Part shown: in pieces, positions 1-64,000 of the stretch
Layout of the letters: the number at the start of each line of letters is the position of its first letter
How positions within the stretch are numbered: the first letter of the stretch is position 1
DNA from: Nakamurella alba
Lineage (GTDB): Bacteria; Actinomycetota; Actinomycetes; Mycobacteriales; Nakamurellaceae
Reading direction: 5' to 3'
NCBI RefSeq assembly: GCF_009707545.1
Contig: NZ_WLYK01000005.1
Location: 310,001-374,000, forward strand
DNA: 64,000 nucleotides
The notes under the pieces: generated by a model
What the model was told of the DNA's origin: nothing
Seen by the model: only the letters and a program-made list of their open reading frames with translations
Databases searched by the model: none
Program-made: the position numbers and the translations under genes

Positions 1-303
1 GCGCTCGGGCTGTCGGCGACGGTCGCGCCGCTCACCACCACGGTGCTCGCCGCGGCACCGAATCATCTGGCCGGGATCGCGTCGGCGATCAACAACGACG
101 TGGCCCGGATCGCCGGGCTGCTGGCCGTCGCCGTGCTGCCGGGCCTGGCCGGAATCACCCCGGCGGTCTACGCGGACGCGGTGGCGCTGACGTCCGGGTT
201 CCACCGGGCGGTGCTGCTGGCGGGGGCGCTCTGCGCCGCCGGCGGTGTGCTCGCCGCGCTGACGATCCGCCGGACGCCGCTGGAAGCACTCGACGACGAC
301 TGA
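1..303 (+). CDS. MFS exporter, DHA2-type, C-terminal end (partial)
   Basis: Frame 1 is open from the first base to the TGA at 301-303, giving about 100 residues of a protein whose start lies left of the window. The visible part begins [20 protein letters not shown] and continues [13 protein letters not shown], a pattern typical of the 11th-12th helix region of 14-helix DHA2 (EmrB/QacA-like) proton-driven drug exporters. A final hydrophobic helix ([20 protein letters not shown]) precedes a short acidic tail. It would sit in the cytoplasmic membrane. The substrate cannot be inferred. Its last 136 bp overlap the end of a convergent minus-strand frame. Confidence 0.8.
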
Positions 304-713
304 CCGGCCGGCCTGGCCACCTGGGGCGCCGGCGCCTTCTCGACGACCTCCGGCTCGGCCGGGACCGCCTGCAGCAGCGGGCGTTCGGTGGTGGTGCGGG
401 CAGCGGGGCGGGACACCGGACGCTGCTCGGGGACGACGGCCCGGACGCTGAACAGCCAGCCGGCGTCCAGCTCGTACCAGCTGCGCTCGTCGATGACCTG
501 CTTCGTGATCGGGTGCCAGCTGCCGTCCAGCCCGGCCTGCTCCCAGTCCTGCGCGCCCTGCCGGATCCGGAAGGACCCGCGGGAGGTGACGGCGATGTGC
601 GCCAGCACGCGGCCGGGGAAGAGGAACCTGGTGCCGTCGGAGAGACCGTCCACCACACCTTGTACGTGGGGCGAGACCGCCCGGACCGAACGCAGTGCGG
701 GAGTGGATCTCAT
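168..713 (-). CDS. Hypothetical protein, convergent overlap with the MFS gene
   Basis: A 181-aa frame. I start it at the ATG at 713 because GAGAGG lies 9 bp upstream; an in-frame start exists at 809. The first ~100 residues look folded ([38 protein letters not shown]). The rest is Ala/Pro/Ser-rich and overlaps the 3' end of the MFS gene in antisense, so the true protein could be shorter in function than the frame. I recognise no family. Plus-strand frames in the same place are low-complexity and look like shadows. Confidence 0.5.
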
Positions 714-1386
714 GGGGTGGACCTCTCTGTCGGTGCAGCAGGACGTCGGTACCACGATGTCGATGTGTTCAAACCCGGTGTGATCCAGATCCATTCCCTG
801 CAGCCGCATCTCGCCTTCGCATCGACCGGTTCACCGCGCGGGCGATGGTCGGGGCAGCAGGGGAGGGCGGGACGGGAGGCAGCGGATCGTCGGACTGTTG
901 CCGGGCACGTGCGGTTCGGGCTGCGGTCCGGATCGGCCGGGCCGGGAGCGTGCTGTCCCGGCGCCACCGTGATCGTCCCGCAGTACGGAGAAGCTATCGG
1001 AGACGCCGTTTCGCCAAGGTTACGTCCTGTGGTCGCCCCATCACAAGAACGATCATGACCTGCATCGATGACGGAATCGGTCAAGATTTCACCCGACATC
1101 GGGCACGACCGGCGACGGCGACCACTCCTGTGTGCGGGGGTCTGCGAGCTGACCTCACCGAGGGTGACCGGATCCGGGCATCCCACCCGGGAGGTGATCC
1201 CGGTGACACGAACCGGTCGAAGATCAACAGTGATCCCTGCTGCGCGGGTGCCGGAACTCGGCGGCACACCGTTGTGGCGGCGTCGTGATGACGGGAATGC
1301 TTGTGCGTCAGCGCAGGCGCCGGCTCCGATCGGCGCCGATCGACCGCGCGAATCGCGGCTGAACGGCACGGACGTGCAGTGGCGGG
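714..1386. other. Intergenic stretch without a credible gene
   Basis: About 670 bp between the starts/ends of two minus-strand genes. Open frames here are Arg/Pro/Ser-rich on both strands and lack ribosome-binding sites, as expected for shadows in GC-rich DNA. It should hold the promoter of the 168-713 gene near its left end. No repeat or strong hairpin was seen. Confidence 0.5.
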
Positions 1387-4299
1387 TCAGCCGGGATTCG
1401 GCCCGCTGTCGGGTCGCCGGCCCCGCCACCCGGAGAGCCGGGCGCCGAGCACGCCGAGGGCGAGTTCCGGTGCGTTCTGGTGCACCGATGCCAGGAAACT
1501 CGTCCGGACGTCCGGCCGGTGCAGCGGGTGGCCGGTCGGGGTGCGGTGCAGCAGTCGGTCGACGGTCCGCCCCGCCGCCGCATCGCAGTCGGCGGCCCAC
1601 TGCTGCCTCGCCGACCGGTCACGCCCGTCGAGCAGCCGCTTGACCCAGGACTCGACCTGCCACTCCCGGCCGTCCGGCGCCTGGCGCAGGTAGCCCCCCA
1701 GCGGGTCGGTGTACACCCGGCCGTACCGGGACGATCCTGCCGCGGCGACGATCTCGTCGAGCAGTGCGCGCAGCAGCAGTGACCGGGCCAGGGCCGCGCC
1801 GAGGTCCGGCCGGTCGGCGACCCGGAGCAGCACCGCCTCGAGCGCGATCGGCCACCGATCGTCGAGCCCGGTGGGCGCAGGTGCCGGCGGTTCACCGGCC
1901 ACCGCGGTCGAACCGTGCTCCCCCCAAGGCCAGCCGCCCGCGGCGACGAACTCCGCATCGGCCACCACCACGTCCTGTGCCAGCCGCTCCCGGACCGCAC
2001 CGGCGAGCGGCTCGCCGGCACCCGGCAGTGCCGCGGCCAGCGCCTGGAGCTCGACGCGATAGGCCGGGGCGGTCGGGCCGTCCGGCGGCTGCGGGTCGGT
2101 GCGGGCGTGCACGGCCAGCACCGGGGACGTCGGACCCGGGCGGAACGAGAGGCGGACCGACGGGGACTGCAGCACCCGGGGTTCCAGCAGCCAGCGGGCG
2201 AACCCGTGCTCCGCCTGACCGAGCGGCCGTCCGGCCAGCAGCATCTCGCCGATCGCCGGGACCGGAAGCGGGATCTGCCGCCCCATCAGCGTGTGCAGCG
2301 CCCCGGCCAGGTCGGTCGGCGCGGGCGAGGTGCCGACGACCGCGGTCAGCCGGGCCACCCACTCCGCTGCCGTCCACGGCCGGCCGGGCGGCTGACGCAC
2401 GGCGTCCCGGAGCAGCGCGGCGGTCCGACCCGCCGGGTCGTCGGCCGGCCGTACCGACGCCAGTTCCAGGTCGACCAGCGACCAGTCCGTCAGCGGCCGG
2501 CCGAGGTCCGGTGGACCCAGCCGGTCGGTCAACCAGCCGCAGGCCCGCGGCGACAACGCGATGGCCGGGTCGCCGGCGAGGGCGGTCTCCAGTTCGGCCG
2601 CGACGGCCGCGGCCGTCTCCCCGGACGTGGTCGGCCAGACCGCCGTGCCGTCACCGGGCACCGCCGCGCGGTCCAGCAGCAGGCAGATCCGCAGCGATGC
2701 CACCCGCGCGGCCCGGACCGGAGCCGGCAGCCGGTCGCCCGCACCCCACTGCCCGAACACCGTGTCCAGCGCGGTCGTCAGCCGCACCACGACCGCCGGG
2801 TCCCGTGCGGCGGCGAGCATCGCGCCGACCCGGGCGGGCAGCTCGTCGAGCAGCCGGCCGACCAGGGCGGCGGAGGCCCTGGTCCGGGTGGGCAGCCAGG
2901 GCAGGGGACGGTCCGGGGTCGCCCAGTCCGGCATCACCCCGTCCGGTCCGGGCGCGAAGACGGCCTCCAGGTAGCCGGCGATGGCGATGTCCCGACCCTC
3001 GGCGGCCTCGCCGTCGTGGGCCTGTTCCGCACCGTCGGCGGTCCCGTCCTCGCTCGCGCCGATATCGCCGGTCCCGGTGTCGATCGCCCCGGCCTCGTCC
3101 AGCGACCGGACCGCGGCACCGAAGACCTCGTCGGTGGATCGGCCGAAGCGGACCAGGCGGTCGCGGAGCAGGGCCAGTCGGTCCCCCGGCAGCCGCAACC
3201 CCGGCGGCCACCACCGGCAGGCCAGCGCCACGGCATCCGGGAGCACCTGCGCCATCAGCTCGACCGTCTCCTCGCCGGCGAGCAGCAGCGCCGCGGGCAC
3301 CGCCCAGAGCGGCCGGTCGTCCGCGCTGCCGCGCGCCGCGTCGGACAGCCGGTCGACCAGGTCCGGCAGCGACGGCAGCCCCATGTCGTCCAGCAGGGTG
3401 AGCCGCTCGACCAGCTGGGTCCACGGCCCGGGGCGGGGCGGACGGTACGGCGCCACCTGGCGGGCCGCCGCACCGGTCGGGATCTCCCCGACATCGGGGA
3501 CGTACCACTGGGTCCCGAGAGCGACTGCGACCTCGGTCGGATCCTGGGAGTCCGGGTAGCCGATCAGGTGCAGCTCCCGGATGCCGGTGGTGCTGCCGGC
3601 CTCCACCGTCTCCCGGGTGGAGAAGGCCAGCGCCGACCAGGCCGCGCCGACGGTCAGGTGCCGGCCCAGAAAAGCGGCCCAGCCCGCGGTACGGGCACCC
3701 GTCGGGTCGGCCAGCGCGAGAGCGCCGGTGCCTGCGGTCAGGTACTCCTCGGCAGCGGCCAGGACCGCCAGCGCGGTGTCCCGATCGACGGCCCAGACCT
3801 CCTGCACGGCAACGCTTCCTGGTCCGGCCGGCAGGTCGGCCCCGGGATCCAGGTCGGGCAGGCGGGCGGCGGACACCGCTGCCGATCCGGTCGGCCGCAC
3901 CCAGAGCGGGCTGTCCCAGAGCTCGGCGGGCCGGACGCCGGCCACCCCGGCACCCTGACCGCTGCGCTGCACGAGAAGTCCGTGTGCGAACCAGGAGTCG
4001 CGGTAATGGTGACTCTGCCCGGCGCTCACCTGGTGCACCAGGGTGCTGCGACGATGGCGACGATCGGCCGCGGGATCGAGCCGCAGCCGGCGCGGCAGCG
4101 CGGCAATCATCTCGTCCGAGGCCAGCAGCGGCAGCGCCTCCGGCACGAACGAGCCCAGCGCGCCGGTCGCCGATTCGACCCAGGGCTGCAGCGCCGCGGC
4201 GTCCTCCGCCGGACGCACGGCGGTGACCTTCCATCCGTCGACGTCCGAGTAGGGTCCGGCCTCGCCGACGGTGGCGTACCCGAACTGCCCGGCCAGCAT
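1387..4299 (-). CDS. GTPase-associated protein 1 (GAP1)-like protein
   Basis: A 970-aa soluble protein. The ATG at 4299 is preceded by GGAGCGG at a normal distance and starts 20 bp after the stop of the upstream GTPase gene, so the two are very likely one operon. The N-terminus (LAGQFGYATVGEAGPYSD) and the overall size and layout resemble the actinobacterial proteins called GTPase-associated protein 1-related, which have an N-terminal GAP1-N2-type domain, a middle helical domain and a C-terminal domain. They are nearly always encoded beside a TRAFAC-type double GTPase, as here. The molecular function is unknown; a regulator or adaptor of the neighbouring GTPase is the usual proposal. No catalytic motif or membrane segment is visible. 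The family call rests on context plus remembered similarity, not on a search. Confidence 0.7.
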   Translation of the reverse strand: MLAGQFGYATVGEAGPYSDVDGWKVTAVRPAEDAAALQPWVESATGALGSFVPEALPLLASDEMIAALPRRLRLDPAADRRHRRSTLVHQVSAGQSHHYRDSWFAHGLLVQRSGQGAGVAGVRPAELWDSPLWVRPTGSAAVSAARLPDLDPGADLPAGPGSVAVQEVWAVDRDTALAVLAAAEEYLTAGTGALALADPTGARTAGWAAFLGRHLTVGAAWSALAFSTRETVEAGSTTGIRELHLIGYPDSQDPTEVAVALGTQWYVPDVGEIPTGAAARQVAPYRPPRPGPWTQLVERLTLLDDMGLPSLPDLVDRLSDAARGSADDRPLWAVPAALLLAGEETVELMAQVLPDAVALACRWWPPGLRLPGDRLALLRDRLVRFGRSTDEVFGAAVRSLDEAGAIDTGTGDIGASEDGTADGAEQAHDGEAAEGRDIAIAGYLEAVFAPGPDGVMPDWATPDRPLPWLPTRTRASAALVGRLLDELPARVGAMLAAARDPAVVVRLTTALDTVFGQWGAGDRLPAPVRAARVASLRICLLLDRAAVPGDGTAVWPTTSGETAAAVAAELETALAGDPAIALSPRACGWLTDRLGPPDLGRPLTDWSLVDLELASVRPADDPAGRTAALLRDAVRQPPGRPWTAAEWVARLTAVVGTSPAPTDLAGALHTLMGRQIPLPVPAIGEMLLAGRPLGQAEHGFARWLLEPRVLQSPSVRLSFRPGPTSPVLAVHARTDPQPPDGPTAPAYRVELQALAAALPGAGEPLAGAVRERLAQDVVVADAEFVAAGGWPWGEHGSTAVAGEPPAPAPTGLDDRWPIALEAVLLRVADRPDLGAALARSLLLRALLDEIVAAAGSSRYGRVYTDPLGGYLRQAPDGREWQVESWVKRLLDGRDRSARQQWAADCDAAAGRTVDRLLHRTPTGHPLHRPDVRTSFLASVHQNAPELALGVLGARLSGWRGRRPDSGPNPG

Positions 4300-4318
4300 C
4301 GTGTTCCGCTCCGGCCCG

Positions 4319-7300
4319 TCAGCCCTGGATGACCCAGCGCAGCGGATCGAACAACCGGTGCGGCGCCCGGGCCGTCGAGTGCATCGTGTTGCTGGCCGGC
4401 GTGTGCCCGGTCGACGACGTGACGAAGTACCGGTAGGTGGCGAAGTTGCTCTCCACCAGGTGCAGGATCGACGAACCGCCGAGCTGCGACAGCAGGGTGC
4501 GGGCCTCCTGGTGCACCGCGTTGCCATCCACCGGGTCGAAGACGACCGGAGCCGCCGCCGGGTCGCTGTACGGATCCCGCAGCACGGCCGACCCGAACGG
4601 CAGCGCACCGGCGATCGGCGAGCCGGGGGAGCTGCTGGCCTGTTGCAGCGCATCGAACTTCGAGAAGACGACCGCCAGCCGGACCGGCAGCGGACCGGTG
4701 CCGCCGAACCGGCCGCGCAGCACGGTGATGACGTTGTGCAGGCCCTGCACCGGGGTCGCGCCGCCGCCCGGCGGCAGCGTCACGAAACCGTCCAGCGCCG
4801 TGCGGACCTCGGTGATCTGCAACGGGTCCACCAGGTAGATCAGGGCGTCGCCGTTCAGCATGGAGTGCGAGTAGTTCGCCAGCAGCTCCGGATCCTCCAT
4901 GTCCTCGCCGGCGACGTCGAACAAGGAGAAGGCGACCGGTCGCTGCTGCTGCGGGAACCGGACGGAGAACTGCAAGGGCCGCAACAGGTCCCGGTTCTGC
5001 TGCACGGAGGTCGTGCCGAGCTGGAGCCGTCCGGTCTCCCATTCGTCGTGGTAGCGCTTCATCCGCGCCCGACTGCCGGCGTCCAGCGGCGCGGCATACC
5101 CGCCCCAGGACTCGGCCAGACCCTCCAGCAATGCGTAGGACTGCGCCTGCAGCATCGACGTCTTCCCGGACCGCCGCGGTCCGAGCAGGGTGGCGGCATA
5201 GCTGTTCGTCTGCCACCAGTCGGCGTGCGGGAAGGTCTCGCCGCAGCTGAGGCAGAACTCGTCCCGGGTCACCGTGCCGCAGTGCCGGCAGTGCACCGAA
5301 CCCACCGGTCCGGTCGACTCCAGGGCCTGCATCGTCCACGGCTTGGCCAGAGTCCGGGTGCCGCGGATCCGGGTCAGCAAGGTGTCCTCGGCCGGTTGGC
5401 AGGTGCCCTCGGACCCGCACCGGAAGTACTGGTTCTCCGGGTTCGGCGGGGCCAGGCAGTGCGGACAGCGGCGGCTGACCCGTTGCGGTGCCGGCGATCC
5501 CGGTGCCATCCATTCGACGAGGGCGATCTCCTCGCCCGAGTTCGCATGCCCGAACACCTTCAGCTGCCGGGCCTGCGGCGGGACCGTGACCTCCCACCGG
5601 AACCACTCGCCGGGCGGGCCGTCGGAGGGCAATGTCATCGATGCGACGGTGCCGAACTCCGTCCCGCTGCCCAGCTCGCGCAGACTGAGCGGTTGCAGGT
5701 CCGTCCCACCACCGAGGACGAGACCGATGGGTGGGAGCGGGATCTCGGGACGGAGGTAGACCGCCCGGACGCCGGTCGGGCCGTACTCGAACTGGTAGAA
5801 CACCACCTGCCGGCCGGGGTAGGCGACCTCGGCCGGCCGCCCGCGGAGCGTCACGCCGCGGTAGGTGCGGACGCCGTGCAACCGGATCGTCCCGCGGTGC
5901 GGCGGCAGCGTCAGCCGTACACCGCCGTAGAGCTCGAACCGCTCCCGCGAGGTGCGGGTGACGGCACCGTCGACCTCGGCGATCACCTCCGCGGCGCCGG
6001 TCGGCCACTCGAAACGCAGGAACTGCCAGAAGATCCGGTCGGTCAGCTCGATCGCACCGATGGCGCCGACGTGGGTGAGCACCTGCGACGGGCCGACGGC
6101 GAACCGCCCGGCCATCTCGGTCACCGGGGTGAAGCACCACTCCGGGCTCTCCGCGACGTCGATGGCGAAACCGTCCAGCACGTCCCGGTTCCCGTCGCCG
6201 GTCAACCCCCAGACGATGCGGTTGCCCAGCGGCAGCCGGTCGATCTCCGCTGCGGTCAGGATCTGGTCGGGGGCGAGCTCACCGAGCTGGCCGGGGGTGC
6301 CGGGACGGTGGAAGATGCTGACCCGGCCGCGGGCCACCTTCGGCCAGGACAGCCGGCACTGCACCGAGGTGCCGGCATCGGACAGGCTGCCCTGCAGGTC
6401 GGTCACCCGCTCCGGCATCGCCGGGATGACCACGGTCCCCGAGGACCATGCGGGCGAGCGATCGGTGCCGCCCTCCGGCCGCGGGGCGCCGGCCAGGCAC
6501 ACGAGCTCGTACACGTAGCTGCGGCCGGGCTCGACATCCTTGTCCAGGTAGGAACTCTGACCTGCCTCCACCGGCTTGACCAGGGTGGCGTCCTCGAACG
6601 TCGGCAGCGGCTCGTCCGCCCGCGAGCGCCGGAGCTGGACCCCGGTGACCCCGGCCGGGCGGCGCCACTCCAGCACCACCGAGTCCGGGTTGACCACGAA
6701 GTCGACGCTGTCGGGCCCGGGCACGACCTGTCCGATCGCCTGCCGGACGGCCTGCGGGTCCCGGGCCGCGGCCATCGGGCTCGCGCCGCGGTAGGCGAAG
6801 ACGGCGTAGTACCGGTAGCCGGGCGCGACCACCGCCACCGGGTCGGCGGTCACCGCGAGCCGCTCACCCTGGTCGGCCGTGTGCGGGATCTCCGTGCGGG
6901 TGCCGACCACCAGGTACAGCAGGATCCCCGGGCCCGGATCGGCCGGGTCCCACATCAGCTGCACCCGGTCCGGGTGCACGGTGAGACCGATGTAGCCGTC
7001 GACGTTCCCGAACACGTCGGCATCGCCGGCGAACATGCTCGGCTCCGGCAGCGGGCCGGTCTGCTTGGCGAAACCGCCGGTGTGACCGGGCGGCGTGAAA
7101 CCGCCCGGGTGCGCACCGGTGTGCGGCCCGGAGTTGGTCACGGGTGGCCGGACCGGGGGCGGTGGTGGGGGAGGGGTGGCCGCCGGGAGGGTGCTCTGTG
7201 CTGATGACGTGGCATGTGCCGATGACGTGCCCTGCGCCGGTGACGTGCCCTGCGCCGAAGGCAGTGGCTGTCCCGTCGGCGAGCCGGTGGGTGGCGGCGC

Positions 7301-8281
7301 GGTCCGCGGTTCCGGATCCGTCATCTGCCGGGACGGCAACTGCTGGGACGGCAACTGCTGGGACGGGGGCGTCGGGGGTTGGTGGTCCGGCCGGTCGGGC
7401 GTTGCCCTGTCCGTGCTCCGGGGGGGCGCGGCGGTCGGACCGGTGCCCGGCGCGGCGGACACCGTTGCCGGGTGCGGCGGCGGGTCGGCGGTCGGCGGGA
7501 CGAAGGCACCCGTCGACGTCGGTGCCGGGGCAGCCGCGAACGGTCCGGTCGCCCCGCCCGGCAGGGCGGCCGGGGGGGCCGTCGGGGTGGTCGACTCCGG
7601 CGGGACCGTGCGCTCCGGGAGGGGTGGAGGTTCCGGGGTGACCCCGGGCGGTGTGTACCAGGCGGGCAACGATGTCGGGGCGGCCGGACCCGGGGGCTGC
7701 GCGGTCGCGGTCTGCGGGATCGGGGACTGCGCGTTCGGGGTCTGCGGGATCGGGGACTGCGCGTTCGGGGTCTGCGCGTTCGGGGTCTGCGGGATCGGGG
7801 CCTGCGCGCCCGGGGCCTGTGCGGGGTGCCGATCGCCGGCGACGGGCTCGGGCTGGGCGGTGCGCGACGGCGGGGTGTACCAGGACGGTGGCCCGCTCGG
7901 TGCCGGCGACGGGTCGGCAGCAACGGGCACGGCGGTGGGCACCGCCGGCGCGGCAGGAGCAGCAGGAGCAGCGACCTCCTGCTCCTCGAGGTCCCTGGCC
8001 TGCTCCAGGACCGTCATCAGGTCCTGGTTCTCCCGGTCCGAGACGGTGATGTGCATGCGCCGCCAGGTGTCCTGCAGGATCTCCGGCGTCACTCCCGGCC
8101 GGCCGCTGCGCCGACGTCCGGTCTCCAGCCTGGCCGCCCACACGATGAGGTCCTCGTTCACACGCAGGCCCAACCGGTCGCGGACCGTCCGCAGGCTGTC
8201 CTCCAACGCCACCCCGGTCCTGCCTCTCTCGTCGTGTCCCGGCCGTCCCGAACCGGCCGCGCCGCCCAGTCTGCCTGCCAT
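4319..8281 (-). CDS. Large TRAFAC-type GTPase protein (double-GTPase family) with zinc ribbons
   Basis: 1320 aa from the ATG at 8281; GTG at 8290 and a GTG at 8212 with AGGA five bases upstream are alternatives. Order of parts: a short N-terminal helical module (to ~75); a ~300-residue Pro/Ala/Gln-rich linker with PxxQTPNAQ repeats; beta-rich fibronectin-III-like segments (~400-900); a first zinc ribbon (CPHC ... C...C, ~937); a second (CRHCGT ... CLSCG, ~995); then a C-terminal P-loop GTPase. The GTPase shows a Walker A GPRRSGKTS (~1033), a DVAGE switch-II-like motif (~1119) and SKFD as the NKxD equivalent (~1206). NCBI-style names for this family are TRAFAC clade GTPase or DO-GTPase2. It is known only from predicted conflict/signalling loci with GAP1 and vWA partners. 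It is cytosolic by composition. The following GAP1-like gene starts 20 bp downstream; a vWA gene is divergent. Confidence 0.75.
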   Translation of the reverse strand: MAGRLGGAAGSGRPGHDERGRTGVALEDSLRTVRDRLGLRVNEDLIVWAARLETGRRRSGRPGVTPEILQDTWRRMHITVSDRENQDLMTVLEQARDLEEQEVAAPAAPAAPAVPTAVPVAADPSPAPSGPPSWYTPPSRTAQPEPVAGDRHPAQAPGAQAPIPQTPNAQTPNAQSPIPQTPNAQSPIPQTATAQPPGPAAPTSLPAWYTPPGVTPEPPPLPERTVPPESTTPTAPPAALPGGATGPFAAAPAPTSTGAFVPPTADPPPHPATVSAAPGTGPTAAPPRSTDRATPDRPDHQPPTPPSQQLPSQQLPSRQMTDPEPRTAPPPTGSPTGQPLPSAQGTSPAQGTSSAHATSSAQSTLPAATPPPPPPPVRPPVTNSGPHTGAHPGGFTPPGHTGGFAKQTGPLPEPSMFAGDADVFGNVDGYIGLTVHPDRVQLMWDPADPGPGILLYLVVGTRTEIPHTADQGERLAVTADPVAVVAPGYRYYAVFAYRGASPMAAARDPQAVRQAIGQVVPGPDSVDFVVNPDSVVLEWRRPAGVTGVQLRRSRADEPLPTFEDATLVKPVEAGQSSYLDKDVEPGRSYVYELVCLAGAPRPEGGTDRSPAWSSGTVVIPAMPERVTDLQGSLSDAGTSVQCRLSWPKVARGRVSIFHRPGTPGQLGELAPDQILTAAEIDRLPLGNRIVWGLTGDGNRDVLDGFAIDVAESPEWCFTPVTEMAGRFAVGPSQVLTHVGAIGAIELTDRIFWQFLRFEWPTGAAEVIAEVDGAVTRTSRERFELYGGVRLTLPPHRGTIRLHGVRTYRGVTLRGRPAEVAYPGRQVVFYQFEYGPTGVRAVYLRPEIPLPPIGLVLGGGTDLQPLSLRELGSGTEFGTVASMTLPSDGPPGEWFRWEVTVPPQARQLKVFGHANSGEEIALVEWMAPGSPAPQRVSRRCPHCLAPPNPENQYFRCGSEGTCQPAEDTLLTRIRGTRTLAKPWTMQALESTGPVGSVHCRHCGTVTRDEFCLSCGETFPHADWWQTNSYAATLLGPRRSGKTSMLQAQSYALLEGLAESWGGYAAPLDAGSRARMKRYHDEWETGRLQLGTTSVQQNRDLLRPLQFSVRFPQQQRPVAFSLFDVAGEDMEDPELLANYSHSMLNGDALIYLVDPLQITEVRTALDGFVTLPPGGGATPVQGLHNVITVLRGRFGGTGPLPVRLAVVFSKFDALQQASSSPGSPIAGALPFGSAVLRDPYSDPAAAPVVFDPVDGNAVHQEARTLLSQLGGSSILHLVESNFATYRYFVTSSTGHTPASNTMHSTARAPHRLFDPLRWVIQG
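7711..7815 (-). repeat. Seven 15-bp tandem units in the GTPase linker
   Basis: Units start at 7711, 7726, 7741, 7756, 7771, 7786 and 7801. Each is a variant of TCTGCGxGxTCGGGG on the plus strand. They encode the PIPQT/PNAQT-type pentapeptide repeats of the linker. The count is likely to vary between strains. Confidence 0.85.
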
Positions 8282-8381
8282 AGTCTGCACGCGGGCCGGT
8301 CACCCACGTGTGGGCTTCGACCGGATCACCGGGAACAGTGCCGCACGCAGTCGCGCAGTCGCATCGGGAGGAACGTCCGTC

Positions 8382-9278
8382 ATGCAGTTCCTGAAGCTGG
8401 GCGAGGTGCTGGTGGTGGACGGGGGACCGTCGATCTCGGTGCGGGTGCAGGGACTGCAGCCCGGCGATGCGGTCGAGGTGCGGTACGGCTCCCCGGAGGC
8501 GCCGCAGACCTGGCACCCGCGGAACGGTCAGCTGGAGTGGTTGCGACCCACCGCCACCGTCGGCGAACTGTTGATCAGGACCGACGGCATCCCGGGCGAG
8601 ATGACGATCCTGGCGACGATGGCCGGGCACCGGGCGGTCGGCGCCACGGTGACCCGTTTCGGTGCGTCGCAGCAGACCTGGTCCCACCCGGGCGCCACCC
8701 CGCGGGAGGGGGAGACCTGGGCCTTCCTGACGTTGTCCGCGGAGAACGGCCGGCTGTCGCTCACCGCCCGGGACGAGTCGTCGCTCCGGGAGCGCGCACC
8801 GGTCGGTGGCGTCACCGATGCCTCCGGGGTCGCCGCGGTCGTGGACATCTCCGCCAGCATGGCGCCTGCCGTGGCGGACGGTCGCCTGGCCACCGCGCTG
8901 TCCGCGGTGCAGGGCGCGGCCGCCCGCAGCCGGATGTCGGCGGTCACGGTCACCTTCGTGGCCGGATCCTGGACCGACCGGATCACCCTGCCGATCCACG
9001 ACCCCGCCTCCGATGCCGTGGCCGCTGCCGTGGGCAAGGCCGGCTGGCGTACCGGCACCCCGAGCGAACTGCTCGGCGCAGCGCACGGGGACGTCGTCTG
9101 GCTGATCACCGACGCGGCCGTCCCGCTGCCCGCCGGCCGCCGCATCGGCGTGGTGGTCACCGCCGCCGCGCCCACCTCCGCCGCCGTCCCGCCCGGCCCG
9201 CGCACCGTGGTGGCGCTGCGGCCCGGTGAGAGCGTCGCCGAACTGGCCGACCGCCTCCTCTCCGCCGTCACCGCCTGA
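8382..9278 (+). CDS. vWA-domain protein of the GTPase locus
   Basis: 298 aa; the ATG at 8382 has GGGAGGA upstream. The first ~120 residues are beta-rich (SISVRVQGLQPGDAVEVRYG) and of unknown family. From ~150 the protein is a von Willebrand A domain: VVDISASM carries the MIDAS DxSxS motif (Asp155), followed by the TFVAG strand and a VVWLITDAA strand near the end. No signal peptide is visible, so it is probably cytosolic. It is divergent from the double-GTPase gene with about 100 bp between starts, which suggests shared control. vWA domains here are expected to bind partners through a metal ion rather than catalyse. Part of the conserved GAP1-GTPase-vWA grouping. Confidence 0.7.
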   Translation: MQFLKLGEVLVVDGGPSISVRVQGLQPGDAVEVRYGSPEAPQTWHPRNGQLEWLRPTATVGELLIRTDGIPGEMTILATMAGHRAVGATVTRFGASQQTWSHPGATPREGETWAFLTLSAENGRLSLTARDESSLRERAPVGGVTDASGVAAVVDISASMAPAVADGRLATALSAVQGAAARSRMSAVTVTFVAGSWTDRITLPIHDPASDAVAAAVGKAGWRTGTPSELLGAAHGDVVWLITDAAVPLPAGRRIGVVVTAAAPTSAAVPPGPRTVVALRPGESVAELADRLLSAVTA

Positions 9279-9283
9279 CCCAC

Positions 9284-9379
9284 CCCCCACCCGGCGCGAG
9301 GATCTTCATCGCAGGCGCGTACGAAGTCGGCGACTCCTGTCTCACCAGTCCCACTCGCGGCAACTTCCCACGCGCAGGA
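9284..9379. repeat. Dispersed repeat, copy A
   Basis: Sequence beginning CACCCGGCGCGAGGATC just after the vWA stop aligns almost without gaps over ~95 bp with 61425-61520 before gyrB (shared blocks CACCCGGCGCGA, GGCGACTCC, CCACGCGC). This copy has lost the perfect terminal inverted repeat seen in the other. Confidence 0.6.
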
Positions 9380-9506
9380 CAGTCGACGGCGCACGGGCAT
9401 GCAACGGAACGTGCCCGTGCGCCCGTCCGGCGGCCGGAGACACAACCCAGCCGCGTCGTGACGTTCTGTCGGGGTGCACGCGTCGGGTCGGATCGGGGAG
9501 GGATCG

Positions 9507-10019
9507 GTGACGTTCGACGAGTTCCTCGACCTGCACCTCCCGGCTCTCGGCAACTACGCGGGTGTACTCGCCGGGGACCGGCAGGCCGCGCATGACGTAC
9601 TGGTCGACGCGCTCATCACCGTCCAACTGAGGTGGGACCGGATCGGTCGGATGGCATCACCGGCGGGGTACGCACGCCGGGTCATCACGACGACCTTCCT
9701 GGACGCGCGCCGCACAGCCGCGCGCCGGAGGACCTTCTCGACGAACGAACCGCCGGAACGTCTGCACCACGACGACGGCCCGTCACGCGTCGACGACCGT
9801 GACCAGCTCGCCGACATGCTGGACGGCCTTCCCGACCGGCAGCGGGCGGCGGTGGTGCTGCGGTTCTACCTCGACCTGCCGGACGAGGAGATCGCCGCGG
9901 CTCTCGACTGTTCGAAAGGTGCAGTCCGCACACTCATCTCACGCGGATTGCAGCAGCTCCGCGCCGTTGTCCAGGCATCCGGACCATCACAGCCGCGGGT
10001 AGGGAGGCATCAGCCGTGA
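9507..10019 (+). CDS. ECF sigma factor, SigE-family type
   Basis: 170 aa from the GTG at 9507, which has GGGGAGGG just upstream; an earlier in-frame start at 9474 lacks one. Sigma-70 region 2 occupies ~1-75 (FDEFLDLHLPALGNYAGVLAGD, then the helix with LRWDRIGR). Region 4 lies at ~105-155 (LPDRQRAAVVLRFYLDLPDEEIAAAL, then KGAVRTLISRGLQQLR). This layout matches the actinobacterial SigE-family ECF sigma factors. It would direct RNA polymerase to a small regulon, commonly including its own operon. It overlaps the next gene by 4 bp (GTGA), and that gene encodes a one-helix membrane protein likely to act as its anti-sigma or sensor. Confidence 0.85.
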   Translation: MTFDEFLDLHLPALGNYAGVLAGDRQAAHDVLVDALITVQLRWDRIGRMASPAGYARRVITTTFLDARRTAARRRTFSTNEPPERLHHDDGPSRVDDRDQLADMLDGLPDRQRAAVVLRFYLDLPDEEIAAALDCSKGAVRTLISRGLQQLRAVVQASGPSQPRVGRHQP

Positions 10020-11794
10020 ACGAGACGGAACTTCGCACCCTTCTCAGGGACCGGGAGCGCTTCCGCCCCGACCTGGAGGCGGTGCGTGCGGCGGTCGAAT
10101 CGACTGCGACGGACCGGCCGCGGCCGTCGAGGCTGCCGCGAGTGGTCCTCTCGGCTGCTGTGGTGGTGCTGATCGCGATCACCGGACTGCTGATCCGCAC
10201 CGACGCGGCCCCACCACCGACGTCCGACATCTCCGGAACAACCACCGCTTCAACGACTCCCGAGGTCACGTCAACGATTCCCGCAGGCCTGACCGATGTG
10301 CGCTGGGTGCTGACCTCGGTCATCATCGAGGGGACAAGGAGCGATCCGACCGAGACCTGGTCGATGGTGCTGCGCTCCGGCGGGCGGGCGGACATCTTTC
10401 TCCCGTGCGCGTCGGGCTCGGGCAGCTGGAGCGCTGCCGGTTCGGGGCTGACCCTTCGGTGGAACCCCACGACCGACAACGCCTGCTTCATGGATCCCGC
10501 GGCCTGGAAGGCTCTCGAGGAACTCACCGACGGGACGCCGGGACAGCAGCGGCCGGTCGGCATCGAGGTGGTCGGCTCGGCACTACGCATCGAGATCGCC
10601 GGCACCATCATGATTTTCCGCCATCCGACCTGGCTCGGCCGGCATTGGCACATCGGCGGGAGCGGCGCCGGGCCCGACATCACGTTCGCGGACGACGGCA
10701 CGCTGCGGGTCGTCGACGACTGCGGCTCCTACGACACGACCTGGACCTCGACAGGGGACCAGCTGGTGATCCGGGATGCTGCTGCGCTTCCGGCGGGATG
10801 TAACGGACCGGAGTGGTCGGCCATCGACGACTGGGCGGGAAGGACCTTCTCCTTCCGCGCCGATCGCGCCACGCTGACGCTCACGGACAACCGGAGCGGT
10901 CTCGTCACCGAACTGCTGGCCGTGCGGTCGTCACCGGAGCAGCCCATGGCGCTGCCGGCAGGGACGTACTCGAGGTACTGCGGCAGCACCGTCGCCGACT
11001 CCGACGACGTCGCAACATCCACTGCAGTGCAACAACTCGGGACATCCGGCCAGGTGACAGTCCTGAATCTCGGCGGAGAGACCAGGTCTTACGGGAGGGC
11101 CCTCCTGGTGCTGGTCGACGACCGCGACCGGATCATCTCGCTGTCGGTCGAACCGGCTGCGTCCGTCGCCGAGGTGGACGTGGCGCCCGGGGCATCGTCG
11201 TCGATCGGTGTGGGGGGATGGCCGAGGGGGTTGTGCGACGGCACGGAACTGCAGCCCGGCCGGTCCTATCTCGCGGCGCCGCTGCTGATGATGCCGGATG
11301 GTGGCGAGTTCCTCGGCGACCGCTTCCGGTACATCGCGCCGGAGCCGACCACCTACGGTGGCCCGGCTCCCACCGATCCCGGAGCGTGCTCCACCGCCTA
11401 CCAGGGGCTGGAGGCCGTGGGCATGTCGGTCACGGTGCAACAGAGCACCTCCGGCACATCCGTGGAACTGCGCAACGGATCGGACAGCGATCAGACCGTC
11501 GTATCGGTGGGGATCGCACTGTTCGGCAACTCCGGCGGCGACGGGCGCGGAGGCTTCGGGCCCCCGCTGATGTCCGTGCAACGAGTGGTGGGCCTGGGCA
11601 GTGCCGTCGCACTGCCCGCCGGAGGGGACCTGGTGCGTGCTGTCGATCATCTGCCGACGTCGCTGTGCTACGCGGACGAGGACCGGCTGACAGCTGGATG
11701 TCGGTACCGGGCCGCTGTCACCGTGACCCTGGCACGCGCCGACGGGAGCACGAATACCTTCGTCGGCCGGCCCTTCCTGTGGACTTCCCCATAA
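10016..11794 (+). CDS. Membrane-anchored protein with META-like extracellular domains, partner of the ECF sigma
   Basis: 592 aa starting at the GTG that overlaps the sigma-factor stop. Residues 1-40 are charged and cytosolic (MNETELRTLLRDRERFRPDL), 43-62 form one transmembrane helix, followed by a Thr/Ser-rich linker and a large exported part. That part has two domains resembling META/HslJ folds: one begins VRWVLTSVIIEG (~95), the next HWHIGGSGAGPDITFADDG (~215). A third Cys-containing region follows (~310-590). The short N-terminus is in the place of an anti-sigma domain but I see no ZAS-type zinc motif (HxxxCxxC), so an anti-sigma function is inference from the overlap only. Confidence 0.65.
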   Translation: MNETELRTLLRDRERFRPDLEAVRAAVESTATDRPRPSRLPRVVLSAAVVVLIAITGLLIRTDAAPPPTSDISGTTTASTTPEVTSTIPAGLTDVRWVLTSVIIEGTRSDPTETWSMVLRSGGRADIFLPCASGSGSWSAAGSGLTLRWNPTTDNACFMDPAAWKALEELTDGTPGQQRPVGIEVVGSALRIEIAGTIMIFRHPTWLGRHWHIGGSGAGPDITFADDGTLRVVDDCGSYDTTWTSTGDQLVIRDAAALPAGCNGPEWSAIDDWAGRTFSFRADRATLTLTDNRSGLVTELLAVRSSPEQPMALPAGTYSRYCGSTVADSDDVATSTAVQQLGTSGQVTVLNLGGETRSYGRALLVLVDDRDRIISLSVEPAASVAEVDVAPGASSSIGVGGWPRGLCDGTELQPGRSYLAAPLLMMPDGGEFLGDRFRYIAPEPTTYGGPAPTDPGACSTAYQGLEAVGMSVTVQQSTSGTSVELRNGSDSDQTVVSVGIALFGNSGGDGRGGFGPPLMSVQRVVGLGSAVALPAGGDLVRAVDHLPTSLCYADEDRLTAGCRYRAAVTVTLARADGSTNTFVGRPFLWTSP

Positions 11795-11813
11795 GAATGT
11801 CACCTCTATCCAG

Positions 11814-11819
11814 TAGACT
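11814..11819 (+). promoter_or_regulatory. Probable -10 element for a leaderless XRE transcript
   Basis: TAGACT ends 6 bp before the ATG at 11826, the distance expected when transcription begins at the start codon. The GGAGG next to the ATG is too close (1 bp) to serve as a ribosome-binding site. No clear -35 is seen. Leaderless mRNAs are common in actinobacteria. Confidence 0.45.
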
Positions 11820-11825
11820 GGAGGC

Positions 11826-12398
11826 ATGAGCAGCCGGGTCAACGAGCGGATCGCCGCCCGGCTGCGTGCCCTGCGCGCCGAGCGGGGACTGTCCCTGGAC
11901 GCGCTCGCAGAGGCGAGCGGCGTGAGCCGGTCGGGGTTGTCGCTGATCGAGCGGGCCGGCAGCAGCCCCACCGCGGTGGTGCTCGACCGGATCGCCGCCG
12001 CCCTGGACGTCCCACTTTCGTCCTTCTTCGAGGCAGCGCCGGTCGCCGACCCCGTGGCCCGGCGCGCCGACCAACCGGTCTGGCAGGACCCTGCCACCGG
12101 GTACACGCGGCGGATCGTCTCGCCGGCCGTCCCCGGGATCGGGGTGCAGCTGGTGGAGATAGAGTTCCCGGCCGGCGCCGAGATCCACTACGACTCGGAG
12201 CCGACATCCGGCTCTCAGCAGCAGTTCTGGGTGCTCAACGGGGCGATCGAGTTCCGGCACGGCGACGAGGTGCACCATTTGCGCAAGGGCGACTGCCTGG
12301 CCGTCCGGCGCACCGCCACCACCGTCTTCCGCAACACCACCGACCGTCCCGCCCGCTACCTGCTGGTGGCACCTGCTCCGGGAGGGAGTGAGCGATGA
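11826..12398 (+). CDS. XRE-family regulator with C-terminal cupin
   Basis: 190 aa. Residues ~5-60 form a lambda-repressor-like helix-turn-helix (RIAARLRALRAERGLSLDAL, ASGVSRSGLSLIER). Residues ~90-185 form a small cupin barrel (EFPAGAEIHYDSEP, QQFWVLNGAIEF, LRKGDCLAV). This is the usual XRE-cupin class, which represses nearby metabolic or detoxification genes and senses a small ligand in the cupin. Its stop overlaps the start of the GNAT gene (ATGA), so it most likely regulates itself and that acetyltransferase. The metal-binding histidine pair typical of active cupin enzymes is incomplete. Confidence 0.85.
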   Translation: MSSRVNERIAARLRALRAERGLSLDALAEASGVSRSGLSLIERAGSSPTAVVLDRIAAALDVPLSSFFEAAPVADPVARRADQPVWQDPATGYTRRIVSPAVPGIGVQLVEIEFPAGAEIHYDSEPTSGSQQQFWVLNGAIEFRHGDEVHHLRKGDCLAVRRTATTVFRNTTDRPARYLLVAPAPGGSER

Positions 12399-13048
12399 AC
12401 TACCGCGCCGGGGACATCCGCACCAGGACACTGCGGCGGATCGACGAGGACCAGATCCGCGACCTCGCAGATGTTCTCGTCGACTGCGTCGAGGGCGGCG
12501 CATCGGTGAGCTTCCTGCTGCCGATCACCCGGGAGAAGGCCATCGCCTTCTGGACGAAGGTCGCCGACGACGTCCACGCCGGGCGCCGACTCGTCGCCGT
12601 GGCCGAGGACCCGGACGGCATCGTCGGAACGGCGCAGTTGCTGCTGGATCTGCCGGAGAACCAGCCGCACCGTGCTGATGTCGCCAAGGTGCTGGTGCAC
12701 CGCCGCGGTCGGCGCCACGGCCTCGCCACCATCCTGATGCGGATCCTCGAGTTCCGGGCGATCAAGCTCGGTCGCACCTTGCTGGTCCTCGACACCACCA
12801 CCGGTGGCGACGCGGAGCGGCTGTACACCCGGATGGGGTGGACACCCGTCGGCGAGATCCCGCACTTCGCACTGAATCCCGACGGCGTCACCTACAAGAG
12901 CACCACCGTCTTCTACAAGGACCTGACCACCGACCTGTTCCACGAGGGCGTTCTCCGGGAGGTCGGTCTGCTCGGGTCAGCGGACCCCGCGGGTCCAGCG
13001 CTCGGTGGAGAGGCCGGCAGCGTAGACCAACCCGCCGGCGACCAGTAG
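12395..13048 (+). CDS. GNAT-family N-acetyltransferase
   Basis: 217 aa. The central beta strand and acetyl-CoA loop are visible as KVLVHRRGRRHGLATILM (~101-118), with the R-R-G-R-x-H-G-L-A pyrophosphate-binding motif. The C-terminal part has LLVLDTTTGGDAERLYTRMG and GEIPHFALNPDG, as in GNATs acting on small molecules such as amines, amino acids or antibiotics. The substrate is unknown. Translationally coupled to the XRE-cupin regulator. Its last 72 bp overlap the end of the convergent membrane-protein gene, and the tail after ~190 looks unstructured. Confidence 0.85.
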   Translation: MNYRAGDIRTRTLRRIDEDQIRDLADVLVDCVEGGASVSFLLPITREKAIAFWTKVADDVHAGRRLVAVAEDPDGIVGTAQLLLDLPENQPHRADVAKVLVHRRGRRHGLATILMRILEFRAIKLGRTLLVLDTTTGGDAERLYTRMGWTPVGEIPHFALNPDGVTYKSTTVFYKDLTTDLFHEGVLREVGLLGSADPAGPALGGEAGSVDQPAGDQ

Positions 13049-13990
13049 CCCGCCGATCGAGGTCGTCAGCACCACCGGAAGCGCAGCGCCCAGCACGTCC
13101 GCCTGCACGGCGACGTCGGCGGAGTCGCCGAAGACCGCGGCCAGGTCGTCCGGGTTGGTCACCGCCACCATCCCGATCACGAACCACCAGGCGGCGAACC
13201 ATGCCGCCAGCACCGCCGCCCACCGCCGCGGCGCCCGCCACACGACCGCCGCGCAGAGGACTCCGACGAGACAGGTGACGATCAGCGGAACGCCCAGCCC
13301 GACGTCGAAGGCGCCGACCGGACCGGACGACGGGGTCAACCACGACAGGAACAGCGTCGCGGCGAACCCGATGACCACCAGCCCACCGACGACGCCGAGC
13401 AGGATCGCGAGCACAGAGATCCCGTTCCGGCGGGGCGGGGACGACGGGGCAGCTCCGTGCCCACCCGGGCTCTGCGACCACGGCCCTGCGGACCCCGGCT
13501 GTCCCGAACCGCCCGGGGCACCAGGCTGCCCCGACCATCCGGGTCCCTGGCCTGGCCAACCTGCTCCCTGGCCCGGCCCGCCGCTCGCCGCCGACGGCGC
13601 GGATCCGGGGAGCTGCCCCGCGGCAGGACCTGCGGACCAACCATGACCCGCCGAGCCCCAGCCCTGCACGGCTCCGCCACCCCAGCCGGGAGCGGTCCCG
13701 TGGCCGAAGCCCGGTCCGCTGCCGGGTGGAATCGCAGGGCCACCGGAGGGATCACCGAGCCGGGACAGCTGCGGCGCCATGTCCGCACCGCGGCGGGCAC
13801 CGGCCATCACCGCGAGTACCGCCCCGCCGAGCACCGGAACCAGCCCGGTCGCCACACCGATCAGCACCGGGAGCCGGCCCCAGCTCGCGATCGCCGCCCC
13901 GGCGACCGCCCAGAACAAGGCGGAGGCCAGCCACAACGTGAGCAGCGAGTGGAACAGCAGGCCGGCCAGGCCGGTGAGGGTGTCCCACAC
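12977..13990 (-). CDS. Membrane protein with Gly/Pro/Trp-rich central linker
   Basis: 337 aa from a GTG 5 bp after the stop of the 958-aa gene, so co-transcribed with it. Two helices lie at the N-terminus (~8-65), then a low-complexity Gly/Pro/Ser/Trp linker (~75-170, GWGxxx and GQPG motifs), then about four more helices (~172-325). The linker resembles those of the 1023-aa vWA protein and the 203-aa membrane protein at 22.9-26.6 kb, which ties this operon to that one. No known domain recognised. Probably an inner-membrane scaffold of the same system. Confidence 0.7.
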   Translation of the reverse strand: MWDTLTGLAGLLFHSLLTLWLASALFWAVAGAAIASWGRLPVLIGVATGLVPVLGGAVLAVMAGARRGADMAPQLSRLGDPSGGPAIPPGSGPGFGHGTAPGWGGGAVQGWGSAGHGWSAGPAAGQLPGSAPSAASGGPGQGAGWPGQGPGWSGQPGAPGGSGQPGSAGPWSQSPGGHGAAPSSPPRRNGISVLAILLGVVGGLVVIGFAATLFLSWLTPSSGPVGAFDVGLGVPLIVTCLVGVLCAAVVWRAPRRWAAVLAAWFAAWWFVIGMVAVTNPDDLAAVFGDSADVAVQADVLGAALPVVLTTSIGGLLVAGGLVYAAGLSTERWTRGVR

Positions 13991-13995
13991 GTCGA

Positions 13996-16872
13996 TCAGG
14001 CCCGGGAGCGCGGGGTGGGGAGCGGACCGGTCCCGTCCGGGGCCGGGACCCCGGACGGCCCGACCGCGGTCGGTCCCTCGTCACCGCCGGCCGCCGAGCT
14101 CCGGAAGTACACCAACTCACCGGCCGACAGCATCCGGGTCAGGTCGCACCGGACGACCTGCTGGTCCAGCAGGCTGCGGCCGGTGCGCCGCGGTACCGGG
14201 TGCACGACCACCCTGCGCAGGGTCGACCGCCCGTCGCGCGCCGTGTCCGTCACCTCGCCCGATCTTCCGGGGATACCCCAGAAGTGGGTGAGCACGACGT
14301 CGGCGGCGCCGCTCTGCACCCCGGCTGCCGACACCCCCTCCTGCGACGGCACCGGCGAGGCGCGGACCAGCTGCTGGACGAACTCGGAGGCGTGCACCGT
14401 CCTCTGCACCGCGCCCGCGTCGATGGTCGCGTCCTTCATGTCGAATCCGACCGACTCGAGATGCCCGGTCAGCCAGCCCATCGCGCCATCGGCGTTCGCC
14501 CGCCGGAAGTCCGGCTGCTGCTGGGCGTCCAGCAGCGCGCGCAGCGCGGAGTGCTCGCTGCCGTCCGAGTTCCAGACCACGTCCTCCTCCCGGACCCCGG
14601 TCTGTCGGGACCGGGGGAGCAGCGCCAACGACCGCCGCGAGGTCTCGGTGGTGTCCAACCAGCCGGGGACGAGGGTGGTCGCCGCAGCCCGGAAGATCTC
14701 CTCGCGATAGGCGTGCTCGGCGAACGGCAGATGACCGAGGGCCATGCCGAACGGCAGGTCACCGGTGAGCCGGACCGCGCCGTCGGCCGCTGATCCGGAC
14801 CGCGCGTCCCGGCTGAACGGGTCGTGCACGAGAGCGGAGATCGCCGTCGCCCACTGCCGGGACCGCCGGTACACATCGGCCAGCCGGAGGATCGCCATCG
14901 GCACCTGCAGGCTGTTCTCGTCGGCCCATCTGCGACGGGCCGAGATCGTGTCCAGCGCATGGATCATCTGGTAGTAGCGCCGACTGGACCGGACGAAGGT
15001 GACCAGCGCGCCGATCAGCCAGCCCAGCAGCACGGCCACGGCGATGATCGCCAGCAGGGCGCCGCCCAGCACGCCGGTGACCGCGAGCACCACCACCAGC
15101 ACCGTCACCAGCGCCAACCCGAGGACCCAGCCGAGCATCTTCTTCCGCGTGCTGCGCGCCTCCTGCTCCGCCGCGTCCTGGGCCGCCGACAGCTCCTCGG
15201 AGCCCGCCACGTTCAGCAACTGCGCCTGATCCTGTTGCGCGGCGCGGAGTCCCGAGGCGATCGAGTCGCTGATGTTCCACGTGAAACTTCTGGACCTTTC
15301 GATCCATTGCCGCAGCTGACCGGCCACCATGCCGGCCTGGGCCGCGCGCGCCTGGGGCGCCCGGCCGCCGGGCACCGGACCCGCACCCCAGCCGGTCGAC
15401 GGGGGAGCTCCCCAGCCGGGACCGCCGTGCGGAGGACCCCCGGGCCCGGGCACCGAAGCGCCGCCCCAACTGGGGGCGGCGTGCTCGACAGCGGTCAACT
15501 CGGACAGCACCTGATGAGCCAGATACGGATCGTTGGCCGGGATGCTGAGCGCCGATTGGGTACGGAGCAGCCCGGCCGGCACCACGAACGGCTCCCGGCC
15601 GGGAGGCGGCGCGACCGCGGCCGGATCCCCGATCAGCAACCGCTGGGCCCCGCGGGACGGCATCTCCACCAGGCTCGTGCTCGACCCGTCGAGCAACGCG
15701 GTCGCCACCGACACTTCACCCCGCCACAGCGACTGGGCGTCGGGGGTGGGCAGCTCCGACCCGGGCGACAGCGCGCGGACCAGGTAGAGCGCCCCGTCGG
15801 CGGCGGCCTGTACGTCCGGCGCCTGGCCCGGCCGCCGGCCCATCACCACCTCGTAGGCGCCGGCCTCGCCGTACAGCGCCTGCGTCAGCCGGGTCGACAC
15901 ACCCTGCTGGAAGCCCTCGACGCGGCGCCGCACCCACTCGCCGGGGGCCTTCACCAGCGCCCCGCCGAGGAAGGAGAAGAAGTCGCGCAGCGCGGCACCC
16001 GGGGTGATCTGCTTGCGGGCGGGTTCGCGGGGCGGTGGGAGCGGCACGTACACGGCCACCGGGGTCGACCGCACCAGTTGCGCGGCGGCCTGCTCGGCGG
16101 TCGGCACCCGCTGGTCGGGCGCCACCACCGGCATCGGGTTGCCCTGGCCGTCCCGGGCCGCGGGCAGTCCGCCGTGCACGCCGTCGTCCAGGACGGCACG
16201 GGCGATTCCGTCCAGCACGTCCGACCCGTCGAGCCGGCGCAGGTAGGTGCGAGCCACCTGCAGGCGCCGTCCGGCCCACGGGTGGTCGGTGTCGTGCGGG
16301 GCTCCGTCGACCCCCCGCCAGAGTCCGGCGACCGTGCAGAGCCCGGCGGCGGTGTGCATGCCCAGCGCGCCGGCCCGGTCCACCTCGACCGGTGCCGCGG
16401 CCGGGTCCTCGGCGTCGACCGGTTGCAGCAGCACGTTCCGATGGCTGTCGAAGATGATCTCGTCGGGCAGGTCGACCGTGCCCGGACGTGGCGAGAGGAC
16501 GTTCAGGATCTGCAGCGCCGGCAGGGCGATCCGCTCACGCACGCCGGTGACGGCGCCCTGCGGGACCGCCTCGCCCGCGGCGGAGATCGGCTGCAGACAG
16601 ACCAGCCGCACGCCGGTCCCTGACGCATCCACCCCGCGGGTGGCGAACCAGGTGCTGACGGCCACCGGGCGGTCGCCCTCGGCGGTGGACTCGTACCCGA
16701 CCAGCGACGAGCCGGTCTCCGCGTGCCGATCGGCACCGGACGCCGGCAGCGTGTCCGCGTCGATCCACAGCGGCGGGACGACCAGTCCCGCGGCGGTCCA
16801 GTCACGGACCACCGCACGCACGTCCGCCACGGCGGGGGACGAGAACCGGGCCACCACGATCACCGTCGCCAC
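13996..16872 (-). CDS. 958-aa membrane protein of the GTPase/tubulin-like locus, family unknown
   Basis: Starts at the GTG at 16872, with GGAGGAC 7 bp upstream. Residues 1-500 are an alpha/beta region without recognised motif (ATVIVVARFSSPAVADVRAV). A Gly/Pro/Trp-rich linker lies at ~470-510 and a basic/helical stretch at ~515-570. Two transmembrane helices follow at ~577-628 (GWVLGLALVTVLVVVLAVTG and the next), then a helical C-terminal domain of ~330 residues with paired basic/acidic helices. The two helices would put both halves in the cytosol with a short outside loop. The downstream membrane gene starts 5 bp after the stop. A parS-like site lies inside this gene. I do not recognise a family; the locus suggests a membrane platform for the GTPase/tubulin components. 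Confidence 0.7.
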   Translation of the reverse strand: MATVIVVARFSSPAVADVRAVVRDWTAAGLVVPPLWIDADTLPASGADRHAETGSSLVGYESTAEGDRPVAVSTWFATRGVDASGTGVRLVCLQPISAAGEAVPQGAVTGVRERIALPALQILNVLSPRPGTVDLPDEIIFDSHRNVLLQPVDAEDPAAAPVEVDRAGALGMHTAAGLCTVAGLWRGVDGAPHDTDHPWAGRRLQVARTYLRRLDGSDVLDGIARAVLDDGVHGGLPAARDGQGNPMPVVAPDQRVPTAEQAAAQLVRSTPVAVYVPLPPPREPARKQITPGAALRDFFSFLGGALVKAPGEWVRRRVEGFQQGVSTRLTQALYGEAGAYEVVMGRRPGQAPDVQAAADGALYLVRALSPGSELPTPDAQSLWRGEVSVATALLDGSSTSLVEMPSRGAQRLLIGDPAAVAPPPGREPFVVPAGLLRTQSALSIPANDPYLAHQVLSELTAVEHAAPSWGGASVPGPGGPPHGGPGWGAPPSTGWGAGPVPGGRAPQARAAQAGMVAGQLRQWIERSRSFTWNISDSIASGLRAAQQDQAQLLNVAGSEELSAAQDAAEQEARSTRKKMLGWVLGLALVTVLVVVLAVTGVLGGALLAIIAVAVLLGWLIGALVTFVRSSRRYYQMIHALDTISARRRWADENSLQVPMAILRLADVYRRSRQWATAISALVHDPFSRDARSGSAADGAVRLTGDLPFGMALGHLPFAEHAYREEIFRAAATTLVPGWLDTTETSRRSLALLPRSRQTGVREEDVVWNSDGSEHSALRALLDAQQQPDFRRANADGAMGWLTGHLESVGFDMKDATIDAGAVQRTVHASEFVQQLVRASPVPSQEGVSAAGVQSGAADVVLTHFWGIPGRSGEVTDTARDGRSTLRRVVVHPVPRRTGRSLLDQQVVRCDLTRMLSAGELVYFRSSAAGGDEGPTAVGPSGVPAPDGTGPLPTPRSRA
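15273..15288. other. parS: parS site, distal, inside a coding region
   Basis: TGTTCCACGTGAAACT matches the bacterial parS consensus TGTTNCACGTGAAACA at 15 of 16 positions. It is about 25 kb from the main parS cluster near parAB and lies inside the 958-aa gene. Confidence 0.8.
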
Positions 16873-17052
16873 AGGTCATGTCCTCCGTCCGGACGCAGAC
16901 CACCGGCGCCGGCGCCTGCGCGCCTGGCTGTCGGTGCTGTCGGCCGATCCCGCCGGTGGCCGGCCCACCGGTCGACATCACCGTAGTCGAGCCGGACCTC
17001 GCCGTCCGGGAGACGGACGTTCCCGTCCCCGGCCCCGCCGCTCCTCCTGCCG

Positions 17053-18738
17053 CTACTGGGCCGGCAGCAGGTGGTCACCCACCTTGTCGGTGGACAGGCA
17101 GAGGGAGCAGACGATCGCGTCGTGGGTGGCGCAGCGGGCGACGTCCGGCCGCTCGTACTCCTGCCGGCAGACGTGGCAGGTGAGCACTGCGCCGGACGGG
17201 TTGCCGTGCTCGTCGAACATCGGCAGGTCGATGCCGTCGTCGGTGCGCCGCAGGTAGTACTTCCCCTTGGTCAGCACCGCCATCAGCGGGGTGAGCACCA
17301 GCGCCAGCAGCACGGCGACCACCGGGGAGTACGGCTCGATCCACGACCCGAAACCGCCGAAGAACACGATGATCGACACGCCGCCGGACACCACCACGGA
17401 CACGACACCGACCGGGTTGACGGCGTAGAGCATGCCGCGGCGGAACTCCGGCACCTTGGGCGAGAGCTTCAGCAGGTACTTGTTGATCGCGATGTCGGTC
17501 GCGACCGTCACCACCCAGGCCATGCCGAGGTTGGCGTAGAAACCCAGGATCGTGTTGAGGAAGCTGAACATGTCGGCCTCCATCAGGATCAGCGCGATCG
17601 CCAGGTTCACCAGCACGAAGACCAGCCGGCCGGGGTAGCGGCGGGTGACCCGGGTGAACGAGTTCGTCCAGGCCAGCGAACCGGAATAGGCGTTGGTCAC
17701 GTTGATCTTGATCTGCGAGATGACCACCAGGATCACCGCGAGGGTCATCGCCAGCCACTGCGGCATCATGTTCCGGTAGATCTCCAGGAACTGGTGCACC
17801 GGCTCGTTGGCCACCGCGGCGCCGTCGACGATGTTGGCGATCAGGTAGACCGCCAGGAACAGGCCGACGATCTGCTTGATCGCGCCGAAGATCACCCACC
17901 CCGGTCCGGCCAGCAGCACCGCGCGCCACCACTTCCCACTGTTCTCGGGCGTCTTCGGCGGCATGAAACGGAGATAGTCGATCTGCTCGGCGATCTGGGC
18001 GATGAGAGACAGACACACCCCGGCGCACAACATGATCGAGCCGAAGTTGACCCCGCCACCCGAGTTGCCGGAGTAGGCGAGGAAGGTGCCGACCGAGTCC
18101 GGATCGGAGATCACCAGGTAGGCGAAGGGACCGACCATCAGCACCAGCCACAGTGGTGTGGTCCAGACCTGCAGCTTGGCAAGGGCTTTCATGCCGTAGA
18201 TGACCAGCGGGATCACCATCAGGGTGGAGATGGCATAGCCCAGCCAGAGCGGTATCCCGAGTCCCAGCTCGAGACCCTGCGCCATGATGGAACCCTCGAG
18301 CGCGAAGAAGATGAAGGTGAACGTCGCGAAGATGACGTTGGTGATCACCGACCCGTAGTAGCCGAACCCGGAGCCGCGGGTGATCAGGTCCAGGTCGATG
18401 TTGTAGCGGGCCGCGTAGTAGGCGACCGGGAAGCCGGTCAGCATGATCACCAACGCGAAAACGCCGATGCCCCAGAGGGCATTGCCGGTGCCGTAGGAGA
18501 TCCCGATGTTCGCGCCGATGGCGAAGTCGGCCAGGTAGGCGATGCCGCCGAGCGCGGACACCGCCACCACACCGGTGCTCCAGCGCCGGTAGGACCGCGG
18601 CGCGAAGCGCAGCGTGTAGTCCTCCAGCGTTTCCTTGGTGGCCTGGTCGGCCTCGAGCACCACGGCGTCGGTCGCCCGGGCCGCCTCCTCGAGATCGGCG
18701 GCCTGGTCGGCGGTACCGGGTTTCACGAGATCGGACAT
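17053..18738 (-). CDS. NCS1-family nucleobase/hydantoin-type permease with zinc-binding tail
   Basis: 561 aa from the ATG at 18738 (GGGGAGG upstream). About twelve hydrophobic helices fill residues ~50-510. The pattern matches NCS1 (purine, cytosine, hydantoin, allantoin) cation symporters: STGVVAVSALGGIAYLADFAIG early, RGSGFGYYGSVITNVIFATF, QIKINVTNAYSGSLAWTNSF and WVVTVATDIAINKYLLKLSP. The protein ends in a ~55-residue cytosolic tail with CHVCRQEYERPDVARC, then CSLC, i.e. two CxxC knuckles that can bind one zinc ion. That tail is not part of ordinary NCS1 carriers and suggests a sensing or protein-binding role. It lies alone between two parts of the GTPase/tubulin-like locus, in the same orientation. 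Substrate unknown. Confidence 0.8.
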   Translation of the reverse strand: MSDLVKPGTADQAADLEEAARATDAVVLEADQATKETLEDYTLRFAPRSYRRWSTGVVAVSALGGIAYLADFAIGANIGISYGTGNALWGIGVFALVIMLTGFPVAYYAARYNIDLDLITRGSGFGYYGSVITNVIFATFTFIFFALEGSIMAQGLELGLGIPLWLGYAISTLMVIPLVIYGMKALAKLQVWTTPLWLVLMVGPFAYLVISDPDSVGTFLAYSGNSGGGVNFGSIMLCAGVCLSLIAQIAEQIDYLRFMPPKTPENSGKWWRAVLLAGPGWVIFGAIKQIVGLFLAVYLIANIVDGAAVANEPVHQFLEIYRNMMPQWLAMTLAVILVVISQIKINVTNAYSGSLAWTNSFTRVTRRYPGRLVFVLVNLAIALILMEADMFSFLNTILGFYANLGMAWVVTVATDIAINKYLLKLSPKVPEFRRGMLYAVNPVGVVSVVVSGGVSIIVFFGGFGSWIEPYSPVVAVLLALVLTPLMAVLTKGKYYLRRTDDGIDLPMFDEHGNPSGAVLTCHVCRQEYERPDVARCATHDAIVCSLCLSTDKVGDHLLPAQ

Positions 18739-19107
18739 ACGGCCTCCCCTGTCGGGCGCTGTCACCGCGTGCGCGTCGACGACCGCACGCGGCGGACAGT
18801 AGGGAGATTCCGTAACGGCGATATGACGCAGCGTTGCTTCAAGATCACGTTGTTCGCGACGCGCAGGATTCCACCCGTTCAGCCGCACCGGGTCGGCCGG
18901 CCGTGAAGGATCGCCTGACCGACCGCAGCCCGACCGACCCCGCCCCGACCGCCCGCAGCCCGACCGGCGGGCCGGACCGACCGCAGCCGAGCAGGGTACA
19001 GGAAGGAGACGTGACACGAGCCGCGTCGGTGGTCGCGGGTTCGAGTCCCGCCGCTCATCCACCTCCGGGCATGCGGCAGTTCCGGTACCGAGAGCGAACC
19101 TGTCGGA
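18739..19107. other. Intergenic stretch with short repeats and a tRNA fragment
   Basis: About 370 bp between the NCS1 start and the tubulin-like stop. It includes a run of GACCG/GCAGCC short repeats (about 18915-18990) and the tRNA 3'-end fragment listed separately. No gene is credible: the minus-strand frame across it spells the antisense-tRNA signature ERRDSNPRP. Confidence 0.55.
19029..19061 (+). other. tRNA 3'-end fragment, possible attachment-site scar
   Basis: A perfect T-arm lies at 19035-19051 (GCGGG, loop TTCGAGT, CCCGC), preceded by TGGTC in the place of the variable loop and followed by CGCTCAT then CCA-like bases. Upstream there is no matching 5' acceptor strand, D-arm or anticodon loop, so this is not a complete tRNA. 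Such 3' fragments are commonly left where integrases recombine into tRNA genes. The isotype cannot be set from this piece. No integrase gene is visible in the window. Confidence 0.6.
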
Positions 19108-22100
19108 TCAGGCCCGGGAGCGGGGCTTGGCCGGCGGCGGCTCGTCCTCGCCGGCGGACCACACCGGCGTCTCGGGCGCGGCCCGCGACACCAGGGTCAG
19201 GAACTTCTCGTCACGTGCCACGCCGTCCAGCTCCGCCGCGCCGGCCAGCAGGAAATCGACGATCTCCCACCAGGGTTCGACGTCCTTCCAGTTGCTGCGG
19301 CGGACCGGCAGGTTGCGGTAGGGCTCGAAGTCCTGACCGACCCCGGCGATCCACTCGAGCACCTGGTCCCGCCGGGCCCGGGCGTCGGCGAGCGGGTCGC
19401 CGGACGCCTTGAGCTCGTCGAGCACCTGGGGTGCGATCCCGGACCGGGACCGGCCGTCGGTGATCCACGCCTGCAGCGCCGGGTTCACCGGCAGGTACTG
19501 ACCGTCCGCGCCCTCCTGCGGATACCGCTCGCCGAGCTTGCGTACCGCCACGTACGGCGCCAGCGCCTTGAGGGTCGGGTCGCCGTTGCACAGCGCGACC
19601 GCGAGCGCCAGCGACTCCAGCACCTTCGCCGGGATCGACCAGCCGGTGGCGTCGATGTTGATGCCGGCGACGCCGAGCAGCCGCGGGCCGAACTCCAGCC
19701 AGGTACCGCCCTGGCCCAGCGGGGCCGGCGAGAACACCCGCACCACCTGGGAACTGTCCAGCTGACCCGGGACCACGATCTCGCCGGTGACCCGGCCGAC
19801 CAGCCAGCCGGTGACGAAGGTGCGGATCCAGTCGTGCGACACCGGCAGGAAGTCGCGCAGCACCCGGGACCGCCGCTTGTCCCAGAACGCCGCCCGCTGC
19901 GAGGCACTCGCGCTGACCCACTGCCCACGGACCGGATCCATCAGCGAGTTGAAGACCAGCGGCGAGTAGGGCTGGGCGAACATGCCCTGGATGTCGATCG
20001 ACGGCTGGTCGACCGTGGAGCTCGCGGCGTTGGTGAAGGCCTCGACCGCGCGCAGGTCGTCGATGGTGTTGGTGGCGCGCAGCCGCTGCACGATCCGGTC
20101 GACGATCCCGCGCATCCCGGCGAACGGCATCTCCGAGAACTGGTACGTGATCTGCACGTTCGGCTTGTCGTGGATCGCCTGCACCATCGCCTCGTTGACC
20201 GAGGCGAGCGGGGCGGACTTGTCCAGCGCCTCGAAGAACTTCGCGGTGAACTCCTGCTCGAACCGGTCCTGCTCGGGGCCGGACCGCTGCGCGTCCGGCC
20301 GCAGCCAGGCCGCCCGGATGCCCTGCCGGACGAACTCGCGCAACTCGCTGCCGGGGCGCCTGACCCACTCGCGGGCGCCGGCCAGCAGCTCCGCGGGAGT
20401 GAACTGTGGTGAGTAGACGGCGTCGGCGGGCTGCTGCTGGATACCGAGCTTCTGCGGCCACCAGGTCGCCTGCCGGCCGATCCGGGTCGGCGAGCCGGTC
20501 GACGGGTCGAAGGCCGGCATCCGGTCGGCCGCCTGTACCTGCGGCAGCATCGGTCCCGCGTCGAAGAAGGTGATGACCTCCTCCGCCGCCATCCGGGCCG
20601 ACTCCACGTCGGTGGGCTTCTGCCGGGAGACCATCTCGGTGAGGGTGAAGGTCTTGCGCATGTGGTCGGCGAACCGGGCCGGGTACTCCGCCGCCGGCTC
20701 CAGCAGCACCTCGTTGGTGGCGGTGGACCAGCGGGCGGCGACAGCGTCACCTTCCGGCCAGTGGGTGACCTGCTCGGTCCGCACCGAGGCGACCGCCTTG
20801 GACCCGGCGACGTTCTCCTCCAGCACGGTGAGGTCGTTCTCCGCCCTGCCGACGGCCGCGAGGAGCGGCTCCAGGACCCGGGTGGTCGCCTCCCGCAGCA
20901 GGTCGGCGAGCATGGCGGCGCCGGACTGCACCGCGATGGTCATCAGGCCGCCGTTGATCTGCCGCAATGCGTCCTGCAGCTGTGGGTGCTGCGGACCGAG
21001 CTGTGCCTTCTCCTGGGCGAAAGATGCCGTCGCCTGCTGCGAGAGTCCGGTCGGGGACGGCAGTCTCGTCGACCACTCCTGGAGAGTACCGGACCACGTG
21101 GTGATCTCGTCGCGGAACTGTTGGAGCACCGCCCGCAGCACCGGCAGACCACGCCGCCCGGCGACCCGGAGTGCGCCGGTCTCCACGTGGGACTGGAAGC
21201 TCGTCACCCAGCGTCCCGCGGCGCCGCGCGCGGCCTCGTCGGCCTGGTTCTTCAGCGACAGGGCCAGGGATTCGATGTTCTGGTCCAGCCGGGCGGCGAT
21301 CTGGCTGCCGGTCAGCGCCGACACCTGGCCGAACAGCATCGGCACGATCGAGCCGGTGGCCTGGTCGGCCAGTCGCTGCGACTCGGCGACCGGGATCAAG
21401 GTCGACACCCATCCCGAGAGCGCCTCGATGTCCGTCCGGGACGGATCGATGGCCGGCAGGCCCGCCGCCCGCAGGAAGTTCATGTACTCGCCGAAACGGA
21501 TGAGATCGATGGCCTCCCGGTCGGTCTGGGTGCCCTGGCGGACCGCGTCGGTCTGGTGGCCGCGCAGCAGCCGTTCCACCGACATGCGGGCCAGCCGCTG
21601 CGCGACGTACTCCTCGTACCGGTCACGGCCGAGCGAGATGCGGCCGGACCCGATGCCGCCGAGCAGCTGGACCGCCTGCGGCCCACTGGGTTTCCAGGCC
21701 AGCGGGGACTTGTCGACCAGGCCGGCCATGGTCTCCCAGTTGGTGGTGGTGTAGCCCTCGAGGTCGTTCTGCATCTTCTCCGACATCAGCAGCGGCACCA
21801 GTGTGCGCGCCATGCTTCGGTAGATGTCGTTGGCCCCGTTACCGAACGGGGTGATCCCGGTGCCGGCCGAGGCCCCGACGGCGAACACCGCGAACGGGCC
21901 GCGGCCGGGCCGGAACGGGGCGCCGGACGCGCGGTAGATCTGCCACTGGGCGTCGGTCCACGGCTGGGTCTTGTTCAACTGGGCCGAGAGCATCTCCGAG
22001 ATCGTGCCCAGCGCATTGGCGTTCACGCCCTGCCGGGCGCCCTCGTCGAGCTTGTTGAAGACGTCCGGGGCGTACAGGAAGGCGATGGACCGGTCGCCCG

Positions 22101-22710
22101 GGATGCCCTGGATGTTGCGCAGCAGGTTGCAGACGTCCAGCGTCATCGACGCACCGGTGCCGCCGGCCAGCGACGACACCACGATGACCATCGACTCGGA
22201 GATGGGTTGCGGGGGCAGCGACAGCAGTGATCGCAGCCGGGCCGCGTCCCGGTGCGCGGCCGGGCTGTTGATCTCCCCGGCGAGCGCCGTCAGCCGCTCG
22301 AAGATCTGGCCGGTCTTGGACAGGGTGAGCATCCGGCCGACCGCGCGGTACTGGCCGGCGCCCAGCTGGATGGTCACGCCGACGTTCTCCGGCGGGTCCG
22401 GCCGCCAGCCGACCAGTTCCTCCATGCTCGGGATCCCGCCGACCACGCCCGCGTCCAGCTGGGTGTAGGTCGCGTTCGGGGTGGTGACCACGGGGATGTA
22501 GGTGCCGCCCTGCTGCGGCACGGTGTCCGGCAGCCCCTCGCCGACGCCGTCCGGCACCTGCGGCACGTCGATGTGCACGAACTTCCACGACGCGGGCAGC
22601 GTGTCGTCGGTCCAGCCCTTGGCGTGCAGCTCGTTCCGCAGCTGGTCCATCAGGAACTGCAACGTCTTGCCACCGGATCCGCCGAGACCGACGACGAACA
22701 TCCTTCGCAT
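19108..22710 (-). CDS. Tubulin-like (Tubulin_2-type) protein
   Basis: 1200 aa. The N-terminus FVVGLGGSGGKTLQFLMDQL is a glycine-rich nucleotide loop, and VVSSLAGGTGASMTLDVCNL (~176-195) matches the tubulin/FtsZ GGGTGS signature loop. Both fit the large bacterial tubulin-like proteins of the Tubulin_2 class. The GTPase-fold part covers roughly the first 450 residues. The remaining ~750 are mostly alpha-helical with no recognised domain and no membrane segment. Known relatives are encoded beside vWA proteins and membrane proteins, as here: the 1023-aa vWA gene lies 189 bp upstream on the same strand. Whether it binds GTP or polymerises is not known. It is probably co-transcribed with the vWA gene. 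Confidence 0.75.
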   Translation of the reverse strand: MRRMFVVGLGGSGGKTLQFLMDQLRNELHAKGWTDDTLPASWKFVHIDVPQVPDGVGEGLPDTVPQQGGTYIPVVTTPNATYTQLDAGVVGGIPSMEELVGWRPDPPENVGVTIQLGAGQYRAVGRMLTLSKTGQIFERLTALAGEINSPAAHRDAARLRSLLSLPPQPISESMVIVVSSLAGGTGASMTLDVCNLLRNIQGIPGDRSIAFLYAPDVFNKLDEGARQGVNANALGTISEMLSAQLNKTQPWTDAQWQIYRASGAPFRPGRGPFAVFAVGASAGTGITPFGNGANDIYRSMARTLVPLLMSEKMQNDLEGYTTTNWETMAGLVDKSPLAWKPSGPQAVQLLGGIGSGRISLGRDRYEEYVAQRLARMSVERLLRGHQTDAVRQGTQTDREAIDLIRFGEYMNFLRAAGLPAIDPSRTDIEALSGWVSTLIPVAESQRLADQATGSIVPMLFGQVSALTGSQIAARLDQNIESLALSLKNQADEAARGAAGRWVTSFQSHVETGALRVAGRRGLPVLRAVLQQFRDEITTWSGTLQEWSTRLPSPTGLSQQATASFAQEKAQLGPQHPQLQDALRQINGGLMTIAVQSGAAMLADLLREATTRVLEPLLAAVGRAENDLTVLEENVAGSKAVASVRTEQVTHWPEGDAVAARWSTATNEVLLEPAAEYPARFADHMRKTFTLTEMVSRQKPTDVESARMAAEEVITFFDAGPMLPQVQAADRMPAFDPSTGSPTRIGRQATWWPQKLGIQQQPADAVYSPQFTPAELLAGAREWVRRPGSELREFVRQGIRAAWLRPDAQRSGPEQDRFEQEFTAKFFEALDKSAPLASVNEAMVQAIHDKPNVQITYQFSEMPFAGMRGIVDRIVQRLRATNTIDDLRAVEAFTNAASSTVDQPSIDIQGMFAQPYSPLVFNSLMDPVRGQWVSASASQRAAFWDKRRSRVLRDFLPVSHDWIRTFVTGWLVGRVTGEIVVPGQLDSSQVVRVFSPAPLGQGGTWLEFGPRLLGVAGINIDATGWSIPAKVLESLALAVALCNGDPTLKALAPYVAVRKLGERYPQEGADGQYLPVNPALQAWITDGRSRSGIAPQVLDELKASGDPLADARARRDQVLEWIAGVGQDFEPYRNLPVRRSNWKDVEPWWEIVDFLLAGAAELDGVARDEKFLTLVSRAAPETPVWSAGEDEPPPAKPRSRA

Positions 22711-22899
22711 CTGCTGCTCACTTCCCCCGCACGCCGGCGGGCTCGTCCTGCGGGTCAGTCTGCCTGGTCACCCTGCGTCGCGTCCGGGGAAGTGCCGGTT
22801 CCGGCGCCCGTTCCGCCCGAAGGGCACCGCCGGCACCTGCACCGCGAGGTCCGGTCACCGAGGAACAACGACAGCCGGTGCACGACCCCGGCTGCCGGG

Positions 22900-25800
22900 T
22901 CAGCGGCCGGAACCCCACCCGGTGGGACCACCGGGCTCCGGACCGGGGTCACCCCAACCGCCACCCTGCGGTTGATCACCCCAGCCCGGAGCCTGCGGCG
23001 GCGGAGTCTGCGCGGGTGGGGTCGGCGCAGGTGGCGGGACCGATCCCCACCCGGGCGCCGCGGGCGTCCCGGACGGCGGAGTGGCGTCGGCCGGACGCTG
23101 CGGCGACGGACCCGCGGGTGGCACCGAGCCCCACCCCGGCGACGGAGAAGGAGCCGGCGCCGGGGCACCGGGTTGCCCCCAGCCACCCGGCGACGGTGCG
23201 GCTGTCGGGCCGCCCCAGCCCGGCGTCGGCGCGGGGCCGCCGAGCTCGCGTTCCGGCGCCCGCGGGACACCGGCCGGCACCGGCTCGCCGGCAGCACCGG
23301 CACCGGCACCGGGCCCGGAGCCGGAACCGCGCTGCTGCCGGACGGTCTCGCGCAGGTCGCCCAGCACCCCGGGGGCCTGGCCGAGGGCGTCACCGAGCAG
23401 CCGGTTCCGGGTCTCCGCGTCGGCTCGTGGGGCGGAGATGAGCAGCAGATCGGCGGCGATCACCTCGGCTCCGGAGGCCAGGTCGTCGAGCGACCGGACC
23501 AGGACCGCCCAGGTGCCCTGCACCGCCAGCGGCAGCCGGGCCAGGTGCTCCGGCCCGCCGGTGAACGGCGCCTGTCCGCCGCTGCCGGGCCGGTCGACCG
23601 CCTGGGAGTACCCCGGCGCGGAGGACCACAGCGGCCCGGTCCGGGCCCGCCAGCGGATGCCCTCGACCTGCAGGGTGCGCCGGCCGTCGGTCGGCGGCGG
23701 CACCACGCCCCAGGTCGAGGGCAGGGTCGGCACGCCGCCGGTGTGGGTGGTGATCGACCGCGGCCCCACCATCACCGGCATGCGGACAGCGGACAGCTCG
23801 ACGTCCTCCGGGTAGCGGGCGGCGAGCCGCCGGGTCAGCCAGAGCACCAGGATCGGCAGCCCGATCCCGACGACCAGGGCGGCGACGAAGACGCCGATGA
23901 CCACCGGAGCGCTGGCGGACCGGGTCAGCCCCAGCGTGAACGGCACCGACTGGGTCGCCTCGGCACCGGTGCCGCCGCCCGCGGAGGCCTCCGGGATCAG
24001 GTGCACGACCACCTGCCCGCGCACCCCGCCGTTGCCCTCCGCCGACGGTGTCGCGGTCAGCGGCAGCGATCCGGTCTGACCCTCGGTGAGCTGTAGGCAG
24101 CTGCCCGCCGAGGTGTGCGTGCCGCCGATCGCCACCGAGGTGACCCCGGCCGGATGGGCCTGCAGCGCGGACGCCGGTTCCACCCACACGCAACCGGGAC
24201 CGGTCACCGGCAACGACGCCGACGCCGTCCCGAGACCCTCGAGGGCGCCGAAGTCGACGCCGGCCGCACCGACGGTCGGCGTCCCCGGCGCCGGGACCAC
24301 CGTCACCGGGATCTCCCGGACCACCGGGTCCAGCTCGATGCCGGTCTCGGTGGTGACGGCGAGCGTCATCCGCAGGGTGGCGGCGCCCAGCGGGGTGCCG
24401 GACGGGACGCCCTTCCACACGACGCCGGCGTCGGTGAGATCACCGGCGTCGCCGGTCCACACCTCGACCGGCGCCGCACCCGGGGCCGACGGCTGCAGCA
24501 CCACCGTGCTCGCCAACGCCGGCGCGGGGTCGCCGACCTGGGGTTCGCCACCGTTCAGCGAGGTGAGCCGCAGCGGCAGCGTGTAGTCGGTGCCGATCTG
24601 CACCTCGGCCGGCGCGTCCGGGGCGCCGAGAGCCAGGTCCGCGGACAGCGACACCCTGGTCGACGCGACGGCGTCCGGGTTGTCGCCCTGCCGGTCGATG
24701 AAGGTGACCTGCCACTCGCCGGTCCAGTTCGCCGTCTCCGCCGGCCGCACCATGTCGATGGTCAGCTGCTTGTCCGAGATCCACTGGTAGGAGATCTGCA
24801 CGTCGTCGACGGCGGCGGTGCCCGGGTCGCCGGTGGCACCGGCCGCGACCGGTTCGATCGTGGCGTTGCCGCCGCCCGGTCCGCGGATCTCCACCACCAG
24901 GCCGGGGACGCTGGGCACCCCGACGATGTGCACGGTGCGCAGCGAGGAGTCGAGACGGAACTTGTGGGTGCGCTCGCAGGCCTGCTGCTGGCACACCGGC
25001 AGCGTGCTGATCTCGCCCTGGGTGTCGCTGGACCCGAGACCCTCGATCAGCGGCAACAGGGTGGTGACGTCGGCGCGGTCGAACACCCCGGTGGCCGGCA
25101 GGTCACCGCAGTTGCCGTCGGGATCCTCGGCGATCCGGCGCATCAGCTCGAACTGGGTGTCGTCGGCGCCCAGACCCACCGCGGCGATCACCAGCCCGTC
25201 GGACCGCAACCGGTCGGCGAGTCCGCCGGCGCGGCAGAAGTCCTCGGTGCCGGAGTCGCGGATGGCGTCCGCCTCGGCCTGGGTGCCGGCCGGGGACACC
25301 CCGCCGGGCAGCCACGGTGTGTCCTTGGTGGTGGTGTCTCCCCACCGGTCCTCATCGTCCCGCGGGTCGATCAGGTAGGCACCGTCGGTGAACCAGAAGA
25401 CCAGGTGGCAGCCGTCGGCCACCGGGGTCCCGGAGGCGGCGGCGTGCGCCTCCTCCGCCTCGGCGGCCCAGTTCATCGCGGTCCAGTAGTCGGTCTCCTT
25501 GCCGGGGAAGCTGGACCGGTAGCTCTCCAGGTCCTGCTGGGCCGCGGGCAGCGTCGCGTCGTCCAGCGGTGACCAGACCGCGTCGGCCGGGTCGACCTCG
25601 CGGCCGCCCTGGAAGACGGTCTCGCCGAAGCCGGCGATGGCGACCGACAACGCGGCGCCGTTGATCTCGCTCTCCGGATCGGCGATCCGGCCGGCCAGGG
25701 AGGCCAGCAGCGCCTTGGCCGCGTCGATGCGGGCGCCGGTGGGGTCGTTGCCCGACACCGAGCCGGACACGTCCAGCAGGATCAGCACGTCACCGGCCTT

Positions 25801-25971
25801 GTTGGCGACCAGGCACGAGTTCAGCGCGGCCAGCGGGTCACTGCCCTCCGCGGCCGGAGCGGCCGTGGCACCCACGCGACCCGGCGTCACCGCGCCGGCA
25901 CCCGTGGGTAGCACCGCGAGCGCGATCAGGGCGGCCCCGAGCACGGCGAGCAGCCGCAGCACCCGGGTCAT
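22900..25971 (-). CDS. Secreted/membrane-anchored vWA protein, 1023 aa
   Basis: The ATG at 25971 overlaps the stop of the upstream membrane gene. A signal peptide (VLRLLAVLGAALIALAVLPT, cleavage near GAGA-V) leads to a von Willebrand A domain with an intact MIDAS (LLDVSGSVS, Asp67) and WFTDGA. Beta-sandwich domains follow (~340-670). One transmembrane helix lies at ~690-712 (VVIGVFVAALVVGIGLPILV). A cytosolic segment (~715-900) then precedes a Pro/Gly/Trp-rich tail of ~120 residues with repeated PGWGxxPP units. The layout places a ligand-binding vWA domain outside and a proline-rich tail inside, next to the tubulin-like protein. Extracellular cysteines (CLVANK, DGCHLV, DFCRAGG, GNCGD) may form disulfides. 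Function unknown; a receptor-like role is inference. Confidence 0.75.
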   Translation of the reverse strand: MTRVLRLLAVLGAALIALAVLPTGAGAVTPGRVGATAAPAAEGSDPLAALNSCLVANKAGDVLILLDVSGSVSGNDPTGARIDAAKALLASLAGRIADPESEINGAALSVAIAGFGETVFQGGREVDPADAVWSPLDDATLPAAQQDLESYRSSFPGKETDYWTAMNWAAEAEEAHAAASGTPVADGCHLVFWFTDGAYLIDPRDDEDRWGDTTTKDTPWLPGGVSPAGTQAEADAIRDSGTEDFCRAGGLADRLRSDGLVIAAVGLGADDTQFELMRRIAEDPDGNCGDLPATGVFDRADVTTLLPLIEGLGSSDTQGEISTLPVCQQQACERTHKFRLDSSLRTVHIVGVPSVPGLVVEIRGPGGGNATIEPVAAGATGDPGTAAVDDVQISYQWISDKQLTIDMVRPAETANWTGEWQVTFIDRQGDNPDAVASTRVSLSADLALGAPDAPAEVQIGTDYTLPLRLTSLNGGEPQVGDPAPALASTVVLQPSAPGAAPVEVWTGDAGDLTDAGVVWKGVPSGTPLGAATLRMTLAVTTETGIELDPVVREIPVTVVPAPGTPTVGAAGVDFGALEGLGTASASLPVTGPGCVWVEPASALQAHPAGVTSVAIGGTHTSAGSCLQLTEGQTGSLPLTATPSAEGNGGVRGQVVVHLIPEASAGGGTGAEATQSVPFTLGLTRSASAPVVIGVFVAALVVGIGLPILVLWLTRRLAARYPEDVELSAVRMPVMVGPRSITTHTGGVPTLPSTWGVVPPPTDGRRTLQVEGIRWRARTGPLWSSAPGYSQAVDRPGSGGQAPFTGGPEHLARLPLAVQGTWAVLVRSLDDLASGAEVIAADLLLISAPRADAETRNRLLGDALGQAPGVLGDLRETVRQQRGSGSGPGAGAGAAGEPVPAGVPRAPERELGGPAPTPGWGGPTAAPSPGGWGQPGAPAPAPSPSPGWGSVPPAGPSPQRPADATPPSGTPAAPGWGSVPPPAPTPPAQTPPPQAPGWGDQPQGGGWGDPGPEPGGPTGWGSGR

Positions 25972-26579
25972 GCCCACACGTCCAGCCGGGCGACGAAGTC
26001 CGCGAGCAGGTAGGCGTGCACGCCGGCGACGACGATCGCCGCCGCGGCCACCGCGAGCCGCAGCCCGGCCACCGACCCCGGCCTGGCCAGGTACCAGGGA
26101 CTCGCCCGCCGCCGCAGGTCGATCGAGGTGAAGACCACCAGCATGCCGAGACCGCCGACGACCGCCAGCGCCCAGCCGGCGACGTTCCAGCCCCACCCCG
26201 ACAGCACGAGCAGCACCGCGCCGATCATCGGGCCGGCGATCGCGGCCCACAGCAGACCCAGCGGCGGACGGGTCGCGGTCCCGGGGTCACCGGATCCTGC
26301 GGGGGCCGGTGACCCGGCCGCCCAGCCGGGCGGCGCGGCCGGTGTCGCGCTCCCGGGCGCCCCGCCCCAGCCGCTGCCGCCGGAGGAGCCGAAGCCCGCG
26401 CTGGTCCCGCCCTGCCCCCAGCCGCCCGTGCCGGGGGAGGAGCGCGGTGCGCCCCAGGAACCGGGGCCGGCCGGCGCACCGGACGGTGTCCCCGAGGGGG
26501 ACTGCGCGCCACCGGGCGGTGCACCCCATCCGCTGCGTGGGTCTGCACCGGAATCGCCGGGCGGTCCTGACCAGGACAC
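25968..26579 (-). CDS. Small membrane protein with Gly/Pro/Trp-rich N-terminus
   Basis: 203 aa from the GTG at 26579, with GAAAGAGG upstream; the longer open frame to 26852 has Arg/Pro-rich sequence that does not look coding. Residues 1-105 are Gly/Ser/Pro/Trp-rich (GWGAPPGGAQ, GGSGWGGAPG). The rest holds three or four helices (LLWAAIAGPMIGAVLLVLSG, WALAVVGGLGMLVVF, LRLAVAAAAIVVAGVHAYLL). It overlaps the vWA gene by 4 bp (ATGA), so the two are co-translated. No known family. Confidence 0.65.
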   Translation of the reverse strand: MSWSGPPGDSGADPRSGWGAPPGGAQSPSGTPSGAPAGPGSWGAPRSSPGTGGWGQGGTSAGFGSSGGSGWGGAPGSATPAAPPGWAAGSPAPAGSGDPGTATRPPLGLLWAAIAGPMIGAVLLVLSGWGWNVAGWALAVVGGLGMLVVFTSIDLRRRASPWYLARPGSVAGLRLAVAAAAIVVAGVHAYLLADFVARLDVWA

Positions 26580-26874
26580 GGATGCCTCTTTCCCCGGGTC
26601 GGGATGCCGTTGTCGCGGGTGGGCCGGGGTCGTCGGACGTCCGCCTCCGCGCGGCACCCTCTGACCTCGATCGCCTCGATCGCGGGCGCTGCTGAGTGCG
26701 CAGACTAACGGAGCGGCCGGTCCGCGCGGGGTGAACCGGACACACCCGCGAACAGGGGGTGACGGGAAGGAGCCGGTGGTGGTGTCCTCCCGGCGACACC
26801 ACCACCGACGACCGAGGGCCGGACCGGTACCGAGCGGGACCGACCGGAGCAAGCACGGTCGGCCCGGGGGCGGC

Positions 26875-27657
26875 TCAGGCCACGGACAGCTCCGCGGACA
26901 ACTTCCCGACGGCCTTGCTGATGATCCGGCTGACCTGCATCTGGCTGACCCCGATCATCTCGCCGACCGCGGCCTGACTCAGGTCGTCCCAGAAGTGGAG
27001 CGAGAGCACCCGCCGCTCCCGCAGGGTGAGCACGGTCCAGGCCGAGGCGAGGTCCCGCCGGATCTCCACCCGCTCCAGCCGACCGTCGCCGGCGCCGACG
27101 AGCGCATCCGGCAGCAGTTGCGACTCCAGCGACACCGGGTTGCAGGTGACCCCGGCCCGGTCGGACTCCCTGACCTGCTCGAGGGCGACGCCGGCCCGCG
27201 CGGCGACCTCGTGGTCGTCGGGCTCACGCCCGAGGGAGTGGGCGAGCTCTTCGCGGGCCCGACGGATCAGCGGCGCCGCCTCCTGGGTGGCTCGCGGCCG
27301 GCGGACCATAGTCAGGTGGTCGCGGAACCATCGCTTGACCGACCCCTCGATCGTCGGTACCGCGTACGCGAGGAAGCTCGGTGCACGGTCCGGCTGCCAG
27401 CGCTGCACCGCCTGGACCAGCCCGAGCCGGGCCTGCTGCTCGAGGTCGTCGACGGGTGCGCCGCGCCTGGAGTACCGGCGGGCGATCCGCCCCGCCACCG
27501 GCAAGTAGTACTGGATGACGTCGTCCTGCGCGGCGGCGAGAGCGCTCCCACCGGTGGCCGCGGCGGCGGCGAGTCGCTCCATCAGCTCGGTGCCGCGTTC
27601 GTCGTCCTGACCCGGCCCGGGCGCGACCTGCGAGTGCTCCAGCACCATCGTGTCCAT
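26875..27657 (-). CDS. Sigma-70 family factor, SigB/SigF (group 3) type
   Basis: 260 aa. I choose the ATG at 27657 because GGAAGGAG lies 7 bp upstream; the frame is open to 28203 but the extra sequence is Arg/Pro-rich. Region 2 is at ~50-115 (VAGRIARRYSRRGAPVDDLE, then LVQAVQRWQPDRAPSFLAYA), region 3 in the middle, and region 4 at the end (LTLRERRVLSLHFWDDLSQA, IGVSQMQVSRIISKAVGKL). This is the group that serves general stress or developmental responses in actinobacteria and is usually held by an anti-sigma factor. No anti-sigma or anti-anti-sigma gene is adjacent. Divergent from the DICT protein gene. Confidence 0.85.
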   Translation of the reverse strand: MDTMVLEHSQVAPGPGQDDERGTELMERLAAAAATGGSALAAAQDDVIQYYLPVAGRIARRYSRRGAPVDDLEQQARLGLVQAVQRWQPDRAPSFLAYAVPTIEGSVKRWFRDHLTMVRRPRATQEAAPLIRRAREELAHSLGREPDDHEVAARAGVALEQVRESDRAGVTCNPVSLESQLLPDALVGAGDGRLERVEIRRDLASAWTVLTLRERRVLSLHFWDDLSQAAVGEMIGVSQMQVSRIISKAVGKLSAELSVA

Positions 27658-27983
27658 GTCCAGCACTCCTTCCCGGGGGGGCCGCCTGCGGCCGGAACAC
27701 ATCCGGCCCGCCCGACGGTCGTCGTCCGTTCCCGAGTCTGCTGCGGTGCCGGACGGACTCCCAGCGATCGCGGGCGGGCGACGGCGATCGCTCCGGGATC
27801 GTGATCTTCGGTGTCGACGAGCAGCACTCGCGGACGGTCCCGTTATCATTCTGTGATCATTCGCCGATGGCCTGACGTGCTGGATCCCGGGTGGGGCCGA
27901 CGGCTGTGGGAGCATGCGGTCCGGCAGCGCTTCAGCGGGCAGGCGGGCCGGGAGTGCAGTGAACTGCAGGAGGACGAACGCCC
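27658..27983. other. Divergent intergenic region, sigma factor / DICT gene
   Basis: 326 bp that must hold the promoters of both genes. The stretch near 27838-27866 (TTATCATTCTGTGATCATTC) is markedly less GC-rich than its surroundings and is the likeliest promoter zone. No classic hexamer pair was identified. Confidence 0.4.
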
Positions 27984-29210
27984 ATGTCGGTGTTGCTGCC
28001 GGACGGCGACAACCAGCTGGAGGACATCTTCGGCAGCGAGGCCGTACGGACCGGTCTGGTCCCGGTGGTGCGACTGTCCGACCGCCAGGTCGTGGCCGTG
28101 GAGGTGGTCGTTGCCGGCCCGGCAGGATCCGCACTCGCGGATCCCGATCTGCTCGAGTCCGCCGCCCGCGACACCGGGATGACGGCCGAGCTCGACGCCG
28201 CACGCTGGTCCGGTGCTGCCGCGACCATCGCCGGGGCCGAGCTGCCGGCCGGGCTGCCGGTGCTGATCAAGGTCGACGCGGAGACCCTGCTGCAGGCACC
28301 CGACCCCGCGGATCTGGGCGTCGACCGCGGAGTGCTGGTACTGCCGCAGGATGCGTTGCTCGGCCATCCGGCGCGCATCGTCCGGCTGGTCGACCACGCC
28401 CGCGCCCAGGGATGGTCGATCGGTGTGGACCGGGTCGGGCAGGACGCCCGCGGCCTGGCACTGCTTCCGTTGCTGGAGCCCGACCTGCTGATCCTGCAGC
28501 CCGAGGCGATCGCCGGATCGGGCGACCTGGCCACCGCCCAGCTGGTCCACGCGGTCGCGGCCCACGCCGAGCGCACCGGTGCCGTGGTGATGGCGGCCGG
28601 TGTCGACGACGCCGGCCGGCACCGGGCGGCCCAGGCGATGGGGGCCACGGTGGGCCGCGGCCGGCACCACGTCCGGGCCCGGTGGGACGCCCGGCACCGC
28701 TTCCTGCAGCTGGGCGACGAGCCCCGGCGGCGGACCCGGGCGTCGTCGCCCTACGCACTCGCGGCGGCCGGCCGTGAGGAGCTGCTCGCCGACAAGCGCC
28801 TGCTGATCGAGATGAGCAAGTACCTGGAGATGGCGGCGCAGAGCGTGCAGCCGGTGCTGATGCTCGGCACCTTCCAGCACGTCCGGCACTTCACCCCGCA
28901 CACCGCGCTGCGGTGGGAGTACGTCGCCGGGGTCGCCGCCCTGGCCGCGGCCTTCGGCGAGGGCATCGGCCCGCGGCCGGCGACCGGTGTGCGCGGGGTC
29001 GATCTGGACCCCGACGACCCGGTGCGCGGCGAGTGGACGGTGCTCGTCCTCGCCCCACACTTCGCCTCCGTGCTGTCGGCACGCGATCTCGGCGACGGCG
29101 GACCCGACCTCGAGCGACGTTTCCGCTACGTGCTCTCGCACGACCGCGACCTCGTGGTGTCGATCGCCCGGGCGTTGCTCACCCGGGTCCCGGACGCGCA
29201 GCCGGCGTAG
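27984..29210 (+). CDS. EAL-like plus DICT sensory-domain protein
   Basis: 408 aa; ATG at 27984 with AGGAGG upstream. Residues ~20-230 follow an EAL-type TIM-barrel layout (RLSDRQVVAVEVVVAG at the position of the EAL strand, LLEPDLLILQPEAIAG, AERTGAVVMAAGVDD). The catalytic E-A/V-L motif and most metal ligands are replaced, so cyclic-di-GMP hydrolysis is unlikely. Residues ~250-408 fit the DICT domain (LLIEMSKYLEMAAQSVQPVL, LGTFQHVRHFTPHTALRWE), a sensor found in bacterial signalling proteins, often beside degenerate EAL domains. Probably a cytosolic sensor feeding the stress response, possibly with the divergent sigma factor. Confidence 0.75.
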   Translation: MSVLLPDGDNQLEDIFGSEAVRTGLVPVVRLSDRQVVAVEVVVAGPAGSALADPDLLESAARDTGMTAELDAARWSGAAATIAGAELPAGLPVLIKVDAETLLQAPDPADLGVDRGVLVLPQDALLGHPARIVRLVDHARAQGWSIGVDRVGQDARGLALLPLLEPDLLILQPEAIAGSGDLATAQLVHAVAAHAERTGAVVMAAGVDDAGRHRAAQAMGATVGRGRHHVRARWDARHRFLQLGDEPRRRTRASSPYALAAAGREELLADKRLLIEMSKYLEMAAQSVQPVLMLGTFQHVRHFTPHTALRWEYVAGVAALAAAFGEGIGPRPATGVRGVDLDPDDPVRGEWTVLVLAPHFASVLSARDLGDGGPDLERRFRYVLSHDRDLVVSIARALLTRVPDAQPA

Positions 29211-29230
29211 GGTGCCCGCCCGTCCTGTTC

Positions 29231-29320
29231 TAGATCGCACTGTTCTTGATCGCACTGTTCTTGATCGCAATGGTCTTGATCGCACTGGTCCCTGATCGCT
29301 CTGTCCGTGATCGCACCGGG
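29231..29320 (+). repeat. Six 15-bp tandem repeats, TTGATCGCACTGTTC-type
   Basis: Units begin at 29231, 29246, 29261 and 29276, with two degenerate ones to 29320 (one extra base shifts the phase). The core GATCGCAC recurs each time. They lie between the DICT stop and the promoter of the next gene, so they could be regulatory or simply an expanding microsatellite. Confidence 0.85.
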
Positions 29321-29338
29321 CCGCACAGCCGCCACCCG

Positions 29339-29344
29339 TAGGAT
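29339..29344 (+). promoter_or_regulatory. Probable -10 element for a leaderless transcript
   Basis: TAGGAT lies 8 bp before the ATG at 29353, the spacing for transcription starting at or next to that codon. No -35 hexamer is evident, and the tandem repeats occupy the -35 side. Confidence 0.35.
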
Positions 29345-29352
29345 CGATGGTG

Positions 29353-30594
29353 ATGTCCACGAGCTGGTCGGGACGAACATCCCGGCGTCCCCAGGAAGCT
29401 GCCGCCCAAGCGGCCCTGGACGGTGCCGTCGCGGCCTTCCTCGACCTGGACAACCGCCAGTCGTACGTGGCGGACGCGATCGCCGCGGTCAATGAGCTCG
29501 CCGGGCCGGACACGGCGGCGGGAACGTCTGCGCTGCAACGGTCCTGGGCGAAGATCGCGGACGACTGCCTGCAGGCATCCGGACGCTACCTGGACGTCTC
29601 GAACCGGTTCCGGCTGACCGACGAGCTGGACCGTCCGACGAACGTCGACGCCGGTGCCGCGCAGCGCGCGTTCCTGCAGGTGCACCACGAGCTCGCCGAC
29701 GCCGCGAACGCGGTGGATGCCTTCTACCGCAAGCACTCCGCCGAGCTCGAGTCGGCGCGGGCCCAGCGATCGGCCACCCCGCAGCTGGCCGCCGAGGCCA
29801 AGCAGGCGGCGCTGGCCGCCGAGCGCGAGCTCACCCGGGCCGAGGAGGAGGGCGTCGCCTATCCGAGCGTGCAGGACGCCGCGGGAGAGCTGATCTCGGC
29901 GCTGGGTTCGCTGTCGGCGGCCGAGGGCAGCGGGCGGCCGGGCATGCTGCGGCAGGCCGCGGCCGCTGTCCGGTCGGCGGCCTCGCAGGTGACCGATCGG
30001 GTCACCCGGGCACGAACCCTGGCGCCGGCGGTGAAGTCGTCGATGGCCAGCGTGCGCACCCGGATCGAGGCCGTCACCACCCGGCTCGACAACCTCGGCA
30101 CCACCCGGTCCGCCCTGCTCCGCGAGTTCTCCGCGGCCAGCACCCGGGATCTGGCCGGCACCGACGAGCGCGCCCGGAAGGCGCTGGAGCAGGCCCGCGG
30201 TGAGTTCGCGGATGCCGGGCGACTGCTCGACGCGGGTGAGGTGGAGAAGGCCGGGGACGCGTTGAAGGACGTCCGGCGGCACCTGTCGGAGGCCGAGGAC
30301 GGCCACAAGGCGCTCACCGAGCGGCTACGGGTGCTGCGGGAGACCCGCGACGATCCGCAGAAGGCCGCGAAGGCAGCCCGTTTCCGGCTGCGGGACGCCC
30401 AGCTGCTGGTGGTCGACCGCGGCAAGGTGCCCGAGTGGGGCAGCGTGCTGGACGCCCAGGTCGACCGGATCGACCGCGCCGTGGACGGCCTGACCGGCGC
30501 GCACCCCGATTACTGGGGGTACCTTCAGGCGCTCGCCGGGGTCGAGTCGTTCGTCAGGGGCGTGGTGGACAAGGTCAGGGCGGAGATCCGCTGA
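29353..30594 (+). CDS. Alpha-helical coiled-coil protein beside Ter-type enzymes
   Basis: 413 aa (415 from the ATG at 29347). Nearly all of it is Ala/Glu/Arg/Leu-rich helix with heptad-like spacing (AAEAKQAALAAERELTRAEEEG, split over ~155-180; VRTRIEAVTTRLDNLGTTRS; ERARKALEQARGEFADAGRL). No signal peptide or membrane helix. It is convergent with the ATP-grasp gene, which it overlaps by 70 bp. Helical proteins of this kind accompany TerD/ATP-grasp/StiP genes in actinobacteria, where a role at the membrane or in assembling the enzymes has been proposed. I cannot assign a family. Confidence 0.7.
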   Translation: MSTSWSGRTSRRPQEAAAQAALDGAVAAFLDLDNRQSYVADAIAAVNELAGPDTAAGTSALQRSWAKIADDCLQASGRYLDVSNRFRLTDELDRPTNVDAGAAQRAFLQVHHELADAANAVDAFYRKHSAELESARAQRSATPQLAAEAKQAALAAERELTRAEEEGVAYPSVQDAAGELISALGSLSAAEGSGRPGMLRQAAAAVRSAASQVTDRVTRARTLAPAVKSSMASVRTRIEAVTTRLDNLGTTRSALLREFSAASTRDLAGTDERARKALEQARGEFADAGRLLDAGEVEKAGDALKDVRRHLSEAEDGHKALTERLRVLRETRDDPQKAAKAARFRLRDAQLLVVDRGKVPEWGSVLDAQVDRIDRAVDGLTGAHPDYWGYLQALAGVESFVRGVVDKVRAEIR

Positions 30595-31790
30595 GGCCGG
30601 TCGCCCACGGTGCCTGTGCCTGCCCCTGCCGCTGCCGATACGGCTGACATCGTTGTCCCCGCCGCCACGGCAGAGCCTGCCGACACAGCAGCCGGCATGT
30701 TCTCCGGCAGCGCCACCGACGGCAGACCGACCGGCGAGGGCAGACCGACCGGCGACGGCAGCGCCGCGGGAACGCCGGTCAGCGGCACGATCGACGTGAT
30801 CGTCACGTACTCCGCCCCGAGCACCGGCATCGGCAGGTCGGCCTCGAGTCCGAGCGCGACCCGGACCGCCGCCCAGACCAGGTTCACCCCGGCCAGCTCG
30901 GTCTGGAACAGACCACCGGCCGGTCGGGTGTTGATCTCCAGCAGCGCGGGACATTCCTGGTACCAACGGAACTGGACGTTGACCAGGCCGTGCAGACCGA
31001 ACCGCGAGACCAGCTCGCGGGCCGCTCCGAACAGTGACGGGTCGCCGTCGAGCACCCGCCGCCGGCCGGACTTGCGCCGCGGCACCGCCGCCAGCATCTC
31101 GCCGTCGCGGGCCACGATGTCCAGGCTCGTCTCGGGGTTCGACAGGTACGGCATCAGCAGGAACTCGGGCACCGCGCCCTCGTGCCGGCGCAGGATCTCC
31201 CGGACCTGCCGGGCTCGCAGCACCGGTGCGGCCGGGCCGAGCAGGTCGTCCAGGGTCGGTTCGCTCCGGGTCAGGAACCGGACCCCCTCGGCGCCGACGC
31301 CGCGGGCAGGCTTCAGCACCAGCGGGTGCCCGGTGGCCCAGAGCGGGCCGAGCGCATCGACCGCCTCGTCGAAGTCGTCGGCCGAGCGGACCGATCGCCA
31401 CGGCGGGACCAAGGGGTCGCCGTCCAACGCGCGGTAGGTGGCGGCCTTGTCGTCCAGCAGGTCGATGGCCGCCGACGGCGGTGTGATGACGGCCACCCCG
31501 GCCTCGTCGAACTCGGCCAGCCGGCGGGCGATCGCCGCCATGCCGCCGACCGGCAGCAGGACGTCGATGCGGTGCCGCCGGCAGGTGGCCAGCATCCGGT
31601 CGACGAAGTCCTCGGCGTCGGCGTCCGGCTCCGCGAGCACGTGGTCGGCGCCGGCGAGCACCGGCGACGACGGGTCGACGTGTGACGCGTAGATCTCCAC
31701 CGGGGTCCCGTCCGGATTCTCCCGGAGCTGTCGCATCAGGTGCAGGCTCGTGGCGAAGTTGCGATTGAGCCAGATGCGGATCGGTGACAC
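30525..31790 (-). CDS. ATP-grasp ligase of Ter-associated type
   Basis: 421 aa from the GTG at 31790, with AGGAG 5-6 bp upstream. The N-terminal domain (IRIWLNRNFATSLHLMRQLR) and central ATP-grasp fold are typical: HPLVLKPARGVGAEGVRFLT holds the lysine and glycine-rich loop (~155), and ALLEINTRPAGGLFQTELAG (~280) holds the metal-binding Glu/Asn. ATP-grasp enzymes join a carboxylate to an amine, thiol or hydroxyl using ATP. In Ter-linked loci this enzyme is predicted to act with the PRTase, lyase and HAD proteins to make a nucleoside-like compound. The last ~70 residues, with LPSPVGLPSPVGLP repeats, are low complexity and overlap the convergent gene. Confidence 0.8.
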   Translation of the reverse strand: MSPIRIWLNRNFATSLHLMRQLRENPDGTPVEIYASHVDPSSPVLAGADHVLAEPDADAEDFVDRMLATCRRHRIDVLLPVGGMAAIARRLAEFDEAGVAVITPPSAAIDLLDDKAATYRALDGDPLVPPWRSVRSADDFDEAVDALGPLWATGHPLVLKPARGVGAEGVRFLTRSEPTLDDLLGPAAPVLRARQVREILRRHEGAVPEFLLMPYLSNPETSLDIVARDGEMLAAVPRRKSGRRRVLDGDPSLFGAARELVSRFGLHGLVNVQFRWYQECPALLEINTRPAGGLFQTELAGVNLVWAAVRVALGLEADLPMPVLGAEYVTITSIVPLTGVPAALPSPVGLPSPVGLPSVALPENMPAAVSAGSAVAAGTTMSAVSAAAGAGTGTVGDRPQRISALTLSTTPLTNDSTPASA

Positions 31791-32419
31791 CGACACTCCT
31801 GAGGGACGTGCACGACGGACGGGACGGGAAACAGCGGGGCGCAACACTGAGACAGCGGAGAACAACGGTGGGACGGTGGGGCGGAGCAGGACGGCACAGG
31901 ACAGCAACGGGACGGAGCAGGACAACAGGGGGCCGCCGGTGCAGCGTTGCGCCGGGCGGGGAAGCCGGTGAGGGCGCCGGTTCACGGGCCGCAGGTCCTG
32001 TCCCGACACGGGTCATGCTAACGGCCGAATGTGTCGGCCCATTCACACGCTCGTTTCGTCCTGTTCATCCAGTGGTCGGCGGCGGATCCGGGCGACGGGT
32101 CCCGCTGGTCCCTGCCATGGTGCACACTGTGGTCGACGGCGCCGGCGGGCCGGCTGCCGTCCGTCGTGCCAGGGTCGTCACGCCGGTCGCACCGGAAGGG
32201 TCGCTGTCGACCCCGACCTGTGACACGTGCGGCGGATCCGTCGACGGCGACGTCGGACGATCCTGTCGCACAACGGTTCTCGACCCACTTCCGGCCCTGT
32301 GCACCGGGGCCCGGGGAAGGGAACCGGAGGCACCATCAGCAGGACCACCACGACATGCAGGCGGCGGTAGCCGGGCGTACCCGGCGAACCCACGTGCGAA
32401 CCGGACGACGAGGAGACCC
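31791..32419. other. Divergent intergenic region, purine-rich on the plus strand
   Basis: About 630 bp between the starts of the ATP-grasp and lyase genes. 31800-31930 is an unusually purine-rich GGGACGG/GGAGCAGGAC tract. The rest holds only short Arg/Pro/Ser-rich frames. It should hold both promoters. No certain hexamers or operators found. Confidence 0.45.
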
Positions 32420-33583
32420 GTGCGCCACTTCGACCACCTCAGCGACGCCGTGCGTTCGGACCTGTTCCTGCACCAACCGCAGGACTTCCACTCCGAGAGC
32501 CCCCGGTCCGTGCTGGCCCATGCGCTCGGGGCGACGCTGTACATGCCCGGTAGCCGCAGCGATCTGGCCACCACGTTGCGCAAGCGGGCCGCCGAGGGTG
32601 TCCGGTCCATGGTCCTGGACCTGGAGGACGCGGTCGCCGACCGCGATGTCGCCGACGCGATGCTGAAGGTCCAGGAGACCCTGGACAAGCTGTCGTCCGA
32701 TCCGCTGCCGGCGCAGTTGTTCGTCCGGGTGCGCACCCCCGACCAGATCCGCACGATCGTCGACGGTCTGCCCGAGAAGTCCTGCCACCTCCAGGGTTTT
32801 GTGCTGCCGAAGTTCTCGGCCGCGACCGGCGCGCGGTTCCTCGCCGAGATCGCGAACGCCTCCGAGCAGTCCGGGCTGCGACTGCTGGCGATGCCGGTGC
32901 TGGAGACCCAGGACGTGCTCTACCGGGAGACCAGGGACGAGGCACTGACCGCGATCCGCGGCCTGCTCCACCAGTACCGCGAGTTCGTGCTGGCCGTCCG
33001 GCTGGGCGCCACCGACCTGTGCGGCCTGTACGGGATCCGGCGGGACCGCGACCTGACCATCTACGACGTCGGGGTGGTTGCCGACCTGATCGCCGAGGTC
33101 GTCAATCATCTCGGCCGGGCGGACGGCACCGGCTACGCGATCACCGGGCCGGTCTGGGAGTACTTCGCCGGCCACGAACGCATGCTGCGGCCGCAGCTCC
33201 GGCAGACGCCGTTCGCGGAGCGGCAGGCGAGCTCCTTCCGGCACCACCTGGTGCAGAGCGATGTCGACGGCCTGCTCCGAGAGGTGTTGCTGGACAGGGC
33301 GAACGGGCTGATCGGCAAGACGGTGATCCATCCGTCCCACGTGGCGATCGTGCACGCCCTGTCGGTGGTCCCGCAGGAGGAGTACCAGGACGCGCTCGAC
33401 ATCCTCGCCTCGGACGCCGACGGCGTCCGCGCCTCCGGTGCCAGGAACAAGATGAACGAGATGCGACCGCACCGTCGCTGGGCCGGCCGGATCGTCGACC
33501 GCGCCGCCGCTTTCGGTGTGCTGCACCCGGATTCCAGCCACGTCGACGTGCTGTCCGCCCTGCTGCAGGGCGACGACGCGTGA
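32420..33583 (+). CDS. HpcH/HpaI (citrate-lyase beta-like) family lyase, Ter-associated
   Basis: 387 aa from the GTG at 32420, with AGGAG 5 bp upstream. The TIM-barrel hallmarks of the HpcH/HpaI-CitE family are visible: GATLYMPGSRSDLATTLRKR at the first strand, SMVLDLEDAVADRDV with the acidic metal ligands, LFVRVRTPDQI, GFVLPKFS and LAMPVLETQDVL. Members cleave or form C-C bonds through a metal-bound enolate, often on acyl-CoA or 2-oxo acids. In Ter-linked loci it is predicted to modify the product of the PRTase/ATP-grasp pathway. Its stop overlaps the next start (GTGA), so the two are co-translated. Substrate unknown. Confidence 0.8.
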   Translation: MRHFDHLSDAVRSDLFLHQPQDFHSESPRSVLAHALGATLYMPGSRSDLATTLRKRAAEGVRSMVLDLEDAVADRDVADAMLKVQETLDKLSSDPLPAQLFVRVRTPDQIRTIVDGLPEKSCHLQGFVLPKFSAATGARFLAEIANASEQSGLRLLAMPVLETQDVLYRETRDEALTAIRGLLHQYREFVLAVRLGATDLCGLYGIRRDRDLTIYDVGVVADLIAEVVNHLGRADGTGYAITGPVWEYFAGHERMLRPQLRQTPFAERQASSFRHHLVQSDVDGLLREVLLDRANGLIGKTVIHPSHVAIVHALSVVPQEEYQDALDILASDADGVRASGARNKMNEMRPHRRWAGRIVDRAAAFGVLHPDSSHVDVLSALLQGDDA

Positions 33584-36135
33584 CGGCCGTGCTGCCCGGT
33601 TGGGTCACCGAGAGCTTCGGTGTCTCGATCGCTCCGGGGTCGTCCCCGGTCGGCCTCGAGGTGACCGATCTCGTCCGACTGGCGTTGCGCCGCAACCCAC
33701 GTCGTGCCCACCTGCTCGTCTCGACCGTGCTGGGCAAGCACCTGCCGGTCGACGTGCGAACTGTCGCGGGTGCCGGGCGCCTGCTGGGCGCGCTGGTCCG
33801 GCTGCGCCTGGTCGGCGGCGAGGTGCCCGGATCCTGGGTGGACGCCGCCCGGCGGACCGTCGTCGGCGGCGACCGCGCGGCTCTGCTGGACGCTCTCCCG
33901 GCGCCGGTGCCCACCGACTGCGTGGTGCTCGGATATGCCGAGACCGCCACCGCCCTGGGACATCTCGTCGCCGAGCAGCTCGGAGCCCGGTGGACGCTGC
34001 ACTCCACGCGCCGGCCCGACCCGGGCGTGCCGGTCACCGGTACCTTCGAGGAAGGTCACTCGCACGCGACAACCCATCTGCTGCAACCGGTCCCGGCCGA
34101 CCAGCTGACGGAGTCCACGACACTCGTGCTGGTCGACGACGAGCTGTCGACCGGCCGCACCGCCATCGGGACCATCCGCGAACTGCACGCCACGCGCCCG
34201 CACCGCCGGTACGTGCTGGCCTGCCTGGTCGACCTGCGGTCGGCGGAGGACCACTCGGTCATCGACGATCTCGCTGCCGAGCTCGGCGTGGTGATCGAGG
34301 TGGTCGCGCTCGCGTCCGGCACGGTGCGGTTGCCGGACGGACTGCTGACCGAGGTGTCCGACTGGCAGGACGCGCATCCCGTCACCCCCGCGCTCGACTT
34401 CGGACCCCTGCTGCCGGATCCCGCCGACGTGACGTCGGACGGGTCCCTCGGGCCCGGCGCTGCGACTCCTGCTGTCGGCAGCGGGATCCTCACGGAGGTC
34501 GTGGATCTCGCGTGGCCGGCCGGACTCCCCGAGTCCGGTCGGCACGGTCTGGCGCTCCCGGACCACCCGGGTGTCACCGCTGCCGCGGAACGGGCGGCGG
34601 CGGTCGTCCGCAGCCTGCTGCCGGCCGGTACCCGCACGGTGACGGTGGTCGGCACCGAGGAGTTCATGTACGTGCCGGTGCTGATCGGTCTGGGTCTGGC
34701 GGCGGCCGGGGATCTGCAGGTCGGGTTCCAGTCGACCACCCGTTCCCCGGTCTGGCCCGCGGACGGCCCCGGATATCCGGTCCGACGGCGGTTCGTCATC
34801 CCTGCCACCGACGCCGGAGTGGACGCACACCGGTATCTGTACAACGCATTCGCGCCCGATGGCACCGATACCGCCGACGAGGCCGACGTTGTCGTGCTGG
34901 TGGGCGATCACGGCACCGACCCGGCGCAGCTGGCCGCAGCCGCCGGGGTGATCGCCTCGGCCGGAACGGTCGTCCTGCCGGTCCGGGTGGCGGCGGTACC
35001 TGTTCTTCCGGAGCCGCTGCGCGGACCGGCTTTCGGCTCGTACCCGACTGACGACGTCGCCTGGCTGCTGACCGACCTGTCGCATCTCGACCTGGAAGCC
35101 GATGTGGCGCAACGGGAACGCCTCATCCAGGCCGGTCAGGCGCACTACGCCGAGTCCCTGCCGGTCGAGTACCAGCCGGACGCGACCTACCAGCAGCTGT
35201 TCGCCGAGGTGCTCGCCGGGTCGGCGCAGCGGCTGGCCACTGCGGTCGGCGTGGTGACCGAGCTGGTGCTGGCCGAACGCGGACACGACGTCGTCCTGGT
35301 GTCATTGGCGCGGGCCGGCACGCCGATCGGCGTGCTCATGCGCCGGTGGGCGCAGCAGATGCACGGTCTCGACCTCCCCCACTACGCGGTGTCCATCGTG
35401 CGTGGCCGCGGGATCGACCGGGTCGCGCTCGGTTATCTGGCCCGCCATCACACCCCGTCGTCGGTGGTGTTCGTCGACGGCTGGACCGGGAAGGGCGCGA
35501 TCGCCAAGGAGCTGTCGGCGGCACTGGCCGAGGTCCGGGAGACCGACGGGTGGGACTTCGTCGACGATCTCGCCGTGTTGGCCGATCCGGGGGAGTGCGT
35601 CCGTACCTTCGGCACGCGCGACGACTTCCTCATCGCTTCGGCCTGTCTGAACTCGACGGTCTCCGGTCTGGTGTCGCGGACGGTGCTCAACCCCGACTTC
35701 CTCCGGCCCGACCAGTTCCACGGCGCGAAGTTCTACGCCGACCTGGCCGACGGTGACGTCTCGCAGGTCCTCGTCGACGCCGTGGCCGCGGAGTTCGACG
35801 CCGTTCGCGGCGCGGTCTCCGATCAGCTGACCGCGGTGCTGACCGGGGACCGGTCGGTGACCTTCGCCGGCTGGGCCGCGATCGAGCGGATCCGCGAGGA
35901 GTACGGCATCAGCTCGGTGAACTTCGTGAAGCCGGGTGTGGGGGAGACCACGCGGGTGCTGCTCCGCAGGGTTCCGTGGCGCATTCTGGTGCGGGAGGCA
36001 GATCACCCGGACCATGCGCACCTGCGCCTGCTCGCCGCCGATCGTGGTGTGCCGGTCGAGGTCCGGCCCGATCTGCCGTACTCGTGTGTGGGACTGATCC
36101 GGCCGCTGTCCGCGGCCGACCGTGGGGAAGGATGA
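33580..36135 (+). CDS. Fused phosphoribosyltransferase-TRSP-StiP-PELOTA protein
   Basis: 851 aa. Residues ~1-330 are a type I phosphoribosyltransferase with the PRPP loop LVDDELSTGRTAIGTI (~183-198), followed by a TRSP-type domain (~340-480; VVGTEEFMYVPVLIGLGLAA). A StiP domain follows at ~485-755: FGSYPTDDVAWLL, LVSLARAGTPIGVLMRRW, HYAVSIVRGRGIDRVAL, VVFVDGWTGKGAI and ACLNSTVSGLVSRTVLN. The last ~90 residues (EEYGISSVNFVKPGVGETTR, VLLRRVPWRILVREADHPDH) fit the PELOTA-like RNA-binding domain. In many bacteria the PRTase-TRSP and StiP-PELOTA parts are two neighbouring genes; here they are one. The StiP family is named a cysteine protease, but the conserved SLARAGTP and DGWTGKG motifs also recall PRTase-like phosphate loops. 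Overlaps the genes on both sides by 4 bp. Confidence 0.85.
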   Translation: MTAVLPGWVTESFGVSIAPGSSPVGLEVTDLVRLALRRNPRRAHLLVSTVLGKHLPVDVRTVAGAGRLLGALVRLRLVGGEVPGSWVDAARRTVVGGDRAALLDALPAPVPTDCVVLGYAETATALGHLVAEQLGARWTLHSTRRPDPGVPVTGTFEEGHSHATTHLLQPVPADQLTESTTLVLVDDELSTGRTAIGTIRELHATRPHRRYVLACLVDLRSAEDHSVIDDLAAELGVVIEVVALASGTVRLPDGLLTEVSDWQDAHPVTPALDFGPLLPDPADVTSDGSLGPGAATPAVGSGILTEVVDLAWPAGLPESGRHGLALPDHPGVTAAAERAAAVVRSLLPAGTRTVTVVGTEEFMYVPVLIGLGLAAAGDLQVGFQSTTRSPVWPADGPGYPVRRRFVIPATDAGVDAHRYLYNAFAPDGTDTADEADVVVLVGDHGTDPAQLAAAAGVIASAGTVVLPVRVAAVPVLPEPLRGPAFGSYPTDDVAWLLTDLSHLDLEADVAQRERLIQAGQAHYAESLPVEYQPDATYQQLFAEVLAGSAQRLATAVGVVTELVLAERGHDVVLVSLARAGTPIGVLMRRWAQQMHGLDLPHYAVSIVRGRGIDRVALGYLARHHTPSSVVFVDGWTGKGAIAKELSAALAEVRETDGWDFVDDLAVLADPGECVRTFGTRDDFLIASACLNSTVSGLVSRTVLNPDFLRPDQFHGAKFYADLADGDVSQVLVDAVAAEFDAVRGAVSDQLTAVLTGDRSVTFAGWAAIERIREEYGISSVNFVKPGVGETTRVLLRRVPWRILVREADHPDHAHLRLLAADRGVPVEVRPDLPYSCVGLIRPLSAADRGEG

Positions 36136-37010
36136 CCGTGCAGGGACTGCAGGGATCGACCGTACTGGCCAGCGATCTCGATCGAACGCTGATCTACTCG
36201 CCGTCGGCCCTGCAGCTGCCCGGTACCGACGAGCAGGCACCGACCCTGGTGTCGGTCGAGGTCATCGAGGGACGGCCGCACTCGTTCATGACACTTACCA
36301 CCGCTCTGCGGCTGGCGGCGCTCAGCCGGCAGAGCGTGTTCGTGCCCACCACCACCCGGACCATCGCGCAGTTCCGGCGGATCGGGTTCGTCGGCATCAC
36401 CCACGGGTGGGCCATCACCAGCAACGGCGGCAACATCCTGCGGCAGGGAGTCCCGGACCGGGACTGGAACGCTGCCGCCCACGCCGGGATCGCCGGCACC
36501 GGAGCGTCTCTCGCCGAGGTCAAGGACGAACTGAAGCACCGGTCGGACCCGGCATGGATGTTGAAGCGACGGACCGGTGATGATCTGTTCTGTTATGCCG
36601 TGGTCGACATCGCACAGCTGCCAACTGGTTTCATCGATGACTGGCGGGCCTGGTGCGACGAGCGGGGATGGCGGGTGTCCGTCCAGGGACGGAAGATCTA
36701 CGCCATCCCCGGGTCGTTGTCGAAGGAGAACGCACTGGCCGAGGTGAAGCAGCGAGCCGGCGCCTCGACGGTGCTCGCCTCCGGGGACGGGGCGCTCGAC
36801 GCCGGCTTCCTCGCAGCCGCGACCGCCGGACTCCGCCCGCCGCACGGTGAGCTCGCGGCCGTCGGCTGGACCCACCCGACCGTCGCGGTCACCGAGCATG
36901 CCGGCGTGCTGGCGGCGGACGACATCACCGCCTGGTTCGCCGACCGGGTCGGTCTCGACCTCGGTGATCTCGATCCGGATGCGTTGGCCGCCGCAGTCGC
37001 GGTGTCCTGA
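36132..37010 (+). CDS. HAD-superfamily hydrolase of the Ter-associated cluster
   Basis: 292 aa; the ATG overlaps the previous stop (ATGA) and GGAAGG lies just upstream. Motif I is LASDLDRTLIY with the catalytic Asp15/Asp17. The Cof-type cap lies in the middle (HGWAITSNGGNILRQG). Motif III/IV region reads SLSKENALAEV (lysine) and LASGDGALDAGFL (GDGxxD). This is the class of phosphatase that removes phosphate from sugars or nucleotides. Its position suggests it dephosphorylates the pathway product made by the PRTase. The 3' end is duplicated just downstream. Confidence 0.85.
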   Translation: MTVQGLQGSTVLASDLDRTLIYSPSALQLPGTDEQAPTLVSVEVIEGRPHSFMTLTTALRLAALSRQSVFVPTTTRTIAQFRRIGFVGITHGWAITSNGGNILRQGVPDRDWNAAAHAGIAGTGASLAEVKDELKHRSDPAWMLKRRTGDDLFCYAVVDIAQLPTGFIDDWRAWCDERGWRVSVQGRKIYAIPGSLSKENALAEVKQRAGASTVLASGDGALDAGFLAAATAGLRPPHGELAAVGWTHPTVAVTEHAGVLAADDITAWFADRVGLDLGDLDPDALAAAVAVS

Positions 37011-37050
37011 ACGTAGCTGACCCTCGCTGCTCGACCCGGCGACTGCCCGG

Positions 37051-37157
37051 CCGACGACATCACCGCCTGGTTCGCCGACCGGTCGGACTCGACCTCGGCG
37101 ATCTCGATCCGGATGCGTCGGCGGCGGTGTCCTGAACGCAGCCGACCCTCACCGCTC
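37051..37157 (+). pseudogene. Partial duplicate of the HAD gene 3' end
   Basis: Starting at GACGACATCACCGCC (37053), the sequence repeats 36918-37032 with a few substitutions and two small deletions. It includes the last ~30 codons, the TCCTGAACG stop region and the following GACCCTC. The copies are ~135 bp apart. The frame is broken by the deletions, so it encodes nothing. Confidence 0.8.
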
Positions 37158-38253
37158 AAGTCGTCTGCGGCCTTGTCGACTGTCGAGCCGGCAGCAGAGC
37201 TCGGCGACACATTCCATCGTCGCTCGGTACCCCGCCTGCTGCGTCGACGGCCAGAGCCGGCACCGTGTCGCACTGGGCGAGAACGACGACGAATCGCGCT
37301 CGGTCACCTCGCTTCGACGCCCGGCTTCGCGGGTCGCCGGTTGGGGCCGAGAGACCGGATCGCAACTCGGCGCCGGACGCTCGAAGAACCGGCGTCCGGG
37401 GACGCCTCCGGCGGTATCGGTCCAGGTTTGTCGTCGTTGGCAGACCGCGACGCTCTCGCGATGCGGCGGGATGGAGTCGTTCCACGCCTCCACACACTGC
37501 TGATGGCGGCAGCGAACCCGCGGCGCGCCGCGGTGCGGTGCTACTGAACCACAATGCTCGAAATATGTTCCTGTACAACGGTTCTCGATCAACAGTCCTG
37601 ACGTCTCTCCGGATACGTCACCGTGACGAATCGAGGTAGGGCAGGTGGATGCGTCGAATTCGTTTCCGGTTGCCCTTCCAGACGTTCCCGGCCGGCCGGA
37701 TCGTGGACATCGCCGACTTCAGCCATCTCAACTACCCCCGGCTCGCGCGGAGCGGTAGAACCTGGCCACGGCCGAGCCGCAGCGGGGCGACGTTTGATCG
37801 CCGGGCACCCATCAGTGAGCCGACCGCCTGGGTGTGCTGCCGTCGATTGTGATCAGCGAGTGCGACTCCGGCTACCCACCGGCGCCCATACAGTACGACG
37901 GACCCGGAAAACGGGGACCGGCCGCCGAACCCGACACCCGATCCAGGAGTGGTCCTCGCAGTGGCCGGTGCCGGCGAGAGCGTTGAACCTGGGAGTCGGC
38001 GACACCATCGCGGTGACCGTCGATGCGACAACCTCGCGCGCGACTCCCGAGGCCAGCGGCGCGCCCGAGCACGCCGCAAACGTCGGAACATCGGTCTGAG
38101 TCCTGCACCTCTCCTCCCGCCGGGGCCAAGCGATCCGGCCGCCACGCCGGGTCGAACCGCGAGCGGCGGTCGCCGCGAAACCGACTGCGGCGCAGCTGTT
38201 GTCACCTGCGCCGACGACAACACACTGGGGGCCAGCGCCGCCGGGTCGACGGA
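37158..38253. other. Stretch of 1.1 kb without a credible gene
   Basis: Lies between the duplicated HAD fragment and the end of parB. Frames on both strands are short, Arg/Ser-rich and lack start signals. The segment around 37545-37625 (AATATGTTCCTGTACAACGG) is less GC-rich than the rest. It looks like decayed coding or non-coding DNA. No parS or strong DnaA box was found here. Confidence 0.5.
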
Positions 38254-39405
38254 TCAGGAAGCGCTGCCGGTCGGGGGAGCGGAGTTCCGGAGTCCGGGCG
38301 GCAGGGCCTCGGGCGACATGATCTGGATGATGCGGTGCAGATCGTCCACCGTCGCGAACTCGACGACCACGCGGCCCTTCTGCCGGCCGAGCTCGACCCG
38401 GACCCGAGTATCGAAGGCGTCGGACAGCTTCTCGGCCAGGGACGAAAGTCCAGGCATGATCAGCTTTTTCGGCGCGGCACGCTTCTTCGTCCGGGACTTC
38501 CCCGCCATCAGGACAACTGCTTCTTCGGTGCCGCGGACAGAAAGGCCCTCCGCCACGATCCGGGCAGCGAGGTCCTCCTGCTCGGCCGGCTCCTCGAGTC
38601 CGAGCAGCGCCCGCGCGTGACCCGCGGACAGCACGCCGGCAGCCACCCGTCGCTGCACCGCCACGGGCAGCTTCAGCAGTCGGATGGTGTTCGAGATGAC
38701 CGGCCGGCTGCGACCGATGCGAGAGGCAAGCTCCTCCTGCGTCACCTCGAACTCCTCGAGCAGCTGCTGGTAGGCAGCCGCCTCCTCGAGCGGGTTGAGG
38801 TTCGTCCGATGGATGTTCTCCAACAGGGCATCGCGGAGCATGTCCGCGTCCTCGGTACGGCGGACGATCGCCGGGATCGTGGTGAGCCCGGCCTGCTGGG
38901 CAGCTCGCCACCGGCGCTCACCCATGACCAGTTCGTAACCGTCGTCGACCGGTCGCACGACGATCGGTTGCAGCAGACCGAACTCACGGAGTGAGTGTTC
39001 CAGTTCGGCGAGAGCGTCCTCGTCGAACACGGTCCTGGGGTTCCGGGCGTTCGGCCGGATCTGGTCGATCGGCAGCTCGAAGTAACCCGGCCCGCCGGAC
39101 GAGGTGACCGCTGCGGACGCCATTGCTCCGGAGTCATTGCTGTCCGTCGGCGACTCCTCGACCGGGGGAGTGGCGGTCGCTGTCGCGCCATCGGCCTCGG
39201 AAGCCGGTGCCGCGTCGTTCGCCTTCTCAGCTGCGGTCGCGGCCGTCGCCGATGTGGATTCCGCCGCGTCCGACGCCGTCGTCGACGCTGCATCGTCCTT
39301 CTTCGGCGGACCCTGCATGAACACCGCATTGACCGTGTTCGTCGCCGGACCCGTGGGGATCAGCGCTGCCAGCCCTCGACCCAGTCCGCCTTTGGACTTA
39401 CTCAT
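38254..39405 (-). CDS. parB: Chromosome-partitioning protein ParB
   Basis: 383 aa. The first ~105 residues are a Lys-rich start ([17 protein letters not shown]) and a long Ala/Thr/Ser-rich linker that binds ParA in relatives. The ParB/Srx CTPase domain follows ([42 protein letters not shown] at ~158, [16 protein letters not shown]). The helix-turn-helix that reads parS ([20 protein letters not shown]) and a C-terminal dimerisation part come last. ParB loads on parS, spreads as a CTP clamp and is moved by ParA. The start overlaps the parA stop (ATGA), so the two are co-translated. Confidence 0.97.
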
Positions 39406-40397
39406 GCCGATTCCTCCGCACCGTTGGTGGCCGCTGTCGTAGTGATGTGGTCGGCGCTCGTGCCGCCGCTACCCGTGTCTCCCGGCCCGGTGCCGGCACC
39501 CCGGTCGGCGATCTCCCGGGCGGCGTCGAGGTAGCTCATCGCACCGCGGGATCCCGGGTCGTAGGTGAGGACCGACTGGCCGAACCCGGGTGCCTCCGAC
39601 ACCTTCACCGAACGCGGGATGACGGTCTCCAGCACCTTGGTCCCGAAGTGTTCGCGAACCTCGTGGGCGACCTGGTCGGCGAGCTTGGTGCGCCCGTCGT
39701 ACATCGTCAGCAGGATCGTGGAGACGTCGAGGGACGGATTCAGATGCTGCTTGACGAGGTCGATGTTCCTGAGCAACTGACCGAGCCCTTCCAGTGCGTA
39801 GTACTCGCACTGGATCGGGATCAACACCTCTTCGGTTGCCACCAACGCGTTGACGGTGAGCAGACCGAGTGACGGCGGGCAGTCGACGAAGATGTAGTCG
39901 TAGGAGTCCGCGACCTCGAGGAGCGCCTTCTTCAACCGGGTCTCCCGAGCCACCATGGAAACGAGCTCGATCTCGGCGCCGGCCAGGTCGATGGTGGCGG
40001 GAATGCAGCCGAGCCGGGGCGCATAGGGACAGGTCTGCACCGCCTCGGCGGCTGTGAGCTCACCGAGCAGGACTTCGTAGATCGATGGAGTGCCCATCGA
40101 CCGATCGACCGCCAGTGCGGTCGACGCATTCCCCTGCGGATCCAGATCGACCACCAGGACGGACAACCCTGCGAGTGCCAGTGCCGCCGCGACGTTCACG
40201 GTGGAGGTCGTTTTCCCGACCCCACCCTTCTGGTTCGCCACACTGAAGACCCGGCGATGGCGCGGGCGCGGCATGGTGAGACCGCCGCTCTTCACCTCGA
40301 TCGCCTGCCGCGCAGCACGCGCAATGGGGGAGTCGTGGAGTTCTGCGGGACCGTTCAGGCTCGAAGTTTCACGTGAAACATCGGCATCCGAAGTCAC
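39402..40397 (-). CDS. parA: Chromosome-partitioning ATPase ParA (Soj-type)
   Basis: 331 aa from the GTG at 40397, which has GGGAG 5 bp upstream; ATGs at 40409 and 40463 are in frame without good ribosome sites. The deviant Walker [18 protein letters not shown] lies at ~49-66, Walker A' [10 protein letters not shown] follows, and Walker B is [12 protein letters not shown]. ParA binds DNA non-specifically in its ATP form and pulls ParB-parS complexes. A parS site lies inside the first codons, where it is read as DVSRET, so ParB binding could also cover the translation start and autoregulate the operon. Confidence 0.96.
40365..40380. other. parS: parS site within the 5' end of parA
   Basis: A-GTTTCACGTGAAAC-A: the full 14-bp palindromic core, with one outer base off the TGTTTCACGTGAAACA consensus. 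It lies 17 bp into the chosen parA reading frame. Confidence 0.93.
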
Positions 40398-40946
40398 CCG
40401 GGCTCCCATCTCGAACACCGCCCGAGAAGCGGAAGGTGTACGTCGCAGACTACGGCACCACATGCTCGCGACCAGATCTGCGCACGCAGTCCTGTGGACA
40501 GCCGTGGGTATCCCTCATGGTCGGGTTGAGGTCCTGTCGGCGGGCTCCCGCGGGCACCCCACCGGGCCCGGCAGCGAGCCGGGCAGTGCGTTCGTCTGCA
40601 TCCACAGCGCGCCCCGCAGTCCGCAGGGCCAATGGGATTCTCGGCACCGGGTCGGGCTGACCAGAGAACTTGGCCGGCTCCTGTGATGTTGCGGAAGGTG
40701 TGGGCCGCCGTGCTCGTTCCGACGGCAGTGGGGGGTCAGAGACCGCGAGCGTGACCCAGCTTGGTCAGCGAGCCAAGGCACACCGGCCGTTCACAGGTCA
40801 CCCGCGATGCCAGCTCGCCGATGAAGGTGGCACCCAAGGTTTCCGGCTGGAGAGGTCGAGCATGTTGGCCACCTTCGGGCCACCGGAGCGGCAGGCCGAC
40901 GGAGCCCTTCGAGACCTCGATCCCCGCTCTCCCGCGGCAACCGAGG

Positions 40947-40962
40947 TGTTTCACGTGAAACA
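40947..40962. other. parS: parS site, perfect consensus
   Basis: TGTTTCACGTGAAACA, all 16 positions of the bacterial parS consensus, in the geneless tract right of parA. Confidence 0.95.
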
Positions 40963-41174
40963 TGACGACCATCGCGACCCATCTGGCTGTGCCGCTCACC
41001 ACCGAGATCCGCAGCCGCAGCATGTTGATGCACCACAGCATCCAGAGCGGGGCTGCGTCTGTCCGCCACAAGGTAGATGCGCGGGGCAATGTCGGCCCAT
41101 GAGCGTCACCGCCGTGTGTCCGAGGCCAACCGCCACCGGGGTCACACCCGGACATGCCGTGCTCGGCGCCGGAC

Positions 41175-41190
41175 TGTTTCACGTGAAACA
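41175..41190. other. parS: parS site, perfect consensus
   Basis: TGTTTCACGTGAAACA, all 16 consensus positions, 228 bp from the previous perfect site. Confidence 0.95.
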
Positions 41191-41419
41191 CGCAACCGAC
41201 ATCACCTCTGTGACGGTGCCGCGACACGCCGCTCGCCAAGCCGTAGCGGATTCGAACACCTCCGGCGACCACACCAACTCCGCACCCATCGACGTGCCGA
41301 GGTCCGCCACGGCAACGCACGTGGTTCCGGCACACTGAACAAGGCCACGGCCAGGAGCGCCGGGACCGGCTGAACAGCGCCGCATCGAACGGGCCCGTTC
41401 TCCGCGTCGGCGGCCGTGA

Positions 41420-41435
41420 CGTTTCACGTGAAACG
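41420..41435. other. parS: parS site
   Basis: C-GTTTCACGTGAAAC-G. The 14-bp core is perfect and the outer pair is changed symmetrically, so the 16-bp palindrome is kept. Confidence 0.9.
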
Positions 41436-41871
41436 CTTGAGGCAGAAGCGTCCTCTCAGAGCGCTGCGTCCGGTCCGGAGCTCCGACCGCTGCCGGCAAC
41501 GACCGACCGAGAATCACCACAGCCGCTGAAGCTCCGGAGCCGTCGAATGCTCCGGCCGTCCGGTCGGCCGAATCCTCGCGCCGGCACCGAGGATGATTCC
41601 GTGGCACAGGGTCAGGGCCGGCGTCCACGGCCGACGACGCCGGGACACGCAGGCACTGCACCCGCCGCTCGAAGAGTCCGCGACAGCTCGTCTGCGGGCC
41701 CGGCCGTCTTCACGGACTGATGTATCGGGCGAAGCCAGTTCGGTGACGCGGCGACCACAACGCCGCGGATCGCTCGCGAGGCGCCCTCCGGCTACCCGGC
41801 AACCGCAGGGCCGCGGATCACTCGCGCAGCGTCGCGCACGACAACCGGGCAGTCTGTCCATCTGCCCAACT

Positions 41872-41887
41872 TGTTTCACGTGGAACA
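41872..41887. other. parS: parS site, one-base variant
   Basis: TGTTTCACGTGGAACA. Read on the other strand it is TGTTCCACGTGAAACA, which fits the consensus with N at position 5. Confidence 0.88.
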
Positions 41888-42945
41888 CCGGGCAGACGTC
41901 GACGCAATCGGACCCCCTCCCGGCCGGTTGCAGAGCTGACTGTGTCTCCCAGTTCCGAACTCAACCTCCGGCCACAGCCACTGGCATCAGCCTCGCCGAC
42001 AGCAGACCTGACCCACGGCATCGTCGAGCGAGACAGCCGAACCACCCTCCGGGCCGTTGCACACACCCGATGACAGACTTCGCCGAACCGGGGCCGCGAT
42101 CGCCGTTGCGGCGGAGCTCCACCTGCCCCACGTACGAGCAACAGCAATACCGGGACGGGCCGGCTCCGCTATAGGTCGAGCCGCATACCTGCGCACCACT
42201 GACCGGAATGCTGACCGCGAGACGAGCGGGAGGCGTTGGGTCACCGCCGGCTCGAGGTGGACGCGACACAGCGATTGCACTGTTCGCCTCAGTCGGCAGC
42301 AGCGTCTGATCCCGGTCAGCGATGCCACCACCAAGGAGCCGGCACCGCACGCCGGACATCATCGTGCGAGAAGCCCAGGTGACGTTCACGCAGCCAGTAC
42401 TCAACCGGATCGGTCGAGGCGATCTCCGTCGGGCGAGACGGCGGAGAGGTACCCACAGGTGAATCCCGACCCAGCAACTAGCAGCGCGACGGATGCCGAA
42501 CATGACTCCGGTCCCGGACATGGGGTCACGGTGCACGCCGTGGTTGAGGCACGTAGGCACCCCGACTCACGCCAGCGAGTCCCTCTGGGCGACCGGCAGG
42601 AGCGCTCAGTCCCCGCGGCTCACACCGGCTGTGACTGCCATTGCCGATCGACGGGCACTCGGACGACGCCGCTGTCCATGACATCGTGTGGGGGAGGGGA
42701 GTGCAGGACCATCCCGGTCCGTGCGCGCTGGGGGTTGGTCCGCTCCAGGCCTATTGACAGCGGCGGCGGCTGTGGCGGTTCGGATGCGCTCACAGTTCCT
42801 GTCAGGTCGCCTGTGGTCGGCCTCGCCAGGATCGGCGAGGCCCGCGAGCTACCAGGGGTACCCGACGTTGCGGGTCGACATCCCAGACGTAACCCGTAAC
42901 CCCGCCATCTCGCGCCCCGTCTCCGCAGCCCGATCGCGGCGGCCC

Positions 42946-42961
42946 TGTTTCACGTGAAACG
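42946..42961. other. parS: parS site within a longer palindrome
   Basis: TGTTTCACGTGAAACG, with GGCCC on the left and GGGCC on the right, so the inverted symmetry continues past the core. Confidence 0.92.
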
Positions 42962-43186
42962 GGCCTGCGATCGTCGCCGACGGAATCGCGTCAGCAGCGT
43001 CGTCTCATCGACGGTATGCATCGTGCCTATGGCTCAGACCGGATGACTGCATCCATCACGAACGGGTTCGCCGGAGCACCCGCCGATGATCGTCAGCTGA
43101 GCCAGCGGACTGTCACAACACCGCCCCTCGGCAGCCGGCCCCAGCCATGTCACCCGCGGCCGCCGGCGGCGACGAAACGCTGGTTC

Positions 43187-43378
43187 CACCGAGACGACTG
43201 GGGTCTCACGACCCGGCGTCGGCGTCCGATCCACACGCAGCAGCTTGATGGACGAGCCCCCGAATGGCGTTGGCCGAAACGCCGCGCAGCCTGCCGCTCG
43301 TGGCCACCGGCGCCGACCACATCCCAAGACCACCAACGACCTGGAGTCCCACGACCCGGCAGTGACGTCCGATCCACC
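43187..43378 (+). repeat. Pair of ~50-bp imperfect direct repeats
   Basis: 43187-43235 and 43331-43378 share CCACC, TC-CACGACCCGGC and GACGTCCGATCCAC/GGCGTCCGATCCAC with few gaps. Spacing is about 143 bp. A similar but shorter repeat pair (GCCGCGGATCxCTCGCG) is at 41764 and 41811. Confidence 0.65.
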
Positions 43379-43960
43379 AACACGGCCTGTTCGCCAAGCC
43401 CCCGGAGGCACCGGCGACATCGTTGCGTCACTGCTCGATCACGGTCACCAATGGAGAGGTTCGGTGCCTGGGTGACATCGCGGCCCTCGGCTCCGGCCGG
43501 CATGGTGGCCTCCGCCGGCGATTCGATGCGGACTCCCATCTGTGTCCGCGCCCAGAAGTCGAGCACTGGTCGCCACCCAGAGCCCGGTGAGAAGCACAGC
43601 GGGAAGCTCTTGGTGATGACCGGTCGTCAGCGCCGGCGGGCAACGAGGTTGCTCACCAGGGTCCGGCCGACAGTCAGGGAGAGGTTGAGAGGCAGGACCG
43701 GCCATCGCCGGTGACCTCCCCTGGCCACCGGCGTCCGACGCCCATACGCTGACTGCATCGTCCGACGACGGGCAGACCTGATGATGAAACAGCAGACCGG
43801 AAAGGTCGCGCGGCTCAGTAGCGGCCCCACCTCTGGCCGGCGCTCCGATCCGACTGCGTTCGCGGTCCAATAGGCCTGGCGCACGCTCCCGCGCGGTAGC
43901 CGCGGCGGCGTTCCATGTGGAACAGGCACGTCGGCGGTGCTCCCGGCCCGAAGGGCGGCG

Positions 43961-44419
43961 TCAGCCACCCGCACCTCGACGAGCATGGCGGCGCGCCTTG
44001 TCGTGTCCGAGCCGCAGGAGGTCGACAACTTCGCCGCCGGTCGAGTCGGGACTGATCACGCAGACCCACCCGAGCGAGCCGTACACCGGATGGGCGAAGA
44101 ACGTGTCGGTCGCGGACACGTCCCAGGTGTCGGGCAGCTGCCGCCGCGGCAATCCCACCAGCCGTTCGAAGCTCTCATCGTCGACCCGGATGTTCACCCG
44201 CCAGCGCGTCGGATAGTCCAGACCCGAGCGGTCGTCGTCCGGATAGTCCTTCACGATGATCGTCCCGTACGGTTGCTCCCGCGGCATCACGCCGTCCGGC
44301 GCGTAGTACATGAAGGCGTCGCCCCAGGCGATCTCCGGAAACTCTCCGCCTCTCGCGGGGACCACCACCAGAGAACCCTCGAAGGTTCTGACTTCGGCGA
44401 TCAGTTCGTCCATGTCCAT
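43961..44419 (-). CDS. DUF6194-family protein
   Basis: 152 aa (ATG at 44419, or 44413). The sequence fits the small actinobacterial DUF6194 family: FMYYAPDGVMPREQPYGTII near residue 40, KDYPDDDRSGLDYP, RWRVNIRVDDESFERLVG, then the conserved FFAHPVYGSLGWVCVISP. Function unknown; no membrane segment or catalytic motif stands out. It is divergent from a MerR-type regulator with only 9 bp between the two start codons, so the regulator very likely controls it. Confidence 0.75.
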   Translation of the reverse strand: MDMDELIAEVRTFEGSLVVVPARGGEFPEIAWGDAFMYYAPDGVMPREQPYGTIIVKDYPDDDRSGLDYPTRWRVNIRVDDESFERLVGLPRRQLPDTWDVSATDTFFAHPVYGSLGWVCVISPDSTGGEVVDLLRLGHDKARRHARRGAGG

Positions 44420-44420
44420 G

Positions 44421-44440
44421 CTTCAAGCATGACCTTGAAG
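44421..44440. promoter_or_regulatory. Inverted repeat between divergent starts, probable MerR operator
   Basis: CTTCAAG, 6-bp spacer, CTTGAAG. The half-sites are perfect reverse complements, and CTTGAAG-like half-sites are usual for MerR-family operators. A second palindrome ATGCTTCAAGCAT (44418-44430) overlaps it. The repeat covers the start codon of merR. Confidence 0.55.
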
Positions 44441-45355
44441 TGCTTGTGTGGGGTTGTGGATCCGTACGCACAGGGCGCTGCAGACCGACCGCTGCGCACG
44501 ATCGACCTCTCCAACGAGTCGGGGTACTCCGTGCAACAGGTCCGCGACCTCGAGAGGCTCGGGGTGATCCCACCCGCGATTCGAGAGCGAAACGGATACC
44601 GGACATTCACGCGTGTTCACCTCGAGACGCTGAAGCTGTACCGCCGACTCGCCGAGGCCGCCGGCCCGGTCGCGGCCCGGCGGGTGCTGGGAATGGCCCG
44701 TCACGAATCACGCGGTGCCGTCTTCGATGCGGTCGCCCGCCTGCACGTGGTGAATGTCCGGGCACGGGACGAGACCATCGGCGGCCTGTCGGCCATTCGC
44801 CGCATGTCCGCAGAATCCGAGGAGCGAGCGGGCTCCCGCAGCGGCAGCGAACCGGGTGGGGGAGGGGAGGTCGCAGAGGAGCAGATGACCATCACGGAGT
44901 TCGCGGATGCACTGGGCGTGCGTACCTCGACGCTACGGTTCTGGGAGCGGGAGGGCCTGATCCATCCGGAACGGATCGGCAGTCAACGTGCGCGCCTCTA
45001 TCCGCCGGGGGCTGTTGGGGAAGGACGGCTGGTCGCCGCGCTCCGCGCTGCCGGGCAGGGCATCCCCGCGGTCCGGGCCACCATGACCGATCTCGGCCGG
45101 GGCGCGGACATCACGACAGTGGCCGCGCTCCTCGAGCGCCGGCTCGACTTGATCGCCACCAGAACTGCACAGCTGCTCCGACTCGGCGCAGACCTCGTTG
45201 AGCTGTTCGAAGAGATCCAGTCCTCCGGGTCTCCCGGCGGTGCCGAACCCCCGAAGCCATCGGACGACGAGCAGAACTCCGGAGCCGCGTCCGCTGATGT
45301 TTCACGTGAAACGGAGCCGAGCACGGAAGACCGCTCCACGGCACACGCCGAATGA
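44429..45355 (+). CDS. MerR-family regulator with two MerR-type HTH domains
   Basis: 308 aa if it starts at the ATG at 44429; a GTG at 44456 is possible. The first winged helix (~22-75) reads TIDLSNESGYSVQQVRDLER and IPPAIRERNGYRTFTRVHLE. The second (~152-220) reads MTITEFADALGVRTSTLRFW and EREGLIHPERIGSQRARLYP. The helices that usually carry the dimer coiled coil follow, then an acidic Ser/Gly-rich tail containing DVSRET, encoded by a parS site. No effector-binding domain is visible. Known tandem-MerR proteins of actinobacteria act as local regulators. The target is presumably the divergent DUF6194 gene. Confidence 0.8.
   Translation: MTLKCLCGVVDPYAQGAADRPLRTIDLSNESGYSVQQVRDLERLGVIPPAIRERNGYRTFTRVHLETLKLYRRLAEAAGPVAARRVLGMARHESRGAVFDAVARLHVVNVRARDETIGGLSAIRRMSAESEERAGSRSGSEPGGGGEVAEEQMTITEFADALGVRTSTLRFWEREGLIHPERIGSQRARLYPPGAVGEGRLVAALRAAGQGIPAVRATMTDLGRGADITTVAALLERRLDLIATRTAQLLRLGADLVELFEEIQSSGSPGGAEPPKPSDDEQNSGAASADVSRETEPSTEDRSTAHAE
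45298..45313. other. parS: parS site within the 3' end of merR
   Basis: TGTTTCACGTGAAACG, 15 of 16 consensus positions, read in frame as DVSRE(T) near the MerR C-terminus. Confidence 0.92.
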
Positions 45356-45460
45356 TCGCCGGCGCCACGCCCAACTACCCAACGCCAGAGCGAGAGATCT
45401 GCCGACCTCAGGAGCCTCGGCGTACAGCCGCCCACCGGACACCCTCCGGCGCCGCAAGAG

Positions 45461-45512
45461 TTGTCCACACGACTGATCCACAACGGTGGACGGAATGACA
45501 GGCATGTCATTC
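45461..45512 (+). repeat. Composite DnaA-box/palindrome repeat, unit 1
   Basis: TTGTCCACA at 45461, TGATCCACA at 45474 (13 bp later), an inverted GGTGGAC at 45485, then the palindrome GAATGACA-N4-TGTCATTC at 45493-45512. The first box is the perfect actinobacterial DnaA box. Confidence 0.8.
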
Positions 45513-45594
45513 GCACCCAGGATGCCAACCGGTCAACGGATGTCGCTCGATCCGCATCAAGGGCCTCGACCGCCCGTCATGGCTGGTGACAAAG

Positions 45595-45645
45595 TTGTCC
45601 ACAGCCGCTGTCCACACTGGGGATCGAATCACATCCGTGTAGTTC
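45595..45645 (+). repeat. Composite DnaA-box/palindrome repeat, unit 2
   Basis: TTGTCCACA at 45595, CTGTCCACA at 45608 (13 bp), then GAATCACA-N4-TGTAGTTC at 45626-45645. Same spacing as units 1 and 3 although the linker bases differ. Confidence 0.8.
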
Positions 45646-45674
45646 AGGAAGACCGACCCGCAGTGCGTTCCACT

Positions 45675-45725
45675 GTGTCCACATGCGTTGTCCACACGGT
45701 GGACAGAACTACATCCCTGTCATTC
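45675..45725 (+). repeat. Composite DnaA-box/palindrome repeat, unit 3
   Basis: GTGTCCACA at 45675, TTGTCCACA at 45688 (13 bp), inverted GGTGGAC at 45698, then GAACTACA-N4-TGTCATTC at 45706-45725. Confidence 0.8.
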
Positions 45726-46081
45726 GGCCGAGACCTCTTACCGACAGACCGGCGACGCCGTCGATGCCAACAGCTGCCGGAGCAGGCCGCATCCCACCGA
45801 TGGGTACGCCCGTACGTCGAGCACGATGCCGGGGCGGCCAGGGCCACGGGACCGCCCGTCCCGATCACGTCGTGGCCGGCGATTCGCGCAGCACGGCGCC
45901 AGGTCCGGTCGGCGCTCATTCCCTGCGCGGCCACGCCGCTCGACCCGCACAGTCGACGATGGTCGGGAACGAGACGGGAGCGACAGTCGGGACCGAGACG
46001 GCGGCGCCCCACCGACCGAGAGGAGGGTCGACGGTGGGATTGAGTAAGCGGCGACCATGATCGAGACCGTCCTCGACTGTG
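45726..46081. other. Intergenic stretch between the box array and the 119-bp repeat
   Basis: No credible gene. It holds a short run of GGGA(A/C)CGAGACGG repeats near 45963-46000. Frames on both strands are Arg/Thr-rich shadows. Confidence 0.45.
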
Positions 46082-46319
46082 CCGGGCGCGTGATCCCGCC
46101 CGATGACCGCACGTTGGTCCGTCGGACGGTCGCGGAGGGTGGTCGCGGGAGCGACGCACCGGCCGGTCACCCGCCGCAATCACATCTGCCGCCGTGGGAA
46201 CCGGGCGCGTGATCCCGCCCGATGACCGCATGTTGGTCGGACAGACGGTCGCGGAGGGTGGTCGCGGGAGTAACGCACCGGCCGGCCACCCGCCGCAATC
46301 ACATCAGCCGCCATGGGAA
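46082..46319 (+). repeat. 119-bp tandem duplication
   Basis: 46082-46200 and 46201-46319 are nearly identical (both begin CCGGGCGCGTGATCCCGCCC and end CCG(T/A)GGGAA). A third copy begins at 46320 but stops after ~8 bp. It lies downstream of rsmG, outside any gene. Confidence 0.9.
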
Positions 46320-46495
46320 CCGGGCGGGCGGACCGTGGTTGCGGACGCACCGGTCGACACACACACCCGAGTGGATGTGGACGCATCGGCAGATGCGGCG
46401 GCCCGCCGGCCGAGAGCCGAACAGCCTGAGCCAGGTCACCGGAGATGGCAGACGGTTGCAGCGACCCGCGCGACGGCGTCCCGAAGAACCGGCGC

Positions 46496-47302
46496 TCAGC
46501 CGCGCGCGGACCGACCGGAGCGGCGAGAGGATCGCGAGGACCGCCCCGCAGCAGCGGGTCGAGCGCCCATCACCCCGCGAACCACCTGGGTGGGTGGATC
46601 CACCACGCCCGCACCGACAGGGATCACCGACAGTTCGGCGAGCCCGAGCCGGAGGAGCGCGGCGCGATCACGCTCGATCTCCTCCGACGCGCTGGAACCC
46701 TTGAGTGCCAATAACTCGCCGCCGGTCCGGAGGAACGGGACGGACCAGCCGGCCAGCTTGGCCAGCGGTGCCACCGCGCGGGAGGTCGCTGCGTCGGCAC
46801 CCCCGTGGGTGGCAGCCACCTGCTCCGCCCGTCCCCGGACGACCTCACAGTTCTCGAGTCCAAGGGCCGCGATCGCCGCCACCAGGAACGCGCAGCGTCG
46901 CTCCAGTGGTTCGACCAGCACCAGCCGGCAGTCGGGTCGGGCGATGGCCATCGGAATGCCGGGGAGACCGGCGCCGCTGCCGATGTCGACGATGGTGCCG
47001 TCGGCCGGGAGCAGGGGAGCGGCGACCGCGGAGTTCAGCACGTGCCGGCTCCACAGCCGGGCCCGCTCCCGCGGGCCGATCAGCCCGTGCAGGATGCCGT
47101 CGGTCGCCAGCAGCTCGACATACCGGCGTGCCCGGTCGACGCCGTCGCCGAACACGTCGGCGGTCATCTCCGGTTCCGGCTCCACCGGCACGGCCATCGC
47201 CGCGGCGGGCTCCACCGGACCGTGATCCGGGACGGCCGGCACGGCATCTCGGCGCCCGCTCGCACCGAGGTCATCCGAGCCGGCGGCGGGACCGCCTGTC
47301 AC
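46496..47302 (-). CDS. rsmG: 16S rRNA m7G methyltransferase RsmG (GidB)
   Basis: 268 aa from the GTG at 47302 (GGAG 5 bp upstream); an internal ATG at residue 36 is possible. After a ~45-residue disordered start, the fold is typical: RARRYVELLATDGILHGLIG, RHVLNSAVAAPLLP, the SAM loop VDIGSGAGLPGIPMAIA (~105-121), VEPLERRCAFL and SRAVAPLAKLAGW. RsmG methylates N7 of G527 (E. coli numbering) in 16S rRNA; loss gives low-level streptomycin resistance in relatives. The last ~35 residues are a Ser/Arg-rich tail. It is the last gene of the rpmH-rnpA-yidD-yidC-jag-rsmG run. Confidence 0.93.
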   Translation of the reverse strand: MTGGPAAGSDDLGASGRRDAVPAVPDHGPVEPAAAMAVPVEPEPEMTADVFGDGVDRARRYVELLATDGILHGLIGPRERARLWSRHVLNSAVAAPLLPADGTIVDIGSGAGLPGIPMAIARPDCRLVLVEPLERRCAFLVAAIAALGLENCEVVRGRAEQVAATHGGADAATSRAVAPLAKLAGWSVPFLRTGGELLALKGSSASEEIERDRAALLRLGLAELSVIPVGAGVVDPPTQVVRGVMGARPAAAGRSSRSSRRSGRSARG

Positions 47303-47357
47303 CGGAGCTCCATCGTCACCGTGACGGATCTACCGACGACCGTCGTGCCCACGCGAA

Positions 47358-47394
47358 ACGACCGGCGGCGGCCGTTCGGGCCGCCGCCGGTCGT
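47358..47394 (-). terminator. Strong hairpin between jag and rsmG
   Basis: A perfect 16-bp stem (47358-47373 with 47379-47394) with loop GTTCG, very GC-rich. There is no T-tract, as is common for actinobacterial terminators. It lies in the 115-bp gap and could end or attenuate transcription into rsmG. Confidence 0.6.
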
Positions 47395-47417
47395 CCGGAA
47401 CGCAACCGGGATCAACG

Positions 47418-47969
47418 TCAGGAAGCGGGGGAGACCACCACGCGACGCCGCGGCTCCTCGCCCTCGCTCGACGACTCGACGCCCTCGACGGTGGCGACCG
47501 CGTCGTGCACGATCTTCCGCTCGAACGGGTTCATGGCGGGCAGCTTCACCGGGGCGCCGTCGTCGAGCGCCTCCTGCGCGGACCGAAGGCCGAGAGCGGT
47601 CAGCTCCTCCCGGCGCTTCGCGCGGTACCCGGCGATGTCGAGCATCAGCCGCGAACGCTGCCCGGTCTCGGCGGTGGCCGCCAGGCGGGTCAGCTCCTGC
47701 AGCGCATCGAGGACCTCGCCGCGCTCACCGACCAGCTTGTCGATGTCACCGTCGCCGATGATCGAGACGACGGCGCGCTCGCCCTCGACGTCCAGGTCGA
47801 TGTCACCGTCGTAGTCGAGGATGTCGAGCAGTCGCTCGAGGTAGTCGCCGGCGGCGTCGCCCTCGGCGACGAGGTCGCCGGCATGGCCGCGGCCGCGGGA
47901 CGGGGTGCTGGGCACATCTTCGACGGCATCGGTGCCGTCGGTGAGGATGTCGGTGCTGGTGTCGGTCAT
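47418..47969 (-). CDS. jag: Jag/KhpB-type RNA-binding protein (KH + R3H)
   Basis: 183 aa. The first ~35 residues are acidic and disordered. A KH-type domain follows (YLERLLDILDYDGDIDLDVE, IGDGDIDKLVGERGEVLDAL), with GERGE in place of the GxxG loop. The R3H domain is at the end (RAKRREELTALGLRSAQEAL, LPAMNPFERKIVHDAVA), with the R-x3-H equivalent reading R-K-I-V-H. Jag/KhpB proteins bind RNA and are always encoded beside yidC, as here (98 bp gap). The N-terminal Jag-N domain of Firmicutes is absent, as is normal in actinobacteria. Confidence 0.93.
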   Translation of the reverse strand: MTDTSTDILTDGTDAVEDVPSTPSRGRGHAGDLVAEGDAAGDYLERLLDILDYDGDIDLDVEGERAVVSIIGDGDIDKLVGERGEVLDALQELTRLAATAETGQRSRLMLDIAGYRAKRREELTALGLRSAQEALDDGAPVKLPAMNPFERKIVHDAVATVEGVESSSEGEEPRRRVVVSPAS

Positions 47970-48067
47970 GAGGTCACCTCGGATAACTGGCGGTGCCGGG
48001 ACGATCCCGGTGGTCTGGTGGGCGGCTCGCGCCGTGGCGCAGGTCGCTGGCGGTCAGGTCGCGAAGG

Positions 48068-49330
48068 TCAGCGACGGTTGCCGGGCTTCTTCTTGCGGTT
48101 GTTCGACGGCCTGTTCGGCGACCGTCCGCCGGGTCGTTGGCCGCCGCCGTTCCGGCTCGCACCGCCGGACGCACCGGCGCCGGCCGCTGAACCTCCCGCC
48201 GCGCCGTTGCTCGCAGTGCCGTTCGCCGCGCCACCGCCCGCGGAACCTCCGCCGCCCGCGGCGGTCGTGTTCGCGCCGCCGTCGTTCGGATCCGGATTCG
48301 TCGCAGGCTGTTTCGTCAACGAGGTCCCGGTCGGCGGATCGGCCGGCTGCTCGGTCCGGCTCTTCGGCTGGACCACCGGCCGGGCCTTGGCCCCCGCCAC
48401 CGGCTTCGCACCGGGCTTGGGCTTGGCACCCGGGGTCGGCTTGGAGAACTTGGCGGCTTCTTTCGCCTCTTCGACGATCAGCGCCTGGGCAGCCTTCTTG
48501 CGGTCCTGCATCCGGTGCGCGACCCACAGCTGCCCGAAGGTCCAGCTGTTGTTGGCCAGCCAGTAGAAGAGGATCGCCAGCGGGAAGAAGGGGCCACCGA
48601 CGACGACGAACACCGGGAACACGAACATCATCAGCTTGTTCATGATCGCGGTCTGGGGGGTGGCGGCCGCCTCCGGGTTGATCTCCCGCTGCCGCAGCAC
48701 GGACCGGCGGGAGGTCAGGAAGGTGGCGAAGCCGGCCAGGATGGTCAGCGGGATGCCGACGGTGATGATCGTGCCGCGGTCGCCGGCCATGTGCAGCAGC
48801 TGGTCCGCGGGCATCGTCATCGACGACGACAGCGGAGCCCCGCCGAAGATCTTCGCGAGCCCGAACGACTGCACGTCCGATGCGCCGAAGAAGTAGACGT
48901 TCTGCCGGAACCCGAATCCGGTCTCCGAGCCCGCTTCCGGGACCGGCTGGAACATCCGCAGCACGTGGAACAGACCGATGAAGACGGGTGCCTGGACCAG
49001 CGCGGGCAGGCAGCTCGAGAGCGGGTTGACGCCCGACTCCTTGTTGAGCTTCATCATCTCTTCGGCGAGACGCTGCCGGTCGTCCTTGTACTTCTCGCGC
49101 AGCCGCTTCATCTCGGGCTGGACGGCCTGCATCTTGAGCTGGCTGTCCATCTGCTTGAGGAACGGCTTGAACAGGATCAGCCGGAGGGTGAAGACGAGGA
49201 AGACGACCGAGAGCACCCAGGCCCACGAGTTGTCGTACCCCATGAAGGAGCCGAACACCTTGTGCCAGACCCACATGATCCCGGAGACCGGGTAGTAGAT
49301 GTAGTCCAGCGAGAAAAAGTTGAACGTCAC
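48068..49330 (-). CDS. yidC: Membrane protein insertase YidC (Oxa1 family)
   Basis: 420 aa from the GTG at 49330. It begins with FFSLDYIYYPVSGIMWVWHK and the first insertase helix (WAWVLSVVFLVFTLRLILFK, carrying the conserved groove Arg). The cytosolic helical hairpin follows (QPEMKRLREKYKDDRQRLAE), then the helices LSSCLPALVQAPVFIGLFHV, TVGIPLTILAGFATFL and PFFPLAILFYWLANNSWTFG. The ~130-residue C-terminal tail is Lys/Pro then Gly/Ala/Asn-rich and ends in basic residues (NNRKKKPGNRR), which would contact the ribosome. YidC inserts membrane proteins alone or with SecYEG. The start overlaps the yidD stop. Confidence 0.95.
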   Translation of the reverse strand: MTFNFFSLDYIYYPVSGIMWVWHKVFGSFMGYDNSWAWVLSVVFLVFTLRLILFKPFLKQMDSQLKMQAVQPEMKRLREKYKDDRQRLAEEMMKLNKESGVNPLSSCLPALVQAPVFIGLFHVLRMFQPVPEAGSETGFGFRQNVYFFGASDVQSFGLAKIFGGAPLSSSMTMPADQLLHMAGDRGTIITVGIPLTILAGFATFLTSRRSVLRQREINPEAAATPQTAIMNKLMMFVFPVFVVVGGPFFPLAILFYWLANNSWTFGQLWVAHRMQDRKKAAQALIVEEAKEAAKFSKPTPGAKPKPGAKPVAGAKARPVVQPKSRTEQPADPPTGTSLTKQPATNPDPNDGGANTTAAGGGGSAGGGAANGTASNGAAGGSAAGAGASGGASRNGGGQRPGGRSPNRPSNNRKKKPGNRR

Positions 49331-49770
49331 GCCGCGGTGCTCTTCTCCGATGAGGGGCTGGATCGTCCGGGACCGGACGGGGCTTCGTGATGGTGGTCCG
49401 CACCGCAGGCCGACGCCGCGGCAACGATGCTCGGGCCACCGGATCCGGCGACGACCGGGCCGCGGCTCGCGCCGTGCTCACAGGTCGTTCCCATCGGATC
49501 CACGGACGTTGAACTCCCGTGCGCGCCGCTGCGTTCCCGACGCGGCGGCACATGATCGATCCCGCCGTCGCTCCACGGATGGCAGCGCCCGAGCCGACGA
49601 ACCGTCAACCAGCTGCCCTTGAATGCACCGTGCTCGCGCAACGCGGTCACCGCATACGTCGAGCAGGTCGGGTAATAGCGACAGGTCGCCGGGGTGTACG
49701 GCGTGATGAAGCGTTGGTAGAAGCGGATCGGCGCGATGAGCAGCCAGGCCACCGGCCCCGGGCGTCTCAC
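49327..49770 (-). CDS. yidD: YidD, membrane protein insertion efficiency factor
   Basis: 147 aa; the GTG at 49770 overlaps the rnpA stop (GTGA). The conserved core fills the first ~75 residues: LLIAPIRFYQRFITPYTPAT, CRYYPTCSTYAVTALREHGA and GSWLTVRRLGRCHPWSDGGI, with the three family cysteines. YidD aids insertion of proteins by YidC. The last ~70 residues are a Ser/Gly/His-rich extension beyond the usual 70-100 aa size, running into the yidC start. Confidence 0.93.
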   Translation of the reverse strand: MRRPGPVAWLLIAPIRFYQRFITPYTPATCRYYPTCSTYAVTALREHGAFKGSWLTVRRLGRCHPWSDGGIDHVPPRRERSGAHGSSTSVDPMGTTCEHGASRGPVVAGSGGPSIVAAASACGADHHHEAPSGPGRSSPSSEKSTAA

Positions 49771-50114
49771 CGGGCCGCCTTGCGCAGCGCCGAGGCGATG
49801 CCGGACCCGAGATCACTTGCCAGGGCAGCGGAATCGGCGTCAGCAGCGGCGGGCAGTGCCCGGATCACCAGGTCGGTCCCCGGCGGCAGCGTGGCCAGCC
49901 GTTCGCGGACGATCGGCCGCAGACGGCGGGTGATCCGGTGCCGGACCACGGATCCGCCGATCTTCCCGGACACCACGAAACCCGCCCTCGCGGGCATCTG
50001 CCGATCGGTGGTCAGCAGATGGACGACGAGACGGCGGGTTCCGGCGCGGCGCCCGGAGCGCACCACAGCGGCGAATTCACCGGAGGTGTGCAGGCGGGCG
50101 GCCGTCGGGAGCAC
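49767..50114 (-). CDS. rnpA: Ribonuclease P protein component
   Basis: 115 aa from a GTG at 50114. The RNase P protein fold is visible as RLHTSGEFAAVVRSGRRAG at the start and the RNR-like helix GGSVVRHRITRRLRPIVRER, where the usual R-N-R is R-H-R. RnpA binds the catalytic RNA and helps cut 5' leaders from tRNA precursors. It lies 36 bp after rpmH, the universal order. Confidence 0.93.
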   Translation of the reverse strand: MLPTAARLHTSGEFAAVVRSGRRAGTRRLVVHLLTTDRQMPARAGFVVSGKIGGSVVRHRITRRLRPIVRERLATLPPGTDLVIRALPAAADADSAALASDLGSGIASALRKAAR

Positions 50115-50150
50115 AGGCGTGTCCGCGGGTCGACCGGAGCGGTCGACCGG

Positions 50151-50288
50151 TCAGGCCGACAGCTCGTCGCGGCCCTTGCGGCGGCGGGCGGCCAGGATGG
50201 CGCGGCCGGCGCGGGTACGCATGCGCAGACGGAAGCCGTGGGTCTTGGCCCGGCGCCGGTTGTTGGGCTGGAAGGTGCGCTTGCTCAC
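50151..50288 (-). CDS. rpmH: Ribosomal protein bL34
   Basis: 45 aa, starting at the GTG at 50288 with GGAGA 7 bp upstream. [20 protein letters not shown] and [18 protein letters not shown] are near-invariant for L34. It lies first in the leftward operon, with a ~230-nt leader. Confidence 0.97.
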
Positions 50289-50527
50289 GGTGATCTCTCC
50301 AAGGTGTGTACTGCCGACCTGTGTCGTGCTGGTGATGCTGTACTGCCGGTGTTGCGGTCCTGCCACTGCGTCGGGTGGTGCCGTCGCGCCTGCCGGTACG
50401 AAGCCGGAACAGGCACGACACCGACGGTGACAGGGCAGGTCCGGAGTCCGACACCGTGAAGTTTCCACGGCACGCGTCGACCCCGGACAACGGCATGCAG
50501 CAGCCCACACCGATCGGGTCTGTACCC

Positions 50528-50556
50528 AGGGTAGAGACCGGCAGGGAGCGGGTCAA
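50528..50556 (-). promoter_or_regulatory. Promoter of the rpmH operon
   Basis: On the minus strand: TTGACC (50556-50551), a 17-bp spacer and TACCCT (50533-50528). Both hexamers and the spacing fit a housekeeping sigma-70 promoter. Transcription would start near 50521. Confidence 0.7.
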
Positions 50557-50976
50557 ACCGATCGGCATCCGGAAGCCTCCGGATGGGACTTCGTTCCGGG
50601 TCCGGAAGCCGCCGACCGAACGGCCCACCGAAGTCCACCCGGACGTGCCGGCTCGGCATCCGTAGAGCCGGAACCGGACGCTCGGTGACGGTCGCCACCG
50701 ACGACCCCCGCCGGGCCGGCGACTGCCGGAACACAGCAGCCGAACGGCAGGTGGACGGGGTCCGAACACGGTCCGTACGCTGCCGCACGGTGCGCTGCAC
50801 GGCGTCCACCTGCGCTGACCATGATCGCTCCCGGATGTCCGGATCCCCACGGTTCACCCACCGGGTCCGGTCACCGTGCGCTCATCGGTGACCAGAACAT
50901 CCCGTCTGTCCATTTGGTTCCACGGAACACTTCTCGCGCAACACGCCGGGCCGGATGCTTGCCCTGACCGGCCGTC

Positions 50977-51006
50977 TTGTGGTCGGGCGAGTTCTGTTGT
51001 TAGCTT
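50977..51006 (+). promoter_or_regulatory. Candidate dnaA promoter
   Basis: TTGTGG (50977), 18-bp spacer, TAGCTT (51001-51006). The distance to the start codon leaves a leader of ~165 nt that carries the DnaA boxes. Confidence 0.45.
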
Positions 51007-51107
51007 CTCGTCGCGTGGCCAGAGCAGACGAGGGCTCCCACCGACAGTTGCACGACGGTGATGACCCGAACGGCACCCCGGGGGGTCCGGCCGCCGGCGC
51101 GGCAGAG

Positions 51108-51140
51108 TTGTCCACTCCCTGTGGACAACTCTGTGGACAG
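51108..51140. promoter_or_regulatory. DnaA boxes upstream of dnaA
   Basis: TTGTCCACT (51108), then inverted TGTGGACAA (51120) and TGTGGACAG (51132). The first two form an inverted pair. They lie 39-71 bp before the start codon and suggest DnaA autoregulation; they may also be part of the origin. Confidence 0.8.
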
Positions 51141-51178
51141 CGTTCCGGTGTCCGTAGAGCAGAGGGAGAATCCGGTTC

Positions 51179-52858
51179 GTGGCCGATGAAGTCCAGGAGC
51201 TGGTGCACCTCTGGCGCGGGGTCGTCGCCGACCTGTCCGCGGACCTGTCCCCGCAGCAGCGCGCATGGCTCTCGATCACCGAGCTCGCTGCCCTGTTCGG
51301 CAACACCGCCCTGCTCGCCGCTCCGTCCTCCTACGCCCGCGAATCGATCGAGCGCACGCTCCGGCAGCCCATCTCGGCGGCCCTCGCCGCCCGGATCGGC
51401 CACACCGTCTCCGTCGCGGTGACCGTGACCGAGCCGACCGCGGCGGCGACCGCCGAGTCCCACCCCGTCGACGGCGGTTCGAACGGCCGCCCGACGATCG
51501 GCAGCTCCGGCCAGGCCGCAACCTACCCGGCCGAGGTCGGCCCGGCGGTCGGCCCGATCCACCCCCTGCCGGAGGTGGCCCGACCCGGATCCGGCTTCGT
51601 CCCCGTGCAGGCCGGACCTCCCTCGGATCTGCCCGCGGGCCCGACCCACAGCGCCTTCACCGCCGGGATGCCCGAGCCGACATCCCTTGCGGGGCAGATG
51701 ATCCAGGACGGCGACGAAGCGGACGAGGACGACGAGGACGACGAGGCCGCGCGTCTGGCGACGGTCTCGGAGATCTGGCCGGCAGCGGCCTTGCGCCGGG
51801 ACACCCCGCCGGCCACCCCCTCCCAGACCCGGCTGAACGAGAAGTACCACTTCGAGACGTTCGTCATCGGCTCGTCCAACCGGTTCGCGCACGCCGCTGC
51901 GGTCGCGGTCGCCGAAGCACCGGCCCAGGCGTACAACCCGCTGTTCATCTGGGGCGACTCCGGGCTGGGGAAGACCCACCTGCTGCACGGGATCGGGCAC
52001 TACGCCCAGCGGCTCTTCCCGGGGATCAAGGTGCGGTACGTCTCCAGCGAGGAGTTCACCAACGACTTCATCAACTCGCTCCGGGACGACCGCAAGGTCG
52101 CGTTCCAGCGCAGGTACCGCGATGTCGACGTCCTGCTGGTCGACGACATCCAGTTCCTCGAGGGCAAGGAGGGCACCCAGGAGGAGTTCTTCCACACCTT
52201 CAACACCCTCTACAACGCCAACAAGCAGATCGTCATCACCTCCGACCGCGCACCGAAGCGGCTGGAGACCCTGGAGGACCGGCTGCGCACCCGGTTCGAG
52301 TGGGGCCTGACCACCGACATCCAGCCACCTGAGCTGGAGACCCGGATCGCGATCCTGCGGAAGAAGGCCGCGCTCGACCACCTCGACGTCAGCGACGACG
52401 TCATGGAGTTCATCGCGTCCCGGATCGAGCGGAACATCCGCGAGCTCGAGGGTGCGCTGATCCGGGTCACCGCGTTCGCCTCGCTCAACCGCCAGCCGGT
52501 CGACCTCTCGCTGGCCCAGGTGGTGCTGCGCGACCTCATCCGGGACGCCGCGGCCACCGACATCGATGCCGCCACGATCATGGCCGTGACCAGCGAGTTC
52601 TTCGAGGTGTCGATGGACGAGCTGTGCGGGCCGATGAAGACCCGCGGGGTGGTGACGGCGCGGCAGATCGCCATGTACCTGTGCCGCGAGCTCACCGACC
52701 TGACCCTGCCCAAGATCGGCCAGACCTTCGGCGGCCGTGACCACACCACCGTCATGCACGCGGCGAAGAAGATCCGCGGCGAGATGACCAACAAGCAGCA
52801 GACCTACGACCAGGTGCAGGAACTGACCTCCCGCATCAGGGACCGCGCCCGCCGCTGA
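51179..52858 (+). CDS. dnaA: Chromosomal replication initiator DnaA
   Basis: 559 aa from the GTG at 51179. Domain I is at ~1-85, followed by a long acidic/Pro-rich domain II (to ~215, including an [12 protein letters not shown] run). Domain III is an AAA+ ATPase: Walker [16 protein letters not shown] (~257), Walker [16 protein letters not shown] (~317). Domain IV recognises the boxes: [20 protein letters not shown] and [12 protein letters not shown] near the end. DnaA-ATP opens oriC and is a transcription factor at its boxes. It diverges from rpmH and is followed by a convergent DM13-protein gene. Confidence 0.98.
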
Positions 52859-52990
52859 TCCCGGGTTGATCCCTGTTCTGCTGCAGTCGCTGTCGGCATG
52901 ACCCGGGTATGTGCAGGCGTCCGCAACAGCGCGGCCCCGACGATGCTGTCCCGTTCGGACCGGACCGAGGGCTGCGCAGGCCGGGACACC

Positions 52991-53950
52991 TCAGGCCAGG
53001 GTGATGGTGGCGGCCGCCACCGGGACGGCGTAGGCGCGGCACCAGATCAGCACGGTGACGACGCCGCTGACGTCGGCGATCGGCACGTTCACCGCACCGT
53101 CGGTCGTGGCGAACCGCCCGAGGTCCTGGCCACCCGGTTCGACCGCGTCCGCCCCGGGCACCACGTGCAGGACGTAGTCCGGTCCCGGTTCCACGGAGAA
53201 GTCCTCGAACCGCACCACCGCCCCCTCGGCGACGTCGATGACCCGGACGACGCCGCTCGCGCGGTGGTCGATCCCGACCAGTGCGCCGGATCCCTGCAGC
53301 CGCGGCAGCACCGCCGTCGCCGTTGCCGGCGGTGCGGAACCGGTGGCCACGGTCGGGGGTGGTGGGGTCGGCGTCGGGATCGATGTCGCCGGCGGTCCGG
53401 GCGGGGACGGCACGTCGGTGTCTGAAGCGGAACCTGTTGGCCGGGAGCTGTTCTCGGAGGCAGCGGTCGACACCGTCGTTCGGGGGGACGAGCCGGTCGT
53501 GGAGAGAGGGTACGACGTCTCGGATGTCGGTGACGACGGCGCCGATGCTGTTGTCAGGGAGCCGGTCCCACCCAGGGGCGGCACGGTCACGTCCGATGCT
53601 GCGGTCGCAGCAACTGCGAGCGGATCGGCGTCAGCGGCCACCACGGGTCCGCGCACCTGCGGCAGGATCTCGCTCCACAGGAACACCACCAGCATCGGCA
53701 CCAGCGCCAGACCCCGTGCCACCAGAGGCCGCCGGGACCAGCGGAACACGACCAGCCCGACCACGACCCCCAGCAGCAGCGCCCCCGCAAGGATCAGCAG
53801 CGCCTGCGGACTGCCCAGGACCGACCGGGCGATCCCCGGCCGCAGCAGGGCCCAGACGCCGCCACCGACCGCGAGAGCGATCAGCCCGATGACATCCCAC
53901 TTCCGTTCCCAGCGCCTGCGGCGCGGTTCCCTGCCGGCGTTCGTGAGCAC
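52991..53950 (-). CDS. Membrane protein with C-terminal DM13 domain
   Basis: 319 aa from a GTG at 53950 (GGAGG close upstream); the frame is open to 54025. Three helices lie at the N-terminus (~19-36, 48-68, 77-93), then a ~125-residue Thr/Ser/Pro linker, then a ~95-residue DM13 domain. The DM13 part runs from LQGSGALVGIDHRASGVVRV through VRFEDFSVEPGPDYVLHVVP to SGVVTVLIWCRAYAVPVAAA, with the family's conserved cysteine near the end. DM13 is a putative electron-transfer or ligand-binding fold, here outside the membrane. A non-replication gene in the dnaA-dnaN interval is unusual. It is convergent with dnaA and divergent from the origin. Confidence 0.8.
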   Translation of the reverse strand: MLTNAGREPRRRRWERKWDVIGLIALAVGGGVWALLRPGIARSVLGSPQALLILAGALLLGVVVGLVVFRWSRRPLVARGLALVPMLVVFLWSEILPQVRGPVVAADADPLAVAATAASDVTVPPLGGTGSLTTASAPSSPTSETSYPLSTTGSSPRTTVSTAASENSSRPTGSASDTDVPSPPGPPATSIPTPTPPPPTVATGSAPPATATAVLPRLQGSGALVGIDHRASGVVRVIDVAEGAVVRFEDFSVEPGPDYVLHVVPGADAVEPGGQDLGRFATTDGAVNVPIADVSGVVTVLIWCRAYAVPVAAATITLA

Positions 53951-54687
53951 CGTCCTCCGTCCGACCCGTCGACATCCGGGGAGTTCCAGGAGTGCCCAGG
54001 CCGGGCCCACGCCGCGATCCGGCACCGGACATTCCTCGCGTACCCATCATGAACGCCCGCGCGGTCGAACAGGTTCGATCGACCCGGCCGGCAGCCATCG
54101 GCGTCCGGGTGGGTGGCCGGACACCCGGCCACGCACTGTCAACTCTCCAGTCGTCATCGAGCCGGACCCGACCGGCCACCGGGAGAGCGCGTCACTCTCA
54201 TGATCACTTTCGGCGATCCCTCGACCACTGCTCGACACCATGCACATCATGTGGACAACCCTGTGGACAACTGTGGACAGCGGGTGGACACCTGAGCATC
54301 GACGTCGTCCGTCCCCACACCCGACCGTCGGTCCCCGTCCCGACCCCTGGTCTCCTGCACATCGTGCCACACCGTGCGGCCAGCGCGGACGACCCCGGTC
54401 CCCACAATCCACAGCACCTACTACTACGACTGAATTTCTCTCTCCAAGAGATCTCTCCAGTACCCAGGTGTGTGGATCCGTCCGGCTTCCCGAGATCGAC
54501 CGTCCCACCCAGGGAACCCGGAGCACAGCCCGGACCAGGAGAACCCGGTCCCCGGGGATGACGTGATCGCCTCCTTGGCCGTACGGTGTCAGTCCCGTGT
54601 GCCGATCGGGGTCCGCACCCCGGCCGGTCACGTCCGTGCCCTGCACCGCGGCCACTCCGCGGTGCGAGATCTCGTTTCGGAGGACCG
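53951..54687. other. oriC: Candidate oriC between the DM13 gene and dnaN
   Basis: Holds a run of DnaA boxes on the minus strand: TGTGGACAA (54250), TGTGGACAA (54262), TGTGGACAG (54272), weaker GGTGGACAC (54283), CAATCCACA (54405) and TGTGGATCC (54471). A locally less GC-rich tract at 54417-54462 (TACTACTACGACTGAATTTC) could be the unwinding element. No credible gene. Its place beside dnaN and its boxes fit the usual actinobacterial origin. Confidence 0.75.
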
Positions 54688-55806
54688 ATGAAGCTGCGGG
54701 TCGCACGCGAAGACCTCGCCGACGCCGTTGCCTGGGTGGCGAAGTCGCTGCCCAGCCGCCCGCCGGTCCCGGTGCTGGGCGGGATCCTGCTCGAGGTCAC
54801 GGGCGACACCCTGGTCGTCGCCGGGTTCGACTACGAGGTCTCCACCCGGGCCGAGGTGTCGGTCGATGCGCAGACCGAGGGCCGGGTCCTGGTCTCCGGG
54901 CGGCTGCTCGCCGAGATCACCCGGGCGCTGCCGGCCAAGCCGGTCGACATCGTCACCGACGGGTCGCGGGTGACCATCACCGGCGGCTCGGCCAAGTTCA
55001 CCCTGCCCACCATGCCGGTCGAGGACTACCCGGCCCTGCCGGAGATGCCGGCCGCCTCCGGCACCGTGGGCGCCGCGGAGCTCGCCGAGGCCGTGGTGCA
55101 GACCGCGATCTCCGCCGGCCGCGACGACACGCTGCCCATGCTGACCGGCATCCGGGTCGAGATCGAGGGCGACAAGCTGACTCTCGCCGCGACCGATCGT
55201 TTCCGGCTGGCCGTCCGGGAGCTGAGCTGGACCCCGGACGTGCCCGACCTGTCCACCGCGGTGCTGGTCCCGGCCCGCACTCTGGCCGATGCGGCCAAGA
55301 CGCTCGGCTCGTCCGGGACCGTCGTGGTCGGACTCGGTGACGGCCTGCTCGGCCTCGAGGCCTCCGGCCGGCGCACCACGGTCCGGCTGCTCGATGTGGA
55401 GTTCGTGAAGTACCGCTCGCTGCTGCCGAGCAGCAGCACCACCACCGTCGAGGTGGCCGCCTCCGAGCTGACCGAGGCCATCCGCCGCGTCGCCCTGGTC
55501 ACCGACCGCGGGCACCACCTGCGCATGCAGGTCACCGACGGGATGCTGACGCTGACCGCCGGCGGTGACGACGAGGGGCGGGCCGAGGAGGAGCTGCCGG
55601 TCGAGGCCGACGGCGCCGAGCTGCTGATCGCCTTCAACCCCGGCTACCTGCTGGACGGCCTGGGCGTCGTGCACGCCGACACCGTCCGGCTCGCCTTCAC
55701 CACCCCGTCGCGGCCGGCCCTGATGGTCCCGGTGGTCGACCCGGACAAGAACAAGCCGGAGCAGGACTACCGGTACGTCGTCATGCCGGCCCGCCTCCCG
55801 GGCTGA
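54688..55806 (+). CDS. dnaN: DNA polymerase III beta subunit (sliding clamp)
   Basis: 372 aa, ATG with GGAGG 5 bp upstream. The three clamp domains are evident: MKLRVAREDLADAVAWVAKS, the second starting near LAEAVVQTAISAGRDDTLPM with LTLAATDRFRLAVRELSW, and the third with LLPSSSTTTVEVAASELTEA. It ends with YRYVVMPARLPG, the usual clamp C-terminus. DnaN rings DNA and tethers polymerase III and repair proteins. Confidence 0.98.
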   Translation: MKLRVAREDLADAVAWVAKSLPSRPPVPVLGGILLEVTGDTLVVAGFDYEVSTRAEVSVDAQTEGRVLVSGRLLAEITRALPAKPVDIVTDGSRVTITGGSAKFTLPTMPVEDYPALPEMPAASGTVGAAELAEAVVQTAISAGRDDTLPMLTGIRVEIEGDKLTLAATDRFRLAVRELSWTPDVPDLSTAVLVPARTLADAAKTLGSSGTVVVGLGDGLLGLEASGRRTTVRLLDVEFVKYRSLLPSSSTTTVEVAASELTEAIRRVALVTDRGHHLRMQVTDGMLTLTAGGDDEGRAEEELPVEADGAELLIAFNPGYLLDGLGVVHADTVRLAFTTPSRPALMVPVVDPDKNKPEQDYRYVVMPARLPG

Positions 55807-55861
55807 CGAGTTCGCCGATTCGTCACCGGATCACTCCCCACCGTGACGGATCGGTCGGTCA

Positions 55862-55880
55862 CCGTGGACACTGTCCACGG
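55862..55880. promoter_or_regulatory. Perfect palindrome with DnaA-like half-sites
   Basis: CCGTGGACA, one central C, TGTCCACGG. Each half resembles a DnaA box core (GTGGACA/TGTCCAC). It lies in the 155-bp dnaN-gnd gap. With a one-base centre it cannot fold as a normal terminator, so a dimer-protein site is likelier. Confidence 0.5.
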
Positions 55881-55961
55881 CGGAACCCGATCGCGCCGGC
55901 GGTCAGGTCCTCCGGTTGACGAACGGCATCACAGGACTCGGCCCTACAGAAGGGGAACACC

Positions 55962-56867
<906 letters not shown>

Positions 56868-56915
56868 TCCCGGCCGGGTGATCATGTCGGTGTCCGGTGG
56901 GAAGGTGGTGGAGTC

Positions 56916-58265
56916 ATGTACGTCCGCCACCTCTCACTCCAGGACTACCGGTCCTGGCCGACCGCCGAGCTGGCCCTGCAGCCCGGCGTCGAGGTGCTGG
57001 TCGGGCGGAACGGCGCCGGCAAGACCAACCTGGTCGAGGCCATCGGGTACCTGGCCGGCCTGTCCAGCCACCGGGTCGCCGCCGACGCACCGCTGATCCG
57101 CCGTGGCACCGAACGGGCCGTGGTCCGCGCGGCCGTGGTGTCGGCCGGGCGTGAACTGCTGCTCGAGGTCGAGATCAACAACGGCCGGGCCAATCGCGCG
57201 CGGATCAACCGGTCCCCGCTGGCCCGGCCGCGCGACCTGCTCGGGGTGTTGCGCACGGTGCTGTTCGCTCCGGAGGACCTGGCCCTGGTCCGCGGGGATC
57301 CGGGCGAGCGCCGCAAGTTCCTGGACGACCTGCTGGTGATGCGGGCGCCGCGGCTGGCCGGGGTGCGCAGCGATCACGAGCGGGTGCTCAAGCAGCGCAG
57401 CGCACTGCTCAAGTCCGCCGGCGCGGCGCGGCGTGGCGGCGACCTGTCCACGCTCGACGTCTGGGACTCGCATCTCGCCGATGCGGCGGCGGTGCTGCTG
57501 CAGGCGAGGTTGACCTTGGTCGAGGAGATCCGCCCGCACGTGGTGCAGGCCTATGCGGAGCTGGCGCCGTCCTCCGCTGCGGTCGACCTGGCCTACCGGA
57601 GTTCGCTGGGTGCGGCCTTCCCGGAGGCGCCGACCGAGGAGTCGCTGCACGCCGCGCTGTTGGCCGAGATGGGCCGGCTGCGGTCGCAGGAACTGGACCG
57701 TGGGGTCTGCCTGGTCGGGCCGCACCGCGACGACCTCGACCTGTTGCTGGCCGACGGACCGGCGAAAGGCTATGCCTCGCACGGGGAGTCGTGGTCGTTC
57801 GCGCTGGCGCTGAAGATCGGTGGCTTCCAGCTCTTGCGCTCGGACGGGGTCGACCCGGTCCTGGTGCTCGACGACGTCTTCGCCGAGCTGGACACCGCGC
57901 GCCGACGCCGGCTGGCGCACCTGGTGGACGGCGCCGACCAGGTGCTGATCACCGCCGCGGTCGGTGACGACGTCCCGGTCGAGCTCGGTGGTCGCCGGCA
58001 CACCGTGGTGGACGGCCGGATCGACAGTGAACCGGGACCCGGGGACACCCCGGGAGCAGCCGGTGTCCCGACCGATCGGTCCGGTGCCGACGGCGTCGAC
58101 GGTTCGGGTGCGGACGGTTCGGGTGCGGACGGGTCAGGTACCGACGGATCCGGTGTCGATGGATCCGGGGCAGGAGATCGGGGTAGCGGGCCGGCCGGCA
58201 GCGCGACCGGAGCGGAGTGCATCGGCGATCCGTCGGTCACCGATGCCGAGGCCGTGACCAGGTGA
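56916..58265 (+). CDS. recF: DNA replication and repair protein RecF
   Basis: 449 aa. Walker A GRNGAGKT is at 30-37 ([17 protein letters not shown] before it). The ABC signature region is near [20 protein letters not shown], and Walker B/D-loop is [20 protein letters not shown] (~312-331). RecF loads RecA with RecO and RecR at gapped DNA. About 75 extra residues at the C-terminus contain a [18 protein letters not shown]-type repeat encoded by 15-bp units (58090-58165), absent from standard RecF (~370-380 aa). Confidence 0.96.
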
Positions 58266-58330
58266 TCCTCGCCTCGACACCTGCGGTGAGACGTGGGTCA
58301 CGTAGATGCTCCTGGGGATGTGCACAGCCC

Positions 58331-58348
58331 TGTGGACAGTGTGGACAA
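58331..58348 (-). promoter_or_regulatory. Two adjacent DnaA boxes after recF
   Basis: TGTGGACAG (58331-58339) and TGTGGACAA (58340-58348), directly adjacent, in the gap before dciA. They are about 4 kb from the oriC candidate and could couple DnaA to dciA-gyrB transcription. Confidence 0.7.
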
Positions 58349-58394
58349 CCAGGGTGGATGCACCCCGGCGGAGTGAACCGAAGGGGAGTGGCAC

Positions 58395-59042
58395 ATGGCT
58401 GATCACCCGGACGGTCGCCCCTCGGACCGGCGTGATGGTCGTCCTGAGGTCACACGAAACGGTTCGAGCGCGGGTCGGCCAACGACCGGTACCGCGAACG
58501 GCTCTGCCGGCGCCCGCGGGTCGGACCTGGCGCGGGAGGCACTGTCCGCGGCGCGAGCGCAGAACGAGCAACGGCGGGCCGCGGCCCGCGCCGCTTCCGC
58601 CGGGGCCGCGAACCCGAAGGGTCGTCGGGCAGGTGGGGCGCAGAGCCTTCGCCGCCGGCGGTGGTCCGGCAGCGGCGACGACCCGCTGCGCGATCCCACC
58701 CCGCTGGGTGCCACCTTGCGCAGCTGGACGAAGCAGGCGGGTGCCGGTGCCGATCTGGCGAAGGCCACGGTCTTCGGGCGCTGGGCGGAGATCGTCGGAG
58801 CGGACATCGCGGAGCACTGCCGTCCGGTGTCGCTGGTGGACGGTGAGCTCCAGCTGCAGGCCGAGTCGACGGCCTGGGCGACCCAGATCCGGATGCTGGC
58901 CGGGCGTCTCGTGCAGCAGATCAACCGGGAGGTCGGTCCGAACACCGTCTCCCGGATCACCGCCCGCGGCCCCTCCGGTCCCTCCTGGCGGTTCGGTCCC
59001 CGGCACGTGCCGGGTCGGGGGCCGCGCGACACCTACGGCTGA
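58395..59042 (+). CDS. DUF721/DciA-family protein
   Basis: 215 aa with GGGGAG upstream. The first ~95 residues are disordered and Arg/Ala-rich. The DUF721 domain follows: PTPLGATLRSWTKQAGAGAD, VFGRWAEIVGADIAEHCRPV and LQLQAESTAWATQIRMLAGR. DciA proteins interact with the replicative helicase DnaB and take the place of DnaC in most bacteria. The recF-DUF721-gyrB order is typical of actinobacteria, although here two genes intervene before gyrB. Confidence 0.93.
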   Translation: MADHPDGRPSDRRDGRPEVTRNGSSAGRPTTGTANGSAGARGSDLAREALSAARAQNEQRRAAARAASAGAANPKGRRAGGAQSLRRRRWSGSGDDPLRDPTPLGATLRSWTKQAGAGADLAKATVFGRWAEIVGADIAEHCRPVSLVDGELQLQAESTAWATQIRMLAGRLVQQINREVGPNTVSRITARGPSGPSWRFGPRHVPGRGPRDTYG

Positions 59043-59274
59043 GCCGCGCGGCAGTGTCGTTGGGTGGCACCACCGGGCCAGTGAGTTCGCGGCCTGGCGG
59101 TGTTCGTGGCCTCCTCTGCGAGGCGGAAGCCGACCTGCTCGGCCCGCACGCCGCCGGACTCCCGGTGCGGTGAACGGCTGCGCGGCGACGGGCGTGCAGA
59201 TGGGGTCGAGAGCAACTCGGGATCGCGCCGGAATCCGGTGGAACCGGTGCGGGGGTGTGGTCGACGATGAGTTC

Positions 59275-60108
59275 ATGACAGGGGGACATGCGCCGGCCGG
59301 ACCTGATCCGCAGCGACTGCGTCCGGTGGCCGATGCAGCGGATGCTGCCTGGATCGCCGAGCGGCTCGGAACGTCCTGGGGCACGGTGGGACACGTTGTC
59401 CCGCAGGGATTCCAGGCCTATGCCCGGATCACCCACCCGGTGCAGCGGGAAGCGGACGAGCTCTCATGGCAGCACGTCTGCGCCGTCACCGGCCGCACCG
59501 CGCACCCGTTGATGCAGTGGCAGTCGATCGCGGCACCGGATGCCGACGGCCGGCGGCTCTGGACGGACGACGTGCCGATGATCGGCAGCCTGGAGAGTCC
59601 TTCTCTCGGCCGATTGGCCGATGTCCTGGCAGCGCACACCGCCGCGGTCGACGACTGCAGGTTCGGACTGTGGGACGGCTACGGGTGGATGCACGGTCCC
59701 TTCTCGATTGTCATGGTCGGCCCGGGCCCACAACCGCCGATCCCACCTGCCTTCGGACCGCATGGACCCGGCGGCACCGCCGATGCGGAGGGCCCGATGC
59801 TGCACCTGCCGCACCGGGACTACCACCTGTTCGACGGCCCGCTCGGTGTGCTGCACGAGCAGCGGTTCTGGCCGACCATCCGGGAGTTCGACGAGGTGAT
59901 GGCGGTCTGGACCACTCCCCAGTCGCCGAACCTGCTGTGGCCGGCCGACCGTTCCTGGTGCGTGGCGACCGAGATCGACTTCGACAGCACACTTGTCGGC
60001 GGTCCCGCGGCGCTGATCAACGACCTGCTGTACGGATCGTCCGGGCTCGAGACCTGGCCGGTACGGCCGGAGGACGATCTGTCGATCAACGGCGACACGA
60101 TCAACTGA
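59275..60108 (+). CDS. Conserved actinobacterial protein of unknown function
   Basis: 277 aa from the ATG at 59275 (weak ribosome site; in-frame GTGs lie just upstream). Globular throughout and Trp/Pro-rich: WIAERLGTSWGTVGHVVPQG, DDCRFGLWDGYGWMHGP, MLHLPHRDYHLFDGPLGVLH, SPNLLWPADRSWCVATEIDF and STLVGGPAALINDLLYG. Similar proteins occur as lone genes in streptomycetes and relatives without assigned function. No membrane segment. It separates dciA from gyrB with the hemerythrin gene. Confidence 0.75.
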   Translation: MTGGHAPAGPDPQRLRPVADAADAAWIAERLGTSWGTVGHVVPQGFQAYARITHPVQREADELSWQHVCAVTGRTAHPLMQWQSIAAPDADGRRLWTDDVPMIGSLESPSLGRLADVLAAHTAAVDDCRFGLWDGYGWMHGPFSIVMVGPGPQPPIPPAFGPHGPGGTADAEGPMLHLPHRDYHLFDGPLGVLHEQRFWPTIREFDEVMAVWTTPQSPNLLWPADRSWCVATEIDFDSTLVGGPAALINDLLYGSSGLETWPVRPEDDLSINGDTIN

Positions 60109-60276
60109 CGTCGAGCGGGTGCGACCGGGGTTGTCGCCGGGCCAACGCATCCCTCTTCGGACGTGACCAACCACTGCACATCCTGCGCCGGCGGGGGGCA
60201 CCGGTCGGAGGATGCGGCGTGCCCGACCGACGGACCGGTCGCGGAGTCCGCTCTGCTGCGGCTTCCCCGGACACGG

Positions 60277-60308
60277 CGACGGCCCGCGACGAAGGTCGCG
60301 GGCCGTTG
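60277..60308 (-). terminator. Hairpin after the hemerythrin gene
   Basis: CGACGGCCCGCGAC, loop GAAG, GTCGCGGGCCGTTG: a 10-bp perfect core extended by four pairs (one G-T). It starts 10 bp past the hemerythrin stop at 60318 and also faces the end of the plus-strand gene, so it may work both ways. Confidence 0.7.
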
Positions 60309-60317
60309 TCGGTCAGG

Positions 60318-61121
60318 TCAGTCCCAGAGCAGTTCGGCGCGGCGGCGCTCCCGGCGGCCGAACAGCGCGGTGAGCACGGATGTGATCGCCTTCGGGAAGA
60401 CCGAGCGCAACACCTCGGTGCGCTTGTCGTCCAGGTCGTCGAGCATCCAGAAGATCTGGCGCGCCATCTGCGACGGCGAGCCGAGGCGGTGCAGCTTCTT
60501 GTCGATCTCGGCCCACTGCGCATCGGTGAGCCGGGCGGACAGGGCCGGCATCGCGACGGTCTCCTCGTGCTGCAGGTGCGGTTCCAGGACGACGGTCAGG
60601 TCGTGCGCGGCGCGCCGGACGGCCGCTCGGTCCTCGGCGTCACCGGAGGACGACCAGGTGTCCAGGGTGGCGTGCAGCCGCTCGATGGCCCAGCTCAGCC
60701 GGTCGTGCTCCGCCTCCATCTGCTCGGACAGCGACTCCAGATCCGGGTGGTGCCGCAGCACGACGGGCCAGATGATCTCGTCCTCGGCCTCGTGATGGTG
60801 GTGCAGCTGCTCGAGCATCCAGCGCAGGTGCTCGATCATCGCGACCCGGCGGCGCAGGCTGGTCGGCCGGCGCAACACCTCCTGCACCCGGCGCAGATCG
60901 CGGCGCAGGCCATGGTGGATCACCTGGTTCATCACCTCGTGCAGGTCCGTGGGGACGTCACTCGGCGCCGGCCCGGTGACCGCGCCGCCGCGGCGGGCGG
61001 CGAGTTCGTCGGCGCCGGTGCGCTGGGTCGGCACCGGGTTCTTCTGCTGCGGGGTGGTGCTGGGCTGTTCGGTGGCGCCGTGTGGGGTGGCGCTGTGCGG
61101 CGTGGTCAGGCGGGTGGCCAT
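60318..61121 (-). CDS. Hemerythrin-domain protein
   Basis: 267 aa from the ATG at 61121 with AGGAG 7 bp upstream. After ~70 disordered residues a four-helix HHE domain follows: HHGLRRDLRRVQEVLRR, HLRWMLEQLHHHHEAEDEII (His/Glu iron ligands), MEAEHDRLSWAIERLHATLD and VLEPHLQHEETVAMPAL (second HxxxE). These residues fit a di-iron site binding O2 or nitric oxide. The C-terminal ~75 residues are basic and helical. Cytosolic; role in oxygen or redox sensing is inference. Confidence 0.88.
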   Translation of the reverse strand: MATRLTTPHSATPHGATEQPSTTPQQKNPVPTQRTGADELAARRGGAVTGPAPSDVPTDLHEVMNQVIHHGLRRDLRRVQEVLRRPTSLRRRVAMIEHLRWMLEQLHHHHEAEDEIIWPVVLRHHPDLESLSEQMEAEHDRLSWAIERLHATLDTWSSSGDAEDRAAVRRAAHDLTVVLEPHLQHEETVAMPALSARLTDAQWAEIDKKLHRLGSPSQMARQIFWMLDDLDDKRTEVLRSVFPKAITSVLTALFGRRERRRAELLWD

Positions 61122-63931
<2,810 letters not shown>

Positions 63932-64000
63932 TCCGCAGATGTGCGCATCTCGTCGCGAGGACCGCGAGAAGTCATGCATCACAGGGCTTCTCGGATAGTT

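Follow-up and report, generated by a model that had tools for sequence, protein, structure and literature searches.

The biosynthetic genes of Ter-linked loci, as Anantharaman, Iyer and Aravind are said to have set out in 2012, include PRTase_2-TRSP and PRTase_1/StiP-PELOTA. PRTase_1 is the former Pfam name of StiP, whose phosphoribosyltransferase (PRTase) nature is an older idea. The 2012 gene set is known here through three later papers (PMC7824862; PMC8115787; PMC5571608), one of which already describes a Ter-operon PRTase paired with a PELOTA domain (PMC5571608); another treats the biosynthetic genes as a putative cluster whose predicted product is a nucleoside-like metabolite (PMC8115787). 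A second point of comparison is the capsule polymerase Bcs3 of Haemophilus influenzae b (PDB 8a0c, 8a0m). In Bcs3, CriT, comprising residues 599-1036 of the 8a0c chain, transfers ribofuranose-5-phosphate from PRPP onto a hydroxyl group, after which the HAD enzyme CrpP removes the 5-phosphate (PMC10299916). For other glycans, a glycan phosphoribosyltransferase is likewise paired with a HAD phosphatase (PMC11127046).

The window, which is the whole 64-kb stretch of Nakamurella alba DNA that was analysed, resembles the Ter-linked sets in having equal Pfam families and the same neighbours (lyase, HAD and ATP-grasp), and differs from them in that both halves form one chain and TerD is not nearby. 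The gene at 33580..36135 (+) encodes 851 amino acids in a single open frame, with a GTG start at 33580, a TGA stop at 36133-36135 and no internal stop codons. Its start shares bases with the TGA that ends the lyase gene upstream (GTGA), and its stop with the ATG that begins the HAD gene downstream (ATGA). A domain search placed four Pfam domains along the protein, all far above their gathering cut-offs, in the order PRTase_2, TRSP, StiP and PELOTA_1, bearing out the preliminary description of a PRTase-TRSP and StiP-PELOTA fusion. PRTase_2 (PF15609) occupies 33670..34320 (+; residues 31-247, E 1.1e-59, 201.6 bits against a curated cut-off of 28.8) and is followed by TRSP (PF12500) at 34531..34935 (+; residues 318-452, E 2.7e-24, 85.9 bits against 25), in which the name motif STTRSP forms residues 385-390. 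The C-terminal half holds StiP (PF11202), with a PRTase-like fold, at 35035..35784 (+; residues 486-735, E 1.5e-103, 345.7 bits against 28.7) and the L7Ae-like PELOTA_1 (PF15608) at 35866..36102 (+; residues 763-841, E 2.7e-37, 126.8 bits against 25), whose residues K784, P785, E789, T791, R792, R796 and R797 are invariant in a 128-row alignment. The PELOTA_1 resemblance to L7Ae and PELOTA domains lies in the PF15608 match and a weak match to L7Ae in the PDB; the difference is that the domain is joined here to a predicted PRTase fold. A StiP-PELOTA profile run against PDB sequences found only this L7Ae match (E 0.1) and a nucleoid protein at chance level. Matches in PHROGs and PADLOC were all weak: a phrog of unknown function at E 0.0014 in the former, and PRTase_III-A, over PRTase_2, at E 0.0021 in the latter.

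The surrounding genes fit a Ter biosynthetic locus. A C-C_Bond_Lyase of the Ter set, an HpcH/HpaI-type TIM barrel (PF15617, E 1.8e-118), lies at 32420..33583 (+), its start codon having been picked by comparison with locus L074, and a divergent ATPgrasp_Ter ligase-like protein (PF15632, E 9.7e-35) is encoded at 30525..32009 (-). Downstream, at 36132..37010 (+), is a HAD-type sugar phosphatase-like protein of 292 amino acids that had no match in the Pfam search and resembles the trehalose phosphatase 6cj0 (phmmer E 4.2e-05). A HAD gene lies just 3' of StiP in all 92 actinobacterial loci with enough flank, a count that omits loci with too little flank and includes one genome twice (L074 and L187), and one is found near StiP in four of five distant loci, from Rhizobium, Enterobacter, phage ME3 and one viral contig. 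The assignment to a Ter-linked locus holds for the lyase, HAD and ATP-grasp genes in the neighbourhood of the fused gene, but not for TerD, which is present in 85 of the 92 relatives' loci and absent from the 64-kb window, the 12 TerD matches of the genome all lying elsewhere.

The fusion recurs in other genomes. StiP was found in 55 of 246 genomes in a class-wide sample, with 30 fused, 24 separate and one undetermined (L061, dropped at a contig edge), and among 80 named genome contigs 59 likewise carry these domains in one frame and in this order; from the latter count L116, L118 and L148 were dropped as having no PRTase_2 match at a contig edge, and L115 and L127 as having a PRTase_2 match out of frame with TRSP. 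Its recurrence in 30/55 and 59/80 loci rules out a sequencing error at a stop codon, and neither this error nor a C-terminal half unrelated to StiP, the two findings that could have undone the preliminary description, was encountered. The statement in that description that the parts usually occur as distinct genes side by side holds only by half, since fused and separate forms are roughly equally frequent in the window's class. On a tree of 122 rows, from which L062, L152, L153 and L157 were left out for long branches or for lying outside Actinomycetota, the state changes 14 times, seven of these with support of at least 90; collapsing forks below 80, 90 and 95 SH-aLRT leaves 11, 7 and 3 changes. 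An earlier tree that kept those four loci but lacked the additional genus and order rows showed 10 changes, and both trees were built after thinning of near-identical rows. A single ancestral fusion event is incompatible with the 14 changes, of which the strictest cut leaves only three.

How much the fusion means can be judged from the same data. A possible, though doubtful, reading is that translationally coupled, overlapping genes join and split by chance frameshifts within the overlap, with little consequence for proteins that are produced side by side and may associate in any case; it concerns the fusion only and is compatible with the explanation favoured below. The four-base overlap (ATGA, GTGA or TTGA) between the two genes in 38 of 43 separate loci and the 14 changes of state are in its favour, as is the window's own genus, where five fused and eight separate forms occur among 13 loci (G287, with StiP split over two frames, was not placed among them). 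Against it, the fused form persists across a large clade, genus g23, where it was found in 21 of 21 sampled StiP genomes, and the 14 observed changes are far fewer than the mean of 35.5 obtained with shuffled labels, so that the state is inherited. The direct physical link proposed in the preliminary description stands in part: two enzymes can act as one chain and the fusion recurs in several lineages, but the state toggles with a four-base overlap, which makes tethering optional and mainly a repetition of the operon information. The sequential order of the two steps, an action of StiP on RNA and RNA binding by PELOTA_1 in this protein draw no support from the present results. Given the 14 changes, the occurrence of both states in one genus and the 38/43 overlaps, the link between PRTase_2-TRSP and StiP-PELOTA is real but dispensable.

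The two PRTase-like parts differ in their motifs. PRTase_2 carries a canonical PRPP motif, LVDDELSTGRT, at 34129..34161 (+; residues 184-194), with the two vicinal acids followed by TG that characterize type I PRTases; D186, D187, E188 and G192 are kept in 133 of 133 rows and T191 in 132. Its fold is that of a type I phosphoribosyltransferase, with APRT and XPRT as best matches (VIA-align, 7y94_B, Z 13.1, 174 residues, 3.0 A). In the StiP half, SLARAGTP (residues 575-582; 35302..35325, +) forms the loop after the first core strand, at the PRTase loop I position, and FVDGWTGKG (residues 631-639; 35470..35496, +) lies at the PRPP-loop position, with a single acid where the canonical motif has a vicinal pair. 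Across 128 rows, S575, R578, A579, G580 and P582 are invariant in the former and D633, W635, G637, K638 and G639 in the latter, as are H601, S605, G611 and D613 in HYAVSIVRGRGID (35380..35418, +) and, further on, D669 and D682. The vicinal acid pair of a canonical PRPP motif is absent from StiP over these rows, all the motif types listed having one acid, and none of the 128 rows has D or E at positions 575-581.

Comparison of predicted structures places StiP among the PRTases. A model of the domain (61 sequences, pLDDT 87.1, pTM 0.89) and one of the full-length 851-residue protein (44 sequences, pLDDT 80.7, pTM 0.70) both contain the PRTase core fold, and the best VIA-align match for StiP is in each case chain 8a0c_A of Bcs3, where the former model aligns within CriT (residues 639-939) with Z 11.4 over 201 residues at 4.2 A and the latter gives Z 12.0 over 203. 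PyrR and HGPRTs come next (Z 8.2-9.3; PyrR 1ufr_A, Z 9.3, 147 aligned), and these type I PRTases share the StiP core fold and have a DD-type PRPP motif where StiP has DGWTGKG. Among the Foldseek and VIA-align matches listed, most are PRTases; Foldseek gave no match for the StiP model at E <= 0.001. In a Foldseek comparison against viral models, a phage phosphoribosyl transferase ranked on top (E 0.0027). Single hhalign comparisons of shallow profiles were not significant (PyrR E 0.084, HGPRT 0.26, PRTase_2 0.71), although the weak PyrR alignment keeps both StiP loops in register. Identity between CriT and StiP is 8%. CriT has an acid in each of loops 1 and 3 (D680 and E818 of Bcs3); in the StiP sequences the probable loop-3 acid, D633, is invariant, and the loop-1 stretch has no acid. 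The likeness to CriT/CrpP extends to the HAD phosphatase-like gene as a constant StiP partner; that gene differs from CrpP in being separate, and the HAD protein here resembles trehalose phosphatase.

In NCBI and current Pfam, StiP is named as a cysteine protease ('Tellurite-like stress resistance cysteine protease StiP'; 'cysteine protease StiP family protein' in plasmid records), and the fusion would on that account couple ribosylation to proteolysis. The names alone speak for it; no origin of the name StiP was found in the literature searched, and in PMC12111023 StiP is used as an annotation. There is no invariant Cys among the 128 StiP rows, and the commonest Cys columns (673, 689 and 836) hold I, M, R, A, V or S elsewhere, including in Rhizobium, Enterobacter or phage ME3. 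The predicted model resembles PRTases, and no cysteine protease fold is among the fold matches listed for it, which by itself excludes nothing. From the alignment and the model, StiP is very probably not a protease, and coupling to proteolysis is extremely improbable. The view in the preliminary description that SLARAGTP and DGWTGKG look like phosphate-binding rather than protease motifs is thereby strengthened, and they are best seen as candidate PRTase-type phosphate/PRPP loops.

PyrR and PurR are regulators with a PRTase fold, and PyrR binds RNA. StiP might likewise be a non-catalytic regulator or sensor that binds PRPP, a nucleotide or an alarmone, with PELOTA_1 binding RNA and only PRTase_2 making product; ligand binding by the one and RNA binding by the other would let the C-terminal half control the pathway. 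This is rather unlikely, even though PyrR is the second-best structural match, the canonical acid pair is missing from the DGWTGKG loop, and StiP is followed in frame by a PELOTA_1 match in every surveyed locus but those of the contig-edge genome G190 (L031, L065). The one-acid PRPP loop, the lack of a loop-1 acid, the insignificant profiles and the undemonstrated HAD-CrpP kinship also mean that StiP may bind a PRPP-like ligand without catalysis. On the other hand, the StiP loops are active-site-like and invariant in relatives down to 27% identity, CriT is a better match over more residues and is itself without a vicinal acid pair, and Rhizobium, in which the search found no more of the set than PRTase_2, StiP and HAD, has retained StiP.

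The explanation favoured here, at about an even chance of being right, is that two enzymes of the predicted Ter pathway for a nucleoside-like metabolite are fused here into one chain with two PRTase folds. This explanation builds on the domains, the predicted StiP fold, the lack of an invariant Cys, the constant HAD neighbour and the recurrent fusion, and proposes substrates, an order of steps and roles for the remaining parts. PRTase_2, its PRPP motif intact, would most likely transfer ribose-5-phosphate from PRPP to a base-like acceptor, with TRSP alongside. By analogy with CriT, StiP would most likely carry out a second PRPP-dependent ribose-5-phosphate transfer, or else act on the same ribosyl intermediate, and the neighbouring HAD protein would then strip the 5-phosphate, in the role that CrpP has after CriT. 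The acceptor may be produced or extended by the lyase and the ATP-grasp protein, and PELOTA_1 may grip an RNA or place the product. A more speculative and quite improbable variant makes StiP-PELOTA a bacterial RNA ribosyltransferase, in which the L7Ae-like domain would hold RNA while the CriT-like fold adds ribose-5-phosphate from PRPP to an RNA hydroxyl, the HAD protein trims the phosphate and PRTase_2 supplies or recycles a ribosyl intermediate. The result would resemble that of Rit1, which acts on eukaryotic initiator tRNA (PMC7694415).

StiP matches 2566 plasmid records, and the Ter biosynthetic genes sit on many enterobacterial plasmids; the database name 'cysteine protease' steers experiments wrongly. 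If StiP is a CriT-like PRTase, PRPP offers a direct test of the Ter pathway, and a single expression construct of the fused protein yields both PRTase parts. Should the RNA ribosyltransferase variant prove true, Ter stress and phage protection would work through RNA modification.

The preliminary description had assigned PRTase_2-TRSP and StiP-PELOTA to a single 851-aa protein, and this was confirmed: the open reading frame at 33580-36135 on the forward strand runs uninterrupted for 851 codons to its stop, and PRTase_2, TRSP, StiP and PELOTA_1 follow one another along the product, each with a Pfam score well over the cut-off. The start of the fused gene shares the bases GTGA with the stop of a C-C_Bond_Lyase gene directly 5' of it (Pfam E 1.8e-118), while its own stop shares ATGA with the start codon of the 3' gene, which encodes a HAD-like protein; Pfam gives no match for it, and phmmer relates it to trehalose phosphatase (E 4.2e-05). 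With these neighbours and a divergent ATPgrasp_Ter gene (Pfam E 9.7e-35), the locus is a predicted Ter biosynthetic module, the Ter system being summarised in PMC7824862 as a maker of nucleoside or nucleotide derivatives serving as a signal. A search of the genome found no TerD in the 64-kb window and 12 matches at other sites, the closest on the same contig being some 143 kb away from the fused gene; among the loci of relatives, 85 of 92 do have a TerD inside the flank.

A reverse-strand gene block at 1387-26250, upstream of this Ter-type locus, contains a GAP1-N2 match (1387-4653), a tubulin-like protein (PF13809, 19108-22710, E 2.7e-40) and a weak vWA match (22900-26250). On the forward strand, a protein with EAL and DICT domains in Pfam (27984-29210) is followed, before the ATP-grasp gene, by a 415-aa protein (29347-30594) whose weak SMC-like match gives no convincing family. 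Two ParB- and ParA-like reading frames, read by eye on the reverse strand (38254-40463), suggest that the window may be close to a replication origin.

The fusion is ordinary within its lineage. StiP was present in 55 of 246 genomes sampled across the class, and the DNA of all 55 was read: 30 were fused (PRTase_2, TRSP and StiP sharing one frame with no stop between), 24 were separate and one was broken by a contig end. One genus, which clusters with Streptomyces loci on the tree, supplies 21 of the 30 fused genomes; among the 16 sampled genera with StiP, the fused state occurs in 7 and the separate state in 10, one genus having both. The window's own genus carries the locus in 13 of 17 searched genomes, its own included (5 fused, 8 separate), and 80 named contigs chosen for nearness to the query comprised 59 fused, 16 separate and 5 unplaced. 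In one relative's locus (L200, G287:C2; genome completeness 74%), StiP is broken across two overlapping frames. A 122-sequence StiP tree shows 14 changes of state, counted without direction, against a mean of 35.5 with shuffled labels, and 11, 7 and 3 changes are left after collapsing forks weaker than 80, 90 and 95, respectively; the state is inherited yet labile. Four bases are shared by the stop of PRTase_2-TRSP and the start of StiP in 38 of the 43 separate loci (22 ATGA, 12 GTGA, 4 TTGA), and a small indel close to this overlap would suffice for fusing or splitting the genes. On a plain reading, the two proteins cooperate, with a tether that is tolerated or mildly useful and dispensable. 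The earlier interpretation, a direct physical and sequential link of ribosylation to the StiP/RNA-binding step, with StiP motifs resembling phosphate-binding loops more than a protease site, was partly supported: the tether is not needed, and for StiP a PRTase fold is preferred over a protease.

StiP is named a cysteine protease in Pfam and NCBI. No cysteine is invariant over 128 sequences, a set that takes in Rhizobium and Enterobacter, one viral contig and two phage records; the three columns richest in Cys have it in 121/128, 123/128 and 120/126 sequences, with I, M, V, R, A or S in the other rows. The invariant positions fall within SxxRAGxPxG, H601, S605, G611, D613, DxWxGKG, D669, D682, GLxSR and H714. 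The AlphaFold model of the domain (61 sequences; pLDDT 87.1, pTM 0.89) was matched by Foldseek to PyrR and HGPRT at probabilities up to 1.00, with a best E of 0.0031 and unrelated folds among and above them. In VIA-align, where models without a true match usually reach a best Z of 7 to 8, model residues 68-286 aligned to 8a0c_A 639-939 (Z 11.4, 201 residues, 4.2 A), followed by 8a0m, PyrR (Z 9.3) and HGPRTs. In a full-length model from a different alignment, residues 537-813 matched 8a0c_A at Z 12.0 and the PRTase_2 part matched adenine and xanthine phosphoribosyltransferases at Z 12-13. Because their alignments share loci, the two models are only partly independent of each other. A PyrR-like regulator binding ligand and RNA is a serious rival, and the weak StiP-PyrR profile alignment spans both loops in register, at a score giving no supported link (E 0.084; HGPRT 0.26, PRTase_2 0.71).

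The best structural match, 8a0c 639-939, lies inside CriT, residues 599-1036 of the Haemophilus influenzae b capsule polymerase Bcs3, which has a PRTase-like core and moves ribofuranose-5-phosphate from PRPP to a ribitol hydroxyl, after which the HAD enzyme CrpP takes off the 5-phosphate (as described in PMC10299916). The same two-part design, a glycan phosphoribosyltransferase with a HAD phosphatase, is described for further ribofuranose transfer systems (PMC11127046). StiP, too, has a HAD neighbour: a HAD gene lies directly 3' of it in 92/92 actinobacterial loci with enough flank. Of five distant records, four (Rhizobium, Enterobacter, phage ME3, a viral contig) have one close to StiP, and in L155 none was detected. 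A Rhizobium etli plasmid (L153, 5711-8967) carries the minimal set PRTase_2, StiP and HAD with no match nearby to lyase, ATP-grasp or TerD, which suggests that these three form the core. However, whereas CriT divides its acid pair between two loops (D680 and E818; PMC10299916), StiP has no acid in its loop-1 sequence (575-581), and the vicinal acid pair of type I PRTases is also absent; by motif it is therefore neither a canonical type I PRTase nor a proven CriT.

The family PF11202, StiP in the present Pfam, bears the name PRTase_1 in PMC13109261, and PMC5571608 lists PRTase_1 beside PELOTA_1 with an equal count, crediting Anantharaman and co-workers with having connected a PRTase of the Ter operon and a PELOTA/L7Ae domain. 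Given this name and the label 'phosphoribosyl transferase' on the StiP copy of Acinetobacter phage ME3, the PRTase view predates the protease name that replaced it, and the present results favour the older view. Among the papers listed in literature searches, none was seen to connect StiP with CriT. The useful outcome is a proposed reassignment, open to testing, of StiP from the proteases to a PRTase-fold, CriT-like enzyme.

Follow-up and report, generated by a model that had tools for sequence, protein, structure and literature searches.

Three copies of a composite element, each made up of two direct DnaA boxes and a 20-bp palindrome, lie between a merR-like gene and rsmG in Nakamurella alba, close to oriC (45461-45725 in the window, that is, the whole 64,000-nucleotide stretch analysed here). 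On balance, the element is probably a locus for DnaA control, conserved in actinobacteria and occupied jointly by DnaA and the nucleoid protein NapA; this genome carries three diverged copies of it. The basis in this analysis is sequence, class-wide conservation, location, loss at crgA together with triplication near oriC, and the presence of the palindrome before napA. Each unit consists of two direct DnaA boxes, a short spacer containing a weak inverted third box, and the palindrome GAAnnACA-N4-TGTnnTTC. The features are listed below (direct boxes from sequence matches, inverted boxes read from the sequence).

45461..45469, plus strand: unit 1, DnaA box 1, TTGTCCACA
45474..45482, plus strand: unit 1, DnaA box 2, TGATCCACA
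45485..45493, minus strand: unit 1, inverted third DnaA-like box, weak
45493..45512, no strand: unit 1, palindrome GAATGACAGGCATGTCATTC, probable NapA site
45595..45603, plus strand: unit 2, DnaA box 1, TTGTCCACA
45608..45616, plus strand: unit 2, DnaA box 2, CTGTCCACA
45618..45626, minus strand: unit 2, inverted third DnaA-like box TGGGGATCG, weak
45626..45645, no strand: unit 2, palindrome GAATCACATCCGTGTAGTTC, probable NapA site
45675..45683, plus strand: unit 3, DnaA box 1, GTGTCCACA
45688..45696, plus strand: unit 3, DnaA box 2, TTGTCCACA
45698..45706, minus strand: unit 3, inverted third DnaA-like box GGTGGACAG
45706..45725, no strand: unit 3, palindrome GAACTACATCCCTGTCATTC, probable NapA site
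51179..52858, plus strand: dnaA gene, presumed ligand (PF00308, E 1.8e-75; PF08299, E 6.4e-28)

The box TTGTCCACA is a listed high-affinity DnaA box of M. tuberculosis and S. coelicolor (PMC4285127). The coordinates that the first-pass annotation had given for boxes and palindromes all hold on re-reading of the window sequence, and so does the geometry it had described: the 13-bp box-to-box spacing was found in 3/3 units, and the distance from box 2 to the palindrome, proposed as 18-19 bp, measured 19, 18 and 18 bp start to start in units 1, 2 and 3. Spacing was indeed kept while the linkers diverged; all 12 fixed palindrome positions were intact in the three units, and aligned 31-nt segments of the units were 65-81% identical to the first. 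An inverted GGTGGAC, as had been noted, was present in units 1 and 3, with GGGGATC at the same place in unit 2. We read this motif as a third, inverted DnaA-like box, weak in the window (6-7 of 9 positions by our own count); in relatives its best score reached at least 7/9 in 73 of 77 copies. All three window units scored with the composite sequence models R1 and R2.

Neither the palindrome nor the 13-bp box pair appeared in 300 dinucleotide shuffles of the window or in 3000 of the merR-rsmG gap; the patterns used had been fitted to the finding, so a better test comes from the copies that other genomes carry independently. In the 6.05-Mb genome the strict palindrome GAAYNACANNNNTGTNRTTC occurred 4 times, 3 of them in these units (reversed-palindrome control, 0 matches). 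Across the genus there were about 2 per genome, one in the composite and one in one other place (reversed control, 0).

With the window region as query, blastn matched six congeners, with one unit apiece, at a different genomic place than in the window: between crgA (PF06781) and a putative Rv0010c-like PH-domain gene, a call that rests on position and C-terminus rather than on a domain match. The check proposed at first pass, alignment of the merR-rsmG gap in relatives, would therefore mislead; relatives do carry the element, at crgA. A first sequence-only model, built from nine copies, detected the composite in 17/17 genomes of the genus and in 199 of 299 genomes of the order, mostly as one copy each. 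A broader model from 28 copies detected it in 189 of 297 class genomes, down to genomes of 1.3 Mb, in which it often lies about 10 kb from the contig end. A rigid pattern (gap fixed at 10, both boxes fixed, 3 mismatches) gave no match in the genus, the window genome included. The usual site in relatives is just past the 3' end of crgA, which lay at most 120 bp from the composite in 76 of 80 named, mostly mycobacterial loci; the remaining four loci are truncated at the locus end. Among 77 copies, selected via the models and not via the palindrome pattern (some bias remains), the box spacing was 13 bp in 69 and 12 bp in 8, and the gap to the palindrome was 7-9 nt in all 77. Tandem units also arose in two other genomes (G082 and G267), and extra copies located away from crgA were found in G267 and G230. 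One locus of G267 (L394, G267:C1:4565595-4565700) has a tandem of two composite units that overlap; its 17 kb gave no crgA, rsmG or dnaA match, and the same genome has a normal copy at crgA as well.

In the window genome, crgA and dnaA share a contig and lie about 304 kb apart, the next gene (PH) seems to start at or overlap the crgA stop without a gap, and no composite is left at that locus. The three diverged copies lie between the merR-like gene and rsmG, about 7-9 kb from the dnaA-dnaN gap, in agreement with the roughly 9 kb from oriC claimed earlier. This departure from crgA, with multiplication near oriC, argues for action on DnaA and not on crgA or its neighbour. An oriC is marked by a large cluster of DnaA boxes and an AT-rich unwinding element beside dnaA/dnaN; each repeat unit has only two or three boxes, and the dnaA-dnaN gap has a DnaA box pair of its own at 54250/54262. 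The two boxes of that gap (54250-54270) are inverted and 12 bp apart; further inverted DnaA boxes lie at 51120, directly upstream of dnaA, and at 58340-58348, upstream of the gyrB region. The merR-rsmG gap also contains a tandem repeat of about 110-120 bp (GTGATCCCGCCCGATGACCGC...), at 46079-46310 on the right-hand side of the DnaA units; a scan of the gap for sigma-70 promoters and terminators, the signal types covered, found nothing. A parS-like GTTTCACGTGAAAC lies at 45300-45315 within the 3' part of the merR-like gene, and, to judge by translations such as MFHVKH and VSRET, there may be several more between parA and rsmG.

Judged by gene order, distance and the reported letters, the mycobacterial form of the composite is the Rv0010c-Rv0011c site of Hicks et al. 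2020 (PMC7738170). The two have in common the mycobacterial gene neighbourhood, DnaA boxes and a palindrome 65 bp upstream of Rv0010c that starts with GAATC; with the window units the site shares paired DnaA boxes and a palindrome at fixed spacing, whereas it lies between crgA and the PH-domain gene and the window copies lie between the merR-like gene and rsmG. Rv0010c-Rv0011c (crgA) is among five regions to which M. tuberculosis DnaA binds in vitro, and DnaA occupies the homologues of all five in M. smegmatis cells (PMC7738170). The Rv0010c-Rv0011c region is a target of convergent clinical mutations and of 22 independent IS6110 insertions, nearly all within the small palindrome and with insertion at GAATC (PMC7738170), the letters that open the palindrome of the composite. 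Reconstructed mutants have longer cells and look similar to dnaA mutants, which the authors in turn liken to hypomorphic alleles; in the M. tuberculosis dnaA mutants the initiation rate and the expression of Rv0010c and crgA were unchanged (PMC7738170). Hicks et al. described a DnaA-only site, known from mycobacteria only, with the palindrome taken as two DnaA-like boxes; here there are three copies off crgA, and we read the palindrome as a separate, class-wide site of NapA type. A separate study reported an ATCAC-spacer-GTGAT site in the Rv0010c 5' region (PMC11205783).

The second regular place of the palindrome in the genus is upstream of a gene for a small HTH protein (Pfam DUF3263). In the order and class, a palindrome with at least 10 of the 12 positions preceded DUF3263 in 53 of 70 loci (26 perfect), against 0.1/70 in the shuffled control; this count omits 20 further loci where the gene motif was not detected. 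No DnaA box was found within 60 bp of any of the 48 strict matches at napA loci, with both strands read. The palindrome was absent upstream of DUF3263 in the tested loci of some lineages (f36, f31 and f32); in f36 the composite nevertheless retains it. With PDB 9n2n, which is M. tuberculosis NapA (Rv0430) bound to a 20-mer DNA, the DUF3263 protein encoded in the window genome shares an alignment of 83 residues (E 1.1e-36). It passes Pfam PF11662 (123.8 bits vs. a cut-off of 22.3) and falls just under the cut-off of the NCBIfam NapA equivalog NF053843 (152.8 vs. 160 bits, E 2.9e-45); as a close relative slightly below this mycobacterial cut-off, it is called NapA-like. The structure model had a pLDDT of 77 and the fold comparison was weak (best Z 4.6), so the identification is based on sequence. 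Co-occurrence with the element is uninformative for DUF3263, which nearly every genome of the class has (293 of 297). M. tuberculosis NapA has been described differently, as an AT-preferring coating protein (PMC7177045), and the open-licence literature searched held no record of NapA binding to this palindrome or of a specific 20-bp palindrome for NapA. The simplest reading is that NapA probably binds the palindrome and controls its own gene. The second dimeric factor postulated at first pass is thus supported, short of proof, by the recurrence of the palindrome upstream of the DUF3263/NapA gene.

E. coli controls DnaA via datA and DARS, with IHF and Fis: DARS (DnaA-reactivating sequences) favour the release of ADP from DnaA, and datA the hydrolysis of DnaA-ATP in dependence on IHF. 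In the actinobacterial locus, DnaA would bind the two direct boxes, and perhaps also the weak inverted box adjoining the palindrome, while a dimer of NapA would bind the palindrome. Both proteins would form a complex of fixed geometry that adjusts the amount of active DnaA, much as E. coli does through DARS2, aided by IHF and Fis, or through datA, aided by IHF, and the target of control would be DnaA itself rather than the neighbouring genes. DARS1 and DARS2 are likewise small non-coding loci, and have three DnaA boxes; DARS2 has three core boxes plus IHF and Fis sites, and its Fis sites overlap DnaA boxes (PMC10380432). The composite has two direct boxes and a weak inverted third one, an arrangement that appears to differ from the DARS core, and no IHF/Fis site is known in it; the loci are likened by layout, not base by base. 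The datA locus resembles it as a non-coding DnaA-box locus dependent on a nucleoid protein (IHF), but the M. tuberculosis mutant phenotype looks like DnaA function lost, not in excess. Since the M. tuberculosis palindrome mutants resemble hypomorphic-looking dnaA alleles, support of DnaA activity, as by DARS, seems more likely than restraint. The unchanged initiation rate of the dnaA mutants suggests that the output could be coordination with division, not initiation frequency. The DnaA titration or control locus suggested at first pass is supported by the relatives without being proven: the composite is class-wide, and its mycobacterial counterpart binds DnaA (PMC7738170). Several points tell against joint occupation by DnaA and NapA, namely the AT preference of NapA and the silence of the literature searched on palindrome binding, the palindrome missing upstream of DUF3263 in f36, f31 and f32, the box pair kept at crgA without a palindrome in f31, the weak third box in the window, the unchanged initiation rate in M. 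tuberculosis, and the chance that a different regulator binds both the napA upstream region and the composite.

The family f31 is probably Streptomyces. Two of its loci (L398 and L399) keep the 13-bp DnaA box pair beside crgA, where the palindrome is absent and an inverted TTATCCACA DnaA box lies near its place. DnaA-box clusters outside oriC have reportedly been described in Streptomyces by Smulczyk-Krawczyszyn et al. in 2006; the f31 genomes are alike in having boxes outside oriC, a 13-bp pair just past crgA, and the palindrome is absent there. Such boxes without a palindrome would fit a plain DnaA sink, in which the boxes titrate DnaA, the palindrome serves solely to stabilise this, and having three copies near oriC gives a greater capacity. 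The paired high-affinity boxes, the early replication of oriC-proximal copies, the gain in copy number in the window genome and the tandem units in G082 and G267 also fit, but we consider a sink unlikely: two or three boxes per unit are few compared with oriC, titration requires no exact spacing and no conserved palindrome alongside, and the clinical mutations strike the palindrome and look like weakened, not excess, DnaA.

It is somewhat less likely again that the palindrome is bound by another regulator, for example the adjacent MerR-like protein or a protein of the XRE type, which in M. tuberculosis would be HigA2. In vitro and at 8 µM, HigA2 binds an oligonucleotide from the 5' region of Rv0010c (PMC11205783). 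The two-domain MerR-like gene directly adjoins the repeats; its product (44441-45355) is a single chain with two MerR domains, resembling a fused dimer. Three points count against these binders: to our knowledge only the M. tuberculosis group has HigA2, genomes without an adjoining MerR gene also conserve the palindrome at crgA, and the regular second site of the palindrome lies upstream of DUF3263.

Decidedly improbable is a cis-regulatory role, in which DnaA together with the factor at the palindrome would regulate crgA or the PH-domain gene (Rv0010c family) and so link replication with division. In most genomes the composite does lie past crgA and upstream of the PH-like gene, and Rv0010c expression was changed in the higA2 mutant (PMC11205783). 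Against this stand the three copies far from crgA in the window genome, where crgA runs gaplessly into the PH gene, the extra copies away from crgA in G267 and G230, and the constant expression of Rv0010c and crgA in M. tuberculosis dnaA mutants (PMC7738170). For the window genome, a role in controlling crgA or the gene beside it was rejected, the element being absent from that locus.

The remaining explanation, that the palindrome is two more DnaA boxes, as Hicks et al. read it, or else forms an RNA hairpin, is very improbable: mycobacterial ATCACA resembles the end of a DnaA box and unit 1 folds well (z -2.2), but units 2 and 3 fold not clearly better than shuffles, half-site positions 4-5 are complementary in only 79 of 154 pairs, and the 48 palindrome matches at napA loci lack a DnaA box nearby. 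Two boxes are also unlikely because the conserved GAA is foreign to the DnaA box and the base matching its fixed C varies. Folding tests and the terminator scan did not support an RNA hairpin or intrinsic terminator.

The joint DnaA-NapA locus remains the preferred reading. More tentatively, at slightly less than an even chance, NapA/DUF3263 may be a dedicated, sequence-specific cofactor of this class-wide locus; its high-affinity regulon in the genus would then comprise little beyond its own promoter and the locus, and the clinical mutations at the crgA site would break the NapA half, not the DnaA boxes. The DnaA site was already known in mycobacteria; the spread of the composite across the class, its link to NapA and its triplication at a new place appear to be new; none of the three was found in the open-licence literature searched, a scope that most subscription journals lie outside. 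Having a conserved composite and a named candidate partner for it makes actinobacterial DnaA control between replication rounds directly testable, and it would give NapA a specific role and the recurrent clinical M. tuberculosis mutations a new reading. The window genome offers a natural experiment, in which the element left crgA, multiplied and settled near oriC.
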